NCBI RefSeq assembly: GCF_030068445.1
Contig: NZ_JAQPOK010000097.1
Coordinates: forward strand, 1-59,594
Direction of reading: 5' to 3'
Length of the DNA: 59,594 nt
Source: Roseofilum halophilum BLCC-M91
Lineage (GTDB): Bacteria > Cyanobacteriota > Cyanobacteriia > Cyanobacteriales > Desertifilaceae
A program made the translations under genes and the position numbers. The notes under the pieces are model-generated. The model made no database searches, was not told where the DNA came from, and saw only the letters and a list, made by a program, of their open reading frames with translations. Positions 1 to 59,594 of this stretch are shown here, piece by piece; within the stretch, counting starts at the first letter, position 1, and every line of letters begins with the position of its first letter.

Positions 1-308
1 CATCAACATCCCCATTGGGACTCAAATAAAAACTGGAAGAGTGGCTTAAATAATCTCCGTATACTTCTTATTCCTTTGATATGCTTTAACGTAATTCTCT
101 ATTGGTTAGAGGTCTTTCCTATCCCTCACTTATCTTTGGGGTTCCCACGATTAATTTCCTTGATTAATCGTGCTTGTCTTGCTCTCTTTCCTCTCTCTCT
201 TGACCCTGATTTCTTATTTTCCTCTGCCTAGAGTGACAAAAGAGGGCTATTGTCAGTCCTCACATTGCTGGAGTAGCAAAGAAGGTGATCGCCAACCCTT
301 AACCCGCC
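1..308. other. left-edge stretch without a supported gene
   Basis: No convincing coding region is seen. An open frame on the minus strand runs off the left edge but has no start codon inside the window, so a partial gene is possible and unproven. A perfect 10-bp inverted repeat lies at 146-172 (arms CACGATTAAT and ATTAATCGTG, 7-nt loop). It has no T-run expected of a terminator. Confidence 0.4.
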
Positions 309-1550
309 TTAGCGGTCAACTGGCTCTAGGCGGATGAGCTGGCCGTTCGATGCGTCTGTTAGCACATATAGCATCCCATCAGGGCCTTGTCGGACATCCC
401 GTACGCGCTGACCGATCGCGATCGCCTCTTCATTTAACACATTTCCCGACTCGTCGAGCGCGATACGGCGCACATCTTGAGAAACCAAACCCCCAGCAAA
501 CAGGTTACCTTGCCACTCAGGAAACGTCCCCGAATAAACAGCCAGCCCAGAAGGAGCAATTGAGGGAGTCCAGATCACTTTAGGGTCTACCATCCCCGGT
601 AGGGAGGTTTCTGGAGAAATCAGCCCGCCAGAATATTCCCGACTGTGGGTTGCCACCGGCCAGCCATAGTTTTCACCGGCTTTAACCCAATTGACCTCAT
701 CCCCTCCCCTAGCGCCATGCTCCGTCGCCCAAACCCGGTTGGCGATCGCATCGAAGGCCAGTCCTTGGATGTTACGATGGCCGTAGCTCCAAACTTCTGG
801 GGCTGCCTGGGCATCATTCACCAAAGGGTTATCTGATGGGATCGAGCCATCGTCATTGATGCGGATAATCTTGCCCAGATGACTGCTGAGGTTCTGGGCT
901 TGTTGGCGGATAAATTCTCCCTCAAGTTCTACAGGAGGATTACCCCCATCGCCAATGGATGCTAACAGCGTGCCATCGGGCAACCAGAGCAGACGGGAGC
1001 CGAAATGCTGTCCTCTAGATTTGGTTTGGGAAACTTCAAAAATCACCTGCCAATTGCTCAGGGAACTGCCATCAAAGGTGGCTCGCGCGATGCGGGTTCG
1101 GTTGGCTGAATTGTTTCCATACGCATAAGTAAAGTAAACCAGACGGTTGTCTGCAAAATTGGGATGCAAGGCAATATCGAGCAGGCCCCCTTGGCTCTGT
1201 GCAAACACTTCCGGTACTCCAGCAATCGGGGTGGGATCGAGGACTCCCTCTCGGACAATACGCAATTGCCCCGATCGCTCGGTAATCAGAATAGAACCAT
1301 CCGGCAGCCAGGTCAAACCCCATGGATGTTCTAGATTCTCCACCACCGTAACACTCTGAACCTCTGGATTGCCCCTAGCAGATGCTGTTTCTGCTTGGAT
1401 CGCAGTTGGAGGTTCCGATTGAACTTGTGTCGTACACCCCGTTACCCCTAAACAGGCGATCGCCGCTCCTACGGCAACCAGAGTGCAGGTCTTGATTGTT
1501 GTAGGCAATTTTCGATTGCGATCGATTGGAAACATCATCAATTGGCTCAT
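309..1550 (-). CDS. PQQ-dependent sugar dehydrogenase, lipoprotein
   Basis: A 413-residue protein of the soluble aldose/glucose-sorbosone dehydrogenase family, a six-bladed propeller that oxidises sugars with PQQ. The N-terminus has a basic stretch, a hydrophobic segment and a lipobox VTGC with the lipidated Cys at about residue 39, so it is predicted to be a membrane-anchored periplasmic lipoprotein. Family motifs are in order: HPWGL near residue 75, a GQHFGSR segment with the likely catalytic His, a LASIGDGG turn, SYGHRN, and ATEHGARGGDEVNW. Length is normal. It is followed 25 bp downstream by manC in the same direction, but no functional link is evident. The sugar substrate cannot be read from sequence, and whether the organism makes PQQ is not shown here. 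Confidence 0.9.
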   Translation of the reverse strand: MSQLMMFPIDRNRKLPTTIKTCTLVAVGAAIACLGVTGCTTQVQSEPPTAIQAETASARGNPEVQSVTVVENLEHPWGLTWLPDGSILITERSGQLRIVREGVLDPTPIAGVPEVFAQSQGGLLDIALHPNFADNRLVYFTYAYGNNSANRTRIARATFDGSSLSNWQVIFEVSQTKSRGQHFGSRLLWLPDGTLLASIGDGGNPPVELEGEFIRQQAQNLSSHLGKIIRINDDGSIPSDNPLVNDAQAAPEVWSYGHRNIQGLAFDAIANRVWATEHGARGGDEVNWVKAGENYGWPVATHSREYSGGLISPETSLPGMVDPKVIWTPSIAPSGLAVYSGTFPEWQGNLFAGGLVSQDVRRIALDESGNVLNEEAIAIGQRVRDVRQGPDGMLYVLTDASNGQLIRLEPVDR

Positions 1551-1575
1551 TTACACACAGGCTATAGCTCTAGTT

Positions 1576-2637
1576 TTAAAGCAAATCCTGGTATTTGGGA
1601 TTGTCTTTGAGCAGTCCCAACACTTTTTTAATGTCTTGGGTGCGCTCTTTTTTTACAATCAAAGTGGCATTGCCATCGCGCACAATCACGATATCTTCTA
1701 AGCCAATGGTCACGACTAAATCCTCTGGATCTTGATCGTAAACGATCGCCCCTTGAGTATCCAGACTCACATGGTTCCCCAACTCTAAATTCGGCTGCTC
1801 TCCTTGCAATAAACGCGCCATGGCATTCCAGTCTCCCAAGTCATCCCAGCCAAAATCAGCCGGTAAAATATAGGCCAGTTGGGTTTTCTCCATCAAGGCA
1901 TAGTCGATGGAAATTTTCCCTAACTGACCATAGGCCGCTTTACCCTGGCTTTGCAGAGGGGTTAAAATTTCGGGCGCATGGGTAGCCAGTTCCCGCAACA
2001 CCACCCCCGCGCGGAAGATGAACATGCCACTATTCCAGCTAAAGTTACCTTGAGCGATGAACCGTTCGGCGGTAGTAAGATCGGGCTTTTCCGTGAACCG
2101 TTGCACCCGATACACCGGTAAATCCAGATAGCTGCCCTTGGCTTCTCCCTGTTCGATATAGCCGTAGCCGGTGGAGGGATAGGTAGGCTTAATCCCTAGA
2201 GTAACAATCGCATCTTTTGTGGCCGCGAGTTCTACGGCAGCTTGAATGGTTTTCTCGAAGGCAGGATAATCTCCGATCCAATGATCGGCGGGGAAAAAGC
2301 CGATGACCGCATCTTCACCATAGCGCTTGGCAATTTCCAGGGTTGTCCATGCTACTGCTGGGGCGGTATCTCGGCCTTCAGGTTCTGCCAGAAGGTTTTC
2401 GGGGGGCAGTTCGGGTAACTGCTCTTGGACTCCGGTGGCAAGTTGGCTAGAGGTGCAGATCCAGAGTTTATCCCAACCTGGGGCCAGTTGAACCAGGCGA
2501 TCGGCGGTAGTCTGCAACAAACTCGAACCCGTGCCACTGAGCTTCAAAAACTGCTTCGGCCGATGTTTGCGACTCAGGGGCCAAAAGCGTTCTCCTTTTC
2601 CCCCAGCTAAAATCACAGGCACAACGGTATGAGACAT
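1576..2637 (-). CDS. manC: mannose-1-phosphate guanylyltransferase
   Basis: A 353-residue nucleotidyltransferase that makes GDP-mannose from mannose-1-phosphate and GTP, feeding glycan and exopolysaccharide synthesis. The N-terminus carries the signature GGKGERFWPLSR followed by PKQFL, which forms the nucleotide-binding loop. The product-binding region FTEKPD and the segment NSGMFIF are also present. The protein is the short single-domain form: it stops after the transferase and left-handed helix region and lacks the C-terminal phosphomannose isomerase domain of the long bifunctional enzymes. The ATG at 2637 directly precedes the conserved VPVILAGG strand, so the start is firm. Confidence 0.92.
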   Translation of the reverse strand: MSHTVVPVILAGGKGERFWPLSRKHRPKQFLKLSGTGSSLLQTTADRLVQLAPGWDKLWICTSSQLATGVQEQLPELPPENLLAEPEGRDTAPAVAWTTLEIAKRYGEDAVIGFFPADHWIGDYPAFEKTIQAAVELAATKDAIVTLGIKPTYPSTGYGYIEQGEAKGSYLDLPVYRVQRFTEKPDLTTAERFIAQGNFSWNSGMFIFRAGVVLRELATHAPEILTPLQSQGKAAYGQLGKISIDYALMEKTQLAYILPADFGWDDLGDWNAMARLLQGEQPNLELGNHVSLDTQGAIVYDQDPEDLVVTIGLEDIVIVRDGNATLIVKKERTQDIKKVLGLLKDNPKYQDLL

Positions 2638-2688
2638 GGTGCAGAACTCCTAAAGGTTGCAAGGTTCAACTGTGGCTATGGTAGCATT

Positions 2689-2708
2689 CAATTAACAATT
2701 AACAATTA
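2689..2708. repeat. short AT-rich heptamer repeat (AATTAAC type)
   Basis: About three tandem units of CAATTAA/CAATT upstream of manC. Longer relatives lie at 17994-18041 and 18946-19013. This resembles the short tandemly repeated heptamers known in filamentous cyanobacteria. Confidence 0.6.
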
Positions 2709-2884
2709 TGAAATATTAGTGAGTTGAGGAAATTTTAGACGGACTCTCTTGAGAAATTTTAGCTCATATGATAAAATAAATCAAATCTCTATCGCCAGTT
2801 GATTCAAGAGTGCTTGAACGAGTAAGCGCTATAATTTAGAAATAAGCTCACAACAATTGCTCCAAAGATCGGAGGTTTCTCCCT

Positions 2885-3475
2885 ATGGTGATGCAAGTAG
2901 AAAAAACTAAAACCTATACTCCCGAAGAGTATCTAGAGCAAGAAGTGAATAGTGATGAACGACATGAATATATGGATGGGGAGATTATTCTGATGACGGG
3001 TGGAATGCCAAATCATAACTTAATCGCTGGTAATTTATTCGCGACGTTAAACTTTTGTCTGAAACGTCAACCCTACTTTGTATTTGTCACCGATCAGCGC
3101 TTGTGGATTCCCGAAAAACGGATCTATACTTATCCGGATGTGATGGTTATTCAGGGAGAATTAGAATTACAAGAAGGACGGAAAGATACCCTCACCAATC
3201 CTATTCTGATTGCTGAAGTTTTATCGCAGTCTACCCAAGGATACGATCGCGGCCAAAAATTTCAAGCCTATCGCACGATTCCCAGCTTACAAGAATATCT
3301 GTTAATCGATCAATATACGATGCAAGTGGAGCGATATTATCGCACTGAAGTTAATCAATGGGTGTTATCAGAATATAGTCAGCCCGAATCTGTTATCCAG
3401 TTGAATAGCATTCCCGGCGAAATTTCCCTAGTGGATTTGTATGATAAGGTTGATTTTCAAAGGGATTCAAAATAG
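2885..3475 (+). CDS. Uma2 family (DUF820) putative endonuclease
   Basis: A 196-residue member of the Uma2/DUF820 family, which has a PD-(D/E)xK nuclease fold and is greatly expanded in cyanobacteria. The start begins YTPEEYLEQE, followed by ERHEYMDGEI. The catalytic core is visible as TYPDVMVI (Asp), LIAEVLS (Glu) and the conserved RGQKFQAYR segment. A GGAGG ribosome site lies 9 bp before the ATG at 2885. The cellular role of the family is not established. Its 3' end overlaps the convergent prenyltransferase gene by 19 bp. Confidence 0.88.
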   Translation: MVMQVEKTKTYTPEEYLEQEVNSDERHEYMDGEIILMTGGMPNHNLIAGNLFATLNFCLKRQPYFVFVTDQRLWIPEKRIYTYPDVMVIQGELELQEGRKDTLTNPILIAEVLSQSTQGYDRGQKFQAYRTIPSLQEYLLIDQYTMQVERYYRTEVNQWVLSEYSQPESVIQLNSIPGEISLVDLYDKVDFQRDSK

Positions 3476-4392
3476 AAGGCATAGCGGTTTAGGGCTGTCA
3501 TCAGCAGGGGAATAATGCCCAAACCCAGATAAACCAAGAGTGTCCAGATGACAGAAAGGTATTCAAAGCGTTTACCGGAACCGGAGACTGGAGAGCCTAA
3601 AAATTTATGGGCAAGAGTCCCGGAAATTCCCAACATTAGCCAAGTTGCGATCGCCAGGGGTAAGCCAAACCCAATTAATCGAGCGGCGATCGCACTCAGA
3701 ACGGCCATAATTGTACAAACGGCTAACCAGACGAAAACCGCCCGTTTGCGTCCCCATAGGTAACTGTAAGTTTCTACACCCACTTCCTCATCTTTGGGCG
3801 ATCGGATTTTGCGCCCAATTTCAATCATGACACCATTGAAAAAACTGACTCCTAAAAACCAGCCTAAACCCCTCGGCATCACCCCCGTGGTTACCTGCCA
3901 ATCACAAGCCGTTGCCAAGCCATAGATTAAGGGCATAATCATCATATGGCTGATTAAATAAATGGCGGGATGAGCCTTCAGCCAATCGCGGATAAAAAAT
4001 TCTTGGCTCATTAAGCCTAAATATAGCCAAACGGCCATCAGAGATAGCCCTAGGTTAACCCCCCCCAAATAGAGTGCCAAAGCCCCTTGAATTATGGCCG
4101 TGAAAGCGCCCAATTCGCCCAATTCGCCCAAACTAACCAAACCCCTGGGAACCGGTCGATAGGGGCGAAACTGGCAATCTTCTTCATAGTCCTTGAACTC
4201 ATCGGCAATACGCAACTGCAAGAAGAACAAAAAGGCGATCGCAAAAGCCACTACACTAGAACCCAAAGGGGGAAGCCCTCCCCGCAGCAGCGCCGAATAA
4301 CTCACCGCCGAATAACTAAACACTCCAATTAACAGCCCATTGGCTACAATTGGAAACCGCTCTTTCTGATACGTCCACCATCGGTTAACCAT
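3457..4392 (-). CDS. UbiA-like prenyltransferase family membrane protein
   Basis: A polytopic membrane protein of about 311 residues with eight or nine hydrophobic segments. The first Asp-rich motif reads RIADEFKDYEED followed by RPYRPVPRGL, and the second region reads RKIRSPKDEEVGVETYS. Both match the UbiA superfamily, which transfers isoprenoid chains to aromatic or other acceptors in the membrane; substrate and acceptor are not predictable. I chose the ATG at 4392 (MVNRWWTYQKERFP), because the family begins just before this basic segment. A longer frame starts at 4467 but would run into the divergent kinase gene. With this start the two divergent genes are only 19 bp apart. Confidence 0.75.
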   Translation of the reverse strand: MVNRWWTYQKERFPIVANGLLIGVFSYSAVSYSALLRGGLPPLGSSVVAFAIAFLFFLQLRIADEFKDYEEDCQFRPYRPVPRGLVSLGELGELGAFTAIIQGALALYLGGVNLGLSLMAVWLYLGLMSQEFFIRDWLKAHPAIYLISHMMIMPLIYGLATACDWQVTTGVMPRGLGWFLGVSFFNGVMIEIGRKIRSPKDEEVGVETYSYLWGRKRAVFVWLAVCTIMAVLSAIAARLIGFGLPLAIATWLMLGISGTLAHKFLGSPVSGSGKRFEYLSVIWTLLVYLGLGIIPLLMTALNRYAFYFESL

Positions 4393-4411
4393 AGTTTTCA
4401 AGTTACCATCA

Positions 4412-7063
4412 ATGTATCTAACACATATCAGTATATTGGCTGGACTGGTGTTGTTGGCGATCGCCACCTACCAAGTCTATCAACAAATTGCTCGTCGCCG
4501 CCGAGCCGAACTGAGCCTAAGACAACAAACCCAGCGAGAGCGATTAATTCACGAAATCGCCCAACATATTCGCCAATCTTTGAACCTCGATGAAGTCTTA
4601 GCCACCACCGTTGCTGATGTACGCCAATTTCTAGAGTGCGATCGCGTTTTAATCTATCAAATTTACGCCGATGGAACCGGTTGCGCCATTACCGAAACCG
4701 TTTTACCCGATTATCCCCGTATTTTAGGCGAAGTCTTTCCCGCAGAAGTCTTTCCCCAGGAATATCATCAAGCTTACCTCAACGGCAAAAGTCGGGCGAT
4801 CGCCAATATCGAACAAGCCGAAATTGAAGCCTGTCTCGTCGAATTTGTGCAACAATTTGCCGTCAAAGCCAAATTAGTCGTTCCCATCATCCAAACCCTA
4901 ACCGACATCGAAAACCCCCATCCAACCCCCCATCTGTGGGGCTTACTCATCGCCCATCACTGTCGCCAAACCAGACAATGGCAACCCCACGAAATCGAAC
5001 TGATGAAACAACTCGCTACCCAAGTGGCGATCGCCATCCGCCAATCTGAACTCTATCAACAACTGCAACAACTCAACACCCAACTCGAACAGCGCGTCGA
5101 GCAACGCACCCAAGAACTCGCCCGCACCAACCACGCCCTCCGCCTCGAAATAGCCGAACGTCAACGCACCGAAATCGCCCTCCGGCACACCAACCACACC
5201 CTACAATCCCTCATTGCCGCCTCTCCCCGTGCCATCTTTACCCTCGATCTCCAAGATCGAGTACAACTTTGGAATCCAGCCGCCGAAAAAATGTTTGGCT
5301 GGACAGAACCAGAAGTCTACAATCAACCCAACCCCATCCTCTGCCAAGAAACTGTAGAAGACTACCGCAACCTTCGCCAAGCCTGTCTGCAAGGCATCAC
5401 TCCCCCCAGTTTAGAACTGCGCCGATCTAAAAAAGACGGCTCCCCCATTGATATCGTCTTCTCTGCTGCGCCTCTACTCGATAGCAGCGATCGCATCAGT
5501 GGCATGGTCGCTGTTGTCGCCGACGTTACCGAACAAAAACGGCAAGCGGAACAGGTGCGCTTGCTTCAGTCAGTAGTCATCAATACCAATGATGCCGTCT
5601 TAATCACGGAGGCAATCCCCCTCGATCCCCCCGGCCCCCGAATTCTCTACGTCAATCAAGCCTTTACCCGCATGACCGGTTATACCCTCGAAGAAGCGAT
5701 CGGCCAAACCCCCCGCATTCTCCAAGGGGCAAAAACTGACCGGCAAAAACTCGAACAAGTCAAAGCTGCCCTTTCTCAGTGGCAACCCTTAACCATGGAA
5801 TTAATCAACTATCGTAAAGACGGCTCCGAGTTTTGGGTTGAGTTTAGTTTAGTTCCCGTTGCCAACAAACAGAATGAATATACCCATTGGGTTTCCATTC
5901 AGCGAGATATTAGCGAACGCAAACACACCGAAGAAGCTCTCAAGCGCTCCGAAGAACGGTTCCGTTCCCTGATTGAAAATGCCTTAGATATTATCACCAT
6001 TGTCGATCGCCAAGGCACTATTTACTATGCCAGTCCCTCCGTAGAAAAAGTCCTGGGTTATCCCCCCACGAAACTGATGGGTCAAAACTTTTTTGACTTA
6101 GTGCATCCCGATGACTCCTGCAAAATCTATCAGCAGATCATCAATAGCTTAGAAAGCCAAGAAGGGCTACTGCCCATGGAATTTCGCGCCCAACATCAGG
6201 AGGGGTTTTGGCGTATCCTAGAAGCCGTTAGCCATGCAGATCGATCGTCCGTGAGGGAAAATGGCATAGAAAGCTACCCAGAACCCCGATTTGTGGTCAA
6301 TTCCCGCGATATTACCGCCCGCAAGCGACTCAATGAGGTGAAACTGGCTCTAGAGCGAGAAAAGGAACTGCATACCCTGAAAACGCGCTTTTTCTCCATG
6401 GCTTCCCATGAGTTTCGCACCCCCTTGAGTACCGCTCTAGCAGCGACCCAATTGTTAGAACAGTCCTCCCCTCTCCATCAAGCTGAAGATCCCCTCAAGC
6501 GCTCTAGGAATTTACGCAGGATTCAGGATTCAATCAAACAAATGGTACATCTTTTAGATGATATTCTCACCATTAATCGCGCCGAAGCAGGTAAACTGGA
6601 ATTCAACCCCCAACTCTTTGATTTACCTCAATTCTGCCGCCAGTTGCTCGAAGAAATTCAGTTGAGTGCCGGTCATCAATATTCCCTGAAATTTTTGAGT
6701 AATTATCAACAAAAAAGTGTTTATTTAGACCAAAAGCTGCTGCGATCCATACTGTCTAATTTGTTGTCGAATGCGATTAAATATTCTCCCGTTGGTAGTG
6801 AGGTGGAACTGCGCTTAAGATTGGAGCAGCAACACATTATCTTTGAAATTGGCGATCGCGGTATCGGCATTTCCCCAGAGGATCAAAACCACCTATTTGA
6901 ACCCTTCCAACGAGGTCACAATGTGGGCCATATTCCCGGTACAGGATTAGGGCTAGTGGTGACTAAAAAATGTGTAGAATTGCAAGGCGGAACCCTCAAA
7001 GTCAATAGCCAGATCAACGTCGGCACAACCTTAACCGTCATCTTACCCTTGAATAATTGTTAA
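4412..7063 (+). CDS. GAF/PAS sensor histidine kinase
   Basis: An 883-residue kinase. It has a short N-terminal hydrophobic segment (about residues 7-25), a GAF domain (about 45-215), a coiled segment, PAS domains at about 266-378, 384-505 and 513-640, HisKA with phospho-acceptor His666 in SMASHEFRTPL, and HATPase_c with N-box NLLSNAIKYSP, DRGIGI and GTGLGL. All kinase motifs are intact. The GAF domain is cyanobacteriochrome-like: Cys141 stands where bilin-binding GAF domains carry the chromophore Cys, but the following residue is Leu rather than His, and the second Cys of DXCF types is absent. The second PAS resembles a LOV domain, with Pro where the flavin Cys would be (GQTPRILQG). The gene ends 4 bp inside the convergent response regulator, its probable partner. 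Confidence 0.92.
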   Translation: MYLTHISILAGLVLLAIATYQVYQQIARRRRAELSLRQQTQRERLIHEIAQHIRQSLNLDEVLATTVADVRQFLECDRVLIYQIYADGTGCAITETVLPDYPRILGEVFPAEVFPQEYHQAYLNGKSRAIANIEQAEIEACLVEFVQQFAVKAKLVVPIIQTLTDIENPHPTPHLWGLLIAHHCRQTRQWQPHEIELMKQLATQVAIAIRQSELYQQLQQLNTQLEQRVEQRTQELARTNHALRLEIAERQRTEIALRHTNHTLQSLIAASPRAIFTLDLQDRVQLWNPAAEKMFGWTEPEVYNQPNPILCQETVEDYRNLRQACLQGITPPSLELRRSKKDGSPIDIVFSAAPLLDSSDRISGMVAVVADVTEQKRQAEQVRLLQSVVINTNDAVLITEAIPLDPPGPRILYVNQAFTRMTGYTLEEAIGQTPRILQGAKTDRQKLEQVKAALSQWQPLTMELINYRKDGSEFWVEFSLVPVANKQNEYTHWVSIQRDISERKHTEEALKRSEERFRSLIENALDIITIVDRQGTIYYASPSVEKVLGYPPTKLMGQNFFDLVHPDDSCKIYQQIINSLESQEGLLPMEFRAQHQEGFWRILEAVSHADRSSVRENGIESYPEPRFVVNSRDITARKRLNEVKLALEREKELHTLKTRFFSMASHEFRTPLSTALAATQLLEQSSPLHQAEDPLKRSRNLRRIQDSIKQMVHLLDDILTINRAEAGKLEFNPQLFDLPQFCRQLLEEIQLSAGHQYSLKFLSNYQQKSVYLDQKLLRSILSNLLSNAIKYSPVGSEVELRLRLEQQHIIFEIGDRGIGISPEDQNHLFEPFQRGHNVGHIPGTGLGLVVTKKCVELQGGTLKVNSQINVGTTLTVILPLNNC

Positions 7064-7740
7064 TTGTTCTCGACTTTCCCCAAGCGATAGCCAATGCCAT
7101 GCACCGTCTCAATAAAGTCTTCGGGCGCACCAGCAGCTTTTAACTTTTGACGTAAACTGCGAATATGCACTTTAATCGTATCTTCTTCTGGAGGATCTTT
7201 AAGCGACCAAATATGCTCAATCATCACATGACGACTTAACACCCGACGACCATTACGCATCAATAATTCTAACAGGGAATATTCTTTAGGCGTTAAATGT
7301 AGGGGTTGATGATTATAGTTGGCTTCATAGGTACTCGGATCAAACGTCAAAGCTCCCCACTCTAAAATCGGAGCCGATACGCTACCTCGACGCAAAAGAG
7401 CGCGAACCCTGGCAAATAATTCACCCAAATCAACCGGTTTAACAATATAATCATCTGCGCCAGCATCCAAACCCGCAATTTTATCGCTAACGGTATCGCG
7501 GGCTGTGATCATTAAAATCGGCATTTGATAACCTTGAAGACGCAGTTGCTTACAGAGACTAATGCCATCGAGATCGGGAAGCATCACATCCAAGAGCAAG
7601 AGATCGTAGTCAAGAGCGTCAAAGTATTCCCAAGCGACGGCTCCATTGGCGGCAATGTCCACAACATACAGTTGATCGGTGAGGGCTTCTGCTAGAGTCT
7701 CAGCCAGACTTATGTCATCTTCAATTAAAAGAATCCTCAT
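7060..7740 (-). CDS. OmpR/PhoB-family response regulator
   Basis: A 226-residue DNA-binding response regulator. The receiver domain (about 1-115) has acidic Glu7/Asp8-Asp9, phospho-acceptor Asp51 in LLLLDVMLPD, Thr79 and Lys101 in VKPVDL. The C-terminal winged helix (about 128-222) contains LTPKEYSLLELLM and IKVHIRSLRQKLK and ends TVHGIGYRLG. It faces the GAF/PAS kinase tail-to-tail with a 4-bp overlap, so the two are likely a cognate pair although transcribed from opposite strands. It is close to the RppA/ManR-like group by general appearance, but I cannot name an orthologue. Confidence 0.92.
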   Translation of the reverse strand: MRILLIEDDISLAETLAEALTDQLYVVDIAANGAVAWEYFDALDYDLLLLDVMLPDLDGISLCKQLRLQGYQMPILMITARDTVSDKIAGLDAGADDYIVKPVDLGELFARVRALLRRGSVSAPILEWGALTFDPSTYEANYNHQPLHLTPKEYSLLELLMRNGRRVLSRHVMIEHIWSLKDPPEEDTIKVHIRSLRQKLKAAGAPEDFIETVHGIGYRLGKVENN

Positions 7741-8046
7741 AGGTTACAGTTGCCTTGACTCATTTATTTCAGCTTACAAGAAAACTAAGCATATTCCCTC
7801 AGCTCTGACGAGAGCAAGTATTACAAAATGTTAAAATCTGCGAAATTTTAGCAATCTTTCCGATTTCTTTACCGTTTCTTCCCTCTTTTAATTACTTCCC
7901 ATCTGCTAAGTTCCTAAGTTATGGGAAAAGACAGACCCCAAGACTTGCAGAGCGGCGATCGCTCAGGGATTTAGAATAGAACTATTGAGTAAGTCCATCT
8001 TTAGGAATTTTTACTTACTCTAACCCGAAATAACCTAGGAGGTCTT
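7741..8046. other. spacer between response regulator and cpcL
   Basis: 306 bp with no gene seen. It must hold divergent promoters for the response regulator and the linker cluster. The only clear signal is AGGAGG at about 8037, 4-5 bp before the cpcL ATG. No confident -35/-10 pair was assigned. Confidence 0.5.
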
Positions 8047-8793
8047 ATGGCAATTCCCTTACTTCAATATCCCCCAACCAGTCAAAATCATCGAGTGGAG
8101 GGATTTGAAATTCCGACTCCGGAAAAGCCTCGACTCTATACCACTGAACTCTTGACCTCATCCACAGACATGGATGAACTGATTTGGGCGGCCTATCGCC
8201 AAGTTTTTAATGAGCAACAATTGCTCTCGATCACCTATCAGAAGTCTCTAGAATCTCAGTTGCGATCGGGTCAAATTACAGTTCGTGATTTTATGCGATC
8301 GCTACTCCTATCCGAAGCTTTTCGGATTAACAACTATGAACCCAATAATAATTATCGGTTTGTAGAACTCTGTATTCAACGGGTACTGGGACGAGAGGTG
8401 TATGGAGAGCGAGAAAAATTAGCCTGGTCGGTCGTTTTAGCCACTGAAGGCTTACATGGATTCATCGACCAACTTCTCAATAGTGAAGAATATCTGACCC
8501 ATTTCGGCGATCGCACCGTTCCCTATCAACGGCGGCGCATTTTGCCCCAACGTTCTCAGGGAAACTTACCCATTGCCCGGATGCCTCGTTATGGAGAAGA
8601 TTATCGCCAGAAATTAGAAGAACTGGGTTATTTTCGACCGTCTCAAGAAGAGTATCGTTGGTCATGGCAACGGCCTCCTTATCCCGGTTGGATTCGCCTA
8701 ACAGGTAAGCTGATTGCTTTCAGTGGTGCTGGATTACTAGCATTGGGAATCGGGGCGGTAGCCTTAGCTGCCTGGGGCATTATTCCCCTATAA
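8047..8793 (+). CDS. cpcL: CpcL (CpcG2-type) membrane-anchored phycobilisome rod linker
   Basis: A 248-residue rod-core-type linker. It has the CpcG start [17 protein letters not shown], a phycobilisome linker (REM) domain at about residues 25-170 with [13 protein letters not shown] and [12 protein letters not shown], and at the C-terminus (about 220-248) a hydrophobic helix instead of a core-binding tail. That replacement defines CpcL (formerly CpcG2): it anchors a core-less phycocyanin rod to the thylakoid membrane and passes energy mainly to photosystem I and associated complexes. The start has a strong AGGAGG site. The next gene, 51 bp downstream, is another rod linker, supporting a CpcL-type antenna operon. 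Confidence 0.92.
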
Positions 8794-8844
8794 CAGCACC
8801 ACCAATTCTGTTAAAAAACTTTGAAAAAAATTAGGACAATATCA

Positions 8845-9612
8845 ATGAGTATTGTATTAGATGAACCCCTTGAACTTTGGAAAACCAATAGCTTAGATGA
8901 ACAGCAAGCAGTGATTCGTGCTGTTTATAAACAAGTGTTGGGCAATCCCCATGTGATGGAAAGCGAACGACTGATTAAGGCTGAATCTCAATTGACTCAA
9001 GGGAAGATTACCGTGCGTGAATTTGTGCGGGCGGTAGCTAAATCCGACTTTTACCGTAGCCGGTATTTTGAATCTTGCGCTCCCTACCGCTTTGTAGAGT
9101 TAAACTTCAAGCATTTATTGGGACGTGCCCCTGTGGATCAAAAGGAAATTTCTGAACATATTTCTTTGTGTATTGAGCAAGGGTATGATGCCGAGATTGA
9201 TTCCTACATCGATAGTATGGAATATCAAGAAAAGTTTGGAGAAAATATTGTTCCCTACTATCAAGGTGCAAAGAGTCAGAAGGGGCAAAAACAGGTTGGC
9301 TATAACCGCACTTTGTCCTTGTATCAGGGCAATGCGGGTGTAGATAGTGCGTTTAGGGATTCCCGGTTGGTGCAGGAAGTGGCTACCAACTCAGCCACTA
9401 AAATCAAATTGCCTTCCACTGGTGGTCGTCTCGTTGGGTACAAAGATGCCACAGAGAAGACGTTTGAAATTTTGGTGAAAGGCTCTAAATTTGATGCTCC
9501 CCGTCGCGTGAGTAATACTCGATATGTCGTCTCTGGGGCGAAATTGAGTCCCCAAATTCAGCGAATTCATCGAGCAGGCGGTAAAATTGTTAGCATTCAA
9601 GAGATCCGTTAA
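8845..9612 (+). CDS. phycocyanin-associated rod linker, CpcC-like, with CpcD domain
   Basis: A 255-residue linker. The N-terminal REM linker domain (about 15-160) has VIRAVYKQVLGNPHVM, ITVREFVRAVAKSDFYR and PYRFVELNFKHLLGR. The C-terminus (about 200-255) is a CpcD-type domain ending SPQIQRIHRAGGKIVSIQ. This architecture is that of CpcC/PecC/CpeC rod linkers joining phycobiliprotein hexamers. I prefer the ATG at 8845 over an upstream TTG at 8821, because AGGA lies 8 bp before it and MSIVLDEPLELW fits the family start. Given its place behind cpcL, it may be the rod linker dedicated to the CpcL antenna (inference). A strong terminator follows at 9666. Confidence 0.9.
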   Translation: MSIVLDEPLELWKTNSLDEQQAVIRAVYKQVLGNPHVMESERLIKAESQLTQGKITVREFVRAVAKSDFYRSRYFESCAPYRFVELNFKHLLGRAPVDQKEISEHISLCIEQGYDAEIDSYIDSMEYQEKFGENIVPYYQGAKSQKGQKQVGYNRTLSLYQGNAGVDSAFRDSRLVQEVATNSATKIKLPSTGGRLVGYKDATEKTFEILVKGSKFDAPRRVSNTRYVVSGAKLSPQIQRIHRAGGKIVSIQEIR

Positions 9613-9665
9613 CAAGCGTCAGACCCCAGTACCCCAGTGCCCTGGTAGTCAATGATTAGACAAAG

Positions 9666-9691
9666 AAACAAGGGGTTTAAGCCCCTTGTTT
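9666..9691 (+). terminator. rho-independent terminator after the linker genes
   Basis: Perfect 10-bp arms AAACAAGGGG and CCCCTTGTTT around a 6-nt loop, running into T-rich sequence. It lies 53 bp after the linker stop, so it probably closes a cpcL-linker transcript. Confidence 0.8.
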
Positions 9692-9757
9692 TGATCTAAG
9701 AGAGTTGAAAAGTGCTGAGTGGAGAGAGCTGTGATACCTTCAGTAGCTTGTCAAAAA

Positions 9758-10048
9758 ATGCGAAATTGGATCAGAAATCGCTATTTAATCTGCTCCGGTA
9801 GTTTTTTTATCTTTCAAACTTTAGAATACTCGGCCGTAGAACGATTTGAAGAATGTGTCTCTAGTCTGGGTGGAACATTGATTTCAGTAGAACCGGCTAG
9901 ACGGGTTTGGATTGGTCAACATCGACAGGTGATTTTGTATCAAGCAAAGGCCAGCTTACATACTCCCAATCATGGTTTAAAACAGTATTGGTTACAATAC
10001 GGTAGTTTCTATACGAAATTTAATGACCCTTGCGGCTCTGATGGGTGA
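9758..10048 (+). CDS. small unknown protein with CpcD-like segment
   Basis: A 96-residue protein from the ATG at 9758 (a GTG at 9719 would add 13 residues). I do not recognise it by name. Residues about 10-45 (SGSFFIFQ, then RFEECVSSLGGTLISVEPA) have the spacing of the CpcD linker fold, where SGSVFIQ and RITRLGGKIVSI occupy the same places. This is from memory, not an alignment. The remainder is basic and aromatic. It sits just after two phycobilisome linkers but beyond their terminator. The frame ends FNDPCGSDG, while an overlapping +1-type frame continues with protein-like sequence (see 10023), so the gene may be frameshifted. Confidence 0.55.
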   Translation: MRNWIRNRYLICSGSFFIFQTLEYSAVERFEECVSSLGGTLISVEPARRVWIGQHRQVILYQAKASLHTPNHGLKQYWLQYGSFYTKFNDPCGSDG

Positions 10049-10127
10049 TCCGGGAATTGCAACTGCTTTATTCGGTTCTACTCCTAGTCAATGGGCTGAA
10101 AATACCGATACCCTCACAGATATATAG
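10023..10127 (+). CDS. overlapping 34-residue ORF, possible frameshifted C-terminus
   Basis: The ATG at 10023 lies inside the end of the preceding gene, in another frame. It encodes MTLAALMGDPG, then ATALFGSTPSQWAEN, ending at a TAG at 10125-10127. It looks like the C-terminal tail of the upstream protein displaced by an indel near 10020-10030, or a translationally coupled small gene. No separate ribosome site is apparent. Confidence 0.4.
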   Translation: MTLAALMGDPGIATALFGSTPSQWAENTDTLTDI

Positions 10128-10156
10128 CTGTCATAACTTGCAGAGATTGGGGGGAC

Positions 10157-11566
10157 ATGGTGATGTTTGAGTGGACGCTGCCAAGGTTAAGTGAGATTTT
10201 AGGGGGGGCTGAGGCGATCGCCGATCGCCAAAATAAGGCCGAACGGTGTTGGTATGGGGCGATCGCCGCCTTAAATGAGTTACTCGATCGAGCGGAAGTA
10301 GCTCAAGGGCTAATCCTCTCTAGCTCTCCGATTTTGGCCCATCCCCATCCTCACGTCACCAGTTGGCTGTTTTCGCCCCTACAAGAAGGCCACTCGACCC
10401 TATTTCAGCTCCCTCCAGCCTCTTCCCAACCGGGGCTGGGGTTGCGGTTTACGCCGGTATGGTCAGGCGATCGCCAATCTTGCCCTCTCACTCCCACCAC
10501 CCCATTAGTCCCCGAAGATCCTCTGCGGGCTGAACAATTTGCCCTGGTGTTAACCCCCTCGTTTAGTTTGGTGATGGTGGTTTCCCCCCAGACGCAGACA
10601 GAGCTGGGTTTTCAGTTTTCCTTTGACCCCCAGGATATCGACAGCGCTTGGAGAGCCTTGCGATCGCGAGTCTCTGCCACCGGAATTCCAGACCAGATCG
10701 CCTATCTCGATCGCTTTTACGAGCAGTTTCCCCCCGTTGCTCCCCCCTATCAAACAGTGATGGCTTTTAGTCGATTAATCCTGCAATATCTCCCAGAACC
10801 CGAAGGAACTGGATCGAAGCCTGAGAACCCCTCAGAAATCGCCAAAACGATCGCTTCCCCAGCACCTTCTGCGACTAACCCTGCTCCTCAACCCGATCTG
10901 GAGTTACTCAAGGCGATCGCCCATGAAGTCAAAACCCCCCTAGCCACCATCCGCACCTATACGCGGCTATTGCTCAAACGCTCCAATCTTCCCCCGGAAG
11001 TCTGGAAACGCCTGCAAACCATCGACCGCGAATGTACGGAACAAATCGATCGCTTTAATCTAATTTTCCGGGCCGTTGAACTCGAAACTACTCCCACCAA
11101 GTCTCAATCGACTCATTTAACCCCAACCTCTCTAGCCCAGGTGTTTCAAGAGAGTATTCCTCGATGGCAAAAACAAGCCAGCCGTCGTAATGTCACCTTA
11201 GATGTAGTTTTACCTCAACAGACCCCTACCGTGGTCAGCGATCCCCATCTGTTGGATCAGGTGTTAAGCAATGTGATTCAAAATTTCACCTCCACCTTAC
11301 CCACGGGTTCCCATGTGCAAGTCGAAGTAACTCCCGCAGGCGATCAACTGAAACTGCAATTAATCTCGGAAACCTCTCAAAGTTGCTCGAGTTTGTCAGG
11401 GTTTAAGGCCTTGGGTCATGTGTTGATGTTTCAACCGGAAACAGGGAACTTGAGTCTCAATTTGAGCGTGACCAAAAACTTGTTTGAGGCGATCGGGGGT
11501 AAACTGTTGATTCGTCAACGACCTCAGCACGGAGAGGTGATGACGATTTTCTTACCCATCCGATGA
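10157..11566 (+). CDS. histidine kinase with degenerate ATPase domain
   Basis: A 469-residue soluble protein. Residues 1-205 form a sensor region ending FSFDPQDIDSAWRALRSRV, possibly a DICT-type domain (tentative). A Pro-rich linker (about 213-247) follows. HisKA has His256 in AIAHEVKTPLATIR. The C-terminal part keeps QVLSNVIQN at the N-box but lacks a recognisable DxGxG loop: the region reads LQLISETSQSC, and the usual GxGLGL is replaced by GNLSLNLS before VTKNLFEAIGGKL. It therefore looks like a kinase with an impaired or unusual ATP site. The ATG at 10157 follows a GGGGG tract. It precedes the membrane-fusion/permease pair by 150 bp. Confidence 0.8.
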   Translation: MVMFEWTLPRLSEILGGAEAIADRQNKAERCWYGAIAALNELLDRAEVAQGLILSSSPILAHPHPHVTSWLFSPLQEGHSTLFQLPPASSQPGLGLRFTPVWSGDRQSCPLTPTTPLVPEDPLRAEQFALVLTPSFSLVMVVSPQTQTELGFQFSFDPQDIDSAWRALRSRVSATGIPDQIAYLDRFYEQFPPVAPPYQTVMAFSRLILQYLPEPEGTGSKPENPSEIAKTIASPAPSATNPAPQPDLELLKAIAHEVKTPLATIRTYTRLLLKRSNLPPEVWKRLQTIDRECTEQIDRFNLIFRAVELETTPTKSQSTHLTPTSLAQVFQESIPRWQKQASRRNVTLDVVLPQQTPTVVSDPHLLDQVLSNVIQNFTSTLPTGSHVQVEVTPAGDQLKLQLISETSQSCSSLSGFKALGHVLMFQPETGNLSLNLSVTKNLFEAIGGKLLIRQRPQHGEVMTIFLPIR

Positions 11567-11716
11567 AGGATTCCATAGGCGATGCTAGATTAAAAGTATT
11601 GGGGCAAGAGCTGGATCGGTTAAAATTTCCAGTCCGATGCTGAATGGGGGTGCAGGGAGTGAACTCTCCATAAGAACCCTAGTTTATTTGTGCTAACACT
11701 GAAGGAACATTAAATC

Positions 11717-13219
11717 ATGCAATTCCCCCTCATCCACCCAAAACTGGAAAAACCTCTGCCTTGGCTGTTGGGACTCGTAGCCGTTTCTGTCTTTACCGGC
11801 ACTGGAATCATGTACCTGAGCAGTGGGAGATCGACTTCTCAAGGGGAGGCGATCGCCTCCTTGACGGTTCCTGCCCAAGCCTCGACCCTCACTATTCGCA
11901 TCAATGCCAGTGGGGTAGTGCAACCCGTTAGGCGCGTTAATGTCAGTCCCAAAGTGCAAGGACGATTAGCCGAACTCTATGTGGAACAAGGCGATCGCGT
12001 GGAAAAAGGACAACCGATCGCCCGCATGGAACGGGAGGAACTCGAAGCCCAACTGCGGCAAGCCCAAGCCAGATTTACCCGCGTCCAAGCCGAACTCGAT
12101 AAGGCGATCGCCGGAACTCGCTCTGAAGACATTGCCGAAGCCCAAGCCAGACTCAGACGCGCCCAAGCCAATTTAGCCGAACTACAAGCCGGAAGTCGTC
12201 CGGAAGACATTGCCGAAGCCCAAGCTGCCCTCAGCCGCGCCCAAGCTCTGGTGGCTGAAGCCCAATCTCGGTTAGATTTAGCCCAAGAACGGGCGCAACG
12301 GAATCAACGCCTCGCCGATGAGGGAGCCATTTCCAGAGATGAACTCGATCAACGGCTTGACGATCGCCGCCGCGCCCAAGCCTATCTGGAGCAAACCCAA
12401 GCTGGGGCGATCGAGGCCCAACGCCGTCTAGAGCGCCTGCAAAATGGCACGAGAATTGAAGAGATTGCCCAAGCCCAAGCCACCGTCGCCGAATCCCAAG
12501 CCGCCCTAGACCGACTGGTGAATGGTACTCGCCCCGAAGATATTGCCCAAGCCCAAGCCCAACTCGCGGAAGCCAAAGGAAATCTGGAATACTACCAAGT
12601 GCAACTCGACGATACGGAAGTCAAAGCCCCCTTTTCTGGGTTAATTGTGCAGAAATATGCCGACCCCGGAGCCTTTGTTACCCCAGTCACCGCCGCCTCT
12701 TCAGCAGACTCGGCCACCTCAACCTCGGTTGTGGCTTTGGCCCAAGGATTGGAGGTTCTCGCCAAAGTCCCCGAAGCGGATATTAGCCAAATTTACCCCA
12801 ATCAAAAGGTGGAAATTGTTGCCGATGCCTATCCCGATCGCACCTTTGAAGGTCGCGTTCATCTGATTGCCCCGGAAGCAATTAATGAACGGGATGTTAC
12901 TTTGTTTCAAGTGCGAGTAGAAATTGAAACGGGCTTAGACTTGCTCCAGTCGGGGATGAATGTCGATTTGTCGTTTGTTGGCGATGAACTTACGGATGCC
13001 TTAGTTGTGCCCACCGTTGCCATTATTACCAATCAGGGAGAAACCGGGGTGTTAGTGCCTGGCGATCGCGATCGACCGGAATTTCAACCAGTAACAATTG
13101 GTTCCGTCTTAGGCAATCAGATCCAAATTTTAGAAGGCATTGAACCCGGTCAACCCGTGTTTGTGGAATTACCCGACGGCAAAACCCTAGATGAAATTAT
13201 TAAACGGGAGATCGAATAG
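11717..13219 (+). CDS. HlyD/MacA-type membrane fusion protein
   Basis: A 500-residue periplasmic adaptor. One N-terminal membrane segment (about 14-36) is followed by a biotinyl-lipoyl-like half (GRLAELYVEQGDRVEKGQPIARM), a long helical hairpin, the second half (DDTEVKAPFSGLIVQKY) and a beta-barrel/C-terminal domain. The hairpin contains four copies of a motif GTRxEDIAxAQA (DNA near 12112, 12190, 12447 and 12524), evidence of internal duplication. It belongs with DevB/MacA adaptors of ABC exporters. The permease starts 5 bp downstream. No ATPase gene is adjacent. Confidence 0.9.
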   Translation: MQFPLIHPKLEKPLPWLLGLVAVSVFTGTGIMYLSSGRSTSQGEAIASLTVPAQASTLTIRINASGVVQPVRRVNVSPKVQGRLAELYVEQGDRVEKGQPIARMEREELEAQLRQAQARFTRVQAELDKAIAGTRSEDIAEAQARLRRAQANLAELQAGSRPEDIAEAQAALSRAQALVAEAQSRLDLAQERAQRNQRLADEGAISRDELDQRLDDRRRAQAYLEQTQAGAIEAQRRLERLQNGTRIEEIAQAQATVAESQAALDRLVNGTRPEDIAQAQAQLAEAKGNLEYYQVQLDDTEVKAPFSGLIVQKYADPGAFVTPVTAASSADSATSTSVVALAQGLEVLAKVPEADISQIYPNQKVEIVADAYPDRTFEGRVHLIAPEAINERDVTLFQVRVEIETGLDLLQSGMNVDLSFVGDELTDALVVPTVAIITNQGETGVLVPGDRDRPEFQPVTIGSVLGNQIQILEGIEPGQPVFVELPDGKTLDEIIKREIE

Positions 13220-13224
13220 AGCGT

Positions 13225-14442
13225 ATGGACATTCTAGAAAGTATCACCATTGCCGGTAAAACCCTGCTGGGCAATAAAGTCCGCAGTAGTTTAACCATGC
13301 TGGGCATTATTATCGGTAACTCCTCTGTGATTGCCATGATTGGCATTGGTGAAGGGGCCCAAAATTTTGTCCGGGCTGAGGTCGATTCCTTGGGGCCCAA
13401 TGTGTTATTTGTGTTACCCGGTAGTCCAGAAGCGCAAAGACGACCCGTTTTTTCTCCCCAAACCCTGGTGCTTGAGGATGCCGAGGCGATCGCCGAACAA
13501 GTCCCGGATGTGGAAGCCGTCGCTCCCATGCTCACCGCCAGTGAAATGATTCAGTATCGGGGTCAAAATGTCTCCAGTTCTATTACCGGAAGTACCCCGG
13601 AATTACTCCCCGTTCGGAGTTTAGATGTGGCTAAAGGTCGGTTTATTACGGAATTGGATTTGAAGCGCCGAGAAACTGTCGTGGCTTTAGGCTCGGAATT
13701 AGCAGAACGGTTATTTGGCGACTTAAATCCTGTGGGGGAAACCGTGCGCTTAAAGTCCGTCAGTTTTCGCGTGGTTGGCGTGATGCAAGCGAAGGGTTCA
13801 TCCTTTGGCGATAACATGGATATGAGCGCCTATATTCCCCTGACTACCATGACCAATCGGATTACGGGGAACACTTCACCCTATGGGACTCAAGTGACGT
13901 TTATTTCCATTTCCATTCAGTCGGAAGATCGCATGGATGCCGCTAAGTTCCAGATCGAGAACCTGCTGCGTTTCCGACATAAAATCACCGATGAGGATGA
14001 TTTTACCGTGCGCTCCCAAAAGGAATTAATGAGTATTTTAGGGAGCATTACCGGAGCGCTCACGGTGATGTTGGCAGCGATCGCCGGAATTTCCTTACTC
14101 GTTGGCGGCATCGGTATTATGAATATCATGCTCGTCTCTGTGACCGAACGCACCCAAGAAATCGGGTTAAGAAAGGCGATCGGAGCATCGGAGCAAGATA
14201 TCTTGGTTCAGTTTATGATCGAAGCCGTAATTTTATCGATCATGGGTGGATTAATTGGTACGGGTGTGGGAATTGGTGGCATCTGGATCATTAGTATCTT
14301 CACTCCCCTAGAAGCCCAAATTTCCCTAATGGCCATTTCCACAGCCGTTGGTGTTTCCGGAAGCATTGGCCTATTTTTTGGCGTATTTCCCGCTCAACAA
14401 GCAGCCAAACTTGACCCCATTGTGGCCTTGCGTAGTGCTTAA
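13225..14442 (+). CDS. MacB/DevC-like ABC transporter permease
   Basis: A 405-residue permease of the MacB/FtsX type: one N-terminal membrane helix (about 20-42), a large periplasmic domain (about 45-270), and three C-terminal helices containing GGIGIMNIMLVSVTERTQEIGLRKAIGA, the family signature. It lacks the N-terminal ATPase domain of true MacB, so it needs a separate ATP-binding subunit. It is 5 bp after the fusion protein, clearly one operon. The expected ATPase does not follow: the next gene is icd after 167 bp. The exported substrate is unknown; relatives export glycolipids or peptides. Confidence 0.9.
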   Translation: MDILESITIAGKTLLGNKVRSSLTMLGIIIGNSSVIAMIGIGEGAQNFVRAEVDSLGPNVLFVLPGSPEAQRRPVFSPQTLVLEDAEAIAEQVPDVEAVAPMLTASEMIQYRGQNVSSSITGSTPELLPVRSLDVAKGRFITELDLKRRETVVALGSELAERLFGDLNPVGETVRLKSVSFRVVGVMQAKGSSFGDNMDMSAYIPLTTMTNRITGNTSPYGTQVTFISISIQSEDRMDAAKFQIENLLRFRHKITDEDDFTVRSQKELMSILGSITGALTVMLAAIAGISLLVGGIGIMNIMLVSVTERTQEIGLRKAIGASEQDILVQFMIEAVILSIMGGLIGTGVGIGGIWIISIFTPLEAQISLMAISTAVGVSGSIGLFFGVFPAQQAAKLDPIVALRSA

Positions 14443-14609
14443 GCCACCCTCAGATACCCATTACCCATTACCCATTTTTCCCTCCCCACCACTAAACCTG
14501 GAAAAAAGATAAATCCTTGACCGGTTTGCCAAAAGGATCTGGTAGCCTGGTACGTGCTTTAACCGAACACCGGTAAGCACAAATCCTTAATGTCAGGAAT
14601 GATTACCTT

Positions 14610-16034
14610 ATGTACGAGAAAATTACCCCTCCCGAAACCGGCGAAAAAATCACCTTTGCTGAAGGTAAACCCATTGTTCCCGACCATCCCATCATTCCCT
14701 TCATTCGTGGAGATGGTACGGGGGTAGACCTTTGGCCCGCCTCTCAGAAGGTCTTTGATGCGGCAATTCAAGCGGCCTACGGCGGAAAACGGAAAATTTC
14801 CTGGTGTAAGGTGTATGCGGGTGATGAAGCCTGCGATCGATATGGAACCTACCAGTATTTACCCGAAGATACCCTCAAGGCGATCGGCGAATATGGAGTC
14901 GCCATTAAAGGCCCCTTAACCACCCCCATTGGTGGCGGTATTCGCTCCCTCAACGTGGCTTTGCGGCAAATCTTCGATCTGTATGCTTGTGTGCGTCCCT
15001 GTCGTTACTACGCTGGAACGCCCTCACCCCACAAAACCCCAGAGAAAATGAATGTGATTATCTATCGGGAAAATACCGAAGATATTTACTTGGGTATTGA
15101 GTGGCGCGAAGGCACAGAGATCGTTAAGAAGTTAATTGAATACCTCAATACTGACCTCATTCCGGCCACCCCTGAACATGGCAAAAAGCAAATCCGCCTC
15201 GACTCTGGCATTGGCATTAAGCCCATCAGTAAAACTGGAACCCAACGACTGGTGAAGCGGGCGATCGAAAACGCCCTCCGGCTACCCAAAGAAAAACAAA
15301 TGGTGACCTTGGTTCATAAAGGTAATATTATGAAATATACTGAGGGAGCCTTCCGCGACTGGGGTTATGAGTTAGCAACCACTGAGTTTCGCGACCAATG
15401 TGTTACCGAGCGCGAATCCTGGATTTTGAGCAATAAAGAAGAAAATCCAGACATTAGTTTAGAAGACAATGCTCGCAAACTTGAACCGGGTTATGATGCC
15501 TTAACCACCGATAAAAAACAAGAAGCCTGTGCGGAAGTTAAAGCCGTTCTGGAGGCGATCTGGGAAACCCACGGTAATGGCAAATGGAAAGAAAAAGTCA
15601 TGGTCAATGACCGGATTGCCGATAGTATTTTTCAACAACTACAAACCCGTCCCGGAGAATATTCGATCCTCGCCACCATGAATTTAAATGGGGATTATCT
15701 TTCGGATGCTGCGGCTGCCATTGTCGGGGGTTTAGGTATGGGCCCAGGGGCAAATATTGGCGATACTTGTGCGATTTTTGAAGCCACCCATGGTACTGCC
15801 CCCAAACACGCAGGTTTGGATCGGGTTAATCCGGGATCGTTGATTCTTTCGGGAGTCATGATGTTGGAGTACATGGGTTGGCAAGAAGCAGCAGACTTAA
15901 TCAAAATGGGCATCGAAAAGGCCATTTCTAATCGGGAAGTGACCTATGATTTAGCCCGATTAATGGAGCCTCCGGTTAAGCCCCCTCTGAAATGTTCGGA
16001 GTTTGCGGACGCGATTATTAAATACTTTGGCTAA
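14610..16034 (+). CDS. icd: NADP-dependent isocitrate dehydrogenase
   Basis: A 474-residue enzyme that oxidatively decarboxylates isocitrate to 2-oxoglutarate, the carbon skeleton for ammonium assimilation in cyanobacteria. Substrate-binding sequence [57 protein letters not shown] and the cofactor-side [11 protein letters not shown] are all present. It is longer than the enterobacterial enzyme because of an insertion around residues 255-320, which is usual in cyanobacteria. An AGGAA ribosome site precedes the ATG. It stands alone. Confidence 0.96.
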
Positions 16035-16049
16035 GTCCAGATAAGCTGG

Positions 16050-16085
16050 GTAGGTTGGGTTGAGGCAGGTTTCAACCCAACCTAC
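16050..16085. repeat. inverted repeat between icd and ndk
   Basis: 14-bp arms GTAGGTTGGGTTGA and TCAACCCAACCTAC around an 8-nt loop. It could serve as a terminator structure between the convergent icd and ndk, but there is no T-run. It belongs to the general class of GTAGG-type palindromes seen across the window. Confidence 0.7.
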
Positions 16086-16149
16086 AATTTTAAGCTTGCT
16101 AGTCCAGTACAAAATAATACTGTAACTCCGTTACAGCGCAAAGCATTGC

Positions 16150-16599
16150 TTATTCGTGTATCCAGGACATCATGGTAGGCTGCCAAGACACTAATTCTTC
16201 TTCTTTAAACCATAGGGCAATTTCGTTTTGAGCCGTTTCAATCGCATCCGAACCATGGATCAAATTGCGGCCCACATCAACCCCAAAATCGCCGCGAATG
16301 GTTCCGGGTTCTGCACTTAAGGGATTGGTTGCGCCGATCATTTTCCGAGCTGATGCGACGACTCCATCCCCTTCCCAGACCATGGCGACTACTGGCCCGG
16401 ACGTAATAAACTCGATTAAGCTACTGAAAAACGGCCGTTCTTTATGCACAGCATAATGCTGCTCGGCTAGTTCCCGACTGACATTGATCAACTTTAAGCC
16501 CACTAATGTAAAGCCTTTGCTTTCCAAGCGACTGATGATGTTACCCACGAATCCCCGTTGCACACCGTCGGGTTTAATGGCGAGAAAAGTACGTTCCAA
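16150..16599 (-). CDS. ndk: nucleoside diphosphate kinase
   Basis: A 149-residue enzyme that transfers the gamma phosphate between nucleoside tri- and diphosphates. The active-site segment NLIHGSD has the phospho-accepting His115. The N-terminal [10 protein letters not shown] and the RPFF and ATNP motifs are typical. Length is standard for the tetrameric or hexameric bacterial type. The start at 16599 has AGGAG about 9 bp upstream on the minus strand. Confidence 0.96.
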
Positions 16600-16691
16600 A
16601 GTAATCTCCTTTTTAGATGAGCGCCTCCAATTATCTCATTAAACCCAAAATATAATGGAGAAATTAGGGGATACACTGGAGGCTCATCAAC

Positions 16692-16802
16692 ATGGCTCTA
16701 CATCTTGGCTCTTTTATTTCCTTGTCAGAACAGGAATGGTTAGTGGCGGAAATTTCCAGTTGGCTGGAAGAGTACAGGCGATCGCTCCCACCCAGGATCT
16801 AG
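16692..16802 (+). pseudogene. short ORF resembling a protein C-terminus
   Basis: A 36-codon frame (MALHLGSFISLSEQEWL, then AEISSWLEEYR). The pattern of a loop followed by SEQEWLVAEISSWL looks like a conserved amphipathic C-terminal segment rather than random translation. No longer frame extends it upstream, so it may be the remnant of a decayed gene. A 61-codon frame in another register (16655-16840) overlaps it and looks less protein-like. The rest of the spacer between ndk and leuB (16600-16913) shows nothing else. Confidence 0.3.
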
Positions 16803-16913
16803 AACTTGACTATGATATCAACTGGAACTCAAAAATATAGTTTTTGATGGAAATGAAATAGCGCTATAGTGGAAAATTGCAAGCAATTGAGCAAAAAATA
16901 AACCGATAAGGTT

Positions 16914-18008
16914 ATGACTGAGCATTACCGGATTACGTTACTTCCAGGGGATGGCATTGGCAGCGAAATTATCGCTGTGATGGTGGATGTCTTGAAGACG
17001 ATCGCCCCGAAGTTTGATTTAGAGTTTACGTTTCAAGAAGCTCTCATCGGTGGATCGGCGATCGATGCGACGGGTAATCCCCTCCCAGAAGAAACCCTGA
17101 ACACCTGTCGTGAGAGTGATGCGGTTTTGTTGGCAGCGATCGGGGGCTATAAATGGGATAATCTACCCCGTCATCAACGACCGGAAACCGGACTTTTAGG
17201 GTTGCGATCGGGGTTAGGATTGTTTGCTAATCTGCGACCGGCAACCATTTTACCCCAACTGATGGATGCGTCTACCCTGAAACGGGAAGTCGTGGAAGGG
17301 GTGGATATTATGGTCGTGCGAGAATTGACCGGTGGGGTCTATTTTGGCGAACCCAAAGGTGTTTTTGAGACCGAAACCGGGCAAAAACGGGGCGTGAATA
17401 CCATGGCTTATACGGAAGGGGAAATCGATCGCATCGCCAAAGTTGCCTTTGAAACAGCTCAGAAGCGCAACGGTCAACTCTGTTCGGTGGATAAAGCCAA
17501 TGTACTGGAAGTATCGCAACTTTGGCGCGATCGCATCACTGCCCTATCTTCCCAATACCCCGATGTCCAACTCTCCCACCTCTATGTGGATAATGCCGCC
17601 ATGCAACTGGTGAGAGCGCCCAAACAATTTGATACCATCGTCACCAGTAACTTGTTTGGGGATATTCTCTCCGATGCCGCCGCCATGTTAACCGGGAGTA
17701 TTGGCATGTTACCCTCGGCTAGTTTAGGCGCATCGGGCCCTGGAGTCTTTGAACCCGTCCATGGATCGGCCCCGGATATCGCGGGACAAGATAAGGCTAA
17801 CCCCCTGGCTCAGGTTCTCAGTGCAGCCATGATGTTACGGTATGCATTGAATCAACCAGCAGCAGCACAGGCGATCGAAGATGCAGTTCAAACGGTTCTC
17901 AACCAAGGCTATCGCACGGGCGATATTATGTCTGAAGGACAACAGTTAGTTGGATGTCGGGAAATGGGAGACGCTCTGCTCAGAGCGCTGAATTCAATTA
18001 ACAATTAA
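16914..18008 (+). CDS. leuB: 3-isopropylmalate dehydrogenase
   Basis: A 364-residue enzyme of leucine synthesis that oxidises and decarboxylates 3-isopropylmalate with NAD. Signatures: [11 protein letters not shown] at the start, [47 protein letters not shown] and [18 protein letters not shown]. Asp in the C-terminal cofactor loop (HGSAPDIAG) fits NAD use. The last codons (SINN) and stop fall inside the start of the heptamer repeat, so the extreme C-terminus may have been reset by it. No leuCD neighbours are seen. Confidence 0.95.
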
Positions 18009-18041
18009 CAATTAATAATTAATAATTAATAATTAATTATT
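17994..18041. repeat. AT-rich heptamer tandem repeat at the leuB stop
   Basis: Tandem AATTAAC and AATTAAT units. The stop codon of leuB lies within the first units. Confidence 0.7.
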
Positions 18042-18053
18042 GACTAAAACCCC

Positions 18054-18114
18054 GTAGGGGCGGGTTATACCCAAATCTTGTAGACTAACAACTATTGCAA
18101 GTAAACCCGCCCTC
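18054..18114. repeat. palindromic repeat, GTAGGGGCGGGTT family
   Basis: A 61-bp element with ends GTAGGGGCGGGTT and AACCCGCCCTC and a variable middle. It is the reverse orientation of the B-type unit at 20821. Confidence 0.75.
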
Positions 18115-18246
18115 CCCCACCCTGTCTCTACAGTACGCAGAAAGTAGCAACCATTTAAGGATTTGATATTACAACATTGCTGACGTGGGGCAACTCAAAA
18201 ATATGATAAAATAATCAACACTGACGCTTCCCGGTATCCAATCATC

Positions 18247-18954
18247 ATGTTAGCCACTTCTTCAGCCTACAAAATTACTTGGGAAAAACTACCGGACGAC
18301 TTTCAACTCCCCGACGATCCTGTGGATAATATTCATCAACCTGCCCTAGCTGCGGCTTTAACCGAAAGTTTAGACCAAGCGGGAAGATTACCCGAAAATT
18401 CCCTCACGCCAACGAACTATGGCATCTGTGCCAAAGTCAATGGCAAAATGGTGGTTAAAGCTCCCGATTGGGCTTATATTCCCCAGATTCGAGTGGAGCG
18501 TCCAGAGGTGATCCGCAGTTATACGCCGAACTTACAAGGAGATCTACCGGTTCTTGTCCTAGAATTTTTATCGGATACTGACGGAGGGGAATATTCAATC
18601 AAAGCTACCTATCCCCCAGGCAAGTATTTCTATTACGAGCAAATCTTGTGCGTGCCCAATTACGGCATTTTTGACCCAAAAACGGGAGAATTAGAATTCT
18701 ATTGTTTAGGCAACCAGCAACGCTACGCTATCAAATCGCCGAATTCAGAAGGGCAATTTTGGATACCGGAAATGGGTTTATATCTGGGAGTTTGGCAAGG
18801 GTGTCGAGAAAATCTAGAGAGCTATTGGCTACGCTGGTGGGATGAACAGGGTAATCTCTTGCTGTGGGGTACAGAGAAAGTGGAGCAAGAACGGCAACGA
18901 GCCGATCGCCTAGCCGCCCAATTACGAGCCGCAGGCATTGAGGTCAATGAATAA
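18247..18954 (+). CDS. Uma2 family (DUF820) putative endonuclease
   Basis: A 235-residue member of the Uma2 subfamily containing FLSDTDGGEYS. Core residues: VKAPDWAYIP (Asp), VLVLEFLS (Glu) and the YPPGKYFYYEQIL helix. The C-terminus is a coiled tail, EKVEQERQRADRLAAQLR. The ATG at 18247 begins a hydrophilic start that matches the family layout. Function is unknown. The stop lies at the edge of another heptamer repeat. Confidence 0.88.
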   Translation: MLATSSAYKITWEKLPDDFQLPDDPVDNIHQPALAAALTESLDQAGRLPENSLTPTNYGICAKVNGKMVVKAPDWAYIPQIRVERPEVIRSYTPNLQGDLPVLVLEFLSDTDGGEYSIKATYPPGKYFYYEQILCVPNYGIFDPKTGELEFYCLGNQQRYAIKSPNSEGQFWIPEMGLYLGVWQGCRENLESYWLRWWDEQGNLLLWGTEKVEQERQRADRLAAQLRAAGIEVNE

Positions 18955-19013
18955 TGAATAATGAACAATTAACAATGAACAATTAACAATGAACAATTAA
19001 TAATTAACAATTG
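18946..19013. repeat. AT-rich heptamer tandem repeat
   Basis: Repeating AATGAACAATTAAC-type units between the Uma2 stop and the amidase start, overlapping the Uma2 stop codon. Confidence 0.7.
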
Positions 19014-19039
19014 ACCAACTGCTATTTCAATAAAATGCC

Positions 19040-20809
19040 GTGAAATTTCCTTTATCTTCTATTCTGGTTTTGAGTACAGTGGCGATCGCCGCTCCTGCTT
19101 TCGCTGACTCTGATATCTTTATTGCTTATCCGAGCGATCGCCATCAAACCACCGCCGATCGCATCTTCCTCATTGGCACAGCTCCCGTTGGCGGCGAAGT
19201 CAAAGTCAATGGTCAAGTAATTTCCCGTTCTCCTAGCGGGCATTTTGCCCCCAGTTTTCCCCTGGAAATGGGCGAGAATACCTTCACCCTGCGCCATGGC
19301 AACCAGGAACACCAGATTACCATTATCCGCAAATCTGCCCTTCCTCCCCCTCCCGTCGGTCTCAACTTTGCCCAAGGATCGCTCACTCCCCAAGTCAACA
19401 TCGCCAAACCTCCCGGAGAACAAATCTGTTTTTCCGCCGTTGCTCCCACCCAAGCCACCGTCAGCGTTACCCTAGGGCAACAAACCCTACCCCTAACCCC
19501 CCTCTCCACCCTTCCCCAACTGCCGCCCAATTCTGCGGTTCTCACCGGAGAAAACAAACCCACCACCGTCGAAAGCAACACCTATAAAGGCTGTGCCACC
19601 CTTCCCCTCACCTCAGCAGCGCAAAATTTGGGCAAACCCCAATTTACGCTTACTCTGAACGGCCAAACCTTAACCCAAGCAGCTCCTGGAGAAATATCCA
19701 TCCTTTCGCCCCTAGAATTTCAAATTGCCGAAGTCACCGCCGAAAATGGAGTCGCTCGTACCGGCCCTAGTACGGACTATTCCCGCTTAACCCCCCTTCC
19801 CAAAGGAACCCGCGCCCAAATTACCGCCGAAGAAGGGGAATGGCTCAGATTAGACTATGGCGCATGGATCAAGCGGGAAGAAACCCGGATTTTTTCCAGT
19901 GCCGCCCCTCCCGTTTCCCGTATCCGGAGTATTCGAGGTCGTCAAATGCCGGAATGGACGGAAATTGTCTTTCCCCTACAAGTTCCCGTTCCCGTCAGCA
20001 TTCAGCAGCGCCAAGACACTATAACCCTGAGTTTGTACAATACCACCGCCCAAACCGATACCATTTATCTCAACGATGACCCCCTGATTAAGCGCCTAGA
20101 TTGGGAACAGGTTTCACCGACACGCATCGACTATACATTTGCCCTCAAAACCGAGCAACAATGGGGCTACAAGCTCCGTTATGAGGGCACAACCTTGATT
20201 TTGTCGTTACGCCATCCTCCCCAGGCTTCTCGGTCATCCTCGCAACCCTTGCAAGGGATGAGAATTTTGCTCGATCCCGGCCATGGCAGCGAGAATGATT
20301 TAGGCGCGAGGGGGCCAAATGGCTATCCAGAAAAAGATGTGAATTTGGTGGTCTCGAAGCTGCTGCGGGATGAGCTGCAAGAAAGAGGTGCAACGGTTGT
20401 GATGACGCGGGAAGGGGATGATGACCTCTGGCCCCATGACCGGGTGGAGATCATTGAAGCCCAAGAACCGGATCTAGCTCTGAGCATCCATTATAATGCC
20501 CTACCCGATGCTGGGGATGCGGAGAATACGGCGGGGGTAGGTATGTTTTGGTATCATCCCCAGGCTCATGGTTTGGCGGTGTTTTTGCATCAGTATTTGG
20601 TGGAGGAGCTAAACCGGCCCTCCTATGGGGTATTTTGGAATAACTTGGCCCTGACTCGGCCGGCGATCGCCCCTTCCGTCCTCTTAGAATTAGGATTCAT
20701 GATTAACCCCCTAGAATTCGAGTGGATCGTCGATCCCCAGTCTCAACAAGAACTCGCCAACACTCTCGCTGATGGTATTGTTGTTTGGGTGAGTGAAAGC
20801 CAACAGTGA
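19040..20809 (+). CDS. N-acetylmuramoyl-L-alanine amidase with SH3b domain
   Basis: A 589-residue secreted cell-wall hydrolase that cleaves the amide bond between muramic acid and the stem peptide. It starts at GTG 19040, giving a clean signal peptide (residues 1-22, cleavage after AFA). Then comes a beta-rich region, an SH3-like domain (about 232-285, VARTGPSTDYSRL), an AMIN-like region (about 300-395) and an Amidase_3 domain (about 408-585). Zinc ligands are His416 (LLDPGHG), Glu432 (PEKDVN) and His484 (SIHYN); catalytic Glu550 is in LLELGF. AmiC-type enzymes act in daughter-cell separation and septal communication in filamentous cyanobacteria. Confidence 0.92.
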   Translation: MKFPLSSILVLSTVAIAAPAFADSDIFIAYPSDRHQTTADRIFLIGTAPVGGEVKVNGQVISRSPSGHFAPSFPLEMGENTFTLRHGNQEHQITIIRKSALPPPPVGLNFAQGSLTPQVNIAKPPGEQICFSAVAPTQATVSVTLGQQTLPLTPLSTLPQLPPNSAVLTGENKPTTVESNTYKGCATLPLTSAAQNLGKPQFTLTLNGQTLTQAAPGEISILSPLEFQIAEVTAENGVARTGPSTDYSRLTPLPKGTRAQITAEEGEWLRLDYGAWIKREETRIFSSAAPPVSRIRSIRGRQMPEWTEIVFPLQVPVPVSIQQRQDTITLSLYNTTAQTDTIYLNDDPLIKRLDWEQVSPTRIDYTFALKTEQQWGYKLRYEGTTLILSLRHPPQASRSSSQPLQGMRILLDPGHGSENDLGARGPNGYPEKDVNLVVSKLLRDELQERGATVVMTREGDDDLWPHDRVEIIEAQEPDLALSIHYNALPDAGDAENTAGVGMFWYHPQAHGLAVFLHQYLVEELNRPSYGVFWNNLALTRPAIAPSVLLELGFMINPLEFEWIVDPQSQQELANTLADGIVVWVSESQQ

Positions 20810-20820
20810 GATGACCTGGT

Positions 20821-20971
20821 GAGGGCGGGTTCAGGATATTGATGGGTTGGTATCCTAGATTTAGGTATAACCCGCCCCTACAAAATCAATCAAGAATTCC
20901 CCATTCCTGTAGGGGCAGGTTTAACCCTATCCCCCATATCCCATCCATAACTTTTGTAAACCTGCCCCCAC
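20821..20971. repeat. pair of palindromic repeats, B-type then A-type
   Basis: B unit at 20821-20881 (GAGGGCGGGTT to AACCCGCCCCTAC) followed by A unit at about 20909-20971 (GTAGGGGCAGGTTT to AAACCTGCCCCCA). The same B/A order, linker included, recurs as a tandem array at 22718-23142. Confidence 0.8.
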
Positions 20972-21030
20972 AAACCCCAATTTTTAATTCTTAATTTTAA
21001 ATTTTTAATTGATATCAGATAGGAGTATCT

Positions 21031-21777
21031 TCACCCAAGCTGCGGCTTTCCTAGAAAGTGCAGATCAATTCGGAAGTGATAACCGCCACGGTCATAAACC
21101 CCATCTAAAATGGGCTTTAGATCGAAGACTAAGGAATTCTCTCCACCCTGCAACGGTAACTCAACCTTGGGAATAGCGTCCGGCAAATTGAAGGCATAGA
21201 GTTGGGCATGGGGCCTGTTATCCCAACGACTCACCAAAATCCGATAGTCTTTAAACTGAGTTACCCCTTGCATCGGCATCGGTTTTCCCCCTCGGAGTAA
21301 ATCAATCTCGACTAAGTGTGTGGCACTGGTCAAAATGCTCTGACGCTTACGCAGATAGGATTCTTTCCCCTCTCCCGCTCGTTTGTTCTTGGGTGAGAGT
21401 AGCTCAATTACGGTTACCACCCGTCCCGTTTTGGTCTCCCGAATTTCTAAATACCGCTCTTCTACCTCCTCTGCCAATGCTACCGTCACCGTTTGCGCTT
21501 CATCGGGTTTCGACAATGTTGCCGTTGAGGTTGGGTTTTGTTCCAATTCCTGTGCAGATTTCACCTCTGGAGCGATAACCGAAACATCGGGAATACCAAT
21601 GAGGACGCTATCTTCTGGGGTACTCAAATAAACACGCTTTTCTATGGCCACATAATAGTTCGGCAGTAAGGTTGGTGCAATATTATCTGCAATAGCAACA
21701 ATCAAACGGCTATGCACTTCAGACCAGAGGTCTGGATGCTCCAGATAGGGATTCATTCCAGGAAATGGGGAAGCCAT
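21031..21777 (-). CDS. DUF4058 family protein
   Basis: A 248-residue protein with the characteristic start FPGMNPYLEHPDLWSEVHSRL and the middle motif VIELLSPKNKRAGEGKESYLRKRQ. This matches DUF4058, a cyanobacterial family of unknown function, possibly nuclease-like by the ELLSPKNK motif (an inference from its E-x-K pattern). Length is normal. It stands alone between repeats. Confidence 0.88.
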   Translation of the reverse strand: MASPFPGMNPYLEHPDLWSEVHSRLIVAIADNIAPTLLPNYYVAIEKRVYLSTPEDSVLIGIPDVSVIAPEVKSAQELEQNPTSTATLSKPDEAQTVTVALAEEVEERYLEIRETKTGRVVTVIELLSPKNKRAGEGKESYLRKRQSILTSATHLVEIDLLRGGKPMPMQGVTQFKDYRILVSRWDNRPHAQLYAFNLPDAIPKVELPLQGGENSLVFDLKPILDGVYDRGGYHFRIDLHFLGKPQLG

Positions 21778-21945
21778 GGGAATTTTATGTTATTTCTTAA
21801 CTTATGATAAACGGCGCGATGCCCCATGCGAATGATCCAAGGTTGAGCGTTGGGATTGCCCTCAACTGAGTGTTTTGTCTTGATTATAGTCTCGGAATTG
21901 GGCGTTAGCAGAGCTTTCCGTAGGAATCGCCTGAATTTATGGTTG

Positions 21946-22006
21946 GGGGGCGGGTTCAGGACATTGATTTGTTGGTGTCCTAGATATTGGTATAACCCGC
22001 CCCTAC
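21946..22006. repeat. palindromic repeat, B-type
   Basis: A 61-bp copy running from a G-rich variant of GAGGGCGGGTT to AACCCGCCCCTAC, with a middle nearly the same as the unit at 20821. The rest of the 21778-22082 spacer shows nothing else. Confidence 0.8.
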
Positions 22007-22082
22007 AAAATTAATTAACGAAATCATGCGAGCAGTTGGAATGGTATACTTTTCCTAAGATTTGCAGTTTTGAGAAGAGGCA

Positions 22083-22334
22083 ATGGTTAGTCAGGTTAAA
22101 GGGATTTATCACCAGGGATGGATAGAACTGATTGAACCGCCTGATGATTGGGTGGAAGGGAGTTCGGTTGTGGTGACGTTTGTAGGCTCCAATGAGATTA
22201 ACTTAGAGGCTCAGGGAATCACTCAGGAGGAAGCAGGACGTTTACGAGAAAGTCTAGCCTCATTTGCAGAGGATTGGGAGAGTCCAGAAATGAGTGTTTA
22301 TGACAACTATGACGCAGCCAAAACCAACGGTTAG
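22083..22334 (+). CDS. putative antitoxin upstream of MazF-type toxin
   Basis: An 83-residue protein starting VKGIYHQGWIELIEPPDDWVEGSSVVVTF, the small beta-strand start seen in cyanobacterial antitoxins of this type, followed by an acidic helical C-terminus (EEAGRLRESLASFAEDWESPEMS). An AGAGG site precedes the ATG. Its 3' end overlaps the toxin frame by about 35 bp, indicating coupled translation. The assignment as antitoxin rests mainly on the neighbouring toxin. Confidence 0.75.
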   Translation: MVSQVKGIYHQGWIELIEPPDDWVEGSSVVVTFVGSNEINLEAQGITQEEAGRLRESLASFAEDWESPEMSVYDNYDAAKTNG

Positions 22335-22668
22335 CCGGGGTGATGTGGCCTTAGTGCTTTTCCCCAATTCTAATCTGACTTCTGCTAAAACTAGACCGGC
22401 TTTAATCGTGCAAGCCGATAATTTACAAACGGGGTTATCACAGATTATTGTGGCTATGGTAACTAGCCAAATGTTTCGAGCGGGTCATCCGAGTCGGGTG
22501 ACTGTTTTACTCAATTCTCCTGTAGGAGGGCAGTCGGGTTTACTCACTGATTCAGTGATTATGACGGATAATTTAGCAACCATATCTCTGGCTGCGGTTT
22601 ATCGCGTGATTGGTTCGATACCGACATCAGAGATTGATATAGCATTGAGGCATACACTGGGATTGTAA
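22300..22668 (+). CDS. PemK/MazF family toxin (putative endoribonuclease)
   Basis: About 122 residues. RGDVALVLFPNSN and KTRPALIVQADN are the MazF/PemK hallmarks, followed by LLTDSVIMTDNLATIS. Such toxins cut mRNA and are held in check by the partner antitoxin. Possible starts are GTG 22294, ATG 22300 and ATG 22309; all lie inside the antitoxin gene. No key motif is missing, so the pair may be functional. Confidence 0.87.
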   Translation: MTTMTQPKPTVSRGDVALVLFPNSNLTSAKTRPALIVQADNLQTGLSQIIVAMVTSQMFRAGHPSRVTVLLNSPVGGQSGLLTDSVIMTDNLATISLAAVYRVIGSIPTSEIDIALRHTLGL

Positions 22669-22717
22669 AGAGAGAAAACTGACCGATATAAAATCAAAAG
22701 CATGATTCCCAATTCTT

Positions 22718-23142
22718 GTAGGGGCAGGTTTAACGATATCCCCCATTTCCCATCCATAACTTCTGTGAACCTGCCCCCACCTCTACCGAAATGGTGAGGG
22801 CGGGTTCAGGACATTGATTTATGTGTGTCCTAATTGTTGGTGAACCCGCCCCTACGAATCAATTAATAATTCCCCATTCTTGTAGGGGCAGGTTTAACCA
22901 TATCCCCCATTTCCCATCCATAACTTTGGTGAACCTGCCCCACCCCTACCGGAAGGGTGAGGGCGGGTTTAGGACATTGATTTATGTGTGTCCTAATTGT
23001 TGGTATAACCCGCCCCTACGAATCAATTAATAATTCCCCATTCTTGTAGGGGCAGGTTTAACGATATCCCCCATATCCCATCCATAACTTTTGTGAACCT
23101 GCCCCCACCTCTACCGGAAGGGTGAGGGCGGGTTTAGGACAT
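22718..23142. repeat. composite palindromic array, 164-bp period
   Basis: About 2.6 copies of a composite unit: A palindrome (GTAGGGGCAGGTTTAAC to GAACCTGCCCC), a short linker with CTACCGGAAGGGTG, B palindrome (GAGGGCGGGTT to ACCCGCCCCTAC), then a spacer ending CCCCATTCTT. A units start at 22718, 22882 and 23046, an exact 164-bp period; B units start at about 22796, 22959 and 23124. The last B is cut after about 19 bp, where it enters the vWA gene, whose stop codon (23134-23136) lies within it. Confidence 0.9.
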
Positions 23143-25017
23143 TTGGATCAAATCCACATATTTTTGATACCAATCCGAATGACGCTCTTTCACCCATTTC
23201 GGGATCGACTCTAAGCCATCAGGATCATCACCTAACTTACGACCCAATGGATCAAGGATATCATCGATTTCTTTAACGAGATCAAAGATAAAGATATTGC
23301 AAGGATTTCCATCTTTATCTTTATTTGCTTTCCTCACATTAAAATCTAGATCCAAGAAATCTTCAACAACATTATTAACATCTTCTCCCATCCCTAACAA
23401 GAGAACTTTTAACTCAGTTTCATCAGTCAACTCTTTACAAGTTTTTTGTAGCAAAGCAGCAAATTCATCTCTATCATCTAACATCCCATCTGTATAGATA
23501 ATGATGAATGCTTTTTTCCCTTCTCGACGACTACCCTCTTTCCAAGTATTTAAACAGGCTTCTAGAGTAGGGACAACAAAAGTATTACCATTAGGAAAAT
23601 TTTCTTCAAAAATATTACTACCTAACTTGTTGGGTGGAATTTTGAATTTACGTCCTACTCGTTCTCGACTGAACAGGTATAGAGTGACATATTCACAAAT
23701 TTTCTTCCCTCCTCCTTGGTCTTTGAGAAGCAAGTCGATATCACCTTGTAAGGCTTCTGGCATCAGTTCCCACCGACTTTTCTGTTTTCCTCTGTCTTTT
23801 TTAGTCATCGATGAGCTTTGATCGACTAAGATGAATACTTCACGGTTTAACATAGGATTCTCCTTTTCCCCTGAGATGAAATTTGAGATAAAATTCTGCG
23901 TTTCTTGTACCCATATATCATTAAAAATATTATGATACAGCCTGTTGGAAACGTTGATATAATTTTCAGATTTGGCTGCCAAACCTGATACAATCAGATT
24001 GATTTGCTCTTCACGACCTCCATCAAAGTAAATTTCATTTGCTGATGTTAACAATTGTTTATATAACTCTAGAGCGTGGATTCGCTCCTCAACCGTAGTA
24101 TAGCCGTTTCTGAACCATCGTTCAATCTCTTGGAAATGGGACAGGGGGTCATGACTACGCCAGTTATTAATCAGTTTTTGTTCAAGCAAGTCTTGCAGCG
24201 CTGTAGGGATATCTTCATCTCCGGTAATGTTCAGTTCTTCAATACAGAGATTACAAACTACCTGAGTTAAAAATGGCTTACCCCCTGTCCAGATTAGAAT
24301 CTCTGCAAATAGTCGCTTAGGATCGCAATTTAATTCTGATAATCCTTGAATTAAGGCGCTACAGTCCCCCTCATCTAACCGTCCTAATTCAATCCCTTTC
24401 GCTGTGTTGAACGCCACAGCCGGATCGGTGAGAATGTCTGTAGGTTTAGCCACACCTAAAAGCACAAACTTAACGGACTTCAAGGTTTCCTCTTGTCCTA
24501 ACGCTCTGAGCAAACCCAGAAAACTATTTTGCAGCTTCCAAGAAATTAGACTCTGGATTTCATCCAAGAAAATGATCAGTTTTTCTGTCCCTTTTTTCCG
24601 CAGATACTGCATCAGATATTTTAAGGATTCTCTAAATTGTAAAGCGGACGGATAATTAGCCATCTCTTGCGAACGCTGCTCAATATTCTGAGTCAGCAGT
24701 CGAGCTTCAGGTGCGGGAAAAGTCGCTGCTATCTCCCAGAGTAAACTTTGGCAAAGTGAAGCTTCATTAATGGTTGAACCAAACCCTTGTAAATTCATCG
24801 TCACGCAATGATAACCAGCATCTTGTTGTAATTTATCGGCAATCCGAATCATTAAAGAGGTTTTACCCGATTGTCGTGCTGCGAGAATAAAACAACATTG
24901 TTGCGTCGTCTCTTGGGTTAAAATTTTATAGAGTGCCCAGTCAGCAAGACGCTGAATGTAGGTTAATGCTTCTAAGGATAACGCTCCTCCTTTTGCACCT
25001 TGAAAGTATTGGCTCAT
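23134..25017 (-). CDS. AAA-like ATPase fused to von Willebrand A domain
   Basis: A 627-residue protein. Residues about 8-340 form an AAA_35-type NTPase: Walker A AARQSGKTSL (about 46-55), Walker B LIIFLDEIQSL (147-157), then LLGVAKPTD. Residues about 391-590 form a vWA domain with an apparently complete metal site: Asp399-x-Ser401-x-Ser403 (VDQSSSM), Thr479 (GNTF) and Asp510 (IYTDGMLDD). No signal peptide. I chose the ATG at 25017: GAGG is 9 bp upstream, and MSQYFQGAKGG begins the NTPase family. Longer starts extend into the upstream gene, whose stop is 4 bp away. vWA plus NTPase modules occur in NTP-dependent conflict systems and chaperone-like complexes. The last two codons and the stop come from the repeat array. 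Confidence 0.85.
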   Translation of the reverse strand: MSQYFQGAKGGALSLEALTYIQRLADWALYKILTQETTQQCCFILAARQSGKTSLMIRIADKLQQDAGYHCVTMNLQGFGSTINEASLCQSLLWEIAATFPAPEARLLTQNIEQRSQEMANYPSALQFRESLKYLMQYLRKKGTEKLIIFLDEIQSLISWKLQNSFLGLLRALGQEETLKSVKFVLLGVAKPTDILTDPAVAFNTAKGIELGRLDEGDCSALIQGLSELNCDPKRLFAEILIWTGGKPFLTQVVCNLCIEELNITGDEDIPTALQDLLEQKLINNWRSHDPLSHFQEIERWFRNGYTTVEERIHALELYKQLLTSANEIYFDGGREEQINLIVSGLAAKSENYINVSNRLYHNIFNDIWVQETQNFISNFISGEKENPMLNREVFILVDQSSSMTKKDRGKQKSRWELMPEALQGDIDLLLKDQGGGKKICEYVTLYLFSRERVGRKFKIPPNKLGSNIFEENFPNGNTFVVPTLEACLNTWKEGSRREGKKAFIIIYTDGMLDDRDEFAALLQKTCKELTDETELKVLLLGMGEDVNNVVEDFLDLDFNVRKANKDKDGNPCNIFIFDLVKEIDDILDPLGRKLGDDPDGLESIPKWVKERHSDWYQKYVDLIQMS

Positions 25018-25021
25018 TTCC

Positions 25022-26362
25022 TTAATCCTCATGATTAACCGGTCGATGTTCTTGGAAATATTCCTGATACAACCTGCAACGCACCTGATATTGACCATTT
25101 TCGATTTTAATTAACCCAGCTTTTTCGAGTTGAAACTTAGCAAATTCATTCACACAGGGTTGCCCTTGCAGAATTTGTTCAAAGCATTGAGCGAGTTTGG
25201 GGTGGTCTTGCAGTAAGCTAAGTTTCTTTTGCAAATGCCCAATTAAAGGGCTATCGGGTTGTTTTACTTTGTCTAAAAATTCATTGAGATTCAGTCCTTT
25301 TTGTTTAATATGATAAAAGGCATGATTGAGTAACTCTGGATATCCCCCTAGCCAGTCTTTGAGTTGAAGAACTTCCTGTTTTTTCCACTTCAGATCGTAT
25401 TTTTTAGCTAGAGATTCTATTTGACTATCATTGAATTCATGAAGCTCTAAAGGCAAGCCTACATTGTCCAAAGGACTGCCAGATAACTCATATTGGGCAT
25501 ACGGTTCGCTACTGTAAGCCAACAATAAATGAGGAAAAACTAACTGCTGATCGCGACTAACTTTTTTCATGTGCTGCTCATGCCATGAGCGCAGGAGCTG
25601 AAGAAATGGCGATTGAATAGGTTCTAGCCCGATGACTCTATCAACTCCGTCAATAATTAGGGTTTTAGGATCGGGAATTTGAGAAAAAACATAAGCCTCT
25701 AAGTAGTCCGTGCAACGAATGCCTACAGCGATCTTCTTTTGCCAAAAATCATCTAAACCATCGGAATTACATCCAAATGCTTGGGTAACTATATAGGCGA
25801 AATTATATAAAAATGTCTCCAAATCTTCAAAAACTGTATCCTCAAGATTCGATAAATCGATACGGGCAACTTGATGCTTAAGCTCAGTTGATAACCATTC
25901 TTCGATTCGCAATAATAAACTTGACTTTCCTAAACCCTGTGCGCCCTTGATCCGTAATAATAATCGCTGATCGTATGGAAGATTTCTAAACTCCTGCTCG
26001 ATTCTATCTTGTATGTTTCGCCATACATAAAGAGGAGAATCAACGGAGAGAACCCCACTTGACGAAGGTATAGGGCGCTCTTTCTGTATCTTCGCCCTCA
26101 ACGGATGATCCTCTGCTACCATCTCAGGATTATGTTGTATAAATAGACTCAGTAGCTTGGGTTGCTTGCTTCCCTTGCCTGCGATCTGGAAATGCTTGTA
26201 CACCTCCGACAAATGCTTTCTCACAGTTCCATCAGCTAGATGCTTGGCTTGAGCAATATCTTTTGCTGTCTGTCCGGCCAAAAAGGACAGAAGGATCTCG
26301 TAACGCTCTGGTGCTGAGTCCTTGAGCGTTTGGAGTCGTTGGTGAAATTGACTTTTGTCCAT
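25022..26362 (-). CDS. HTH domain plus STAND/AAA-like NTPase
   Basis: A 446-residue protein. The N-terminal helix-turn-helix (about 15-62; LAGQTAKDIAQAKHL, then GTVRKHLSEVYKHF) is of the LuxR/sigma-like kind found at the N-terminus of vWA-MoxR-associated proteins. A NTPase follows with Walker A KGAQGLGKSSLLLR (about 139-152) and Walker B TLIIDGVDRV (about 234-243), then helical and winged-helix-like segments (GGYPELLNHAFYHIKQKG; LEKAGLIKIENGQYQVR). It is immediately upstream of the AAA-vWA gene, one operon. The ATG at 26362 lies 6 bp after a TATAAT box, suggesting a leaderless mRNA. Its function is unproven; a sensor or signalling NTPase in a conflict system is inferred. Confidence 0.82.
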   Translation of the reverse strand: MDKSQFHQRLQTLKDSAPERYEILLSFLAGQTAKDIAQAKHLADGTVRKHLSEVYKHFQIAGKGSKQPKLLSLFIQHNPEMVAEDHPLRAKIQKERPIPSSSGVLSVDSPLYVWRNIQDRIEQEFRNLPYDQRLLLRIKGAQGLGKSSLLLRIEEWLSTELKHQVARIDLSNLEDTVFEDLETFLYNFAYIVTQAFGCNSDGLDDFWQKKIAVGIRCTDYLEAYVFSQIPDPKTLIIDGVDRVIGLEPIQSPFLQLLRSWHEQHMKKVSRDQQLVFPHLLLAYSSEPYAQYELSGSPLDNVGLPLELHEFNDSQIESLAKKYDLKWKKQEVLQLKDWLGGYPELLNHAFYHIKQKGLNLNEFLDKVKQPDSPLIGHLQKKLSLLQDHPKLAQCFEQILQGQPCVNEFAKFQLEKAGLIKIENGQYQVRCRLYQEYFQEHRPVNHED

Positions 26363-26368
26363 ACGCGG

Positions 26369-26374
26369 ATTATA
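26369..26374 (-). promoter_or_regulatory. -10 box (TATAAT) of the HTH-NTPase operon
   Basis: A consensus TATAAT on the minus strand with only 6 bp (26363-26368) to the ATG at 26362, so transcription should begin at or next to the start codon. No strong -35 is seen at 17-18 bp. Confidence 0.6.
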
Positions 26375-26423
26375 CCATAGTGTTGAGATGCGTAGTCGAT
26401 AAAATTAAGTGCGTATTCTTATG

Positions 26424-26453
26424 TTGACACTGTGTAAGCAAGTGCGTTAGTAT
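26424..26453 (+). promoter_or_regulatory. putative promoter TTGACA-N18-TAGTAT
   Basis: A perfect -35 TTGACA (26424-26429) and -10 TAGTAT (26448-26453) on the plus strand. It would drive a short transcript into the hairpin at 26480 and, if read through, into the two small ORFs at 26554-26906. Confidence 0.5.
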
Positions 26454-26479
26454 CGAAATTAAGACTAGACAATAAAAAA

Positions 26480-26509
26480 GCCCAAGACAATTGGGTTGTT
26501 GTCTCAGGC
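26480..26509. terminator. terminator-like hairpin, stronger on minus strand
   Basis: Arms GCCCAAGACAA and TTGTCTCAGGC (9 of 11 paired, 8-nt loop). On the minus strand it is followed by TTTTTTATT, a good terminator. On the plus strand it is followed by TTAAATTTTTA, so it may attenuate the plus promoter 27 bp upstream. Confidence 0.6.
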
Positions 26510-26553
26510 CTTAAATTTTTATCTACAACCATCATAACATGATGGTCACGCCT

Positions 26554-26748
26554 ATGAAATTTTTCCGAAAAGAGCGCCATGTCAGGGTTCTGATAGGTTT
26601 CTGGACTCTGTTCCATGCTTGGCCCCTACTGCTGGGAATGTGCAAGACCTTTGGCGGTTTTACCCTCTATCTATGCGTTGGAGGGTGGCAAAACCGTAAA
26701 GGTATCCCCATTTTAGAAGTTAATTGGGTGGTGGAGGCACATTACTAA
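26554..26748 (+). CDS. small unknown protein, 64 residues
   Basis: Not recognised. It has a basic N-terminus (MKFFRKERHVRVL), then a long hydrophobic, aromatic stretch (about residues 11-47, rich in Leu, Phe and Gly) that could be membrane-associated. Its stop overlaps the start of the next ORF by one base (TAATG), which favours real, coupled genes. No clear ribosome site lies before the ATG at 26554; an earlier ATG is at 26539. Confidence 0.4.
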   Translation: MKFFRKERHVRVLIGFWTLFHAWPLLLGMCKTFGGFTLYLCVGGWQNRKGIPILEVNWVVEAHY

Positions 26749-26906
26749 TGAACGATGAATTTGAATTTTCTGACGCTTCCTCTAATGAAGAGATCTTAGA
26801 TCTGCTCTATGAACTCTTACAAGACTACGGAAATAAGGCAAATCAGGAAGCTGTTTACCTAGAAGTTAATGGCGATGTTTTCATTGTCCCCATTGCTCCT
26901 AGCTAA
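26748..26906 (+). CDS. small acidic protein, 52 residues
   Basis: Not recognised. It is highly acidic (MNDEFEFSDASSNEEIL) with a predicted helix, then a beta hairpin EAVYLEVNGDVFIVPI. GGAGG at about 26732 precedes the ATG at 26748, and the start overlaps the previous stop (TAATG). Composition and coupling would suit a small antitoxin or accessory protein, but this is inference. Confidence 0.5.
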   Translation: MNDEFEFSDASSNEEILDLLYELLQDYGNKANQEAVYLEVNGDVFIVPIAPS

Positions 26907-26917
26907 TCTCGTGCCCG

Positions 26918-26951
26918 ATCCCTCTTCTCAAAACCTTACCAGAAGAGGGAT
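26918..26951. terminator. hairpin with perfect 11-bp arms
   Basis: Arms ATCCCTCTTCT and AGAAGAGGGAT around a 12-nt loop, between the small plus-strand ORFs and the truncated toxin. It lacks a good T-run, so it is either a bidirectional transcript end or a repeat. Confidence 0.5.
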
Positions 26952-26962
26952 TACCCCAAGTT

Positions 26963-27154
26963 TTACCCTATCCATTCAATCGAGTTATCGGCTTTAGGAA
27001 TAACGCTTATAGGGGCGATCGGGGGATCGATATCTGCCAGTTCCCGATATACGGCTTCTGGAATAATGATGGGACTGTAGAGTTGAGGTAACAAGTCTAA
27101 ATGGGCGATCGCTGCCAAATTCGTTATTACTGAAGTATCGCTAACAACAATCAC
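26963..27154 (-). pseudogene. truncated DUF3368/PIN-domain toxin
   Basis: Only 63 residues, beginning VVSDTSVITNLAAIAHLDLLPQLY and reaching IIIPEAVYRELAD. This is the start of the DUF3368 PIN-like toxin family, whose full members are about 150-165 residues. The frame stops after SIEWIG, losing most of the nuclease core, and no continuation is visible downstream. The GTG start overlaps the UPF0175 stop by 4 bp (GTGA), the normal arrangement of an intact pair, so truncation came later. Confidence 0.75.
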
Positions 27155-27399
27155 AAGCGCCCCAACTCCCGCAGATTTCTGACATCCAACTCAAAATCCT
27201 CCACATCATAGGAATAAAGAGGAATCTGGCGCTGCTCTAGAAGCTGACGGAACTGATGCAGTGACAAATTAGCCAACTGAGCTGCATAACCTACCGTCAA
27301 GCGTCCGCTTTCAAACAAATACAACGCAATTTCCTGACGAAACTCATCAGGAGTCAGTCGAGAAGCTTGCAGGATTTCATCAGAAATAACAATACTCAT
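27151..27399 (-). CDS. UPF0175 family antitoxin
   Basis: An 82-residue protein of the UPF0175 family: EFRQEIALYLFESGRLTVGYAAQLANLSLHQFRQLL, a helix-turn-helix-like body that pairs with DUF3368 toxins. The start overlaps the previous gene's stop (ATGA at 27396-27399) and the end overlaps the truncated toxin. Its cognate toxin is broken, so it survives as an orphan antitoxin. Confidence 0.85.
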   Translation of the reverse strand: MSIVISDEILQASRLTPDEFRQEIALYLFESGRLTVGYAAQLANLSLHQFRQLLEQRQIPLYSYDVEDFELDVRNLRELGRL

Positions 27400-27641
27400 C
27401 CGACTAACTCCACCTTCAATTCCACTTCATCAAATGCTGGCAGTTCATCGCCCCTAGCAACACCAATTAACACCCATTCTTTCAACACCTCTAACAGCTC
27501 TTGGCGACATTCTTCAACAGTCTCACCCATTGCCCAGACTCCAGCCGCACCAGGAATTGACCCATAAAAACCCTCTTCTTCCAGGAATTCATAACTCGCT
27601 GTCTCCATGGCTTTTTGTAGATACTCTTGAATCACAACCAA
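27396..27641 (-). CDS. HicB-like antitoxin
   Basis: An 81-residue HicB-type protein. The partial RNase-H-like fold is visible: EEEGFYGSIPGAAGVWAMGETVEECRQELLEVLKEWVLIGVARGDELP. The C-terminal DNA-binding domain of long HicB proteins is absent. No HicA toxin is adjacent. It is overlapped by the UPF0175 gene (4 bp), and its own start lies 6 bp after the VapB-like gene. A deleted second copy is found at 28257-28327. Confidence 0.82.
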   Translation of the reverse strand: MVVIQEYLQKAMETASYEFLEEEGFYGSIPGAAGVWAMGETVEECRQELLEVLKEWVLIGVARGDELPAFDEVELKVELVG

Positions 27642-27647
27642 TGCCTC

Positions 27648-27926
27648 CTATTGTCCAATTTGTCGCTGTTCCTTATAATGATAATGTTCATCGTAATCAA
27701 TCGTGCCAAACAACTCAACGATCTTCAGTTGTCTTTGACGTTGAATATACTCTTGCAAAGCCGCTTCAATTAACTCTGTAGGTGTAGGATAGTCACTCAA
27801 ATCGAGAGCTTCTTGAAGCAATTTAGGATTAATTTCAATTAAAGTGCCTATGCTCTTCTCTTCCATCCGTTTATTTAGGGTTGTATTCATCCTAACCATA
27901 TTAGCATCAAACAGAATCCTCATCAC
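27648..27926 (-). CDS. VapB-type antitoxin (ribbon-helix-helix)
   Basis: 92 residues. The core matches short VapB antitoxins: IGTLIEINPKLLQEALDLSD, then TPTELIEAALQEYIQRQRQLKIVELFGTIDYD. The annotated start (GTG 27926, or ATG 27923 overlapping the upstream stop) gives about 15-25 extra residues before the family core, so an internal ATG may also be used. No VapC toxin follows. Confidence 0.78.
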   Translation of the reverse strand: MMRILFDANMVRMNTTLNKRMEEKSIGTLIEINPKLLQEALDLSDYPTPTELIEAALQEYIQRQRQLKIVELFGTIDYDEHYHYKEQRQIGQ

Positions 27927-28177
27927 TTATACTTTTCTAGCAAATAGCTAACATACTCATCCTCAATCCTTTCCTCGTCCCATTCGACATCTGCTAAAAT
28001 CCCTCTTAAACCCGTTAACGTTCCCGGTTTAATAGGCTGACTTTCTCCAGAATCCGGGTCAGTTGACAACAGAAAATCAACATAGTCTAAAACCTTCGAC
28101 TGTAAAGACTGAGGCAACCATTGCAATCGTTCCACGACTTGCTTGCTGATGGTATTCTCGGATGGTATTCCTGCCAT
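27923..28177 (-). CDS. DUF2281-like putative antitoxin
   Basis: 84 residues with QVVERLQWLPQSLQSKVLDYVDFLL, the DUF2281 helix, and a C-terminal acidic tail (LADVEWDEERIEDEY). The family is usually found as the antitoxin-like partner of PIN toxins. It is the first gene of the minus-strand antitoxin run and overlaps the next gene by 4 bp. Confidence 0.75.
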   Translation of the reverse strand: MAGIPSENTISKQVVERLQWLPQSLQSKVLDYVDFLLSTDPDSGESQPIKPGTLTGLRGILADVEWDEERIEDEYVSYLLEKYK

Positions 28178-28256
28178 GGGTCTCTCCTAAGTCAACGGAT
28201 TAATACTATGGTAAACTGAAAAACTCATATGGCGATATCCCTGTGGCGATTTTCAG

Positions 28257-28327
28257 AGCGATCGCCCCTAACCACCCCAATCAACACCCATGGCTTCTTG
28301 TAGATCCTCTTGAATCACAACCAACAT
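28257..28327 (-). pseudogene. internally deleted hicB copy
   Basis: Read on the minus strand, the start MLVVIQEDLQEAM matches the start of the intact HicB-like protein (MVVIQEYLQKAM). It runs directly into a segment encoding WVLIGVVRGDR in another frame, matching WVLIGVARGDE near the HicB C-terminus. About 50 codons are missing and the frame is broken. The rest of the 28178-28560 spacer contains no supported gene. Confidence 0.7.
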
Positions 28328-28515
28328 CCCCCATTTGCCCAGGTTTTGGGCGCACCTACCGCTTATTGAAGTCCCAAAAGCCTTTTGACCCCAATTACCC
28401 GATCCGCCTCCCCAATCCCCTCTCCTTGATATGCCAGGCACTCTCTACAACGATAAGGGAACATTCCGATAGCAATATTTCTTTAAGAAATGTGTCACAG
28501 GGGACACAAACCTGA

Positions 28516-29715
<1,200 letters not shown>

Positions 29716-29823
29716 ACAGACGCAGGAAAAGAGATAATGGGTAATGAAGACTTGATTGAGGATGATTCATTATCCATTATCAACTCTCCGTATCGATTCA
29801 AGTTTTAGGATGTAAGCTTTTTT

Positions 29824-30954
29824 ATGAGAATTGCTCTGTTTACAGAAACTTTTCTACCGAAGATTGACGGTATTGTAACTCGTCTAACCCAAACCGTCGA
29901 TCATCTGCAACGATTGGGCGATCGCGTATTGATTGTTTGTCCGGAGGGGGGACTGACAGAATATAAGGGGGCGAAAATCTATGGTGTATCGGGAATGCCC
30001 TTGCCTTGGTATCCAGAGTTGAAAATGGCGTTTCCACGACCGGCCATTGGGGAGGCGATCGCCGATTTTAATCCCGATCTCATTCATGTGGCCAACCCTG
30101 CCATCCTCGGTTTAGCGGGACTCTATTATGGCAAGAAGTTCGAGATTCCCCTAGTCGCTTCTTACCATACCCATCTCCCCCAATATTTGCAACACTATGG
30201 CTTTGGGATGTTAGAACCCCTATTATGGGAGTTTCTCAAAGGGGCCCATAATCAAGCGGATCTCAACCTGTGTACCTCCAGTGTGATGGTACAAGAACTC
30301 ATTGACCATGAGATTGAACGGGTGGATTTATGGCAGCGTGGAGTCGATACGGAACTCTTCCATCCCAGTTTAGCCTCTAGAGAAATGCGCGATCGCCTCT
30401 CCCAAGGCCATCCCGACAGTCCTCTACTGCTCTACGTCGGTCGCTTAGGGGCAGAAAAAGAAATCGATCGCATTAAACCCGTCCTCGAAAGCATCCCCGG
30501 TGCTAGGTTAGCCCTCGTGGGCGATGGCCCCAACCGGGCCGTTTTAGAAGAACATTTTGCCGGGACTCCCACCCATTTCGTCGGCTATCTGCGTGGCCAA
30601 ACCCTGGCTTCTGCCTTCGCCTCCGCCGATGCCTTTATCTTCCCCTCCAGAACCGAAACCCTAGGCCTCGTTCTCCTTGAAGCCATGGCTGCGGGTTGCC
30701 CTGTTGTTGCTGCGGGAACCGGCGGCATCATCGATATTGTCACCGATGGCGTAAATGGCTATCTGTTTGATCCGAGCGATGAAAATGGAGCGATAACAGC
30801 GACTCAAGCATTACTCAACAATCAAGCCGAGCGGGAAAGCCTGCGTGAAAATGCTCGCCAAGAGGCGGAACGCTGGAGTTGGAGTTCGGCCACTAGGCAA
30901 CTGCACCGATATTATCAAGCAGTGGTGAATACCCGACAACCCCTAGCTGCTTAA
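29824..30954 (+). CDS. sqdX: sulfoquinovosyltransferase SqdX
   Basis: A 376-residue GT4-type glycosyltransferase that transfers sulfoquinovose from UDP-sulfoquinovose to diacylglycerol, the last step of SQDG synthesis. It has the N-terminal FTETFLPKIDGIVTRL, SYHTHLPQYLQHYG, donor-site LYVGRLGAEKEI and the E-x7-E motif RTETLGLVLLEAMAAGCPVV. No membrane helix; it is a peripheral membrane enzyme. Its place after sqdB supports the identification. Confidence 0.95.
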   Translation: MRIALFTETFLPKIDGIVTRLTQTVDHLQRLGDRVLIVCPEGGLTEYKGAKIYGVSGMPLPWYPELKMAFPRPAIGEAIADFNPDLIHVANPAILGLAGLYYGKKFEIPLVASYHTHLPQYLQHYGFGMLEPLLWEFLKGAHNQADLNLCTSSVMVQELIDHEIERVDLWQRGVDTELFHPSLASREMRDRLSQGHPDSPLLLYVGRLGAEKEIDRIKPVLESIPGARLALVGDGPNRAVLEEHFAGTPTHFVGYLRGQTLASAFASADAFIFPSRTETLGLVLLEAMAAGCPVVAAGTGGIIDIVTDGVNGYLFDPSDENGAITATQALLNNQAERESLRENARQEAERWSWSSATRQLHRYYQAVVNTRQPLAA

Positions 30955-30997
30955 GGATCTCAAAGTTATAGTCTATTGAATAGCAGTTTACAACAAT

Positions 30998-31052
30998 CTG
31001 TAGGGGCGTTTCATGTTGGCGGTAGCCGAAAACGGCCGGAAAGCCCCTACAG
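30998..31052. repeat. palindromic repeat, GTAGGGGC ends
   Basis: Perfect 10-bp ends CTGTAGGGGC and GCCCCTACAG, extendable with one mismatch, between convergent sqdX and speA. The middle differs from the A and B units. Confidence 0.7.
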
Positions 31053-31104
31053 ACTAGACTCGTGCATGGTAAAACCAGACTTTTGCCTAGCACACAGCGC
31101 TGTA

Positions 31105-33063
31105 TCAACTCTCCACAGATAGATAGGTATAGCGGTCGAGACTTTCCTTATAGCTATTAAGCAACCGTTGGGACTCGGAGATGGAGATGGTTCCATCTTC
31201 TAGGGCTGACTCTGTTTGCTGGCGGATACTTTCTACTAAGTCTTCGCGATCGTATTCTACATAGCTTAAAACATCTCCCATGGTATCTCCTTTCACTACC
31301 TGTTTAACGTGATAGCCTTTAGGAGTGAGGGCAATGTGAACGGCATTGGTATCGCCAAATAAATTATGGAAATTTCCCATAATTTCTTGATAAGCTCCGC
31401 CTAAAAACAATCCTAAATAATAGGGTTCTCCGGGTTTGAGGGAATGCAAATCTAAGAGAGATTTGACATCGCGCAGATCGATAAACTGGGTAAATTTGCC
31501 ATCACTATCGCAGGTGAGATCGGCTAGGGTTCCTTGACGGGTGGGTTGTTCGTTTAAGCGATGTAGGGGCATGATGGGAAACAGTTGATCGATGGCCCAA
31601 CTATCAGGAGCTGATTGGAACACCGATAGATTCACATAGTAAATCGAAGCCATGTTCATCCGCAGGGTTTCGAGATCGTCGGGAACATACTCTTCCTTTT
31701 GAAGAATGGGTAAGATTTTCTGGCAACATGCCCAATAGAGCTGTTCGGCTTTCGCCCGTTGACTTAAACTCAAATAGCCAAAATTAAACAAACTAATGGC
31801 TTCTTCTTTGAATTGAATCGCATCATGGTAGCATTCCTGATAATTTTCTAGCTGAATCAATTGGTAGGTTTCCCATAAATTACGGATAATTAAATGATCG
31901 CTACTTTGGGCTGCCACAGTGTCTTGAGTCATCACTTCACTGGTTCCCAGGACATCAAAAATGAGTACGGACTGATGGGAGGCGATCGCCCTTCCGCTTT
32001 CGCTCACTAGCACCGGTGATTTCACCTTAGCCTGTTCGCAGGCTTCTTTGACCTCAGCGACAATATCATTGGCATAATTCTGCATATTGTAATTTTTCGA
32101 GGCGTAGAAGTTGGTTTTGGAGCCATCATAATCGACCCCTAAACCACCCCCGACATCTAAATAGCGCATATCTGCGCCACTTTTAGCCAACTGCACATAA
32201 ATTTGACTGGCTTCCCGGATGGCATCTTTAATCACACTAATGGAGGAAATTTGAGAACCTACATGGAAGTGCAATAGTTGCAGAGAGGATAACAGATTCA
32301 CCGATTCCAGGCGTTCAATCACATGGACAATTTCCGGGATGGTTAAGCCAAATTTGGCCCCATCTCCCGTGGAGGTGGCCCAACGGCCTTCTCCTTTGGC
32401 GCTCAGTTTGGCCCGCACTCCCACCACGGGAGTCACTCCTAATTGTTGATGGGCCTTGATGACCAAATCTACTTCTTCGAGTTGCTCTAAAACGACGATC
32501 GTTTGTTTGCCGAGTCTGCGGGCTAAGATGGCGGTTTCGATATATTCCCTATCCTTATAGCCGTTGCAAATTAACAAGGAATTGGGGGTTTTTAGCAGGG
32601 CTAGGGCGATCAGCAGTTCGGGTTTCGATCCGGCTTCGAGACCAAATTGGAAGGGTTGGCCAAAGTGAACCAAATCTTCTACCAGTTGCCGATGTTGGTT
32701 ACATTTGACTGGAAAAACGCCCTGGTAACTACCGGGATAGTTGTAGCGGGTAATGGCTTGGGAAAAACACCCATTCAGCCGTTCCAGGCGATCGGCCAAG
32801 ATATCGGAAAAGCGGATCACGAAGGGCAGATGAATATTGCGCTGTTTCAGACCTTCTACCAGCTCATAGAGGTCTAGGGAACCCCCGCGATCGCCCTTCG
32901 GAGAGACCACCACATGGCCGGCTGCATTAATGGAAAAATAGGGGTCTCCCCATCCATCGATCCGATATAGGGCCTCAGAATCTTCGATCGTCCAAGGGGA
33001 AGGTTCTGGAGTCTCTACTGGGGCGATCGCCTGTTGTGCGGTTGATGTTGCCTCAACACCCAT
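31105..33063 (-). CDS. speA: biosynthetic arginine decarboxylase
   Basis: A 652-residue PLP enzyme of fold III that converts arginine to agmatine for polyamine synthesis. The PLP-binding Lys120 is in GVFPVKCNQH. YLDVGGGLGVDYDGS, LHFHVGSQ, SESGRAIASHQ and the C-terminal LFLGGAYQEIMGN are typical. Full length. The start at 33063 begins with a Thr/Ala-rich stretch before WTIEDSEALYRIDGWG, where the conserved protein starts. Confidence 0.95.
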   Translation of the reverse strand: MGVEATSTAQQAIAPVETPEPSPWTIEDSEALYRIDGWGDPYFSINAAGHVVVSPKGDRGGSLDLYELVEGLKQRNIHLPFVIRFSDILADRLERLNGCFSQAITRYNYPGSYQGVFPVKCNQHRQLVEDLVHFGQPFQFGLEAGSKPELLIALALLKTPNSLLICNGYKDREYIETAILARRLGKQTIVVLEQLEEVDLVIKAHQQLGVTPVVGVRAKLSAKGEGRWATSTGDGAKFGLTIPEIVHVIERLESVNLLSSLQLLHFHVGSQISSISVIKDAIREASQIYVQLAKSGADMRYLDVGGGLGVDYDGSKTNFYASKNYNMQNYANDIVAEVKEACEQAKVKSPVLVSESGRAIASHQSVLIFDVLGTSEVMTQDTVAAQSSDHLIIRNLWETYQLIQLENYQECYHDAIQFKEEAISLFNFGYLSLSQRAKAEQLYWACCQKILPILQKEEYVPDDLETLRMNMASIYYVNLSVFQSAPDSWAIDQLFPIMPLHRLNEQPTRQGTLADLTCDSDGKFTQFIDLRDVKSLLDLHSLKPGEPYYLGLFLGGAYQEIMGNFHNLFGDTNAVHIALTPKGYHVKQVVKGDTMGDVLSYVEYDREDLVESIRQQTESALEDGTISISESQRLLNSYKESLDRYTYLSVES

Positions 33064-33112
33064 AGTCTATTCCTCTGAAGATTTACTGACCCAAGATTGT
33101 TGATGATCTGCT

Positions 33113-33175
33113 GTAGGGGCGGGTTTTCCTAATATCTAGAGTACCCATAGATATCTTACCTAAACCCGCCCCTAT
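33113..33175. repeat. palindromic repeat, B-like
   Basis: 63 bp from GTAGGGGCGGGTTT to AAACCCGCCCCTAT with a distinct middle, between speA and thiG. Confidence 0.75.
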
Positions 33176-33243
33176 TCCCCATTTCCAAACTAGATTCTTG
33201 CAACGCCTGAGTTAAAAGGCGATACCGTGAGATAAATTAGGGT

Positions 33244-34089
33244 TTAGTTGATTGTACCGGTTAAAGGAGAGCTGGCGCTGGCATAGGCCTTAATGGGAAT
33301 TCGGCCTGCAACAGCCGCGACTCGTCCGGCTTCTGTCGCCAAGCGGAAAGCGTGGGCCATAGCCGGAGGATTTTCGGATTGGGCGATCGCCGTATTAATC
33401 AACAAAGCATCAGCGCCCATCTCCATTGCTGTTGCTGCTTCTGAAGGCGTACCGATACCGGCATCCACAACAACCGGCACAGTCGCATTTTCGATAATAA
33501 TGCCAATATTGGCCGCATTTTTAATCCCTTGTCCAGAACCAATCGGAGACCCCAAAGGCATCACAGTAGCACAACCGATTTCTTGCAAACGTTTGGCCAG
33601 CAAGGGATCGGCATTAATATAGGGTAAAACCGCGAATCCTTCTTTCACCAGTTGCTCGGCTGCTTCCAAAGTCCCGATGGGATCGGGAAGCAAATATTTA
33701 GGATCGGGAATCACTTCTAACTTGATAAAATTATTATCTTCCTGACCCAGTAATTTAGCCATTTCGCGCCCCAGTCGGGCCACTCGCACGGCATCTTCTG
33801 CGGTTTGACAGCCCGCAGTATTGGGTAACATCCAGATCTTTTGCCAATCAATGGCTTCCGCTAATCCTTCATGGCCAGGGGCTTTCGTTTGCACGCGCCG
33901 CACTGCCACCGTTACCATTTGGCAACCACTGGCAACAATGCTCTGTTGCATTTCGGTAAAGGAGCGATATTTACCTGTGCCAGTCATTAGACGCGAGTTA
34001 AAGGTTTTGCCCGCAATTTCTAAGGGGGAATCCCCTGGGATATCAGTATCGGCTTGTTGTTGAGAAATACTCTGATCGAGGGTTTGCAT
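33244..34089 (-). CDS. thiG: thiazole synthase
   Basis: 281 residues from the ATG at 34089. The enzyme assembles the thiazole phosphate of thiamine. Motifs: [16 protein letters not shown], the Schiff-base Lys in [30 protein letters not shown] and [26 protein letters not shown]. The open frame continues upstream to 34299, but that extension is the antisense translation of the tRNA-Pro gene and is not protein. In many cyanobacteria ThiG is fused to ThiO; here it is stand-alone. Confidence 0.94.
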
Positions 34090-34162
34090 GGTTGGGTATA
34101 ACGTGGGACGATTGTCTAGATTAACGTTTCTTCTCCCGTTATTGAGGGGGATAGGTTCTGAA

Positions 34163-34236
34163 TCGGGATGACAGGATTTGAACCTGCGGCCCCCTCGTCC
34201 CGAACGAGGTGCGCTACCAAGCTGCGCTACATCCCG
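34163..34236 (-). tRNA. tRNA-Pro (anticodon CGG)
   Basis: 74 nt on the minus strand. Acceptor arm CGGGATG pairs with CATCCCG; the anticodon stem is CCTCG/CGAGG around loop TTCGGGA, giving CGG; the T-arm contains GGTTCAAATCC. CCA is not encoded. It lies upstream of thiG, with about 73 bp between. Confidence 0.95.
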
Positions 34237-34346
34237 GTAAACCATGTAGGTTATCTGATGATAACATGCGATCGCCCCATTGAGGTAAAAATTCCCCAAT
34301 CTTGTTAGGATAAACGTCAGTAACTCAACACAGGAAAAAGAGTACG

Positions 34347-35216
34347 GTGACGGTTAAACCAGATTGGCTCAGGGTTAAAGCTCCCCAATGGCAGCGAGTG
34401 GGTGACGTGAAAACGACCCTCCGCGATTTAGGCCTCAATACAGTTTGCGAAGAAGCGTCCTGTCCCAACATCGGTGAATGTTTCAATGCCGGTACAGCGA
34501 CCTTCCTGATTATGGGGCCCGCTTGTACAAGGGCTTGTCCCTATTGTGATATCGACTTTGAGAAGAAGCCCCAACCCCTTGACCCCACTGAACCGCAACG
34601 GTTAGGGGAAGCGGTGCAACGGATGGGACTTAAGCATGTGGTGATTACGGCCGTCAACCGGGATGATTTACCCGATGGGGGGGCCAGTCAATTTGTCCGT
34701 TGTATTCAGGCTGTCCGCGCCTTGATGCCCCAAACCACGATTGAAGTATTGATTCCGGATCTCTGTGGCAATTGGCAGGCTCTAGAGACGATTTTGAACG
34801 CCGAGCCAGAAGTTCTCAATCACAATACGGAAACGGTTCCCCGGTTGTATCGGCGGGTGCGTCCCCAAGGTGACTATCAGCGTTCTCTAGATGTTTTAAG
34901 GCGATCGCGACAACTCTCTCCCCAAATCTACACCAAATCAGGAATTATGGTCGGATTAGGAGAAACCGATGCAGAAGTCCGCCAAGTCATGCAGGACTTA
35001 CGTGAAGTAGACTGCGATATCCTCACCATCGGTCAATATCTGCAACCAACGCCCAAACATTATCCCCTGAACCGGTTTGTCCCTCCCGAAGAATTCGACG
35101 CTTGGCGCGTATTCGGAGGATCATTAGGCTTTCTGCAAGTCGTCTCTTCTCCCCTGACTCGGAGTTCCTACCATGCTGAACAAGTCCAAGATTTGATGAA
35201 GCAAGCACCCAGATAA
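34347..35216 (+). CDS. lipA: lipoyl synthase
   Basis: A 289-residue radical-SAM enzyme that inserts two sulfurs into octanoyl-protein to make lipoate. Auxiliary cluster cysteines are 34, 39 and 45 ([13 protein letters not shown]). Radical-SAM cysteines are 60, 64 and 67 (CTRACPYC). The C-terminal [10 protein letters not shown] supplies the Ser ligand. The start is GTG 34347 with AGGAA about 12 bp upstream. Length is normal. This may be one of two cyanobacterial paralogues. Confidence 0.95.
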
Positions 35217-35266
35217 CCCCTGAATCTCTGGGTGATTTTCTCAGGCAACCGTAAATCAGCACCCTT

Positions 35267-35331
35267 GGTGGGCAGGGTCTGCTTGTAGACTTGTAGAATT
35301 TGAATCATATTGCCGCCTTTTCCTGCCCACC
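35267..35331. repeat. inverted repeat GGTGGGCAGG/CCTGCCCACC
   Basis: 65 bp with perfect 10-bp ends between lipA and recJ. It is a variant member of the G-rich palindrome class. Confidence 0.65.
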
Positions 35332-35404
35332 CTACCGGCCAATGACGGGGTTTGAGACCCAGGAATGATAGGCTAAACCCAGATGTATCTGGCATCACTC
35401 TTTG

Positions 35405-37189
35405 ATGGATAGTCCCAATTTTGCTCGCTCTTCCTCCACACCTAGCCCCAAAACCTTAACCCGACGTTTGGGAACGGTGGCTCGAACGCCTCAGCAACGA
35501 TGGCAAATTTTTGAGCCAGATCCAGAGATTGAACACTTTGCCCAACAGGTGAATTTATCTCCGTTAATTGCCCAGGTATTGCATAATCGAGGGATTGGAA
35601 CTCTCTCAGAAGCCCAAGGATATCTCAATCCGGATCGGCTTCAACTTCCCCATCCCTTGGCAGAATTCCCCGATTTAGAAAAAAGTGTGGCGTTGCTGAA
35701 AGAGGCGATCGCCCACAGACAAAAAATTGCGATCTGTGGAGATTATGATGCCGATGGCATGACCAGTACCGCCCTCTTATTACGCAGCTTGAAGCACTTG
35801 GGCGCTCAGGTTGACTATGCCATTCCCAGTCGCATGAGCGAAGGCTATGGGATTAATCGCCGGATTGTAGAAGAGTTTCACCAAGAAGGGGTAGAGGTTA
35901 TTCTCACGGTAGATAATGGGATTGCAGCCTATGACCCCATTGCACGGGCGATTGAATTGGGCTTAACGGTGATTATTACCGATCACCATGACTTACCTAG
36001 CCAATTACCGCCAGCAACGGCTATTTTAAATCCTAAACTCTTACCCCTTACCTCTCCTTACGCTTCAGTGGCCGGAGTTGGGGTAGCCTACATTCTTGCC
36101 ATTACTTTAGCACAAGAGTTAGGGCAAGCCAAAGCCATTTATCCCCTCTGTTTAGAATTATTCACATTAGGCACGATCGCCGATCTCGCGCCCTTAACCG
36201 GAGTCAATCGTCGCTGGTTAAAACGGGGATTAAGGCGTTTACCCCATTCCGAGTTAGCCGGAGTACAAGCCTTAATTCAAGTCTCTGGAGTCGGCGATCG
36301 CCAGAAAGCCTTGAAACCAGAAGATATTGGCTTTCGTTTAGGGCCGAGGATTAATGCGATCGGACGCTTATCCGATCCCCAAATTGTCATCGAATTATTA
36401 ACCACCGATGAACCTGGAATTGCCCTAGAGCAGGCGATGAAATGCGAACAAATTAATCGCCGTCGGCAAGAACTCTGCGAGCAGATTACCCAAGAAGCGA
36501 TTGAGATCGTTGAACCTCAAAAAAAATCCCTTTATGACGACCGAGTATTGCTCTTAGTTCAACCCGGTTGGCATCATGGAGTGATTGGCATTGTCGCTTC
36601 CCGTTTAGTCGAGCGATATGGCGTTCCGGTCTTTATTGGCACTCATGAAGGCAAAGAGCAAATTCGGGGTTCAGCACGGGGAATTCCGGAATTTCATGTA
36701 TTTGAAGCCTTAGAACATTGTGATTCTCTGTTGAGTAAATATGGCGGCCATAAAGCGGCTGGAGGTTTTTCCTTACCTCGGAAAAACTTAGACCTTTTTC
36801 AAGCACAACTGAGCGAGTTTGCCCATCACTGTTTGCAACCGCAATGGCTAAAACCCTTAGTCCGTATTGATGGATTAGCCGAGTTTAGCCAATTGGATCT
36901 GGATTTATATCATCAAATCGATCGCTTACATCCCTGTGGCATCGAAAATGATTTACCCATTTTCTGGACTCCAGATGTACGGATTCTAGAACAAAAAATC
37001 GTAGGAAAAGGCCATATTAAACTGACGTTAACGGAAGAAAAATCAAAACGGATCTTAAAAGCGATCGCTTGGCGTTGGCAAGACTACTTTCCCCTGCCAT
37101 CAAGATTAGATATCGCCTACAGCTTACGGGAGAATACTTGGAATGGAAACACAACCCTAGAACTAGAGTTAGTCGGGGCAAGGATTTAG
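35405..37189 (+). CDS. recJ: single-stranded-DNA-specific exonuclease RecJ
   Basis: 594 residues. The DHH-family 5'-3' exonuclease acts in recombination and mismatch repair. Motifs: ICGDYDADGMTSTALLLRSL, LTVDNGIAA, IITDHHDLP, the DHHA1 segment SKYGGHKAAGGF and the C-terminal OB-like domain (HPCGIENDLPIFW). I start at ATG 35405; a TTG at 35402 would add one residue. The N-terminal 40 residues are basic and variable. Length fits the family. Confidence 0.95.
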   Translation: MDSPNFARSSSTPSPKTLTRRLGTVARTPQQRWQIFEPDPEIEHFAQQVNLSPLIAQVLHNRGIGTLSEAQGYLNPDRLQLPHPLAEFPDLEKSVALLKEAIAHRQKIAICGDYDADGMTSTALLLRSLKHLGAQVDYAIPSRMSEGYGINRRIVEEFHQEGVEVILTVDNGIAAYDPIARAIELGLTVIITDHHDLPSQLPPATAILNPKLLPLTSPYASVAGVGVAYILAITLAQELGQAKAIYPLCLELFTLGTIADLAPLTGVNRRWLKRGLRRLPHSELAGVQALIQVSGVGDRQKALKPEDIGFRLGPRINAIGRLSDPQIVIELLTTDEPGIALEQAMKCEQINRRRQELCEQITQEAIEIVEPQKKSLYDDRVLLLVQPGWHHGVIGIVASRLVERYGVPVFIGTHEGKEQIRGSARGIPEFHVFEALEHCDSLLSKYGGHKAAGGFSLPRKNLDLFQAQLSEFAHHCLQPQWLKPLVRIDGLAEFSQLDLDLYHQIDRLHPCGIENDLPIFWTPDVRILEQKIVGKGHIKLTLTEEKSKRILKAIAWRWQDYFPLPSRLDIAYSLRENTWNGNTTLELELVGARI

Positions 37190-37303
37190 CGGCACGCTTG
37201 GGCAGGTGCTTTGGGCAATAGAGGCAACCGATTTATAGCGCTGCGCGCGGTAATAGGTAATAGGTATTGTTTAGGCCAAGAAATCATGAGATAAAGATAA
37301 GAA

Positions 37304-38428
37304 TTAGTCTAACAGGCGTAATTCTTTACGAATCACTTCGAGCTTCTGGGCATATCCTAACATTTGATATCCCTGTTGGGCTTCGGTGAGCCAATGGAGG
37401 GTTTGGGCGCGATCGCCCATTGCCTGGTAAATTTGTGCAAGACTATGGGCAATTTCGGCTCGATCTTCTAAATTATCTGAAGCGATCTGATTCAACCCTT
37501 GTTGATAATACTCTTGAGCGAGAGGAACCAGCCCCAAATTAAATAAATAGACATCTCCTAATGCTCGGTATATGCTGGCTCCTTCGATACCGTCACTTAT
37601 CACTGCTTCTAAATGCTCGATCGCCTCAGCCATGAGGTTAAAGTTCAAATACAGCCGCGCTAAAGCGAGATGTTCGGCGATCGGATCGAGGGACTGTTGG
37701 CGAATTTCGGCTTCTTTTAAGGAGAATTCAGCTTGTTTTTCTGGCTCTAGAATTTGGAAATGAATGCCCCCAGCCATCGGTTGTGCATCGAGAGAGGAAG
37801 CGCCACGATCGCTTTCAATCTGTAGGGTATAACTGATTCCTGGTTGTAGGGAGCTTTCTCCAGAATACATAATTTCCGTAGGGGCAGGTTTCAAACCTGC
37901 CCCTACTGTGGTGCGCCAAATCTCCATTCCATCCGCTTTCAAGATTACCGTATAGCTTTGGCTATCGGGTACTGAATGCCAACGCAAGCGAGGGCTTGGG
38001 TTCATCAGATAGGTGCGCCGAGGGCTGATAATATAGGGCACATCAACATAGAGTTGAAAATCTTTATCGCCTCGATGGGGACAATCATAGGAAGTCGTAG
38101 AACATTCAGGATCTTTGGTAGCCGTATCATTGTTACTGATGCAAGTATTCGGCTGAGTTTCTCCTGGGGCGATCGCCTGAAAACTTAAATTCAAACACTG
38201 TATCAACACCGAACCATCCGTACCCAGGAAGCGATCGCCTGCAAACACCGGCATTCCTAACCTAGCCGTAACTCTACGTCCATCTTGACGCTCAAGTTCC
38301 CCTTGCCCTTCCACCTGCACGATCCAACCATTGGGAAATTCATTACTCGCAGCAAAAGCGATGGGAGTAAAACTCAATACCCCAGCACTCAAGAGGGGAG
38401 CGAGCAGTAGGTCTCTCTTGACGTTCAT
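37304..38428 (-). CDS. secreted TPR-containing protein with in-frame palindrome insert
   Basis: 374 residues. A signal peptide (about 1-27, ends AFAA) leads into a region resembling FecR-like beta modules (VQVEGQGELERQDGRRVTARLGMPVFAGDRFLGTDGS). A PSPRLRWHSVPDSQSYTV segment recalls an Ig or fibronectin-like fold. The C-terminal half (about 235-370) is helical with TPR-like repeats (IYRALGDVYLFNLG; IAHSLAQIYQAMGDRA). Residues VGAGLKPAPTE are encoded by a perfect DNA palindrome (37878-37906), an insertion that keeps the frame. Function is unknown; a periplasmic scaffold is plausible. Confidence 0.85.
   Translation of the reverse strand: MNVKRDLLLAPLLSAGVLSFTPIAFAASNEFPNGWIVQVEGQGELERQDGRRVTARLGMPVFAGDRFLGTDGSVLIQCLNLSFQAIAPGETQPNTCISNNDTATKDPECSTTSYDCPHRGDKDFQLYVDVPYIISPRRTYLMNPSPRLRWHSVPDSQSYTVILKADGMEIWRTTVGAGLKPAPTEIMYSGESSLQPGISYTLQIESDRGASSLDAQPMAGGIHFQILEPEKQAEFSLKEAEIRQQSLDPIAEHLALARLYLNFNLMAEAIEHLEAVISDGIEGASIYRALGDVYLFNLGLVPLAQEYYQQGLNQIASDNLEDRAEIAHSLAQIYQAMGDRAQTLHWLTEAQQGYQMLGYAQKLEVIRKELRLLD
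37878..37906. repeat. perfect 29-bp palindrome inside a coding region
   Basis: Arms GTAGGGGCAGGTTT and AAACCTGCCCCTAC with a 1-nt centre. The ends are the same as A-type intergenic units. Read on the minus strand it encodes GAGLKPAPT without breaking the frame. Confidence 0.92.
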
Positions 38429-38507
38429 AGCTTGGTTCGGCGATCATAGCTTTGTTACCTATTGTACTCTAAAAATCCTCTTTTCAAAAGTTAATTGATG
38501 ATTCAAT

Positions 38508-39026
38508 TTACTCCGTCTGCGTTCCCCCATCAATGCCTAACTCAATATTGGAGCGACACAACTGTTGGGTTGCCTCATCCGGCGTGGCGATCGCCAAATT
38601 CCACTCCGTTTCCAAGGTAGGATCGGTTTCATCCGCTAAATATCCCTGAGCCATAATCTGATTATTCTCATCATCGGGAATCAAAACTAGCTCTTTCTCT
38701 TCAGGATATTCTCTCTTCAGCGCCGAAACTCTCACCGTTCTGGGTAAAGGAGTCATGCGAACCGACTTCATCTGCTCCTCTTCCATTTCATCAAAGGCGA
38801 TCGGCCATTCTGCTGCACCTAAGCCAGAAAACAGATAACTGACAAACTCTGAAGCCTTGCCATCAGGATAAACCAGATAAAAACAAGAGCGAGTTAACAT
38901 TCTAGGCGTTGCCATTTGAGCCATTGCCGATGAAGCTTGTTTAATCTCCGGGTCGGCAGGCTCTTCGCATCCTCCGAGGAGAAGAGCGCCAATTAAGGTT
39001 AGTCCTAAAGCGGTTCTAGAAATCAT
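38508..39026 (-). CDS. putative lipoprotein, unknown function
   Basis: 172 residues. Signal sequence with lipobox LLGGC (Cys20). The mature part is acidic with no family I recognise; it contains a SCFYLVYPDGKASEFVSYLFSGLG segment and ends SNIELGIDGGTQTE. It is divergently oriented from the 421-residue gene with 77 bp between starts, so the two may share a promoter region. Confidence 0.75.
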   Translation of the reverse strand: MISRTALGLTLIGALLLGGCEEPADPEIKQASSAMAQMATPRMLTRSCFYLVYPDGKASEFVSYLFSGLGAAEWPIAFDEMEEEQMKSVRMTPLPRTVRVSALKREYPEEKELVLIPDDENNQIMAQGYLADETDPTLETEWNLAIATPDEATQQLCRSNIELGIDGGTQTE

Positions 39027-39103
39027 CTTTGTTCCTCCCTATCGGGCTTATCTATAATAGTGAACAGTTAGGGGCAATTAACGTTTATTCAGGTTAAACA
39101 GAA

Positions 39104-40369
39104 ATGATGAATAGCACTCAGGGATTTGAAACGACGATTAACAAGGTCGTCCGGATGCCTCAAGATGGTCAACTGTGCGATCGCGTCCGAACACTAGGAC
39201 TCAATGTCGTTAACGTCATGTGGGAAGATACGGCCCGGACTGCCGGTTCAGTCTGGGGGCCCAATATTACCGATATGACACTACAAGTGCGCCATGGCAA
39301 TAATGGGCAGAAGAAAGAACTCTTACCCGTCATTCGCCATCCCAATTTTACTGATAAAACCGGCGATGTGCCTTTAGAGTATGTCCACCTCAAAATTGGC
39401 AATGAAAAGGGAGAACCCTTAGAGGCAATACCGCTTAAACTCTACCTGAATCATCTCTCTCAATATATTAGTTATCCAGAGAAATATAATCCCCAAAACC
39501 AACCCCTGGTAACCGATAAGGATACCCACGTTTTAGTCAGCGCTCAAGCTTGCTTTCTACCCATTCCACAACAAGGGAAATGCGAGTTTAACCCGGTTCT
39601 GTTTAATTATCAGTCTCGTCAGGATAGTCCCGCAGTTTTAGCGATTCTAATGACCACAGAAGGAAGTAGCGCAACTGTACTCGATAATAGCAGCGATCGC
39701 GCCCAATGGGGACAAAACGTCTACTTCAACAACAACGGTCAAAAAACTTGCCTCACCGGAGAGCGCCTGAGCGACTACAAAGACAACCAAGCTCAAGAAC
39801 TCGCCACTCGTCAAGGCCTTTCCCTAGAAGAAGCTCGCAGCCAAGTCACCGTTGCCGAAGATGTCAACATGGTGATGATTGTGCAAGTCCCCTTGAAGCA
39901 AAAGCAAGAAGATCCTGATGGCTTACTTTTTATGGCTGCTGGGAGTTGCGATTTTATGGTAGAGGAGAGGGCCAGGGGGATAACCTTGGGAGAGAGCGAT
40001 ATGGAAGATGCCGTTATCAGCCATGGAGAAGACGAAGGGGAACATTTAGAACTTGGAAATCATAAACTCGAACGAGATCCCGACTACCCTATCCGTATCA
40101 CCGTGCAATTCTATAAAGCCACCAGCAACGGCATTATCGATGACGAAGATTTAGTCAATATCCATAACTGTATTGAAAAAGCCTACACCAGCGCCGATTA
40201 TATCGGTTCTTTAGTCGTCGGAACTCTAGAAAAAGGCAACTTAGGCATGGGTGAAGCCCGTCCCACCCAACCCGCCCCCTCTGCCGAACCCGTTCTTGGG
40301 CCTCCGAAAGATTTTTTACAGGTCGTCAATCCGTTTGCTCCCCACCAGAAGCCGAAAGCTCAGGAATAA
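39104..40369 (+). CDS. conserved-looking unknown protein, 421 residues
   Basis: Not recognised. No signal peptide or membrane helix. The N-terminal portion is rich in short strands (RVRTLGLNVVNVMWEDTAR; SVWGPNITDMTLQVRHG), a middle section has FLPIPQQGKCEFNPVLFNYQSRQDSPAVLAILMTTEG, the C-terminal part is acidic (EDEGEHLELGNHKLERDPDYPIRITVQFYKA), and the tail is Pro-rich. Two ATGs are adjacent at the start. The codon and composition style match the neighbours. Role is undetermined; it may be linked to the divergent lipoprotein. Confidence 0.75.
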   Translation: MMNSTQGFETTINKVVRMPQDGQLCDRVRTLGLNVVNVMWEDTARTAGSVWGPNITDMTLQVRHGNNGQKKELLPVIRHPNFTDKTGDVPLEYVHLKIGNEKGEPLEAIPLKLYLNHLSQYISYPEKYNPQNQPLVTDKDTHVLVSAQACFLPIPQQGKCEFNPVLFNYQSRQDSPAVLAILMTTEGSSATVLDNSSDRAQWGQNVYFNNNGQKTCLTGERLSDYKDNQAQELATRQGLSLEEARSQVTVAEDVNMVMIVQVPLKQKQEDPDGLLFMAAGSCDFMVEERARGITLGESDMEDAVISHGEDEGEHLELGNHKLERDPDYPIRITVQFYKATSNGIIDDEDLVNIHNCIEKAYTSADYIGSLVVGTLEKGNLGMGEARPTQPAPSAEPVLGPPKDFLQVVNPFAPHQKPKAQE

Positions 40370-40394
40370 TGAACCATTTTTGAGGTTTTCGGCT

Positions 40395-41585
40395 CTAAGT
40401 GAGATAATTCATCGGATCGACAGGCGTGCCATTTTCCCGGACTTCAAAGTGTAAATGAGGCCCCGTGGACAGTCCAGTTGAACCCGTCGTGGCGATCGCA
40501 TCCCCTTGAGTAACATTTTGTCCTTCCTGCACATAGACTTGACTGGCATGGGCATAGAGCGTTGTCACCCCATTACCATGGTCGAGAATCACCGTATTAC
40601 CATAACCTCCATACCATCCAGCAAAGAGTACCACCCCATTTTGAGCAGCATAAATGGGACTGCCATACTCAGCAGCAAAATCCATCCCAGCATGAAACCG
40701 TTGATAGCCAAAAATCGGATGAGTGCGCCAACCAAAATTACTGGAAAATTCCCCATAACTGGGAGTCAGCATTTTGCCAGGTTTGAGCTTTAAGATTTTG
40801 CGTAGGGATAAAGAATCCGTTTGTAGGCGCTGGCGAATTAACGCTTCTATACCTTCGGAGTCTTTTTGTAATTGCAGATAGGCGGCTTCTAGAGCTTCTC
40901 GATCCGTATTTAAGCGTTCAATTAATTGGGTTTGCACTTGGCTTTGAGTTTGATAATCACTTTTTTGATTTACTAATTGTTGGCGCATGAGTAACAGATC
41001 ATTATAGGTTTGTTCAACCTCTAGGGCCTGTTGTTGGGTTTCATCTAAGGCAGTTTTGACCGTCAGTAAAAGTTGGCGATCGGCAAGGGCAAGTTGTTTT
41101 AAGCGATGACGACGACTAAGAAAATCCGTTAGGGTTTCGCTCTGAAGCAATACGGATAACCCAGAGTGACGCGGTTGCCTCTGGAGAAATTGGAAGCGGG
41201 CGATCGCTCCTTGGGCTAAGTCTTGATACTCTTGTTCTTGGGTATCTAGCTCTCCTTGGAGACGATCGAGGTTAGTAGTGGTCTCTTCAATTCGATCTTC
41301 AATCCCCTTGAGTTGACGATCTGTGAGCTGCAACGTACTTTTAACACCTTTCAGGTGTTCTTGAGCGGCTTGCTCTAAGTTTTTCAACCGCTCTTGTTCC
41401 TCAGAAATCAGTTTTTGATCCTGTTCCAGTTGTTCCTGTTGTTTTTGAAGCCGATCGATGGAGGGTGAAGCCTGGGCGATCGCACTGAGCGACAACCACA
41501 GACAAACCATCATCCAAACCGCAAAAAGCAACGTTAGAAACCTTTGCCTCACCCCAGCAAACTCGACCGACTTACTTAACTCCAT
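40395..41585 (-). CDS. M23 metallopeptidase with coiled coil (EnvC/NlpD-like)
   Basis: About 396 residues. Signal peptide or anchor (LLFAVWMMVCLWLSLSAIAQA), a long coiled coil (about residues 45-260), then a lysostaphin-type M23 domain. Counting from a TTG five codons upstream, zinc ligands are His303 and Asp307 (HAGMDF) and His384 (PHLHFEV), with His351 (LYAHAS) also conserved. It is a cell-wall endopeptidase or, as with EnvC, an amidase activator at the septum, but the intact zinc site argues for activity. I prefer ATG 41585 over TTG 41600. Confidence 0.92.
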   Translation of the reverse strand: MELSKSVEFAGVRQRFLTLLFAVWMMVCLWLSLSAIAQASPSIDRLQKQQEQLEQDQKLISEEQERLKNLEQAAQEHLKGVKSTLQLTDRQLKGIEDRIEETTTNLDRLQGELDTQEQEYQDLAQGAIARFQFLQRQPRHSGLSVLLQSETLTDFLSRRHRLKQLALADRQLLLTVKTALDETQQQALEVEQTYNDLLLMRQQLVNQKSDYQTQSQVQTQLIERLNTDREALEAAYLQLQKDSEGIEALIRQRLQTDSLSLRKILKLKPGKMLTPSYGEFSSNFGWRTHPIFGYQRFHAGMDFAAEYGSPIYAAQNGVVLFAGWYGGYGNTVILDHGNGVTTLYAHASQVYVQEGQNVTQGDAIATTGSTGLSTGPHLHFEVRENGTPVDPMNYLT

Positions 41586-41703
41586 AACTGAAACACTCAA
41601 TCAAGCGTACAATCATGCTATTGTAGTCAATAACTCAAAGTCTAAAAATTTAAGTGACCACAAAAAATAGTTCACACCATCTCAATGATTTGGAGCCAGC
41701 ACT

Positions 41704-42153
41704 ATGGGATTATTTGATGCGTTTCGCAAAGAAGGTGTAAAAAACAGCCAAGTGACCCTCGGCCCGGCGGAATCCTTTGCCGCCATTATGTTATTAGTGG
41801 TTGCTGCTGATGGCTATTTAGCCGATGATGAAGTCCGCCTTCTCAATACCACCCTCAGCCGTATGAGGCTGTTTCGGAGCTATTCTGAGGATGTAATGCG
41901 GCGCATGTTTGATAGTCTTTGTGGTACGCTGCGGCGCGATGGGGGGAAAGTTCTGTTTGATGCGGCGATCGCCACCTTACCCCATGATTTGTACGATACC
42001 ACCTTTGCGATCGCCACTGACCTGGTGCTGGCTGATGGTCAGGTTACAGACGAAGAAGAAAACCTCCTCGGTAGTCTCTGTCGCGCCCTAGAATTACCCG
42101 ATACTCTCGTCAATCAAATCATTCAAGTCATGATGATTAAAAATAAAGGATAA
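41704..42153 (+). CDS. TerB-like (tellurite resistance family) protein
   Basis: 149 residues, all helical. Two related acidic helices: VVAADGYLADDEVRLLN and LVLADGQVTDEEENLL, the repeated DG-x-x-x-x-DE pattern of TerB-like metal-binding folds. Common in cyanobacteria, function unknown. The start at 41704 follows GGAG by about 9 bp. Confidence 0.85.
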   Translation: MGLFDAFRKEGVKNSQVTLGPAESFAAIMLLVVAADGYLADDEVRLLNTTLSRMRLFRSYSEDVMRRMFDSLCGTLRRDGGKVLFDAAIATLPHDLYDTTFAIATDLVLADGQVTDEEENLLGSLCRALELPDTLVNQIIQVMMIKNKG

Positions 42154-42187
42154 GTCTTTCTTATTCCTAAATTCACGCCACAACCCC

Positions 42188-42268
42188 ATGTCGGATCACA
42201 AAGTCATCACCATTAGCGGTTTAACCCTAGAGGAAATTCAACAGAAAATAGGCAAACCACTCAATTAG
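42188..42268 (+). other. 26-codon ORF after terB-like gene
   Basis: MSDHKVITISGLTLEEIQQK and a short tail, then a stop. The composition is protein-like, and it may be the start of a decayed gene or a small protein. No ribosome site is clear. Confidence 0.25.
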
Positions 42269-42292
42269 AATTCACTGAAACTCCATTGACCT

Positions 42293-42357
42293 GTAAGGGT
42301 GGGTGTACTCAGATCTAAGCATCTAAGAAAACCAAGATTGTATCCATCCACCCTAAC
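42293..42357. repeat. degenerate palindromic repeat
   Basis: GTAAGGGTGGGT at one end and CCACCCTAA at the other (8 of 9 paired), about 65 bp, a decayed member of the G-rich palindrome class. Confidence 0.5.
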
Positions 42358-42411
42358 CGTCAACTCCCCCATCAACTTCCAATGGGCAGTCAATGGGGAT
42401 CTCAAACTAAT

Positions 42412-42537
42412 CTAACGAGCGCTACTACGAGATCTCGACAGTCTGGCAGTGCGTTTGGCAAACGTCAACAGCACATACACAGACATTAGATACATAGCAG
42501 CTAAAGCAACGATTATGAGGGGCAAACCAGTGTACAT
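42412..42537 (-). CDS. 41-residue single-pass membrane protein
   Basis: Too short for usual gene calling. The frame is MYTGLPLIIVALAAMYLM, continuing with SVYVLLTFAKRTARLSRSRS: one hydrophobic helix (about residues 5-26) and a strongly basic, Ser/Arg-rich tail facing the cytoplasm by the positive-inside rule. This layout is that of small subunits of photosynthetic and NDH-1 complexes. I cannot match it to a named subunit. No strong ribosome site is seen. Confidence 0.5.
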   Translation of the reverse strand: MYTGLPLIIVALAAMYLMSVYVLLTFAKRTARLSRSRSSAR

Positions 42538-43199
42538 AGGGCATCAATATTAAGTAGCGGAGAAGGAACAAGTACAAGGATTTCAAAGCTGAGGTAACTT
42601 CCAGTTAAGCCAGCGGCCAGTCTGACTCTGGAGATAGACTTAAACCAGTCCACTCGATCGCTTTCAACTGCTTTGCCAAAGACTCTTCGCACTCTGAAAT
42701 ATATTGGCTATATCAAGAGGAACAAATTATCCTGGCACACCTAAAAAATATACAAACGACAGTTTAGGTTCTGATAGCTCCTCGATCGAATAGACTCGGA
42801 AAGACACTTAACTCCAAAAGAGTCTAGGATAAGACCTAAAAAGGCTTACCAAAATAGAATCCTTCCACCAACAAGACTTGATCGAGGTTAACTTGTATCA
42901 GACCTGACTTGTACGACGAAAGCAGTTTTCCAGTTGGGTTCCTGAGTGATTTGAAATCCTTATTATTCAATCTAACACAAAAGTTTCAATTTGCTGAGGG
43001 AATAGCGGCAAATTTTTAAAAAAATCCCAAAATTGGTCAACTCGTTCCTTATTGGCTCCATAGAGCGTCCCTATGGGCCCTTTCGCTCGGCGACCCGTAT
43101 CGGTAGAAGGGTCTCGATTCCAATTCCCTGACAAACGGCAACATCGTATTAGAATAAATATGTAAAGTTTCGTAACTAACGGCAGAGTCAGCTTAATTC
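42538..43199. other. 662-bp spacer upstream of sds
   Basis: No protein gene seen on either strand. It contains the upstream regions of the 41-residue ORF and sds, and several AT-rich tracts. The size is unusual for this window, and a non-coding RNA is possible; I cannot identify one. Confidence 0.4.
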
Positions 43200-44171
43200 A
43201 TGACCTCAACGACCTCCTTATTCCATCCAGTTGAAGCAGATGTTGATCTGCTAACGGAAAACTTGAAACAGTTGGTTAGTGCGCGTCATCCGATCCTCTT
43301 TGCAGCCGCCGAGTACCTCTTTGGAGCTGGGGGGAAGCGCTTAAGACCCGCTATTGTCCTCTTAATCTCTAGGGCAACCACTGACAACCAAGAAATTAGC
43401 GATCGCCATCGGCGTTTAGCGGAAATCACCGAAATGATCCATACCGCCAGCCTTGTTCATGATGATGTCGTCGATGAATCCGATCTGCGCCGGGGTCTTC
43501 CCACGGTTCACAGCAGCTTTGGCAACCGCATTGCCGTTTTAGCTGGAGATTTCCTCTTTGCCCAGTCTTCCTGGTATCTCGCCAATTTAGACAATCTTGC
43601 GGTAGTGAAACTGCTATCAGAAGTAATTATGGACTTGGCCGAAGGAGAAATTCAACAAGGACTAAGACGATTTGATACCAGTTTATCCCTGGAAGACTAT
43701 TTAGAAAAAAGTTATTACAAAACCGCATCGCTAATTGCAAATAGTGCTAAAGCAGCCGGAGTTTTGAGCAATGTTTCCGAAAAGATGGCCCAAAACCTCT
43801 ATCTCTATGGGCGCAATCTAGGGTTAGCCTTTCAAATTGTCGATGATATTCTCGATTTTACCGGTTCTGATGAAGCGTTGGGGAAACCCGCAGCATCAGA
43901 CTTGAAAAGCGGCAACCTCACCGCTCCCGTATTATACGCCCTGGAAGAACACCCCAGTTTAGAAGCACTGATTGAGCGAGAATTTAAGGAACCCGGAGAT
44001 TTAGATCAAGCCTTAAATTGGATTGATAAGTCTGAAGGATTGCCCCGTTCCCGCGAACTCGCAGCCAACCATGCTCGTCGAGCAGGCGAATGTTTAGCGG
44101 ATCTGCCGAAAACCGAATCTTACGAAACCCTGATTAACCTAACCGACTATGTGCTGCGTCGTTTATATTAG
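43200..44171 (+). CDS. sds: solanesyl diphosphate synthase
   Basis: A 323-residue trans-prenyltransferase that builds the C45 chain used for plastoquinone. First Asp-rich motif LVHDDVVDESDLRRG, second motif QIVDDILDFTGSDEALGK, plus GGKRLRPAIVLL at the N-terminus. Small residues before the first motif fit a long-chain product. ATG at 43200. A possible imperfect terminator (AAGGGGAAA/TTTCCCCTT) lies downstream near 44190-44255. Confidence 0.93.
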   Translation: MTSTTSLFHPVEADVDLLTENLKQLVSARHPILFAAAEYLFGAGGKRLRPAIVLLISRATTDNQEISDRHRRLAEITEMIHTASLVHDDVVDESDLRRGLPTVHSSFGNRIAVLAGDFLFAQSSWYLANLDNLAVVKLLSEVIMDLAEGEIQQGLRRFDTSLSLEDYLEKSYYKTASLIANSAKAAGVLSNVSEKMAQNLYLYGRNLGLAFQIVDDILDFTGSDEALGKPAASDLKSGNLTAPVLYALEEHPSLEALIEREFKEPGDLDQALNWIDKSEGLPRSRELAANHARRAGECLADLPKTESYETLINLTDYVLRRLY

Positions 44172-44313
44172 ACTTCTTCCAGAAGTCAAGGGGAAAGCAA
44201 GAGCAACTCATGCAAGAGGCAATGCAAGAAAACTTGGTTTTCCCCTTTCTTTAGACAGTTCATAAACCCATAGAGTCATTGCGATAAAATTAAGAGAAAT
44301 TCCTCGTCAGCTT

Positions 44314-45036
44314 ATGCAACTCGAATACCATCCCAGAGATTACTACCCCTCGGCACAAGATCTACCTGACTCAGATGAAACTCCCGTGGATAACGAACTG
44401 CAAGATTTAATTCCTACTCTCCTCAAAGCGATGTTGGCTTCTATTTGGTCGGAGCGCATGGATTGGTTTTTTGGGGTGGACATGGGAATTTACACCGATC
44501 CGAACCAACCAGCCATTGTCCCCGATGGTTTTTTAAGTATCGGTGTCCCCAGAATCATTGGTGAAGGTTTGCGCTTATCCTATGTTCTTTGGCAAGAGCA
44601 ACAAGTTCCCACTTTAGTGTTAGAGGTCGTTTCGCAAACGAGAAGAGGAGAATATAGCCAGAAAAAACAACAATATGCACAACTCGGAGTTCTCTACTAT
44701 GTCATCTATAATCCCCTGCGGACACAACAACCCAGATTAGAAGTTCATCAACTTAAGGGAGGTGAATATCAATTATTATCGGGGGAACCCGTGTGGTTGC
44801 CGGAACTGAATTTAGGCATTGGTCGAGATCGAGGGAAGAATCAAGGAATAGAGAGAGAATGGCTCTATTGGTATGATGAGAATGGCGATCGCTATCTGAC
44901 TCCAGAAGAAAGAGCCGATCGCCAACAAGAAAGAGCCGATCGCCAACAAGCAGTTATTGAGCAAAAAGAACAGACCATTCAACACTTAAGAGAACGTCTT
45001 AAGCAACTGGGTATCGATCCCGATACTCTGGCGTGA
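44314..45036 (+). CDS. Uma2 family (DUF820) putative endonuclease
   Basis: 240 residues. Core: AIVPDGFLSIG (Asp), LVLEVVSQTRRGEYSQKKQQYAQLG (Glu and Lys), then YYVIYNP. The C-terminal tail carries a perfect 21-bp tandem duplication (44910-44950) that repeats the heptad RADRQQE, lengthening the coiled tail, then ends LRERLKQLGID. Function is unknown. Confidence 0.88.
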   Translation: MQLEYHPRDYYPSAQDLPDSDETPVDNELQDLIPTLLKAMLASIWSERMDWFFGVDMGIYTDPNQPAIVPDGFLSIGVPRIIGEGLRLSYVLWQEQQVPTLVLEVVSQTRRGEYSQKKQQYAQLGVLYYVIYNPLRTQQPRLEVHQLKGGEYQLLSGEPVWLPELNLGIGRDRGKNQGIEREWLYWYDENGDRYLTPEERADRQQERADRQQAVIEQKEQTIQHLRERLKQLGIDPDTLA

Positions 45037-45042
45037 ACTTCA

Positions 45043-45528
45043 TCAAGCCATATTCGGGGGAATATTCGAGTTAGGTGGAGCCGAACCCGAAGAGAGTTGA
45101 GTCAAATAAGACTGAATTAAATTTTTCACATCTTCAGAGCGCACTTCTACAGCAGATTGAAAATCACCTGGCGTTTCAAAGAAAACCAAACTATCAATCG
45201 GCAACGTCACGATTTGAAACAAAAGGGCCGTAATGGCGATCGGTGCAGCCATCAGGTTAGGATCGTCTTTAGCTGAAGGAGACTGGGCCGCATCTTTGAG
45301 GGTGGGAAAGACATAAATCACCTTTTTAGTGAATTCCGGTTCCTCATTATTGCGTAGGGTGGTGAACACCCACTCCTGGTTGACCGATTGCAAAATATAA
45401 TATTGAGAATGTTGAAGTTGTTGGGCCAATGCTTTCAGGGCAGGAGCGATCGCCGCTATGATCCGGGGTGTTGTACCATCTTGAGGCGCTTGATCGATTA
45501 AGGCTTGAATCTGGTCATCTAAATCCAT
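45043..45528 (-). CDS. unknown cyanobacterial protein, 161 residues
   Basis: Not recognised by family name. An acidic N-terminal helix (DDQIQALIDQAP), a helical segment IIAAIAPALKALAQQLQHSQYYILQ, then strands (WVFTTLRN; KKVIYVFPTLKDA) and a Pro/Ser-rich tail. No signal peptide; the segment PIAITALLFQIVTLP is moderately hydrophobic. It converges with the Uma2 gene, 6 bp apart. Confidence 0.7.
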   Translation of the reverse strand: MDLDDQIQALIDQAPQDGTTPRIIAAIAPALKALAQQLQHSQYYILQSVNQEWVFTTLRNNEEPEFTKKVIYVFPTLKDAAQSPSAKDDPNLMAAPIAITALLFQIVTLPIDSLVFFETPGDFQSAVEVRSEDVKNLIQSYLTQLSSGSAPPNSNIPPNMA

Positions 45529-45688
45529 AGGTTGAGCTTCGGTAGCATCGTCTTTAGTCTAGATTCCCAGTCTAGCCCATCGAAAGAGCGAAAAGACCAC
45601 AATTAACCTATTCTCACAACACTTCAACCCAAGCTATGTTACCTTCATCTAAACAAATCACTCTGGTTAGGGGGGAATAAAGGAACTT

Positions 45689-46810
45689 GTGGAGCAGATT
45701 TATACAACTATCTTTGAACTCCTATGGCAACAACTCCAGAAGTCAACCCAAGCAGGAGAACAAAACTCTCAGCAAGTCGCCCATCGCATTGCCGGGGAAG
45801 TGACCCGAATTTGCGTAGAGAGTCAAAGGATTCAAGCATCAGGCGAAGTAGAAGGATGGGCAAGGAAGCTGGCTCAACTGCGTCTCAAGCAATGTTTGCA
45901 CTATTACCAGCAAGGTTCGGTCAAAGGTCGCCGAGATCTCCATAGTACCTTAGCGGCGATCGTCTATGGCTATATTAATCCATCTTATCGGTCAGCCAGT
46001 TATGCGGCTCGCACCACCTTGATCGAAGATTTTTTACAAGCCTTTTACCTCGAAGCCTTTAATGCCTTTCGTCGAGAAACGGAACTGCCCTTTACCTATC
46101 ATCCCAAAACCCGGTTAGACATTGCCGAATTTATGGCCTTTGCAGAGCGCTATGGGAAACGCCGTATTCGTCTGAGAGGAAACCGATCGCAACAACTGAT
46201 TATTTTACGAGCGCAAACCTTTTCTCAACAACAACCTCCAGAAGATTTAGTAGATATTGAAAGCGCCTCAGAAGCGGGAAGTGCTGACCCAGATTCTCAA
46301 CGGTCAAGCCCCGGACTTGCCCAAGTCCGCAAGGCCATCAGTAACCAGGAACAGATCCCAGAAGTTAATGAGATTACTGAAAAAGTTACTCAAATGCTTT
46401 TAGCCTATCTAGAAGAACGAGGGCAGCAACAGTGTGCCGATTATTTTGTGTTCCGTTTACTCGATTTAGCTACCTCACAAATTGAATGGATTTTAGAGAT
46501 TACCCCTAGGGAAAGGGATTATCTGCAACAACGGTTTAAATATCACTTAGAGCGGTTTGCCCTTGGGCCCCATTGGGAATTAGTGCATGAATGGTTAGAA
46601 GCAGGTTTAGAACAAAATTTAGGCTTAATGCCCCAAGAGTGGGAAACCTTTACCGAGCAGCTCTCGGAAGAGCAACAGCAACACTTAAATTTGAGACAAA
46701 ATAACCTTAACGATGAAGCGATCGCCGATCGATTAGGCTGTACGCTCACTCAAGTGCAAAAACGATGGATCAAAATCCTAGCCCAAGCTTGGGCGATCCG
46801 CAATGCTTAA
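45689..46810 (+). CDS. hetZ: HetZ, filament differentiation regulator
   Basis: A 373-residue protein matching HetZ as I recall it: VTRICVESQRIQASG, LHSTLAAIVYGYINP, FLQAFYLEAFNAFRRE, FMAFAERYGKRRI, SQQLIILRAQTFSQQQPPE and the end DEAIADRLGCTLTQVQKRWIK, which looks like a helix-turn-helix. In heterocyst formers HetZ is a DNA-binding regulator of early differentiation; orthologues also occur in filamentous species without heterocysts. The start is TTG or GTG-like near 45689, with AGGAA 6-10 bp upstream; no earlier ATG fits. patU follows. Confidence 0.85.
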   Translation: MEQIYTTIFELLWQQLQKSTQAGEQNSQQVAHRIAGEVTRICVESQRIQASGEVEGWARKLAQLRLKQCLHYYQQGSVKGRRDLHSTLAAIVYGYINPSYRSASYAARTTLIEDFLQAFYLEAFNAFRRETELPFTYHPKTRLDIAEFMAFAERYGKRRIRLRGNRSQQLIILRAQTFSQQQPPEDLVDIESASEAGSADPDSQRSSPGLAQVRKAISNQEQIPEVNEITEKVTQMLLAYLEERGQQQCADYFVFRLLDLATSQIEWILEITPRERDYLQQRFKYHLERFALGPHWELVHEWLEAGLEQNLGLMPQEWETFTEQLSEEQQQHLNLRQNNLNDEAIADRLGCTLTQVQKRWIKILAQAWAIRNA

Positions 46811-46836
46811 ATTATCCGGAGAATTCACAATTTGCC

Positions 46837-47892
46837 ATGAATAGAGACCCAGAAGCCAAAATTGAAGCCCTGTTTAGTTGGCTCCTCAATCCTCCAGTGG
46901 ATGACTCTTCTCCACATTCAGAAGAAGGGATATCTAACCCCAACCCCGATGAACATTCATCCCGATGGATGGATCGACCCGATGAATCATCTGGGGATGG
47001 GGAGGAACTCGATCCATTGGAGTCAGAAGATATCGATGGCATCTATCCCCCCCATTTAAGTTCCCAGGGCCAACCTTTAGAGATAGGAGAGATACCCGCC
47101 GTGCAAGATCGTTTCCAGGCTTTATTAAAGCGACGAATTCAAGCTGAAATGCAATCCAATCTTCCCTTATTTCCTTGGGAGACCACGATTATGGACTATG
47201 AGGATGACCCCTGTGAGGTCATCTCCTCCCCCCCTGTCCTTTCTCAACCTTGGATGCTACAGCTCAAACAATTAAATCTTCCCGTTCCAGTAGAATTTCC
47301 TGAGTCTTTACTCGCCCAATTACTCGATCGCTGTCAACAAGTCGCCCAGTCTACCCTGCAAGAGCCAGCCAAACTGGTGCAAGCGGTAGAAAATTTATTT
47401 CCCAATGACTTTCTGACATTGAACCAGATTACCAGTCGGTTATTATTCGTCTATCGCGACCCCAACCCTAACCCAACTGAACCTCGTCCCCCTTTGGTGT
47501 ATGAGGAAGCCCAACAATCGCAGAAAATGCGGTTATCTCTATTAGCGGCCCAAAAAATTCTCCAAACCCTAACCTTAAATCCTGTGGTCAATCAAGCCGC
47601 TACTGAACGGGAATGGGAAACTGAAGTGGGATTACTCAGAGTTTGGGCAAATTATACCCAAGGTGAAAAGGGGTCTCAACTGAAAGTCGAAGCCCTGCTG
47701 CCTTGTGCAGGAAGTATGCAGATCCAGGGGGAAGGGGGACAGGCGATCGCCAAACGCTATGATGCCGGATATGTGAGTGCAGACGTATTTGACGTTATCG
47801 CTGATGGCCCGTATAGCTTAATTATTGAGCTAGAAAATAATCCCGAAGCGCCCCTGATGTTTGCGATTAAACCCACCCCTACCGGAGCGTAA
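46837..47892 (+). CDS. patU: PatU-like protein
   Basis: About 351 residues from the ATG at 46837; a frame from 46765 would overlap hetZ. It opens DPEAKIEALFSWLL, has a long acidic Pro/Ser-rich linker (about 25-75), a mid segment FQALLKRRIQAEMQSNLPLFPWETTIMDYED, and a C-terminal domain (from about 160) with LLAQLLDRCQQVAQSTLQEPAKLVQAVE and a beta-rich end. The layout and position after hetZ match patU, which in Nostoc-type genomes is split into patU5 and patU3. It is thought to act with HetZ in pattern control. Confidence 0.75.
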   Translation: MNRDPEAKIEALFSWLLNPPVDDSSPHSEEGISNPNPDEHSSRWMDRPDESSGDGEELDPLESEDIDGIYPPHLSSQGQPLEIGEIPAVQDRFQALLKRRIQAEMQSNLPLFPWETTIMDYEDDPCEVISSPPVLSQPWMLQLKQLNLPVPVEFPESLLAQLLDRCQQVAQSTLQEPAKLVQAVENLFPNDFLTLNQITSRLLFVYRDPNPNPTEPRPPLVYEEAQQSQKMRLSLLAAQKILQTLTLNPVVNQAATEREWETEVGLLRVWANYTQGEKGSQLKVEALLPCAGSMQIQGEGGQAIAKRYDAGYVSADVFDVIADGPYSLIIELENNPEAPLMFAIKPTPTGA

Positions 47893-47945
47893 CCCCAGAT
47901 TCAGACACCAGACAGAAAAAATCTTGTTACCGAAAATTTGGGTTT

Positions 47946-48252
47946 AAAGCCCCGTCCTTTAAGGACGGCTTTGTGTTAAGATGCAAGAGGTTTGAATCCC
48001 CTGAGTGGGCGGTACTGAATGAAAACCCGTAAAAGCTTTTTGTCGCCAGACAGGTAGGGTAGGGCATACCCGAACCTCTCCTGAAATGGAGAAACGCTTG
48101 GAGAGTGAACCCCTAAAGGACATCTAGATAACAAGTGATCTTCTAGCAAGTTCGGTTCAGATATAATAATCGTGTAAGACCTAAGTAGAGGTGACTTGAA
48201 AGGGCTGTGATTAGCTCAAGAATCCCCGTACCATTAGGTCGGGGAGTGTCAA
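47946..48252 (+). mobile_element. IS200/IS605-like relic without transposase
   Basis: About 307 bp. It starts with a hairpin AAAGCCCCGTCC/GGACGGCTTT (47946-47972) and ends with a CCCCG/CGGGG hairpin (48224-48244) followed by GTGTCAA, the style of right ends of cyanobacterial IS605-family elements. The inner sequence resembles the region at the 3' end of tnpB that is transcribed as a guide (omega) RNA. No tnpA or tnpB frame is present. It lies directly upstream of the transglutaminase-fold gene. Confidence 0.6.
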
Positions 48253-48308
48253 ACTAGCTCTTAACTGAACATCAGTTGTTACTGAGCAACCGTAACCAGA
48301 TACCAACT

Positions 48309-50642
48309 ATGGCAAACTCATCAGGGACGCGCCAGCGAGCAAAGCTGCCCTTCCTATCGGATTTGTGGAAGAATTTACAGAATCTTCCTAAACCCGTGGC
48401 TGAAGAATCCATGTTCTTAAGAATTTTGGTTCAGGCTTTAGTCAGTGTGGGAATTATGGCCACTGATGTGGCGGCTGGAAGCCAAATGAGTCTGTGGGCT
48501 GTTCCAGTAGGTGTCGTTGGGGCCTTGTGGAGTTGGTATCGACGCAGAGATCGCAATGTGGTCACGAAATTTGCGATCGCCATTGGCATGTTAATTGCCC
48601 TGTTTGTATTCTTCGGCAACCTCTTTACCCAGCTCAATGATACCCGCTTTGTTCTCGCTGAACTGCTGGTTCATCTCCAAGTCTTACATAGTTTCGATCT
48701 ACCGCGCCGCAAAGACTTGGGCTATTCCATGATTATTGGGCTAATTTTAATCGGTGTCGCTGCAACTCTGAGCCAAACCTTAGCCTTTTCGCCCCTGTTA
48801 TTTGTGTTCTTGGCGATCGCCCTGCCGACCCTAGTCCTAGATTATCGCTCACGCCTCGGATTATCTCCCCTCACCTGGACTCGAAAGGGCAGATCCTCTT
48901 CAGATAACCGACTCTCCTTAGCGCCTGAACTTGCGCCCAAACAACTGGGATTTATGCTGCTCGTGATTCTGGGATTAGGAATGGCTTTGTTTGCAGCGTT
49001 TCCCAGAGTTCCCGGCTATCAATTGCGTAACTTCCCGGTTAGCGCTCCGCCGATGATGCAAGAAGAAGAACAAAATTTTCAAGGCTTACCGGGAACCATT
49101 ACGAACCCAGAGACGGCCGAGGATGGAGAAGGTGTGGGTGCAGGGGAAGGGGGAGACGCTCCTAGTGAGGGAGCCGGTCAAATGGATGACACCTTTTACT
49201 ATGGGTTTAATCGCCAAATTAATCAGAATTTGAGAGGTCAACTAACTCCCAAGGTAATGTTACGGGTTCGGTCTCAAGCAGAAGGATTTTGGCGGGTTTT
49301 AGGGTTCGATCACTATACCGGTCAAGGATGGGAAATTCGCCAAGAGAATACGGCCTTGGTTGAACGTCCCCATTGGTCGTATAAGTTTTATCTTCCTCGG
49401 AGTCCTTCCCTGGCAAGAAGTCGAGAAATTGTGCAAACTTATACCGTAGTCGAAGCCTTGCCGAATCTGATTCCAGCCCTATATCAAGCAGAGGATTTAT
49501 ATTTTCCCACGCGGGAAGTAGCCATTGACCAACATGGAGCGATGCGATCGCCCCTGAACCTGCGGGAAGGATTAACCTATACAGTCATTTCCGAAGTTCC
49601 CTATCGCGATCGCTCCATTTTGCGCCAAGCTTCAACCAACTATCCCAAAGACATTCGCGACCTGTATCTGCAAATTCCCCCAGAAATCGCAGAGCGCGTG
49701 CGCCAGAAAACCGAGGAAGCCTTAGCAACCTCAGAAAATCCCTTAACCGATCCCTATGAAAAAGCCCTTTATCTGGCTCAATATCTGAAGCAACGCTATA
49801 CTCTGGAGCCAGAATTACCCTTTTTTGACAACAATGAAGACCTGGTAGAAGCCTTCTTATTCAAGTATCAAGGGGGCTATCCCGATCACTTTTCCACCAC
49901 CTTAACGATCATGTTAAGGGCGATCGGCATTCCGGCCCGTCTCGCAGTCGGCTTTGGCCCCGGAGAATTTAACCCCTTTACCGGACTGTATGTGGTTCGC
50001 AATATCGATGCCTTTGCCCTCACAGAAGTCTACTTTCCAGAATATGGCTGGTTTGGCTTTGACCCCATCCCCGGCCATCCCCTGATTCCCCCCTCAATTT
50101 CCGATTATCAGAGCTTTAGCGTCCTGCGTCAGTTTTGGAACTGGGTGGCTGGTTGGTTACCGTCTCCCGTGAAAAATGCTTTTACGGCGATCGGGGCGTT
50201 TATTATGACCGTTTTAGTGCGATCGCTCATTCGCCTCTGGCAAATAATTTCCAGTGGCTGGACAGGCTTCTTTATCGGGGCAATCTTAGCCATTGGCCTC
50301 TCCTTTTTCCTCTGGGTTTTATTCAAACAATGGCAAAAATGGCGGCGGCAAAGATGGCTCTCTAAACTCCATCCCATGGAGCGCATTTATCAAGAATACT
50401 TAAGCATTCTCAGGGAAGCAGGTTATCCCAAACATCCGGCCCAAACCCCTCAAGAATATGCCCACAGTTTGCACGGTAAGTATACTTCAGAGGCAGAAAA
50501 AGTGATTGACGAGATTCCTAACGCTTACGTGCAATGGCGCTATGGTGGCATAGAAGCTCAATCCATCGCCCATTTACAGCAGAGTTTGCAACACTTACAA
50601 CAAAGCTCTCGCCAAAGGAAATTGCAAACCCAGGGAAAATAG
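48309..50642 (+). CDS. TgpA-like membrane protein with inactive-looking transglutaminase domain
   Basis: 777 residues from ATG 48309 (TTG 48276 is possible). Five or six N-terminal membrane helices (about 35-210), an extracytoplasmic region, a transglutaminase-like domain (about 440-600), one more helix (about 650-675) and a C-terminal DUF4129-like tail (HPMERIYQEYLSILREAGYPK, HPAQTPQEYAHSL). The catalytic Cys position of GYCEHF-type relatives reads GYPDHF (Pro525), and the His of DAHAW reads DAFAL (Phe569); the FDP motif remains. It is therefore unlikely to be a transglutaminase. Such proteins may be scaffolds or proteolysis partners. Confidence 0.85.
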   Translation: MANSSGTRQRAKLPFLSDLWKNLQNLPKPVAEESMFLRILVQALVSVGIMATDVAAGSQMSLWAVPVGVVGALWSWYRRRDRNVVTKFAIAIGMLIALFVFFGNLFTQLNDTRFVLAELLVHLQVLHSFDLPRRKDLGYSMIIGLILIGVAATLSQTLAFSPLLFVFLAIALPTLVLDYRSRLGLSPLTWTRKGRSSSDNRLSLAPELAPKQLGFMLLVILGLGMALFAAFPRVPGYQLRNFPVSAPPMMQEEEQNFQGLPGTITNPETAEDGEGVGAGEGGDAPSEGAGQMDDTFYYGFNRQINQNLRGQLTPKVMLRVRSQAEGFWRVLGFDHYTGQGWEIRQENTALVERPHWSYKFYLPRSPSLARSREIVQTYTVVEALPNLIPALYQAEDLYFPTREVAIDQHGAMRSPLNLREGLTYTVISEVPYRDRSILRQASTNYPKDIRDLYLQIPPEIAERVRQKTEEALATSENPLTDPYEKALYLAQYLKQRYTLEPELPFFDNNEDLVEAFLFKYQGGYPDHFSTTLTIMLRAIGIPARLAVGFGPGEFNPFTGLYVVRNIDAFALTEVYFPEYGWFGFDPIPGHPLIPPSISDYQSFSVLRQFWNWVAGWLPSPVKNAFTAIGAFIMTVLVRSLIRLWQIISSGWTGFFIGAILAIGLSFFLWVLFKQWQKWRRQRWLSKLHPMERIYQEYLSILREAGYPKHPAQTPQEYAHSLHGKYTSEAEKVIDEIPNAYVQWRYGGIEAQSIAHLQQSLQHLQQSSRQRKLQTQGK

Positions 50643-50731
50643 TAGGCGCTTACATATTTTCGCCCCCTACAAATTAGGGACTCTGGGCCAGACAGAGGCT
50701 AAAATGGTTGGCGTTACAATAAAGCTCTAGC

Positions 50732-52177
50732 ATGACCCCTGCCATGAACAATCATCCTATTCATAATGCGTTTAAGATTCTTCCCCTGATTGCCAGTGCT
50801 ATGGTGTTAGCCTCTTGTGGCAAAGAGCAAATACAGGCAACAGCAACGGCTCGTCCTGCGGTTCCCGTCGCTTTTGGAGAAGTGGAATCGGGACGGGTTA
50901 GCGATGGTACAGAATATAACGTGGCATTAGTTTCTAGGGAAATTGCCAATGTGCGCCCTAGGGTGAGCGGAAATGTTTTAGAGCGATATGTGGATTTAGG
51001 CGATCGCGTCACCGCAGGACAACGAATGTTTGTCATCGATCCCATTGAACAACAGGCAGCCGTAAATTCCCAACTGGCGCAAGTGGGATCGGCTACAGCC
51101 GCCGTAGAACAGGCAAAAAGTAATCTGCAATCGGCGATCGCCGATCGCGCCCGCATTGCTGCCGAAAAAGACCTCAACTCCGCCCGCGCTGACTGGGAAA
51201 ACGCCAAATCCACCCTACTCTCCCAAGAAGCCGAACTCTCCCGCAGGCAAGCCCAACTCGATTACCAAACCCTGGAAAATGAGCGCTATGAATCCCTAGC
51301 AGCCGATGGAGCCGTTTCCCAAGAAACCGCCGATCAAGCCAAACGCACCTATCTGCAAGCCCAAGCGGATGTTGAAAACCAAAAAAAAGTCATCGAAGCA
51401 GCCCAATCCCAAGTAGACAGTAGCCGCCGAGCCTACGATCGCCTTATTGCCTCCGTAGATGCCCAACTAGCTGCCCAAGATCAAGTCATCGCCGGAGCCA
51501 AGGCTGAAATTGCCAGGGTAGAACAAGACCTGCAACGCACCAGACAACAAGCCGCCGAACAAGAAGCTCGGTTAGGATTTTATGAAATTAACGCCCCCTT
51601 TTCCGGAACCGTGGGCAATGTCCCCATCAAAGTCGGCGATTTTGTCGATAGCCAAACCCTCCTCGCCACCGTCAGTCAATCCCAGCCCTTAGAAGTCCTG
51701 ATTCAAATTCCCATTGACCGCTTGTCCCAAGTGCGAGTCGGGACAAAAATCGAACTCAAAACCCAAAACAATCAACCCATTGCTACGGTTCCCGTCTCCT
51801 TCATCTCGCCCCAAACCGATCCCAATACCCAAACTATTACCATCAAAGGCATCTATGGCAACGTCCAAAACCAACTCCGCACCGATCAACTGGTCAAAGC
51901 CAAAGTCGTCTGGGAAGATCGACCCAGTTTAACCATTCCCACCACTGCCATCAAGCGTATTGGGGGCCAGGCTTTTGTGTTTGTGGTCAATGAATCAGAA
52001 GGGCAACAAGTAGCCACCCAAACCCCAGTCACCCTAGGCAGTATCACCGGGCAAAAATTTGTCGTGCAAGAAGGTTTGCAGGGAGGAGAAACCATCGTCA
52101 CCGAAGGAGTGGTTAAACTCGTCGATGGATCGCCTGTAGTGGATGCCAGCACCTTGCCCAGTTCTCCAGATAATTAG
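50732..52177 (+). CDS. RND efflux periplasmic adaptor, lipoprotein
   Basis: 481 residues. Lipobox LASC (about residue 29 from the first ATG, 25 from the second at 50744). Biotinyl-lipoyl halves flank a very long helical hairpin (about 120-290, Gln/Ala-rich). Then INAPFSGTVGNVPIKVGDFV and the beta-barrel with IDRLSQVRVGTKIELKT and a C-terminal proximal domain. It is the AcrA/MexA partner of the permease at 52525, separated by a 347-bp spacer that contains a Uma2 remnant. The outer-membrane channel is not in the window. Confidence 0.93.
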   Translation: MTPAMNNHPIHNAFKILPLIASAMVLASCGKEQIQATATARPAVPVAFGEVESGRVSDGTEYNVALVSREIANVRPRVSGNVLERYVDLGDRVTAGQRMFVIDPIEQQAAVNSQLAQVGSATAAVEQAKSNLQSAIADRARIAAEKDLNSARADWENAKSTLLSQEAELSRRQAQLDYQTLENERYESLAADGAVSQETADQAKRTYLQAQADVENQKKVIEAAQSQVDSSRRAYDRLIASVDAQLAAQDQVIAGAKAEIARVEQDLQRTRQQAAEQEARLGFYEINAPFSGTVGNVPIKVGDFVDSQTLLATVSQSQPLEVLIQIPIDRLSQVRVGTKIELKTQNNQPIATVPVSFISPQTDPNTQTITIKGIYGNVQNQLRTDQLVKAKVVWEDRPSLTIPTTAIKRIGGQAFVFVVNESEGQQVATQTPVTLGSITGQKFVVQEGLQGGETIVTEGVVKLVDGSPVVDASTLPSSPDN

Positions 52178-52272
52178 GGAATAGTTACAGCCCTTCAGGA
52201 TTAACAGTCGTTCTGGAGTTAGCGTTTTTTAAGGCCTTTTCCAGGCCGTCAAAAGGGGCTATCCCGACATGC

Positions 52273-52377
52273 GATCGCCAACAACAAAGAGCAGACGGTG
52301 CTGAGTTATAGCGCGATCGCGCCAAATCCGATTTACAACAGCTACGGGAGAAACTGCGACAGTTAAATATTGACTAG
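52273..52377 (+). pseudogene. remnant of a Uma2 C-terminal tail
   Basis: In two frames joined by a shift it reads DRQQQRADGAEL, then DRAKSDLQQLREKLRQLNID and a stop, the coiled tail found at the end of Uma2 proteins such as the one at 44314. No upstream body is left. It lies inside the adaptor-permease spacer. The rest of 52178-52524 shows nothing else except the permease upstream region. Confidence 0.65.
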
Positions 52378-52524
52378 CAAATTATTTCATAGGCAGGGTA
52401 TAAATAGGGGAATGTAACCTGCCGATCTTGTGAAAATCCCACCTTGAGATAAACTGGAGAAACTTCAATGCCAGTTGAATGTTGAGCTTGCTTCGTGCCC
52501 CTTGATTGTCTTGACTAATGACCT

Positions 52525-55500
52525 ATGCTCCTAAGTATTGCCGATACCTTCATTAAGCGACCCGTCTTAACCACAGTTTGCTCGATCCTCATTGTCCTGG
52601 TAGGGGGAATCTCTTTACCTTTGCTACCGATTTCCCAATTGCCCCAGTTGGCGAATACGGAGGTGCAGGTGACTGCCAGCTATATTGGCGCAGATGTGCA
52701 AACGGCGGAAACCACTACCACGACCATTATCGAGCGAGAAATCAATGGGGTGGAGAACATGAAATATATGTACTCCAACACCAATAATGGGGGGTTGAGT
52801 TCCATTCGGGTAGCCTTTCCCCAAGAAGTAGACCGGGATATTGCTCAGGTGAATGTGCAAAACCGGGTTTCTGTGGCTGAACCCCAACTCCCGGCTGAAG
52901 TGAAGCAAACGGGGGTGAAAACGGATAAAGCTTCACCCAATATTTTGTTGGTGCTGGGATTTTCGTCCGATCGCGATGAGTCGGGAAATTATTTTTACGA
53001 TGAGATCTTTATGAGTAACTATATCGATCTCAATATTCTCGACCAGCTTAAACGACTTCCAGGGGTAGGACAAGCGACCTTACTCGGCGATCGCAAATAT
53101 GCCATGCGGATTTGGCTTGACCCGAATAAAATGGCAGCACGGGGACTGGCAGCTTCAGATGTGGTCAATGCCCTGAGAGAACAAAACCTACAAGTGGGAG
53201 CCGGGAAAATTGGCCAAGCCCCAGCCCCAGAGGGGCAACTGTTTGAAATTCCTTTGCAAGCCACGGGTCGATTTGCGGATGTTAGCGAATTTGAGGAGCT
53301 GGTGGTTAAGGTTGGCTCTGGGGGAACCTTAGTCAAGCTTAAAGATGTGGCGAAAGTGGAACTGGGGGCACAGGATTATACAGTAAATGTACTCTTAAAT
53401 ACTGATCCAGGTGTGGGGATTGCTATCTATCAGTTGCCGGGATCAAATGCTTTGGAAACCGCTCAAGCCGTGAAGTCAGAGATGGAGCGGTTATCGGTTG
53501 ATTTTCCACCAGGCATGAATATGGTCGTTGCTTATGATACAACGACATTTATTAATAAGTCCCTGGAAGAAGTGGTGATTACCCTGTTCCAGGCAATCGG
53601 TTTGGTGATCCTGATTCTGTTTGTGTTTCTCCAGGACTGGCGCTCGACTCTGGTTCCGGCGATCGCCATTCCCGTAGCTCTGATTGGGGCGGCGGCAGGC
53701 TTGAAAATTGTGGGCTTTGAAATCAATACCCTTACCCTATTCGCCTTCACCCTGGCTTCCGGTTTAGTGGTCGATGATGCGATCGTGATTGTAGAAGCGG
53801 TATCGAGCAAAATAGAAGAGGGAATGCAAGCAAGACAAGCTGCCCTCGATGCCATGGAAGAACTCACCGGCGCAACGATCGCCACCTCAGCCGTCCTCAT
53901 GGCCGTATTTATCCCCGTCTCCTTCTTCCCCGGAACCACCGGCATTATCTACAAACAATTTGCCCTCACCATCGCCTTTGCCGTTGCCTGCTCCACCTTT
54001 AACGCCCTCACCTTCTCCCCCACCATGTCCGCCTTGCTATTGCGGCGCAAACAAGAACCCCATGGGCCCCTGGCTTGGCTATTCCACAAATTTAACCAAG
54101 GATTTGGTTGGGTACAGGATCGCTATGGAAATTTGATTGAATTTCTCACCCGCATTAATACCCTAGTCATTGGCGTATTTGTTGTGGGTTTAGTGGCAAC
54201 CGTCTGGATGTATAACACCGTTCCCAGTGGGTTTGTCCCAGAAGAAGACCAAGGCTATTTTCTAGTCATTTATCAAGGCTCGGATGGGGTCTCCCTGAAC
54301 TATACGGCCGAAGTCGCCAAAAAAGTCGAGGAAAAAATCCGTTCTGTGCCTGAAGTAGAGCATACCTTTGGAGCAGCCGGTTATAGCTTTGATGGTCAAG
54401 ACCCCAGTAAGGGGATCTTCTTTGTCAACTTAAAATCTTGGGATGAGCGGCCCACCGCCGAACAGTCAGTGTATGGTACTTTGCAAAAGGTCAACCGCTC
54501 CTTGGCGACCATTCCCGAAGTCTTTGCCCTTGCCCTGAATGCGCCTCCGGTACAAGGGATGGGTAACACCGGTGGCTTTGAGTTCCAACTGCAAGACCGT
54601 ACCGGTAATGCCACAGTTCAAGACCTGCTCAATAATGCCAACCGCTTAATTGGGGCGGTTAACTCGGATGACTATCCGGCTATTGGTCAGGCATTTACCC
54701 AGTTTACCGCCAATAAAGCCCAAAAAAGGGTGGAGGTATTGCGCGATCGCGCTAAAGCCCTGAATGTAGATGTCAGTGAAGTCTTTTCCACCCTCGCTAC
54801 CTATCTCGGATCGAGTTACGTTAATGATTTTGTCCTCGGACAGCGCCAATACCGGGTTTATGTGCAAGCCGATGCTCAATATCGCTCCGATCCCGAAGAT
54901 ATTAACCAGCTCTATGTGCGCTCTAGGGACAATCAAATGGTTCCCTTGGGCAGTTTAGTCACACTCACGGAGTTTACTGGGCCGGAGATTATCCAACACT
55001 TTAACGTCTTCCGGGCGATTAAAATCCAAGGTAACCCAGCCCCTGGGTATAGTTCTGGACAGGCGATCGCCGCCATGGAACAAGCCGCCCAAGAAGTTCT
55101 AGACCCTGGTTTTGGCTACTCCTGGCAAGGAACTGCCCTAGAAGAAAAAGCCTCTGGAGGCAGCGCCCCCATCATCTTTGGTCTCGGCTTTATCATGGTC
55201 TTTTTGGTCTTGGCAGCTCAGTATGAAAGCTACATTGACCCCACCATTATCATGTTGTCCGTTCCCCTCTCCGTCCTAGGGGCACTCTCCGCCATTTGGT
55301 TCCGGGCCAATATCATTCAAGCGGGAGGCCTTTGGCCGGTGGTCACCAATGATGTGTACTGCCAAGTTGCCCTCGTCATGCTCATCGGGTTAGCTTCCAA
55401 AAACTCCATTCTGATCGTCGAGTTTGCTAACCAACTCCATGAAAAGGGTCTAGACTTTACTAAAGCAGCCACCCAAGCGGCCGAGCAGCGCTTCCGACCC

Positions 55501-55878
55501 ATTCAAATGACTGCATTTTCAACCCTGGTCGGCTTTTGGCCCCTGGTGACAGCATCCGGTGCAGGGTCGAGCAGTCGTTGGTCTTTGGGAACCGCCATCT
55601 TTGGGGGGATGCTCTTGGGAACGATCCTCTCTTTGGTAATTACGCCCAACTTGTATATTGCTGTCAAAACCCTAGAAGCCCGTTTACTCAAGGGTGAAAA
55701 ACCCCAGAAACCGACAGGAGGTTCAGGAGGTTTAGGAGCGCTGGGGAATTTGTCTGGTTTATTGAAGAAACCCATAGCCAAGAATGGCCACAGCACCAAT
55801 GGGACGACTGAAGATCGGCCAGAGGGGCCAACGGAACCGGATACCTTACCGGAAGAGTCCGAACGCGGTAAATGGTGA
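52525..55878 (+). CDS. RND multidrug efflux permease (HAE-1 type)
   Basis: 1117 residues. An AcrB-like proton-driven trimeric pump: first helix, porter domain (TTTTIIEREINGVENMKYM), helices 2-6 with the proton-relay Asp pair in GLVVDDAIVIVEAV, a second porter domain, and helices 8-12 (LIGLASKNSILIVEFANQL, with the relay Lys). The hydrophilic C-terminal tail (about 1050-1117, Gly/Pro/Glu-rich) is longer than in AcrB. It pairs with the upstream adaptor. The substrate is not predictable. Confidence 0.95.
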   Translation: MLLSIADTFIKRPVLTTVCSILIVLVGGISLPLLPISQLPQLANTEVQVTASYIGADVQTAETTTTTIIEREINGVENMKYMYSNTNNGGLSSIRVAFPQEVDRDIAQVNVQNRVSVAEPQLPAEVKQTGVKTDKASPNILLVLGFSSDRDESGNYFYDEIFMSNYIDLNILDQLKRLPGVGQATLLGDRKYAMRIWLDPNKMAARGLAASDVVNALREQNLQVGAGKIGQAPAPEGQLFEIPLQATGRFADVSEFEELVVKVGSGGTLVKLKDVAKVELGAQDYTVNVLLNTDPGVGIAIYQLPGSNALETAQAVKSEMERLSVDFPPGMNMVVAYDTTTFINKSLEEVVITLFQAIGLVILILFVFLQDWRSTLVPAIAIPVALIGAAAGLKIVGFEINTLTLFAFTLASGLVVDDAIVIVEAVSSKIEEGMQARQAALDAMEELTGATIATSAVLMAVFIPVSFFPGTTGIIYKQFALTIAFAVACSTFNALTFSPTMSALLLRRKQEPHGPLAWLFHKFNQGFGWVQDRYGNLIEFLTRINTLVIGVFVVGLVATVWMYNTVPSGFVPEEDQGYFLVIYQGSDGVSLNYTAEVAKKVEEKIRSVPEVEHTFGAAGYSFDGQDPSKGIFFVNLKSWDERPTAEQSVYGTLQKVNRSLATIPEVFALALNAPPVQGMGNTGGFEFQLQDRTGNATVQDLLNNANRLIGAVNSDDYPAIGQAFTQFTANKAQKRVEVLRDRAKALNVDVSEVFSTLATYLGSSYVNDFVLGQRQYRVYVQADAQYRSDPEDINQLYVRSRDNQMVPLGSLVTLTEFTGPEIIQHFNVFRAIKIQGNPAPGYSSGQAIAAMEQAAQEVLDPGFGYSWQGTALEEKASGGSAPIIFGLGFIMVFLVLAAQYESYIDPTIIMLSVPLSVLGALSAIWFRANIIQAGGLWPVVTNDVYCQVALVMLIGLASKNSILIVEFANQLHEKGLDFTKAATQAAEQRFRPIQMTAFSTLVGFWPLVTASGAGSSSRWSLGTAIFGGMLLGTILSLVITPNLYIAVKTLEARLLKGEKPQKPTGGSGGLGALGNLSGLLKKPIAKNGHSTNGTTEDRPEGPTEPDTLPEESERGKW

Positions 55879-56158
55879 TCTTTTCCTGTAAGCCTAGTGG
55901 TGGAAAGGTCTCGGAAGATCCAATTTAGGAACTAAACATCAATTGATTAAGTTTGAGTGAGTTTGAGAGAGGAGATTTCAACCCAAGGCGATCGTAGGGA
56001 ATTTTAAATTTTTAATTGAACTCCCCCCGTTATGGGCAACTTCTTGTAAGATTTGTAAAGATTGCCCATCAAGCCGATCGCCGGGACTGCCAGCCAAGCA
56101 CAACCCCTTTCTTGAATAACCTCTTAACTAAACTATCCCATTCGCAAGTATTACAACA

Positions 56159-56953
56159 ATGATGGAGGCTCCTTCGGGTCATCTACCTAGAGATGAACGA
56201 TTACAAAAAATTTTATCTCGTTGGGGAGTGGCTTCCCGACGACAGGCAGAGGTCATGATTCAAGCGGGTCGAATTCGCATTAATGGCCAGGTTGTTTATC
56301 AACTCGGCCAGAAAGCCAACCCCGATCGCGATGCGATCGAAATCGATGGTTCTCCCCTCTCTAGTCACCACCGCCCCCAGCGCTTTTATGTCTTACTCAA
56401 CAAACCCCTAGGAGTGATTTGTACCTGTGCCGATCCCCAAAATCGTACCACCGTCTTAAACCTACTTCCTCCCACTCTGTCTGAAAATACCGGTATTCAT
56501 CCAGTCGGTCGTTTAGATATTGATTCCACAGGTGCGCTACTACTGACCAATGATGGAGACTTTACCTTTCAGATGACCCACCCTCGCCATAGTATCCCCA
56601 AAACCTATCGGGTTTGGGTCGAAGGTATTCCCCCAGAATCTGTTCTTGACGACTGGAGAAACGGTATAGTCTATGAAAACATCAGAACTCTACCGGCTAA
56701 AGTGAAGCGAATTCGTTCGCAAGGCACTTACAAGACCCTGCTAGAGATTATCTTATGGGAAGGTCGCAATCGACAAATTCGTAAGGTGGCCCAAACCCTA
56801 GGGTATCCAGTGGTGAGTCTCCATCGCAGTGCCATTGGATCGATTCGACTACAATCTTTACCTAGAGGCCAATATCGAGATCTGAGCGCCTTGGAAATTG
56901 AAGCATTGAGAGGAAACTGTGGTACAAAACATATCGGTGGTGAAGGAGCGTAA
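56159..56953 (+). CDS. rRNA pseudouridine synthase (RluB/RsuA family)
   Basis: 264 residues. An N-terminal S4 RNA-binding domain (ERLQKILSRWGVASRRQAEVMI) is followed by the catalytic domain with Asp in PVGRLDIDSTGALLLTNDG, and RNRQIRKVAQTLGYPV near the end. It isomerises uridine in 23S or 16S rRNA; the RluB-like long form is more likely, but I do not fix the site. Two ATGs (56159, 56162) are adjacent. A RodZ-like gene begins 3 bp after its stop. Confidence 0.92.
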   Translation: MMEAPSGHLPRDERLQKILSRWGVASRRQAEVMIQAGRIRINGQVVYQLGQKANPDRDAIEIDGSPLSSHHRPQRFYVLLNKPLGVICTCADPQNRTTVLNLLPPTLSENTGIHPVGRLDIDSTGALLLTNDGDFTFQMTHPRHSIPKTYRVWVEGIPPESVLDDWRNGIVYENIRTLPAKVKRIRSQGTYKTLLEIILWEGRNRQIRKVAQTLGYPVVSLHRSAIGSIRLQSLPRGQYRDLSALEIEALRGNCGTKHIGGEGA

Positions 56954-56956
56954 TCG

Positions 56957-57778
56957 ATGAAGAAACAGAAAACTATACAATCCTCGGTCAATGAGTTGGA
57001 GTCCTTGAAAGGTGTTCTGATTGACCTGGGGTCTCAATTGCGAGACCGCCGTCAGGAAAAAGGTTTGAGTTTAGACTGCATTGCGACGAAAACTTGTATC
57101 CGCCAACGTCTGTTAAGGGCGATCGAAGAAGGAAAACTCGAACAACTCCCGGAACCGGTTTATGTCCATTACTTTCTCAGACGCTATGCTGATTTTCTAG
57201 GATTCGATGGCCAAAGCTTTGCCAGTCCTTTCCCCTCAGAATCTAGATTTAATTTACTCAAGTCCTCTTGGATGCGTTGGCCCATGTGGCAACTGCGTCC
57301 CGTTCATTTGTATCTGTTATATGTGGGGATTATTTTTGCTTCAGTCAATGGCCTCTCTTATTGGATCGAGCGTTCTGTGGGGACATCGGTTGAGTATTTA
57401 GTGGAACAACCGGTAACTTCAACGGAGGCGATCGCCTCTAGTCCCCCTTCCCCCTCCGTTGAAGTGCCTGAACCTGCCCCCACCTCCCTGGTGGTCAAAT
57501 CCCAACCTGAGAGTGAGTTTGCAGAACCGGTTCGCGTTAGTGTGGTGGTCACTGAACCTGCTTGGGTACGCATTGAAGCGGACGGAGAAACGGCCTTTGA
57601 GGGAACCCTCAATGAAGGAACCCAACAAACTTGGGTCGCTAACCAAAAATTGATTATCTTAGCGGGTAATGCGGGAGCCGTTTCCGTTGCCCTCAATGAG
57701 GGGAAATCTCAAAAACTGGGAGAACGGGGCGCTGTAGAAGAAGTGATCTTTACAGCTAACCAACTCTCCCGCAGTTAA
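56957..57778 (+). CDS. RodZ-like helix-turn-helix membrane protein
   Basis: 273 residues. Cytoplasmic HTH (about 22-90: LGSQLRDRRQEKGLSLDCIATKT, then LRAIEEGKLEQLPEPVYVHYFLRRYADFLG), one membrane helix (about 118-137), a Pro/Ser-rich linker and a C-terminal DUF4115-type beta domain (PAWVRIEADGETAFEGTL, then GNAGAVSVALN). This is the RodZ architecture, linked to MreB and cell shape, though the name is by layout only. It is 3 bp after the pseudouridine synthase, a two-gene operon. Confidence 0.85.
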   Translation: MKKQKTIQSSVNELESLKGVLIDLGSQLRDRRQEKGLSLDCIATKTCIRQRLLRAIEEGKLEQLPEPVYVHYFLRRYADFLGFDGQSFASPFPSESRFNLLKSSWMRWPMWQLRPVHLYLLYVGIIFASVNGLSYWIERSVGTSVEYLVEQPVTSTEAIASSPPSPSVEVPEPAPTSLVVKSQPESEFAEPVRVSVVVTEPAWVRIEADGETAFEGTLNEGTQQTWVANQKLIILAGNAGAVSVALNEGKSQKLGERGAVEEVIFTANQLSRS

Positions 57779-57785
57779 CGCCACT

Positions 57786-59291
57786 TTAAGATCGGCCATA
57801 GAGTTGGGTCATCAGTTGCAGGCGATCGCACAACCACTCACTAATGGAGTCCGGACGGTAACGCCAACTCCAATTCCCTTCCGCTTTTCCAGGGGTATTC
57901 ATCCGCGCCCTTTGATCTAACCCCAGCAAGTCCTGCATGGGAATAATCGCCCAATTGGCCACAGAAGACAAGGCCAAGCGGATCAGATCCCAATGAATAC
58001 CATTGGGACTTAAATGACCTAAATAATTCACTACGCGATCGCACTCCCAATCGGGCAGATCGCTCTCAAACCAGCCCAAGGTGGTATTATTATCGTGGGT
58101 TCCCGTATAAATCAAGCAGTTGCGCGGTAAGTTGTAGGGCAAAAAGGGATTACCGGGGTCGGAACCAAAGGCAAAATGCAAGACCTTCATCCCCGGAAAC
58201 CCAAACTTATCCCGCAGGGCTTCCACTTCTGGGGTAATAATCCCCAAATCTTCAGCTAATACGGGCAGCTTGCCTAAAGTCTGCTCCAACTTCTCAAAAA
58301 AGGCTTGACCAGGAGTTTCCATCCAAGTACCATTAACCGCCGTTTCCTCCCCTTCAGGAACGGCCCAAAAGGACTCAAACCCCCGGAAATGGTCGATGCG
58401 AATCCAGTCTACATAGTCGAGCATGGTTTGGAAGCGATCGATCCACCACTTAAAGTCCGTCTTCTCTAGATACTCCCAGTCATAAACCGGATTGCCCCAT
58501 AACTGACCCGTTTCACTAAAATAATCCGGCGGCACACCCGCCATCAACTCCGGTTGTCCTGTTTCTGAATCGATCAAAAAGTTATCCCGGTTCGCCCACA
58601 CATCCGCACTATCATGGGCCACATAAATGGGAATATCGCCAATAATTTCCACGTTCTTCTCATTGGCATAGCTTTTGACAGCTTCCCATTGTTGGAAAAA
58701 CTTAAATTGAGTGAATTGGTGATAAAAAATTCTCCCTTTTAATCGCTCCTGACACTCTTTCAGAGCGCTCTTTTCTCGGTCAACTAACGGTTGATCCCAT
58801 TCATACCAAGGTTTTCCCTCCCGATCGTCCTTGAGAGCCATATACAACACATAATCCTCGAGCCAACTGGCTTTTTCCTGGCAAAAGGTCTCAAAGGCTT
58901 TGTGTGCTTGGCTGGAATCTTCCAACTTGGCCTGAAAGTTTTGGCAGGCTTTTTCCAATAAGGCCGTTTTCACGGCAATCACTGGCTCGAAGTCTACCCA
59001 ATCTAAAGGAAATTCGGGCAGATGGGCAAAATCTGCTTCTTCGAGTAAACCGTCATCCTTAAGTCGCTCAGGACTAATGAGCATGGGATTCCCAGCCATG
59101 GCTGAATAGCACATATAGGGGGAATTCCCAAAGCCAGTTGGCCCTAAAGGCAAGATTTGCCACAGTTTTTGGTGCGTGTGGGCAAGAAAGTCAACAAAGC
59201 GATATGCTTCGTGGCCTAAGTCTCCAATACCAAATCGACTCGGAAATGAGGTGGGATGGAGTAAGATGCCACTAAGTCTGGAAGAGGGCAT
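57786..59291 (-). CDS. malQ: 4-alpha-glucanotransferase
   Basis: 501 residues, GH77. It transfers alpha-1,4-glucan chains in glycogen turnover. N-terminal SGILLHPTSFPSRFGIGDLG, LPLGPTGFGNSPY, nucleophile Asp in RIDHFRGF, acid/base Glu in LAEDLGIITPEV and third Asp in YTGTHDNNTTLGW are all present. The length is typical for the short bacterial type. It converges with the RodZ-like gene, 7 bp apart. Confidence 0.95.
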   Translation of the reverse strand: MPSSRLSGILLHPTSFPSRFGIGDLGHEAYRFVDFLAHTHQKLWQILPLGPTGFGNSPYMCYSAMAGNPMLISPERLKDDGLLEEADFAHLPEFPLDWVDFEPVIAVKTALLEKACQNFQAKLEDSSQAHKAFETFCQEKASWLEDYVLYMALKDDREGKPWYEWDQPLVDREKSALKECQERLKGRIFYHQFTQFKFFQQWEAVKSYANEKNVEIIGDIPIYVAHDSADVWANRDNFLIDSETGQPELMAGVPPDYFSETGQLWGNPVYDWEYLEKTDFKWWIDRFQTMLDYVDWIRIDHFRGFESFWAVPEGEETAVNGTWMETPGQAFFEKLEQTLGKLPVLAEDLGIITPEVEALRDKFGFPGMKVLHFAFGSDPGNPFLPYNLPRNCLIYTGTHDNNTTLGWFESDLPDWECDRVVNYLGHLSPNGIHWDLIRLALSSVANWAIIPMQDLLGLDQRARMNTPGKAEGNWSWRYRPDSISEWLCDRLQLMTQLYGRS

Positions 59292-59367
59292 ATTTTACAA
59301 TTGGCATAGTTTGCAGCTAACATGATGACCTTATCATGTTCTTGGGATCTCCTTGGGTTTAAATTTA

Positions 59368-59594
59368 ATGCCCTCTCCCTAAATCCCTCTCCCAAGGGAG
59401 AGGGACTTTCCCCCCTTCTCCTGTGGGAGAAGGGGTAGGGGGATGAGGGCAATATGTTATGTTCATGCCCTCTCCCTAAATCCCTCTCCCAAGGGAGAGG
59501 GACTTTCCCCCCTTCTCCTGTGGGAGAAGGGGTAGGGGGATGAGGGCAATATGTTATGTTCATGCCCTCTCCCTAAATCCCTCTCCCAAGGGAG
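59368..59594. repeat. 97-bp tandem repeat at right edge
   Basis: Units start at 59368, 59465 and 59562, an exact 97-bp period, and run off the window. Each contains two palindromes: CCCTCTCCCAAGGGAGAGGG and CCCCTTCTCCTGTGGGAGAAGGGG-like. No coding sense is evident. Confidence 0.88.

Follow-up and report, generated by a model that had tools for sequence, protein, structure and literature searches.

Genes A and B of Roseofilum halophilum BLCC-M91 represent one form of a two-gene module that recurs in cyanobacteria, in which a protein of composition X-AAA_35 is followed by one of composition AAA_35-Y. The pair lies on contig NZ_JAQPOK010000097.1, whose 59,594 nucleotides were all analysed and are called the window here. 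We see evenly balanced chances that the two genes form a split, autoregulated STAND switch, in which an HTH output would sit N-terminal to one STAND NTPase, in A, and an exchangeable C-terminal domain, here a vWA with a MIDAS, behind a second, paralogous NTPase, in B.

The gene pair and its NTPases

Gene A, 25022..26362, minus strand: N-terminal HTH and AAA_35 STAND-type NTPase
HTH of A, about residues 1-90, minus strand: LuxR/GerE-like, N-terminal
AAA_35 NTPase domain of A, 25049..26059, minus strand: ends at most 8 residues from the C-terminus
Gene B, 23134..25017, minus strand: AAA_35 STAND-type NTPase and vWA domain
AAA_35 domain of B, 23920..24987, minus strand: residues 11-366, with Walker A ARQSGKT, Walker B FLDE and a GGKP motif
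vWA domain of B, 23218..23853, minus strand: about residues 389-600, MIDAS complete

The preliminary description was right that an HTH-NTPase gene is followed, 4 bp on and on the same minus strand, by a gene for an ATPase-vWA protein with a full MIDAS, that the two make a coherent module, and that the pair lacks a classical effector domain; a Pfam scan found no catalytic effector domain in A or B. By sequence, both ATPases are assigned to the AAA_35 family (PF14516), A scoring 258.2 bits and B 58.8 bits, both above the curated cut-off of 27 bits. The model of the B ATPase predicts a STAND-type fold that is NB-ARC/CED-4-like and resembles archaeal 2qen, plant NLRs and CED-4 in Foldseek. Over 62 pairs, the Walker A Lys is kept in 61 A and 62 B proteins, the Walker B Asp in 59 of each, and the second Gly and the Pro of GGxP in all 62 of each. 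The MIDAS residues are kept as well, and family-wide loss of Walker or MIDAS residues, which the preliminary description had raised against its own reading, is not what is seen. After Walker B there is an Arg in all 62 A proteins, and in B an Arg (53 of 62) or a Lys (8 of 62); STAND NTPases are not known to have an arginine finger. MalT, plant NLRs, CED-4/APAF-1 and archaeal ATPase_2 share with the pair a P-loop, a Walker B, a GGxP and an NB-ARC-like fold. In STAND NTPases, output and sensor flank the NTPase on opposite sides; unlike them, the pair splits output and variable domain over two side-by-side paralogous NTPases.

The preliminary description also took the pair for a compact, fused variant of the vWA-MoxR systems, an identity that we reject on the AAA_35 family and the modelled STAND fold of B: neither A nor B matches, at E<=1, AAA_3 or AAA_5, which we take to be the Pfam models covering MoxR-type AAA+. 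Among the ten window proteins scanned, Pfam gave no DO-GTPase, and no VMAP/iSTAND at E<=1 from a library that may lack such models. Might the ATPase nevertheless remodel a substrate caught by the vWA, as a fused VMAP/MoxR-vWA chaperone variant would? An ATPase and a MIDAS vWA do share a single chain, and cyanobacterial conflict systems with MoxR-vWA pairs have been reported (Kaur et al. 2020, PMC7159879). As far as the available part of that report describes them, its ternary VMAP/iSTAND systems are like the pair in bringing together an NTPase and a vWA in cyanobacteria, in their effector repertoire, and in domains that vary between close relatives. Unlike them, the pair is without MoxR, has two NTPases of the STAND type whose Walker motifs are intact, carries its vWA in the chain of its NTPase, and has an HTH output. 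The chaperone reading is very improbable, as the ATPase is AAA_35/STAND rather than MoxR, and the vWA is exchangeable and is also found fused to an HTH with no ATPase.

The two-gene module in cyanobacteria

In A-type proteins X is an HTH, TIR, CHAT, kinase, trypsin, cyclase or EAD domain, and in B-type proteins Y is WD40, TPR, GAF, CHAT, HEPN-dynamin or vWA. How regular is the arrangement? Across 59 genomes from the same phylum as the window, 47 A-type domains (above 200 bits; rows below 40 bits left out) have a B-type domain downstream, that is within 1.5 kb on the same strand, in 22 cases, upstream in 4 and in neither place in 21, and the order is A then B in 96 of 104 adjacent pairs from a set chosen by similarity. 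Three natural B-A fusions occur. Distances among A proteins follow those among B proteins, with a Mantel r of 0.905 for 62 pairs and 0.634 for the 46 pairs without the vWA group, none of 2000 permutations being as high in either case. Species history adds to this mirror-tree correlation. Every A protein that is paired with a vWA-bearing B (12 of 12, among 63 pairs) has an N-terminal extension of 92-122 aa that, by eye, resembles an HTH alone. One genome, G345, has an AAA_35-vWA gene without A alongside.

A five-gene form of the module carries HEPN_Swt1, dynamin-like and DO-GTPase2 domains. In L039 and L047, genes for DO-GTPase2 (44.5 and 32.1 bits) and HEPN_Swt1-dynamin lie between A and B-vWA, and in L047 the MIDAS of the vWA is broken. 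L132 carries a dynamin gene, a DO-GTPase2 gene below the 27-bit cut-off (25.9 bits) and an AAA_35-vWA gene, with no adjacent A. These DO-GTPase2 and HEPN_Swt1-dynamin genes, which the window pair does not have, are what L039 and L047 share with the GTPase-centric (DO-GTPase) systems of PMC7159879, systems that are, according to the available text, nearly completely absent from cyanobacteria. Other described systems touch on A. TRADD-N proteins (Kaur et al. 2021, PMC8195603) carry, like A, an HTH in the TIR/caspase/EAD slot, theirs being N-terminal and ECF-like, and the passages available read that HTH as a transcriptional response; that system is TRADD-N-based, unlike the AAA_35-based window pair. 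At the Thiohalocapsa DGR 8 locus (PMC10907252), an HTH gene replaces VMAP beside the ATPase, for its authors an alternate effector mechanism; the locus as excerpted has a MoxR-like ATPase and a DGR target, and no AAA_35 pair or vWA. The sigma70 homologues with an AAA_35 accessory domain reported in PMC11119718 are probably A-type proteins, although the accessible portion of that report gives no pairing, function or B partner for them.

Sixteen pattern matches on viral contigs yielded no confirmed relative of B, and none of 42 plasmid records with AAA_35 relatives reaches 80% coverage of B. The literature, supplements aside, yielded nothing under PF14516, nor for an AAA-like domain with WD40 in cyanobacteria. 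We tentatively propose, with a little less than even confidence, that AAA_35 pairs make up a class of split STAND receptors, so far undescribed and spread across the cyanobacteria, in which the A slot would supply the output (HTH, TIR, CHAT, protease, kinase, cyclase or EAD) and the B slot the sensor (WD40, TPR, GAF, vWA, HEPN-GTPase or orphan domains). The two NTPases would have to meet for the receptor to fire, modules would swap at the NTPase boundary, and HTH members would bind operators in their own promoters.

The island and the replaced vWA segment

Island, 20799..28456 (7.7 kb): rich in toxin-antitoxin-type genes, and home to the pair and a DUF4058 gene
Segment replaced in G004, 23143..23883, minus strand: vWA-coding, with flanks 87 and 92% identical
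Interspersed repeats, 22702..23143: 114 nt each, in three copies with a period of 164

Three of five genus-mates (G001, G002 and G003) lack the island, and at their empty site the Epimerase gene comes straight after the Amidase_3 gene. The congener G004 holds the same island, with A and the B ATPase 86% identical and the vWA-coding segment unrelated. In place of the vWA, G004 has a domain X1 on B and a separate gene, X2. Neither has a Pfam match above cut-off or a PHROG match at E<=0.1; X1 is found in 1 of 99 genomes and X2 in 2, the structure model of X2 is poor (mean pLDDT 44.9, built from two sequences), and homology of X1 to X2 finds no support (hhalign probability 0.5 on a 0-100 scale). 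The 3' break point of the swap falls within the interspersed repeats, whose last copy overlaps the stop codon of B. Four complete HTH-vWA fusions without an NTPase also occur, each half matching the window proteins. The vWA is one of a set of C-terminal domains that are exchanged behind the B ATPase.

Could the pair be an anti-invader system of the abortive-infection type, in which the A-B complex or the vWA is a toxic or blocking effector and the HTH merely holds expression low until infection? The island is patchy within the genus and carries toxin-antitoxin-type genes, a domain has been swapped between congeners, and the five-gene form has the domains named above. Some of 63 relatives have effector-type domains at the A N-terminus (CHAT in 9, TIR_2 in 7, Trypsin_2 in 2, EAD1 and EAD4 in 1 each), and the link to NTP-dependent conflict systems drawn in the preliminary description holds to this extent, that the wider family shares TIR, CHAT, trypsin, EAD1, EAD4, cyclase and kinase effectors with them. 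Against this, neither window protein has a catalytic effector domain, and PADLOC gives the pair only weak matches, the best at E=4e-4 over a short stretch. The suggestion that small ORFs nearby supply the effector is rejected; these are the toxin-antitoxin-type genes, which among the loci listed recur only in G004, in the same island. We regard the anti-invader reading as unlikely; membership of the pair in a conflict or defence network is possible.

Promoter repeats and the proposed switch

ACGCA operator-like repeat 1, 26389..26393, minus strand: at -31 from the A start
ACGCA operator-like repeat 2, 26410..26414, minus strand: at -52, exactly 21 bp from repeat 1
ACGCA operator-like repeat 3, 26443..26447, minus strand: at -85, 33 bp from repeat 2

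Of 14 LuxR-type A promoters tested, 4 carry the 21-bp ACGCA pair, three from congeners and one from another family; none of 4 HTH-vWA promoters does. This recurrence, which extends to a second family, makes it possible that A binds its own promoter at this predicted operator. ACGCA pairs at exactly 21 bp number 10 in the 4.02 million strand-bases searched, and 7 of these lie in A promoters, in four genomes, with one site counted twice. The motif TACGCA-N15-WACGCA has a single match in each of G003 and G084, the latter from another family, and both lie at the A promoter, the reversed control in G003 giving 3 matches against this 1; it also occurs twice in G017 and once in G045, never at A, and has no match in G004. 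A second HTH class has another repeat, GAAGCATTA, found once in G019 and once in G086, at the A promoter, with 0 in the reversed control. A generic direct-repeat scan of 58 A upstream regions is uninformative as a score because 15 genes reach at least 10 of 12 matches; 12 of 12 is reached only in G003 and L165. A regulon of A in its own genome is not claimed, since TACGCA-N(14-18)-ACGCA gives 4 sites there against 3 in the reversed control, and the three sites outside the window are inside long ORFs.

One might think that A is an ordinary MalT-type regulator of a stress or nutrient response, with no conflict link. MalT-type STAND regulators bind directly repeated sites and have a LuxR-type HTH at the C-terminus; the pair has a LuxR-type HTH joined to a STAND NTPase, its promoter contains direct repeats, and Foldseek matches B to MalT (8bob) among others. 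The HTH of A, however, is N-terminal, and island context and domain swaps would be unusual for a housekeeping regulator. Among the loci listed, the pair has no kept metabolic neighbour and no metabolic or chaperone operon was seen around homologues, a setting the preliminary description had named as one that would count against its own reading. We judge a purely MalT-type role improbable.

For the split switch we infer contact between A and B, DNA binding, a ligand and the sign of regulation. In resting cells A, probably complexed with B, would sit on the direct repeats of its own promoter. Using the metal of its MIDAS, the vWA would take up an acidic peptide or protein, and this capture would lead to nucleotide exchange, co-assembly of both NTPases and altered transcription of the operon, the active signal being the assembled A-B complex.

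In NLR-like receptors, output, switch and sensor normally belong to a single polypeptide. The common cyanobacterial family described here seems to divide output and sensor between two paralogous switches whose ends are interchangeable, and one of its members bears what appears to be its own DNA operator. If this is true, a simple promoter assay could report how an NLR-like pair assembles in dependence on nucleotide, and natural domain swaps would reveal how STAND partners recognize each other.

The architecture of AAA_35 pairs

The window's pair consists of an HTH-AAA_35 gene, A (25022-26362, minus strand), and an AAA_35-vWA gene, B (23134-25017, minus strand). In a family scan, AAA_35 (PF14516, cut-off 27 bits) appeared at E<=0.001 in 20 of 59 genomes of the window's phylum, in 18 of them above the cut-off, and in none of 14 control genomes. 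The 98 of 124 scan rows with at least 40 bits were kept, 47 being A-type (>200 bits) and 51 B-type. On the same strand and within 1.5 kb, a B-type domain lies downstream of 22 of the 47 A-type domains and upstream of four, and 21 have none. Among 214 loci, a set biased by having been picked by similarity and with some places repeated, there are 104 adjacent AAA_35 pairs, ordered A-B in 96 cases, A-A in four, B-A in three and B-B in one. With duplicates and A genes shorter than 300 aa taken out, 63 A-B pairs are left; the NTPase lies no more than 20 residues from the C-terminal end of A in 59, and starts no more than 45 residues into B in 61; six pairs deviate from this placement.

The domains attached to the NTPases are diverse. 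The 63 A proteins carry GerE (9), CHAT (9), TIR_2 (7), Pkinase (3), GGDEF (2), Trypsin_2 (2), EAD1, EAD4 and Guanylate_cyc (1 each), counted over the best 25 of 35 families, and inspection by eye shows different HTH-like starts in additional A proteins. WD40 was matched in 10 of the 50 B tails scanned (13 of the 63 were cut off or short), and among the matches listed there are propeller families only; GAF, TPR-CHAT and kinase-TPR are present in other B proteins. The window's own genome has a second pair (contig C125, locus L221, 3271-7614), in which A combines AAA_35 with GerE, which scores above cut-off, and TIR_2, which falls just short of it, and B joins AAA_35 to a C-terminal region without an assigned family. 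Three proteins are fusions of a B-type to an A-type NTPase, and in one of them a cyclase domain separates the two. These B-A fusions (L217, L218, L219) are a mirrored form of the module, and have A genes and large proteins with a C-terminal B-type NTPase in their vicinity. Another single protein (L140) has two B-type NTPases.

Homologue search and locus reading gave 16 distinct places with an AAA_35-vWA gene, the window included, in holders such as Laspinema sp. D2d, Laspinema olomoucense D3b and Nostoc sp. FACHB-152. In 13 of them the next gene upstream is an A gene. At two loci three genes separate A from the AAA_35-vWA gene, one of them without a known family:

L039 (genome G080), 7300-16507: five-gene operon of HTH-AAA_35, AAA_35-HEPN_Swt1-dynamin, DO-GTPase2, an unassigned gene (~300 aa) and AAA_35-vWA
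L047 (genome G081), 5451-14538: five-gene operon, same gene order

Dynamin_N scores 23.6 in L039, below the cut-off of 27, and 29.2 in L047, above it. By eye, the HEPN domains of both operons retain the RNxxxH motif. Kaur et al. 2020 (PMC7159879) describe DO-GTPase-type GTPase systems as nearly absent from cyanobacteria. In genome G345 (L132), the AAA_35-vWA gene comes after a dynamin gene and a sub-threshold DO-GTPase2 gene, and an A gene was not found within 12 kb on that side.

The island and exchange of the vWA segment

In three genus-mates (G001, G002, G003) an Epimerase gene directly follows an Amidase_3 gene; in the window the two genes are 7.66 kb apart (island, 20799-28456). The site is occupied in the congeneric G004, and G005 has other genes on that side of the site and keeps ~250 bp of the right end. 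The insert holds the A-B pair, a DUF4058 gene, a PemK-type gene beyond the end of B on the opposite strand to the pair, and VapB-, UPF0175-, UPF0150- and DUF2281-type genes:

26963-28177, A's strand, upstream of A: small toxin-antitoxin-type genes (UPF0175, UPF0150, VapB, DUF2281)

G+C in 2-kb windows is 0.40-0.43 from 22 to 28 kb, 0.45-0.49 directly adjoining, and 0.44-0.45 in the lowest others. Close to the empty site in G002, genes for a STAND-like protein of 463 aa and for a WD40 protein of 1562 aa (L255, 5007-11181) are flanked by isopropylmalate-dehydrogenase-like and Uma2 genes, with the same ORFs in L256 of G001; the region may be susceptible to such insertions.

G004 carries the same locus, its flanking DNA being 92% and 87% identical on the two sides, with 985 bp in place of the 741-bp vWA-coding segment (23143-23883). 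The replacement encodes two small domains, neither resembling the vWA segment. One break point is the NTPase/vWA boundary, and the other lies inside an interspersed repeat whose final copy overlaps the B stop codon. One of the two small domains is fused to B elsewhere in the G003 genome, and a G005 remnant at a different chromosomal place (L048, 8736-9263) joins a VapB-like start to the tail of a vWA gene. Between 20817 and 23143, interspersed repeats GGGCGGGTT...AACCCGCCC surround the DUF4058 gene and also occur at the 3' end of B; they are possible recombination points.

Repeats in A promoters

ACGCA occurs upstream of A at -85, -52 and -31 in the window, at -72, -51 and -30 in G004, at -97, -76 and -55 in G003, and at -55 and -34 in G084 (Laspinema); the spacing is 21 bp throughout, with a single exception of 33. 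The 21-bp pair is present in four of the 14 LuxR-type A promoters examined and absent from ten, G017 having a single copy at -180, and ACGCA is lacking in G045, G056, Nostoc FACHB-152, L. olomoucense and five WD40-type or similar pairs. It is likewise absent as a pair from the four HTH-vWA and five winged-HTH promoters examined. Across all loci of at least 8 kb (4.02 million strand-bases) there are ten 21-bp pairs, seven of them in these A promoters, a count in which the G084 site appears twice. TACGCA-N15-WACGCA has a single match in G003 and a single match in G084, both at the A promoter, and none in G004, because its repeats vary; away from A there are two sites in G017 and one in G045, and the reversed control gives three in G003 and none in the other four genomes. 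Since the ACGCA motif was chosen after the promoters were seen, G084 is its sole independent test.

In G019 and G086, where the A protein of the vWA pair has a winged HTH, there is a different repeat, GAAGCATTA, present twice; this repeat pair is the only one in each genome (control 0). Looser repeats of this type occur in G005 and in the G092 group, and none in the winged-HTH vWA pairs of G080 and G081. The pairing of two HTH classes with two repeat types supports the promoter repeats as candidate operators.

Evidence for a joint action of A and B

The three B-A fusions described above point to joint action of the two proteins. Distances among A and among B proteins are correlated (r 0.905, 62 pairs), also with the vWA group removed (r 0.634, 46 pairs), and in each case none of 2000 permutations was as high; shared species history contributes to this correlation. 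R258 of A (L001 alignment), in an LLRxWxE motif, is Arg in all 62 A domains, and the matching B column has Arg 53 times, Lys eight times and Leu once; A R258 is a possible trans-acting finger. In four complete proteins (L049, L050, L051, L131) the HTH is joined straight to the vWA without an NTPase, and each half matches the window proteins. An HTH-vWA fragment also stands at a contig start in G001 (L052, 162-2412), with genes for an AAA_15/AAA_21 ATPase and a DUF3226 protein after it.

A role in phage defence is conceivable for the window form. Its relatives share effectors with conflict systems (Kaur et al. 2020, PMC7159879; Kaur et al. 2021, PMC8195603), but the window pair has no catalytic effector. 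The A-B pairing is not described in the sections available to us of the DGR papers (PMC10907252, PMC7517822) and of a sigma-factor paper (PMC11119718). For the module we propose a split STAND switch, in which A would carry the output and B an exchangeable sensor or partner domain. The signal would be nucleotide-dependent assembly, and the HTH may act first on the module's own promoter.
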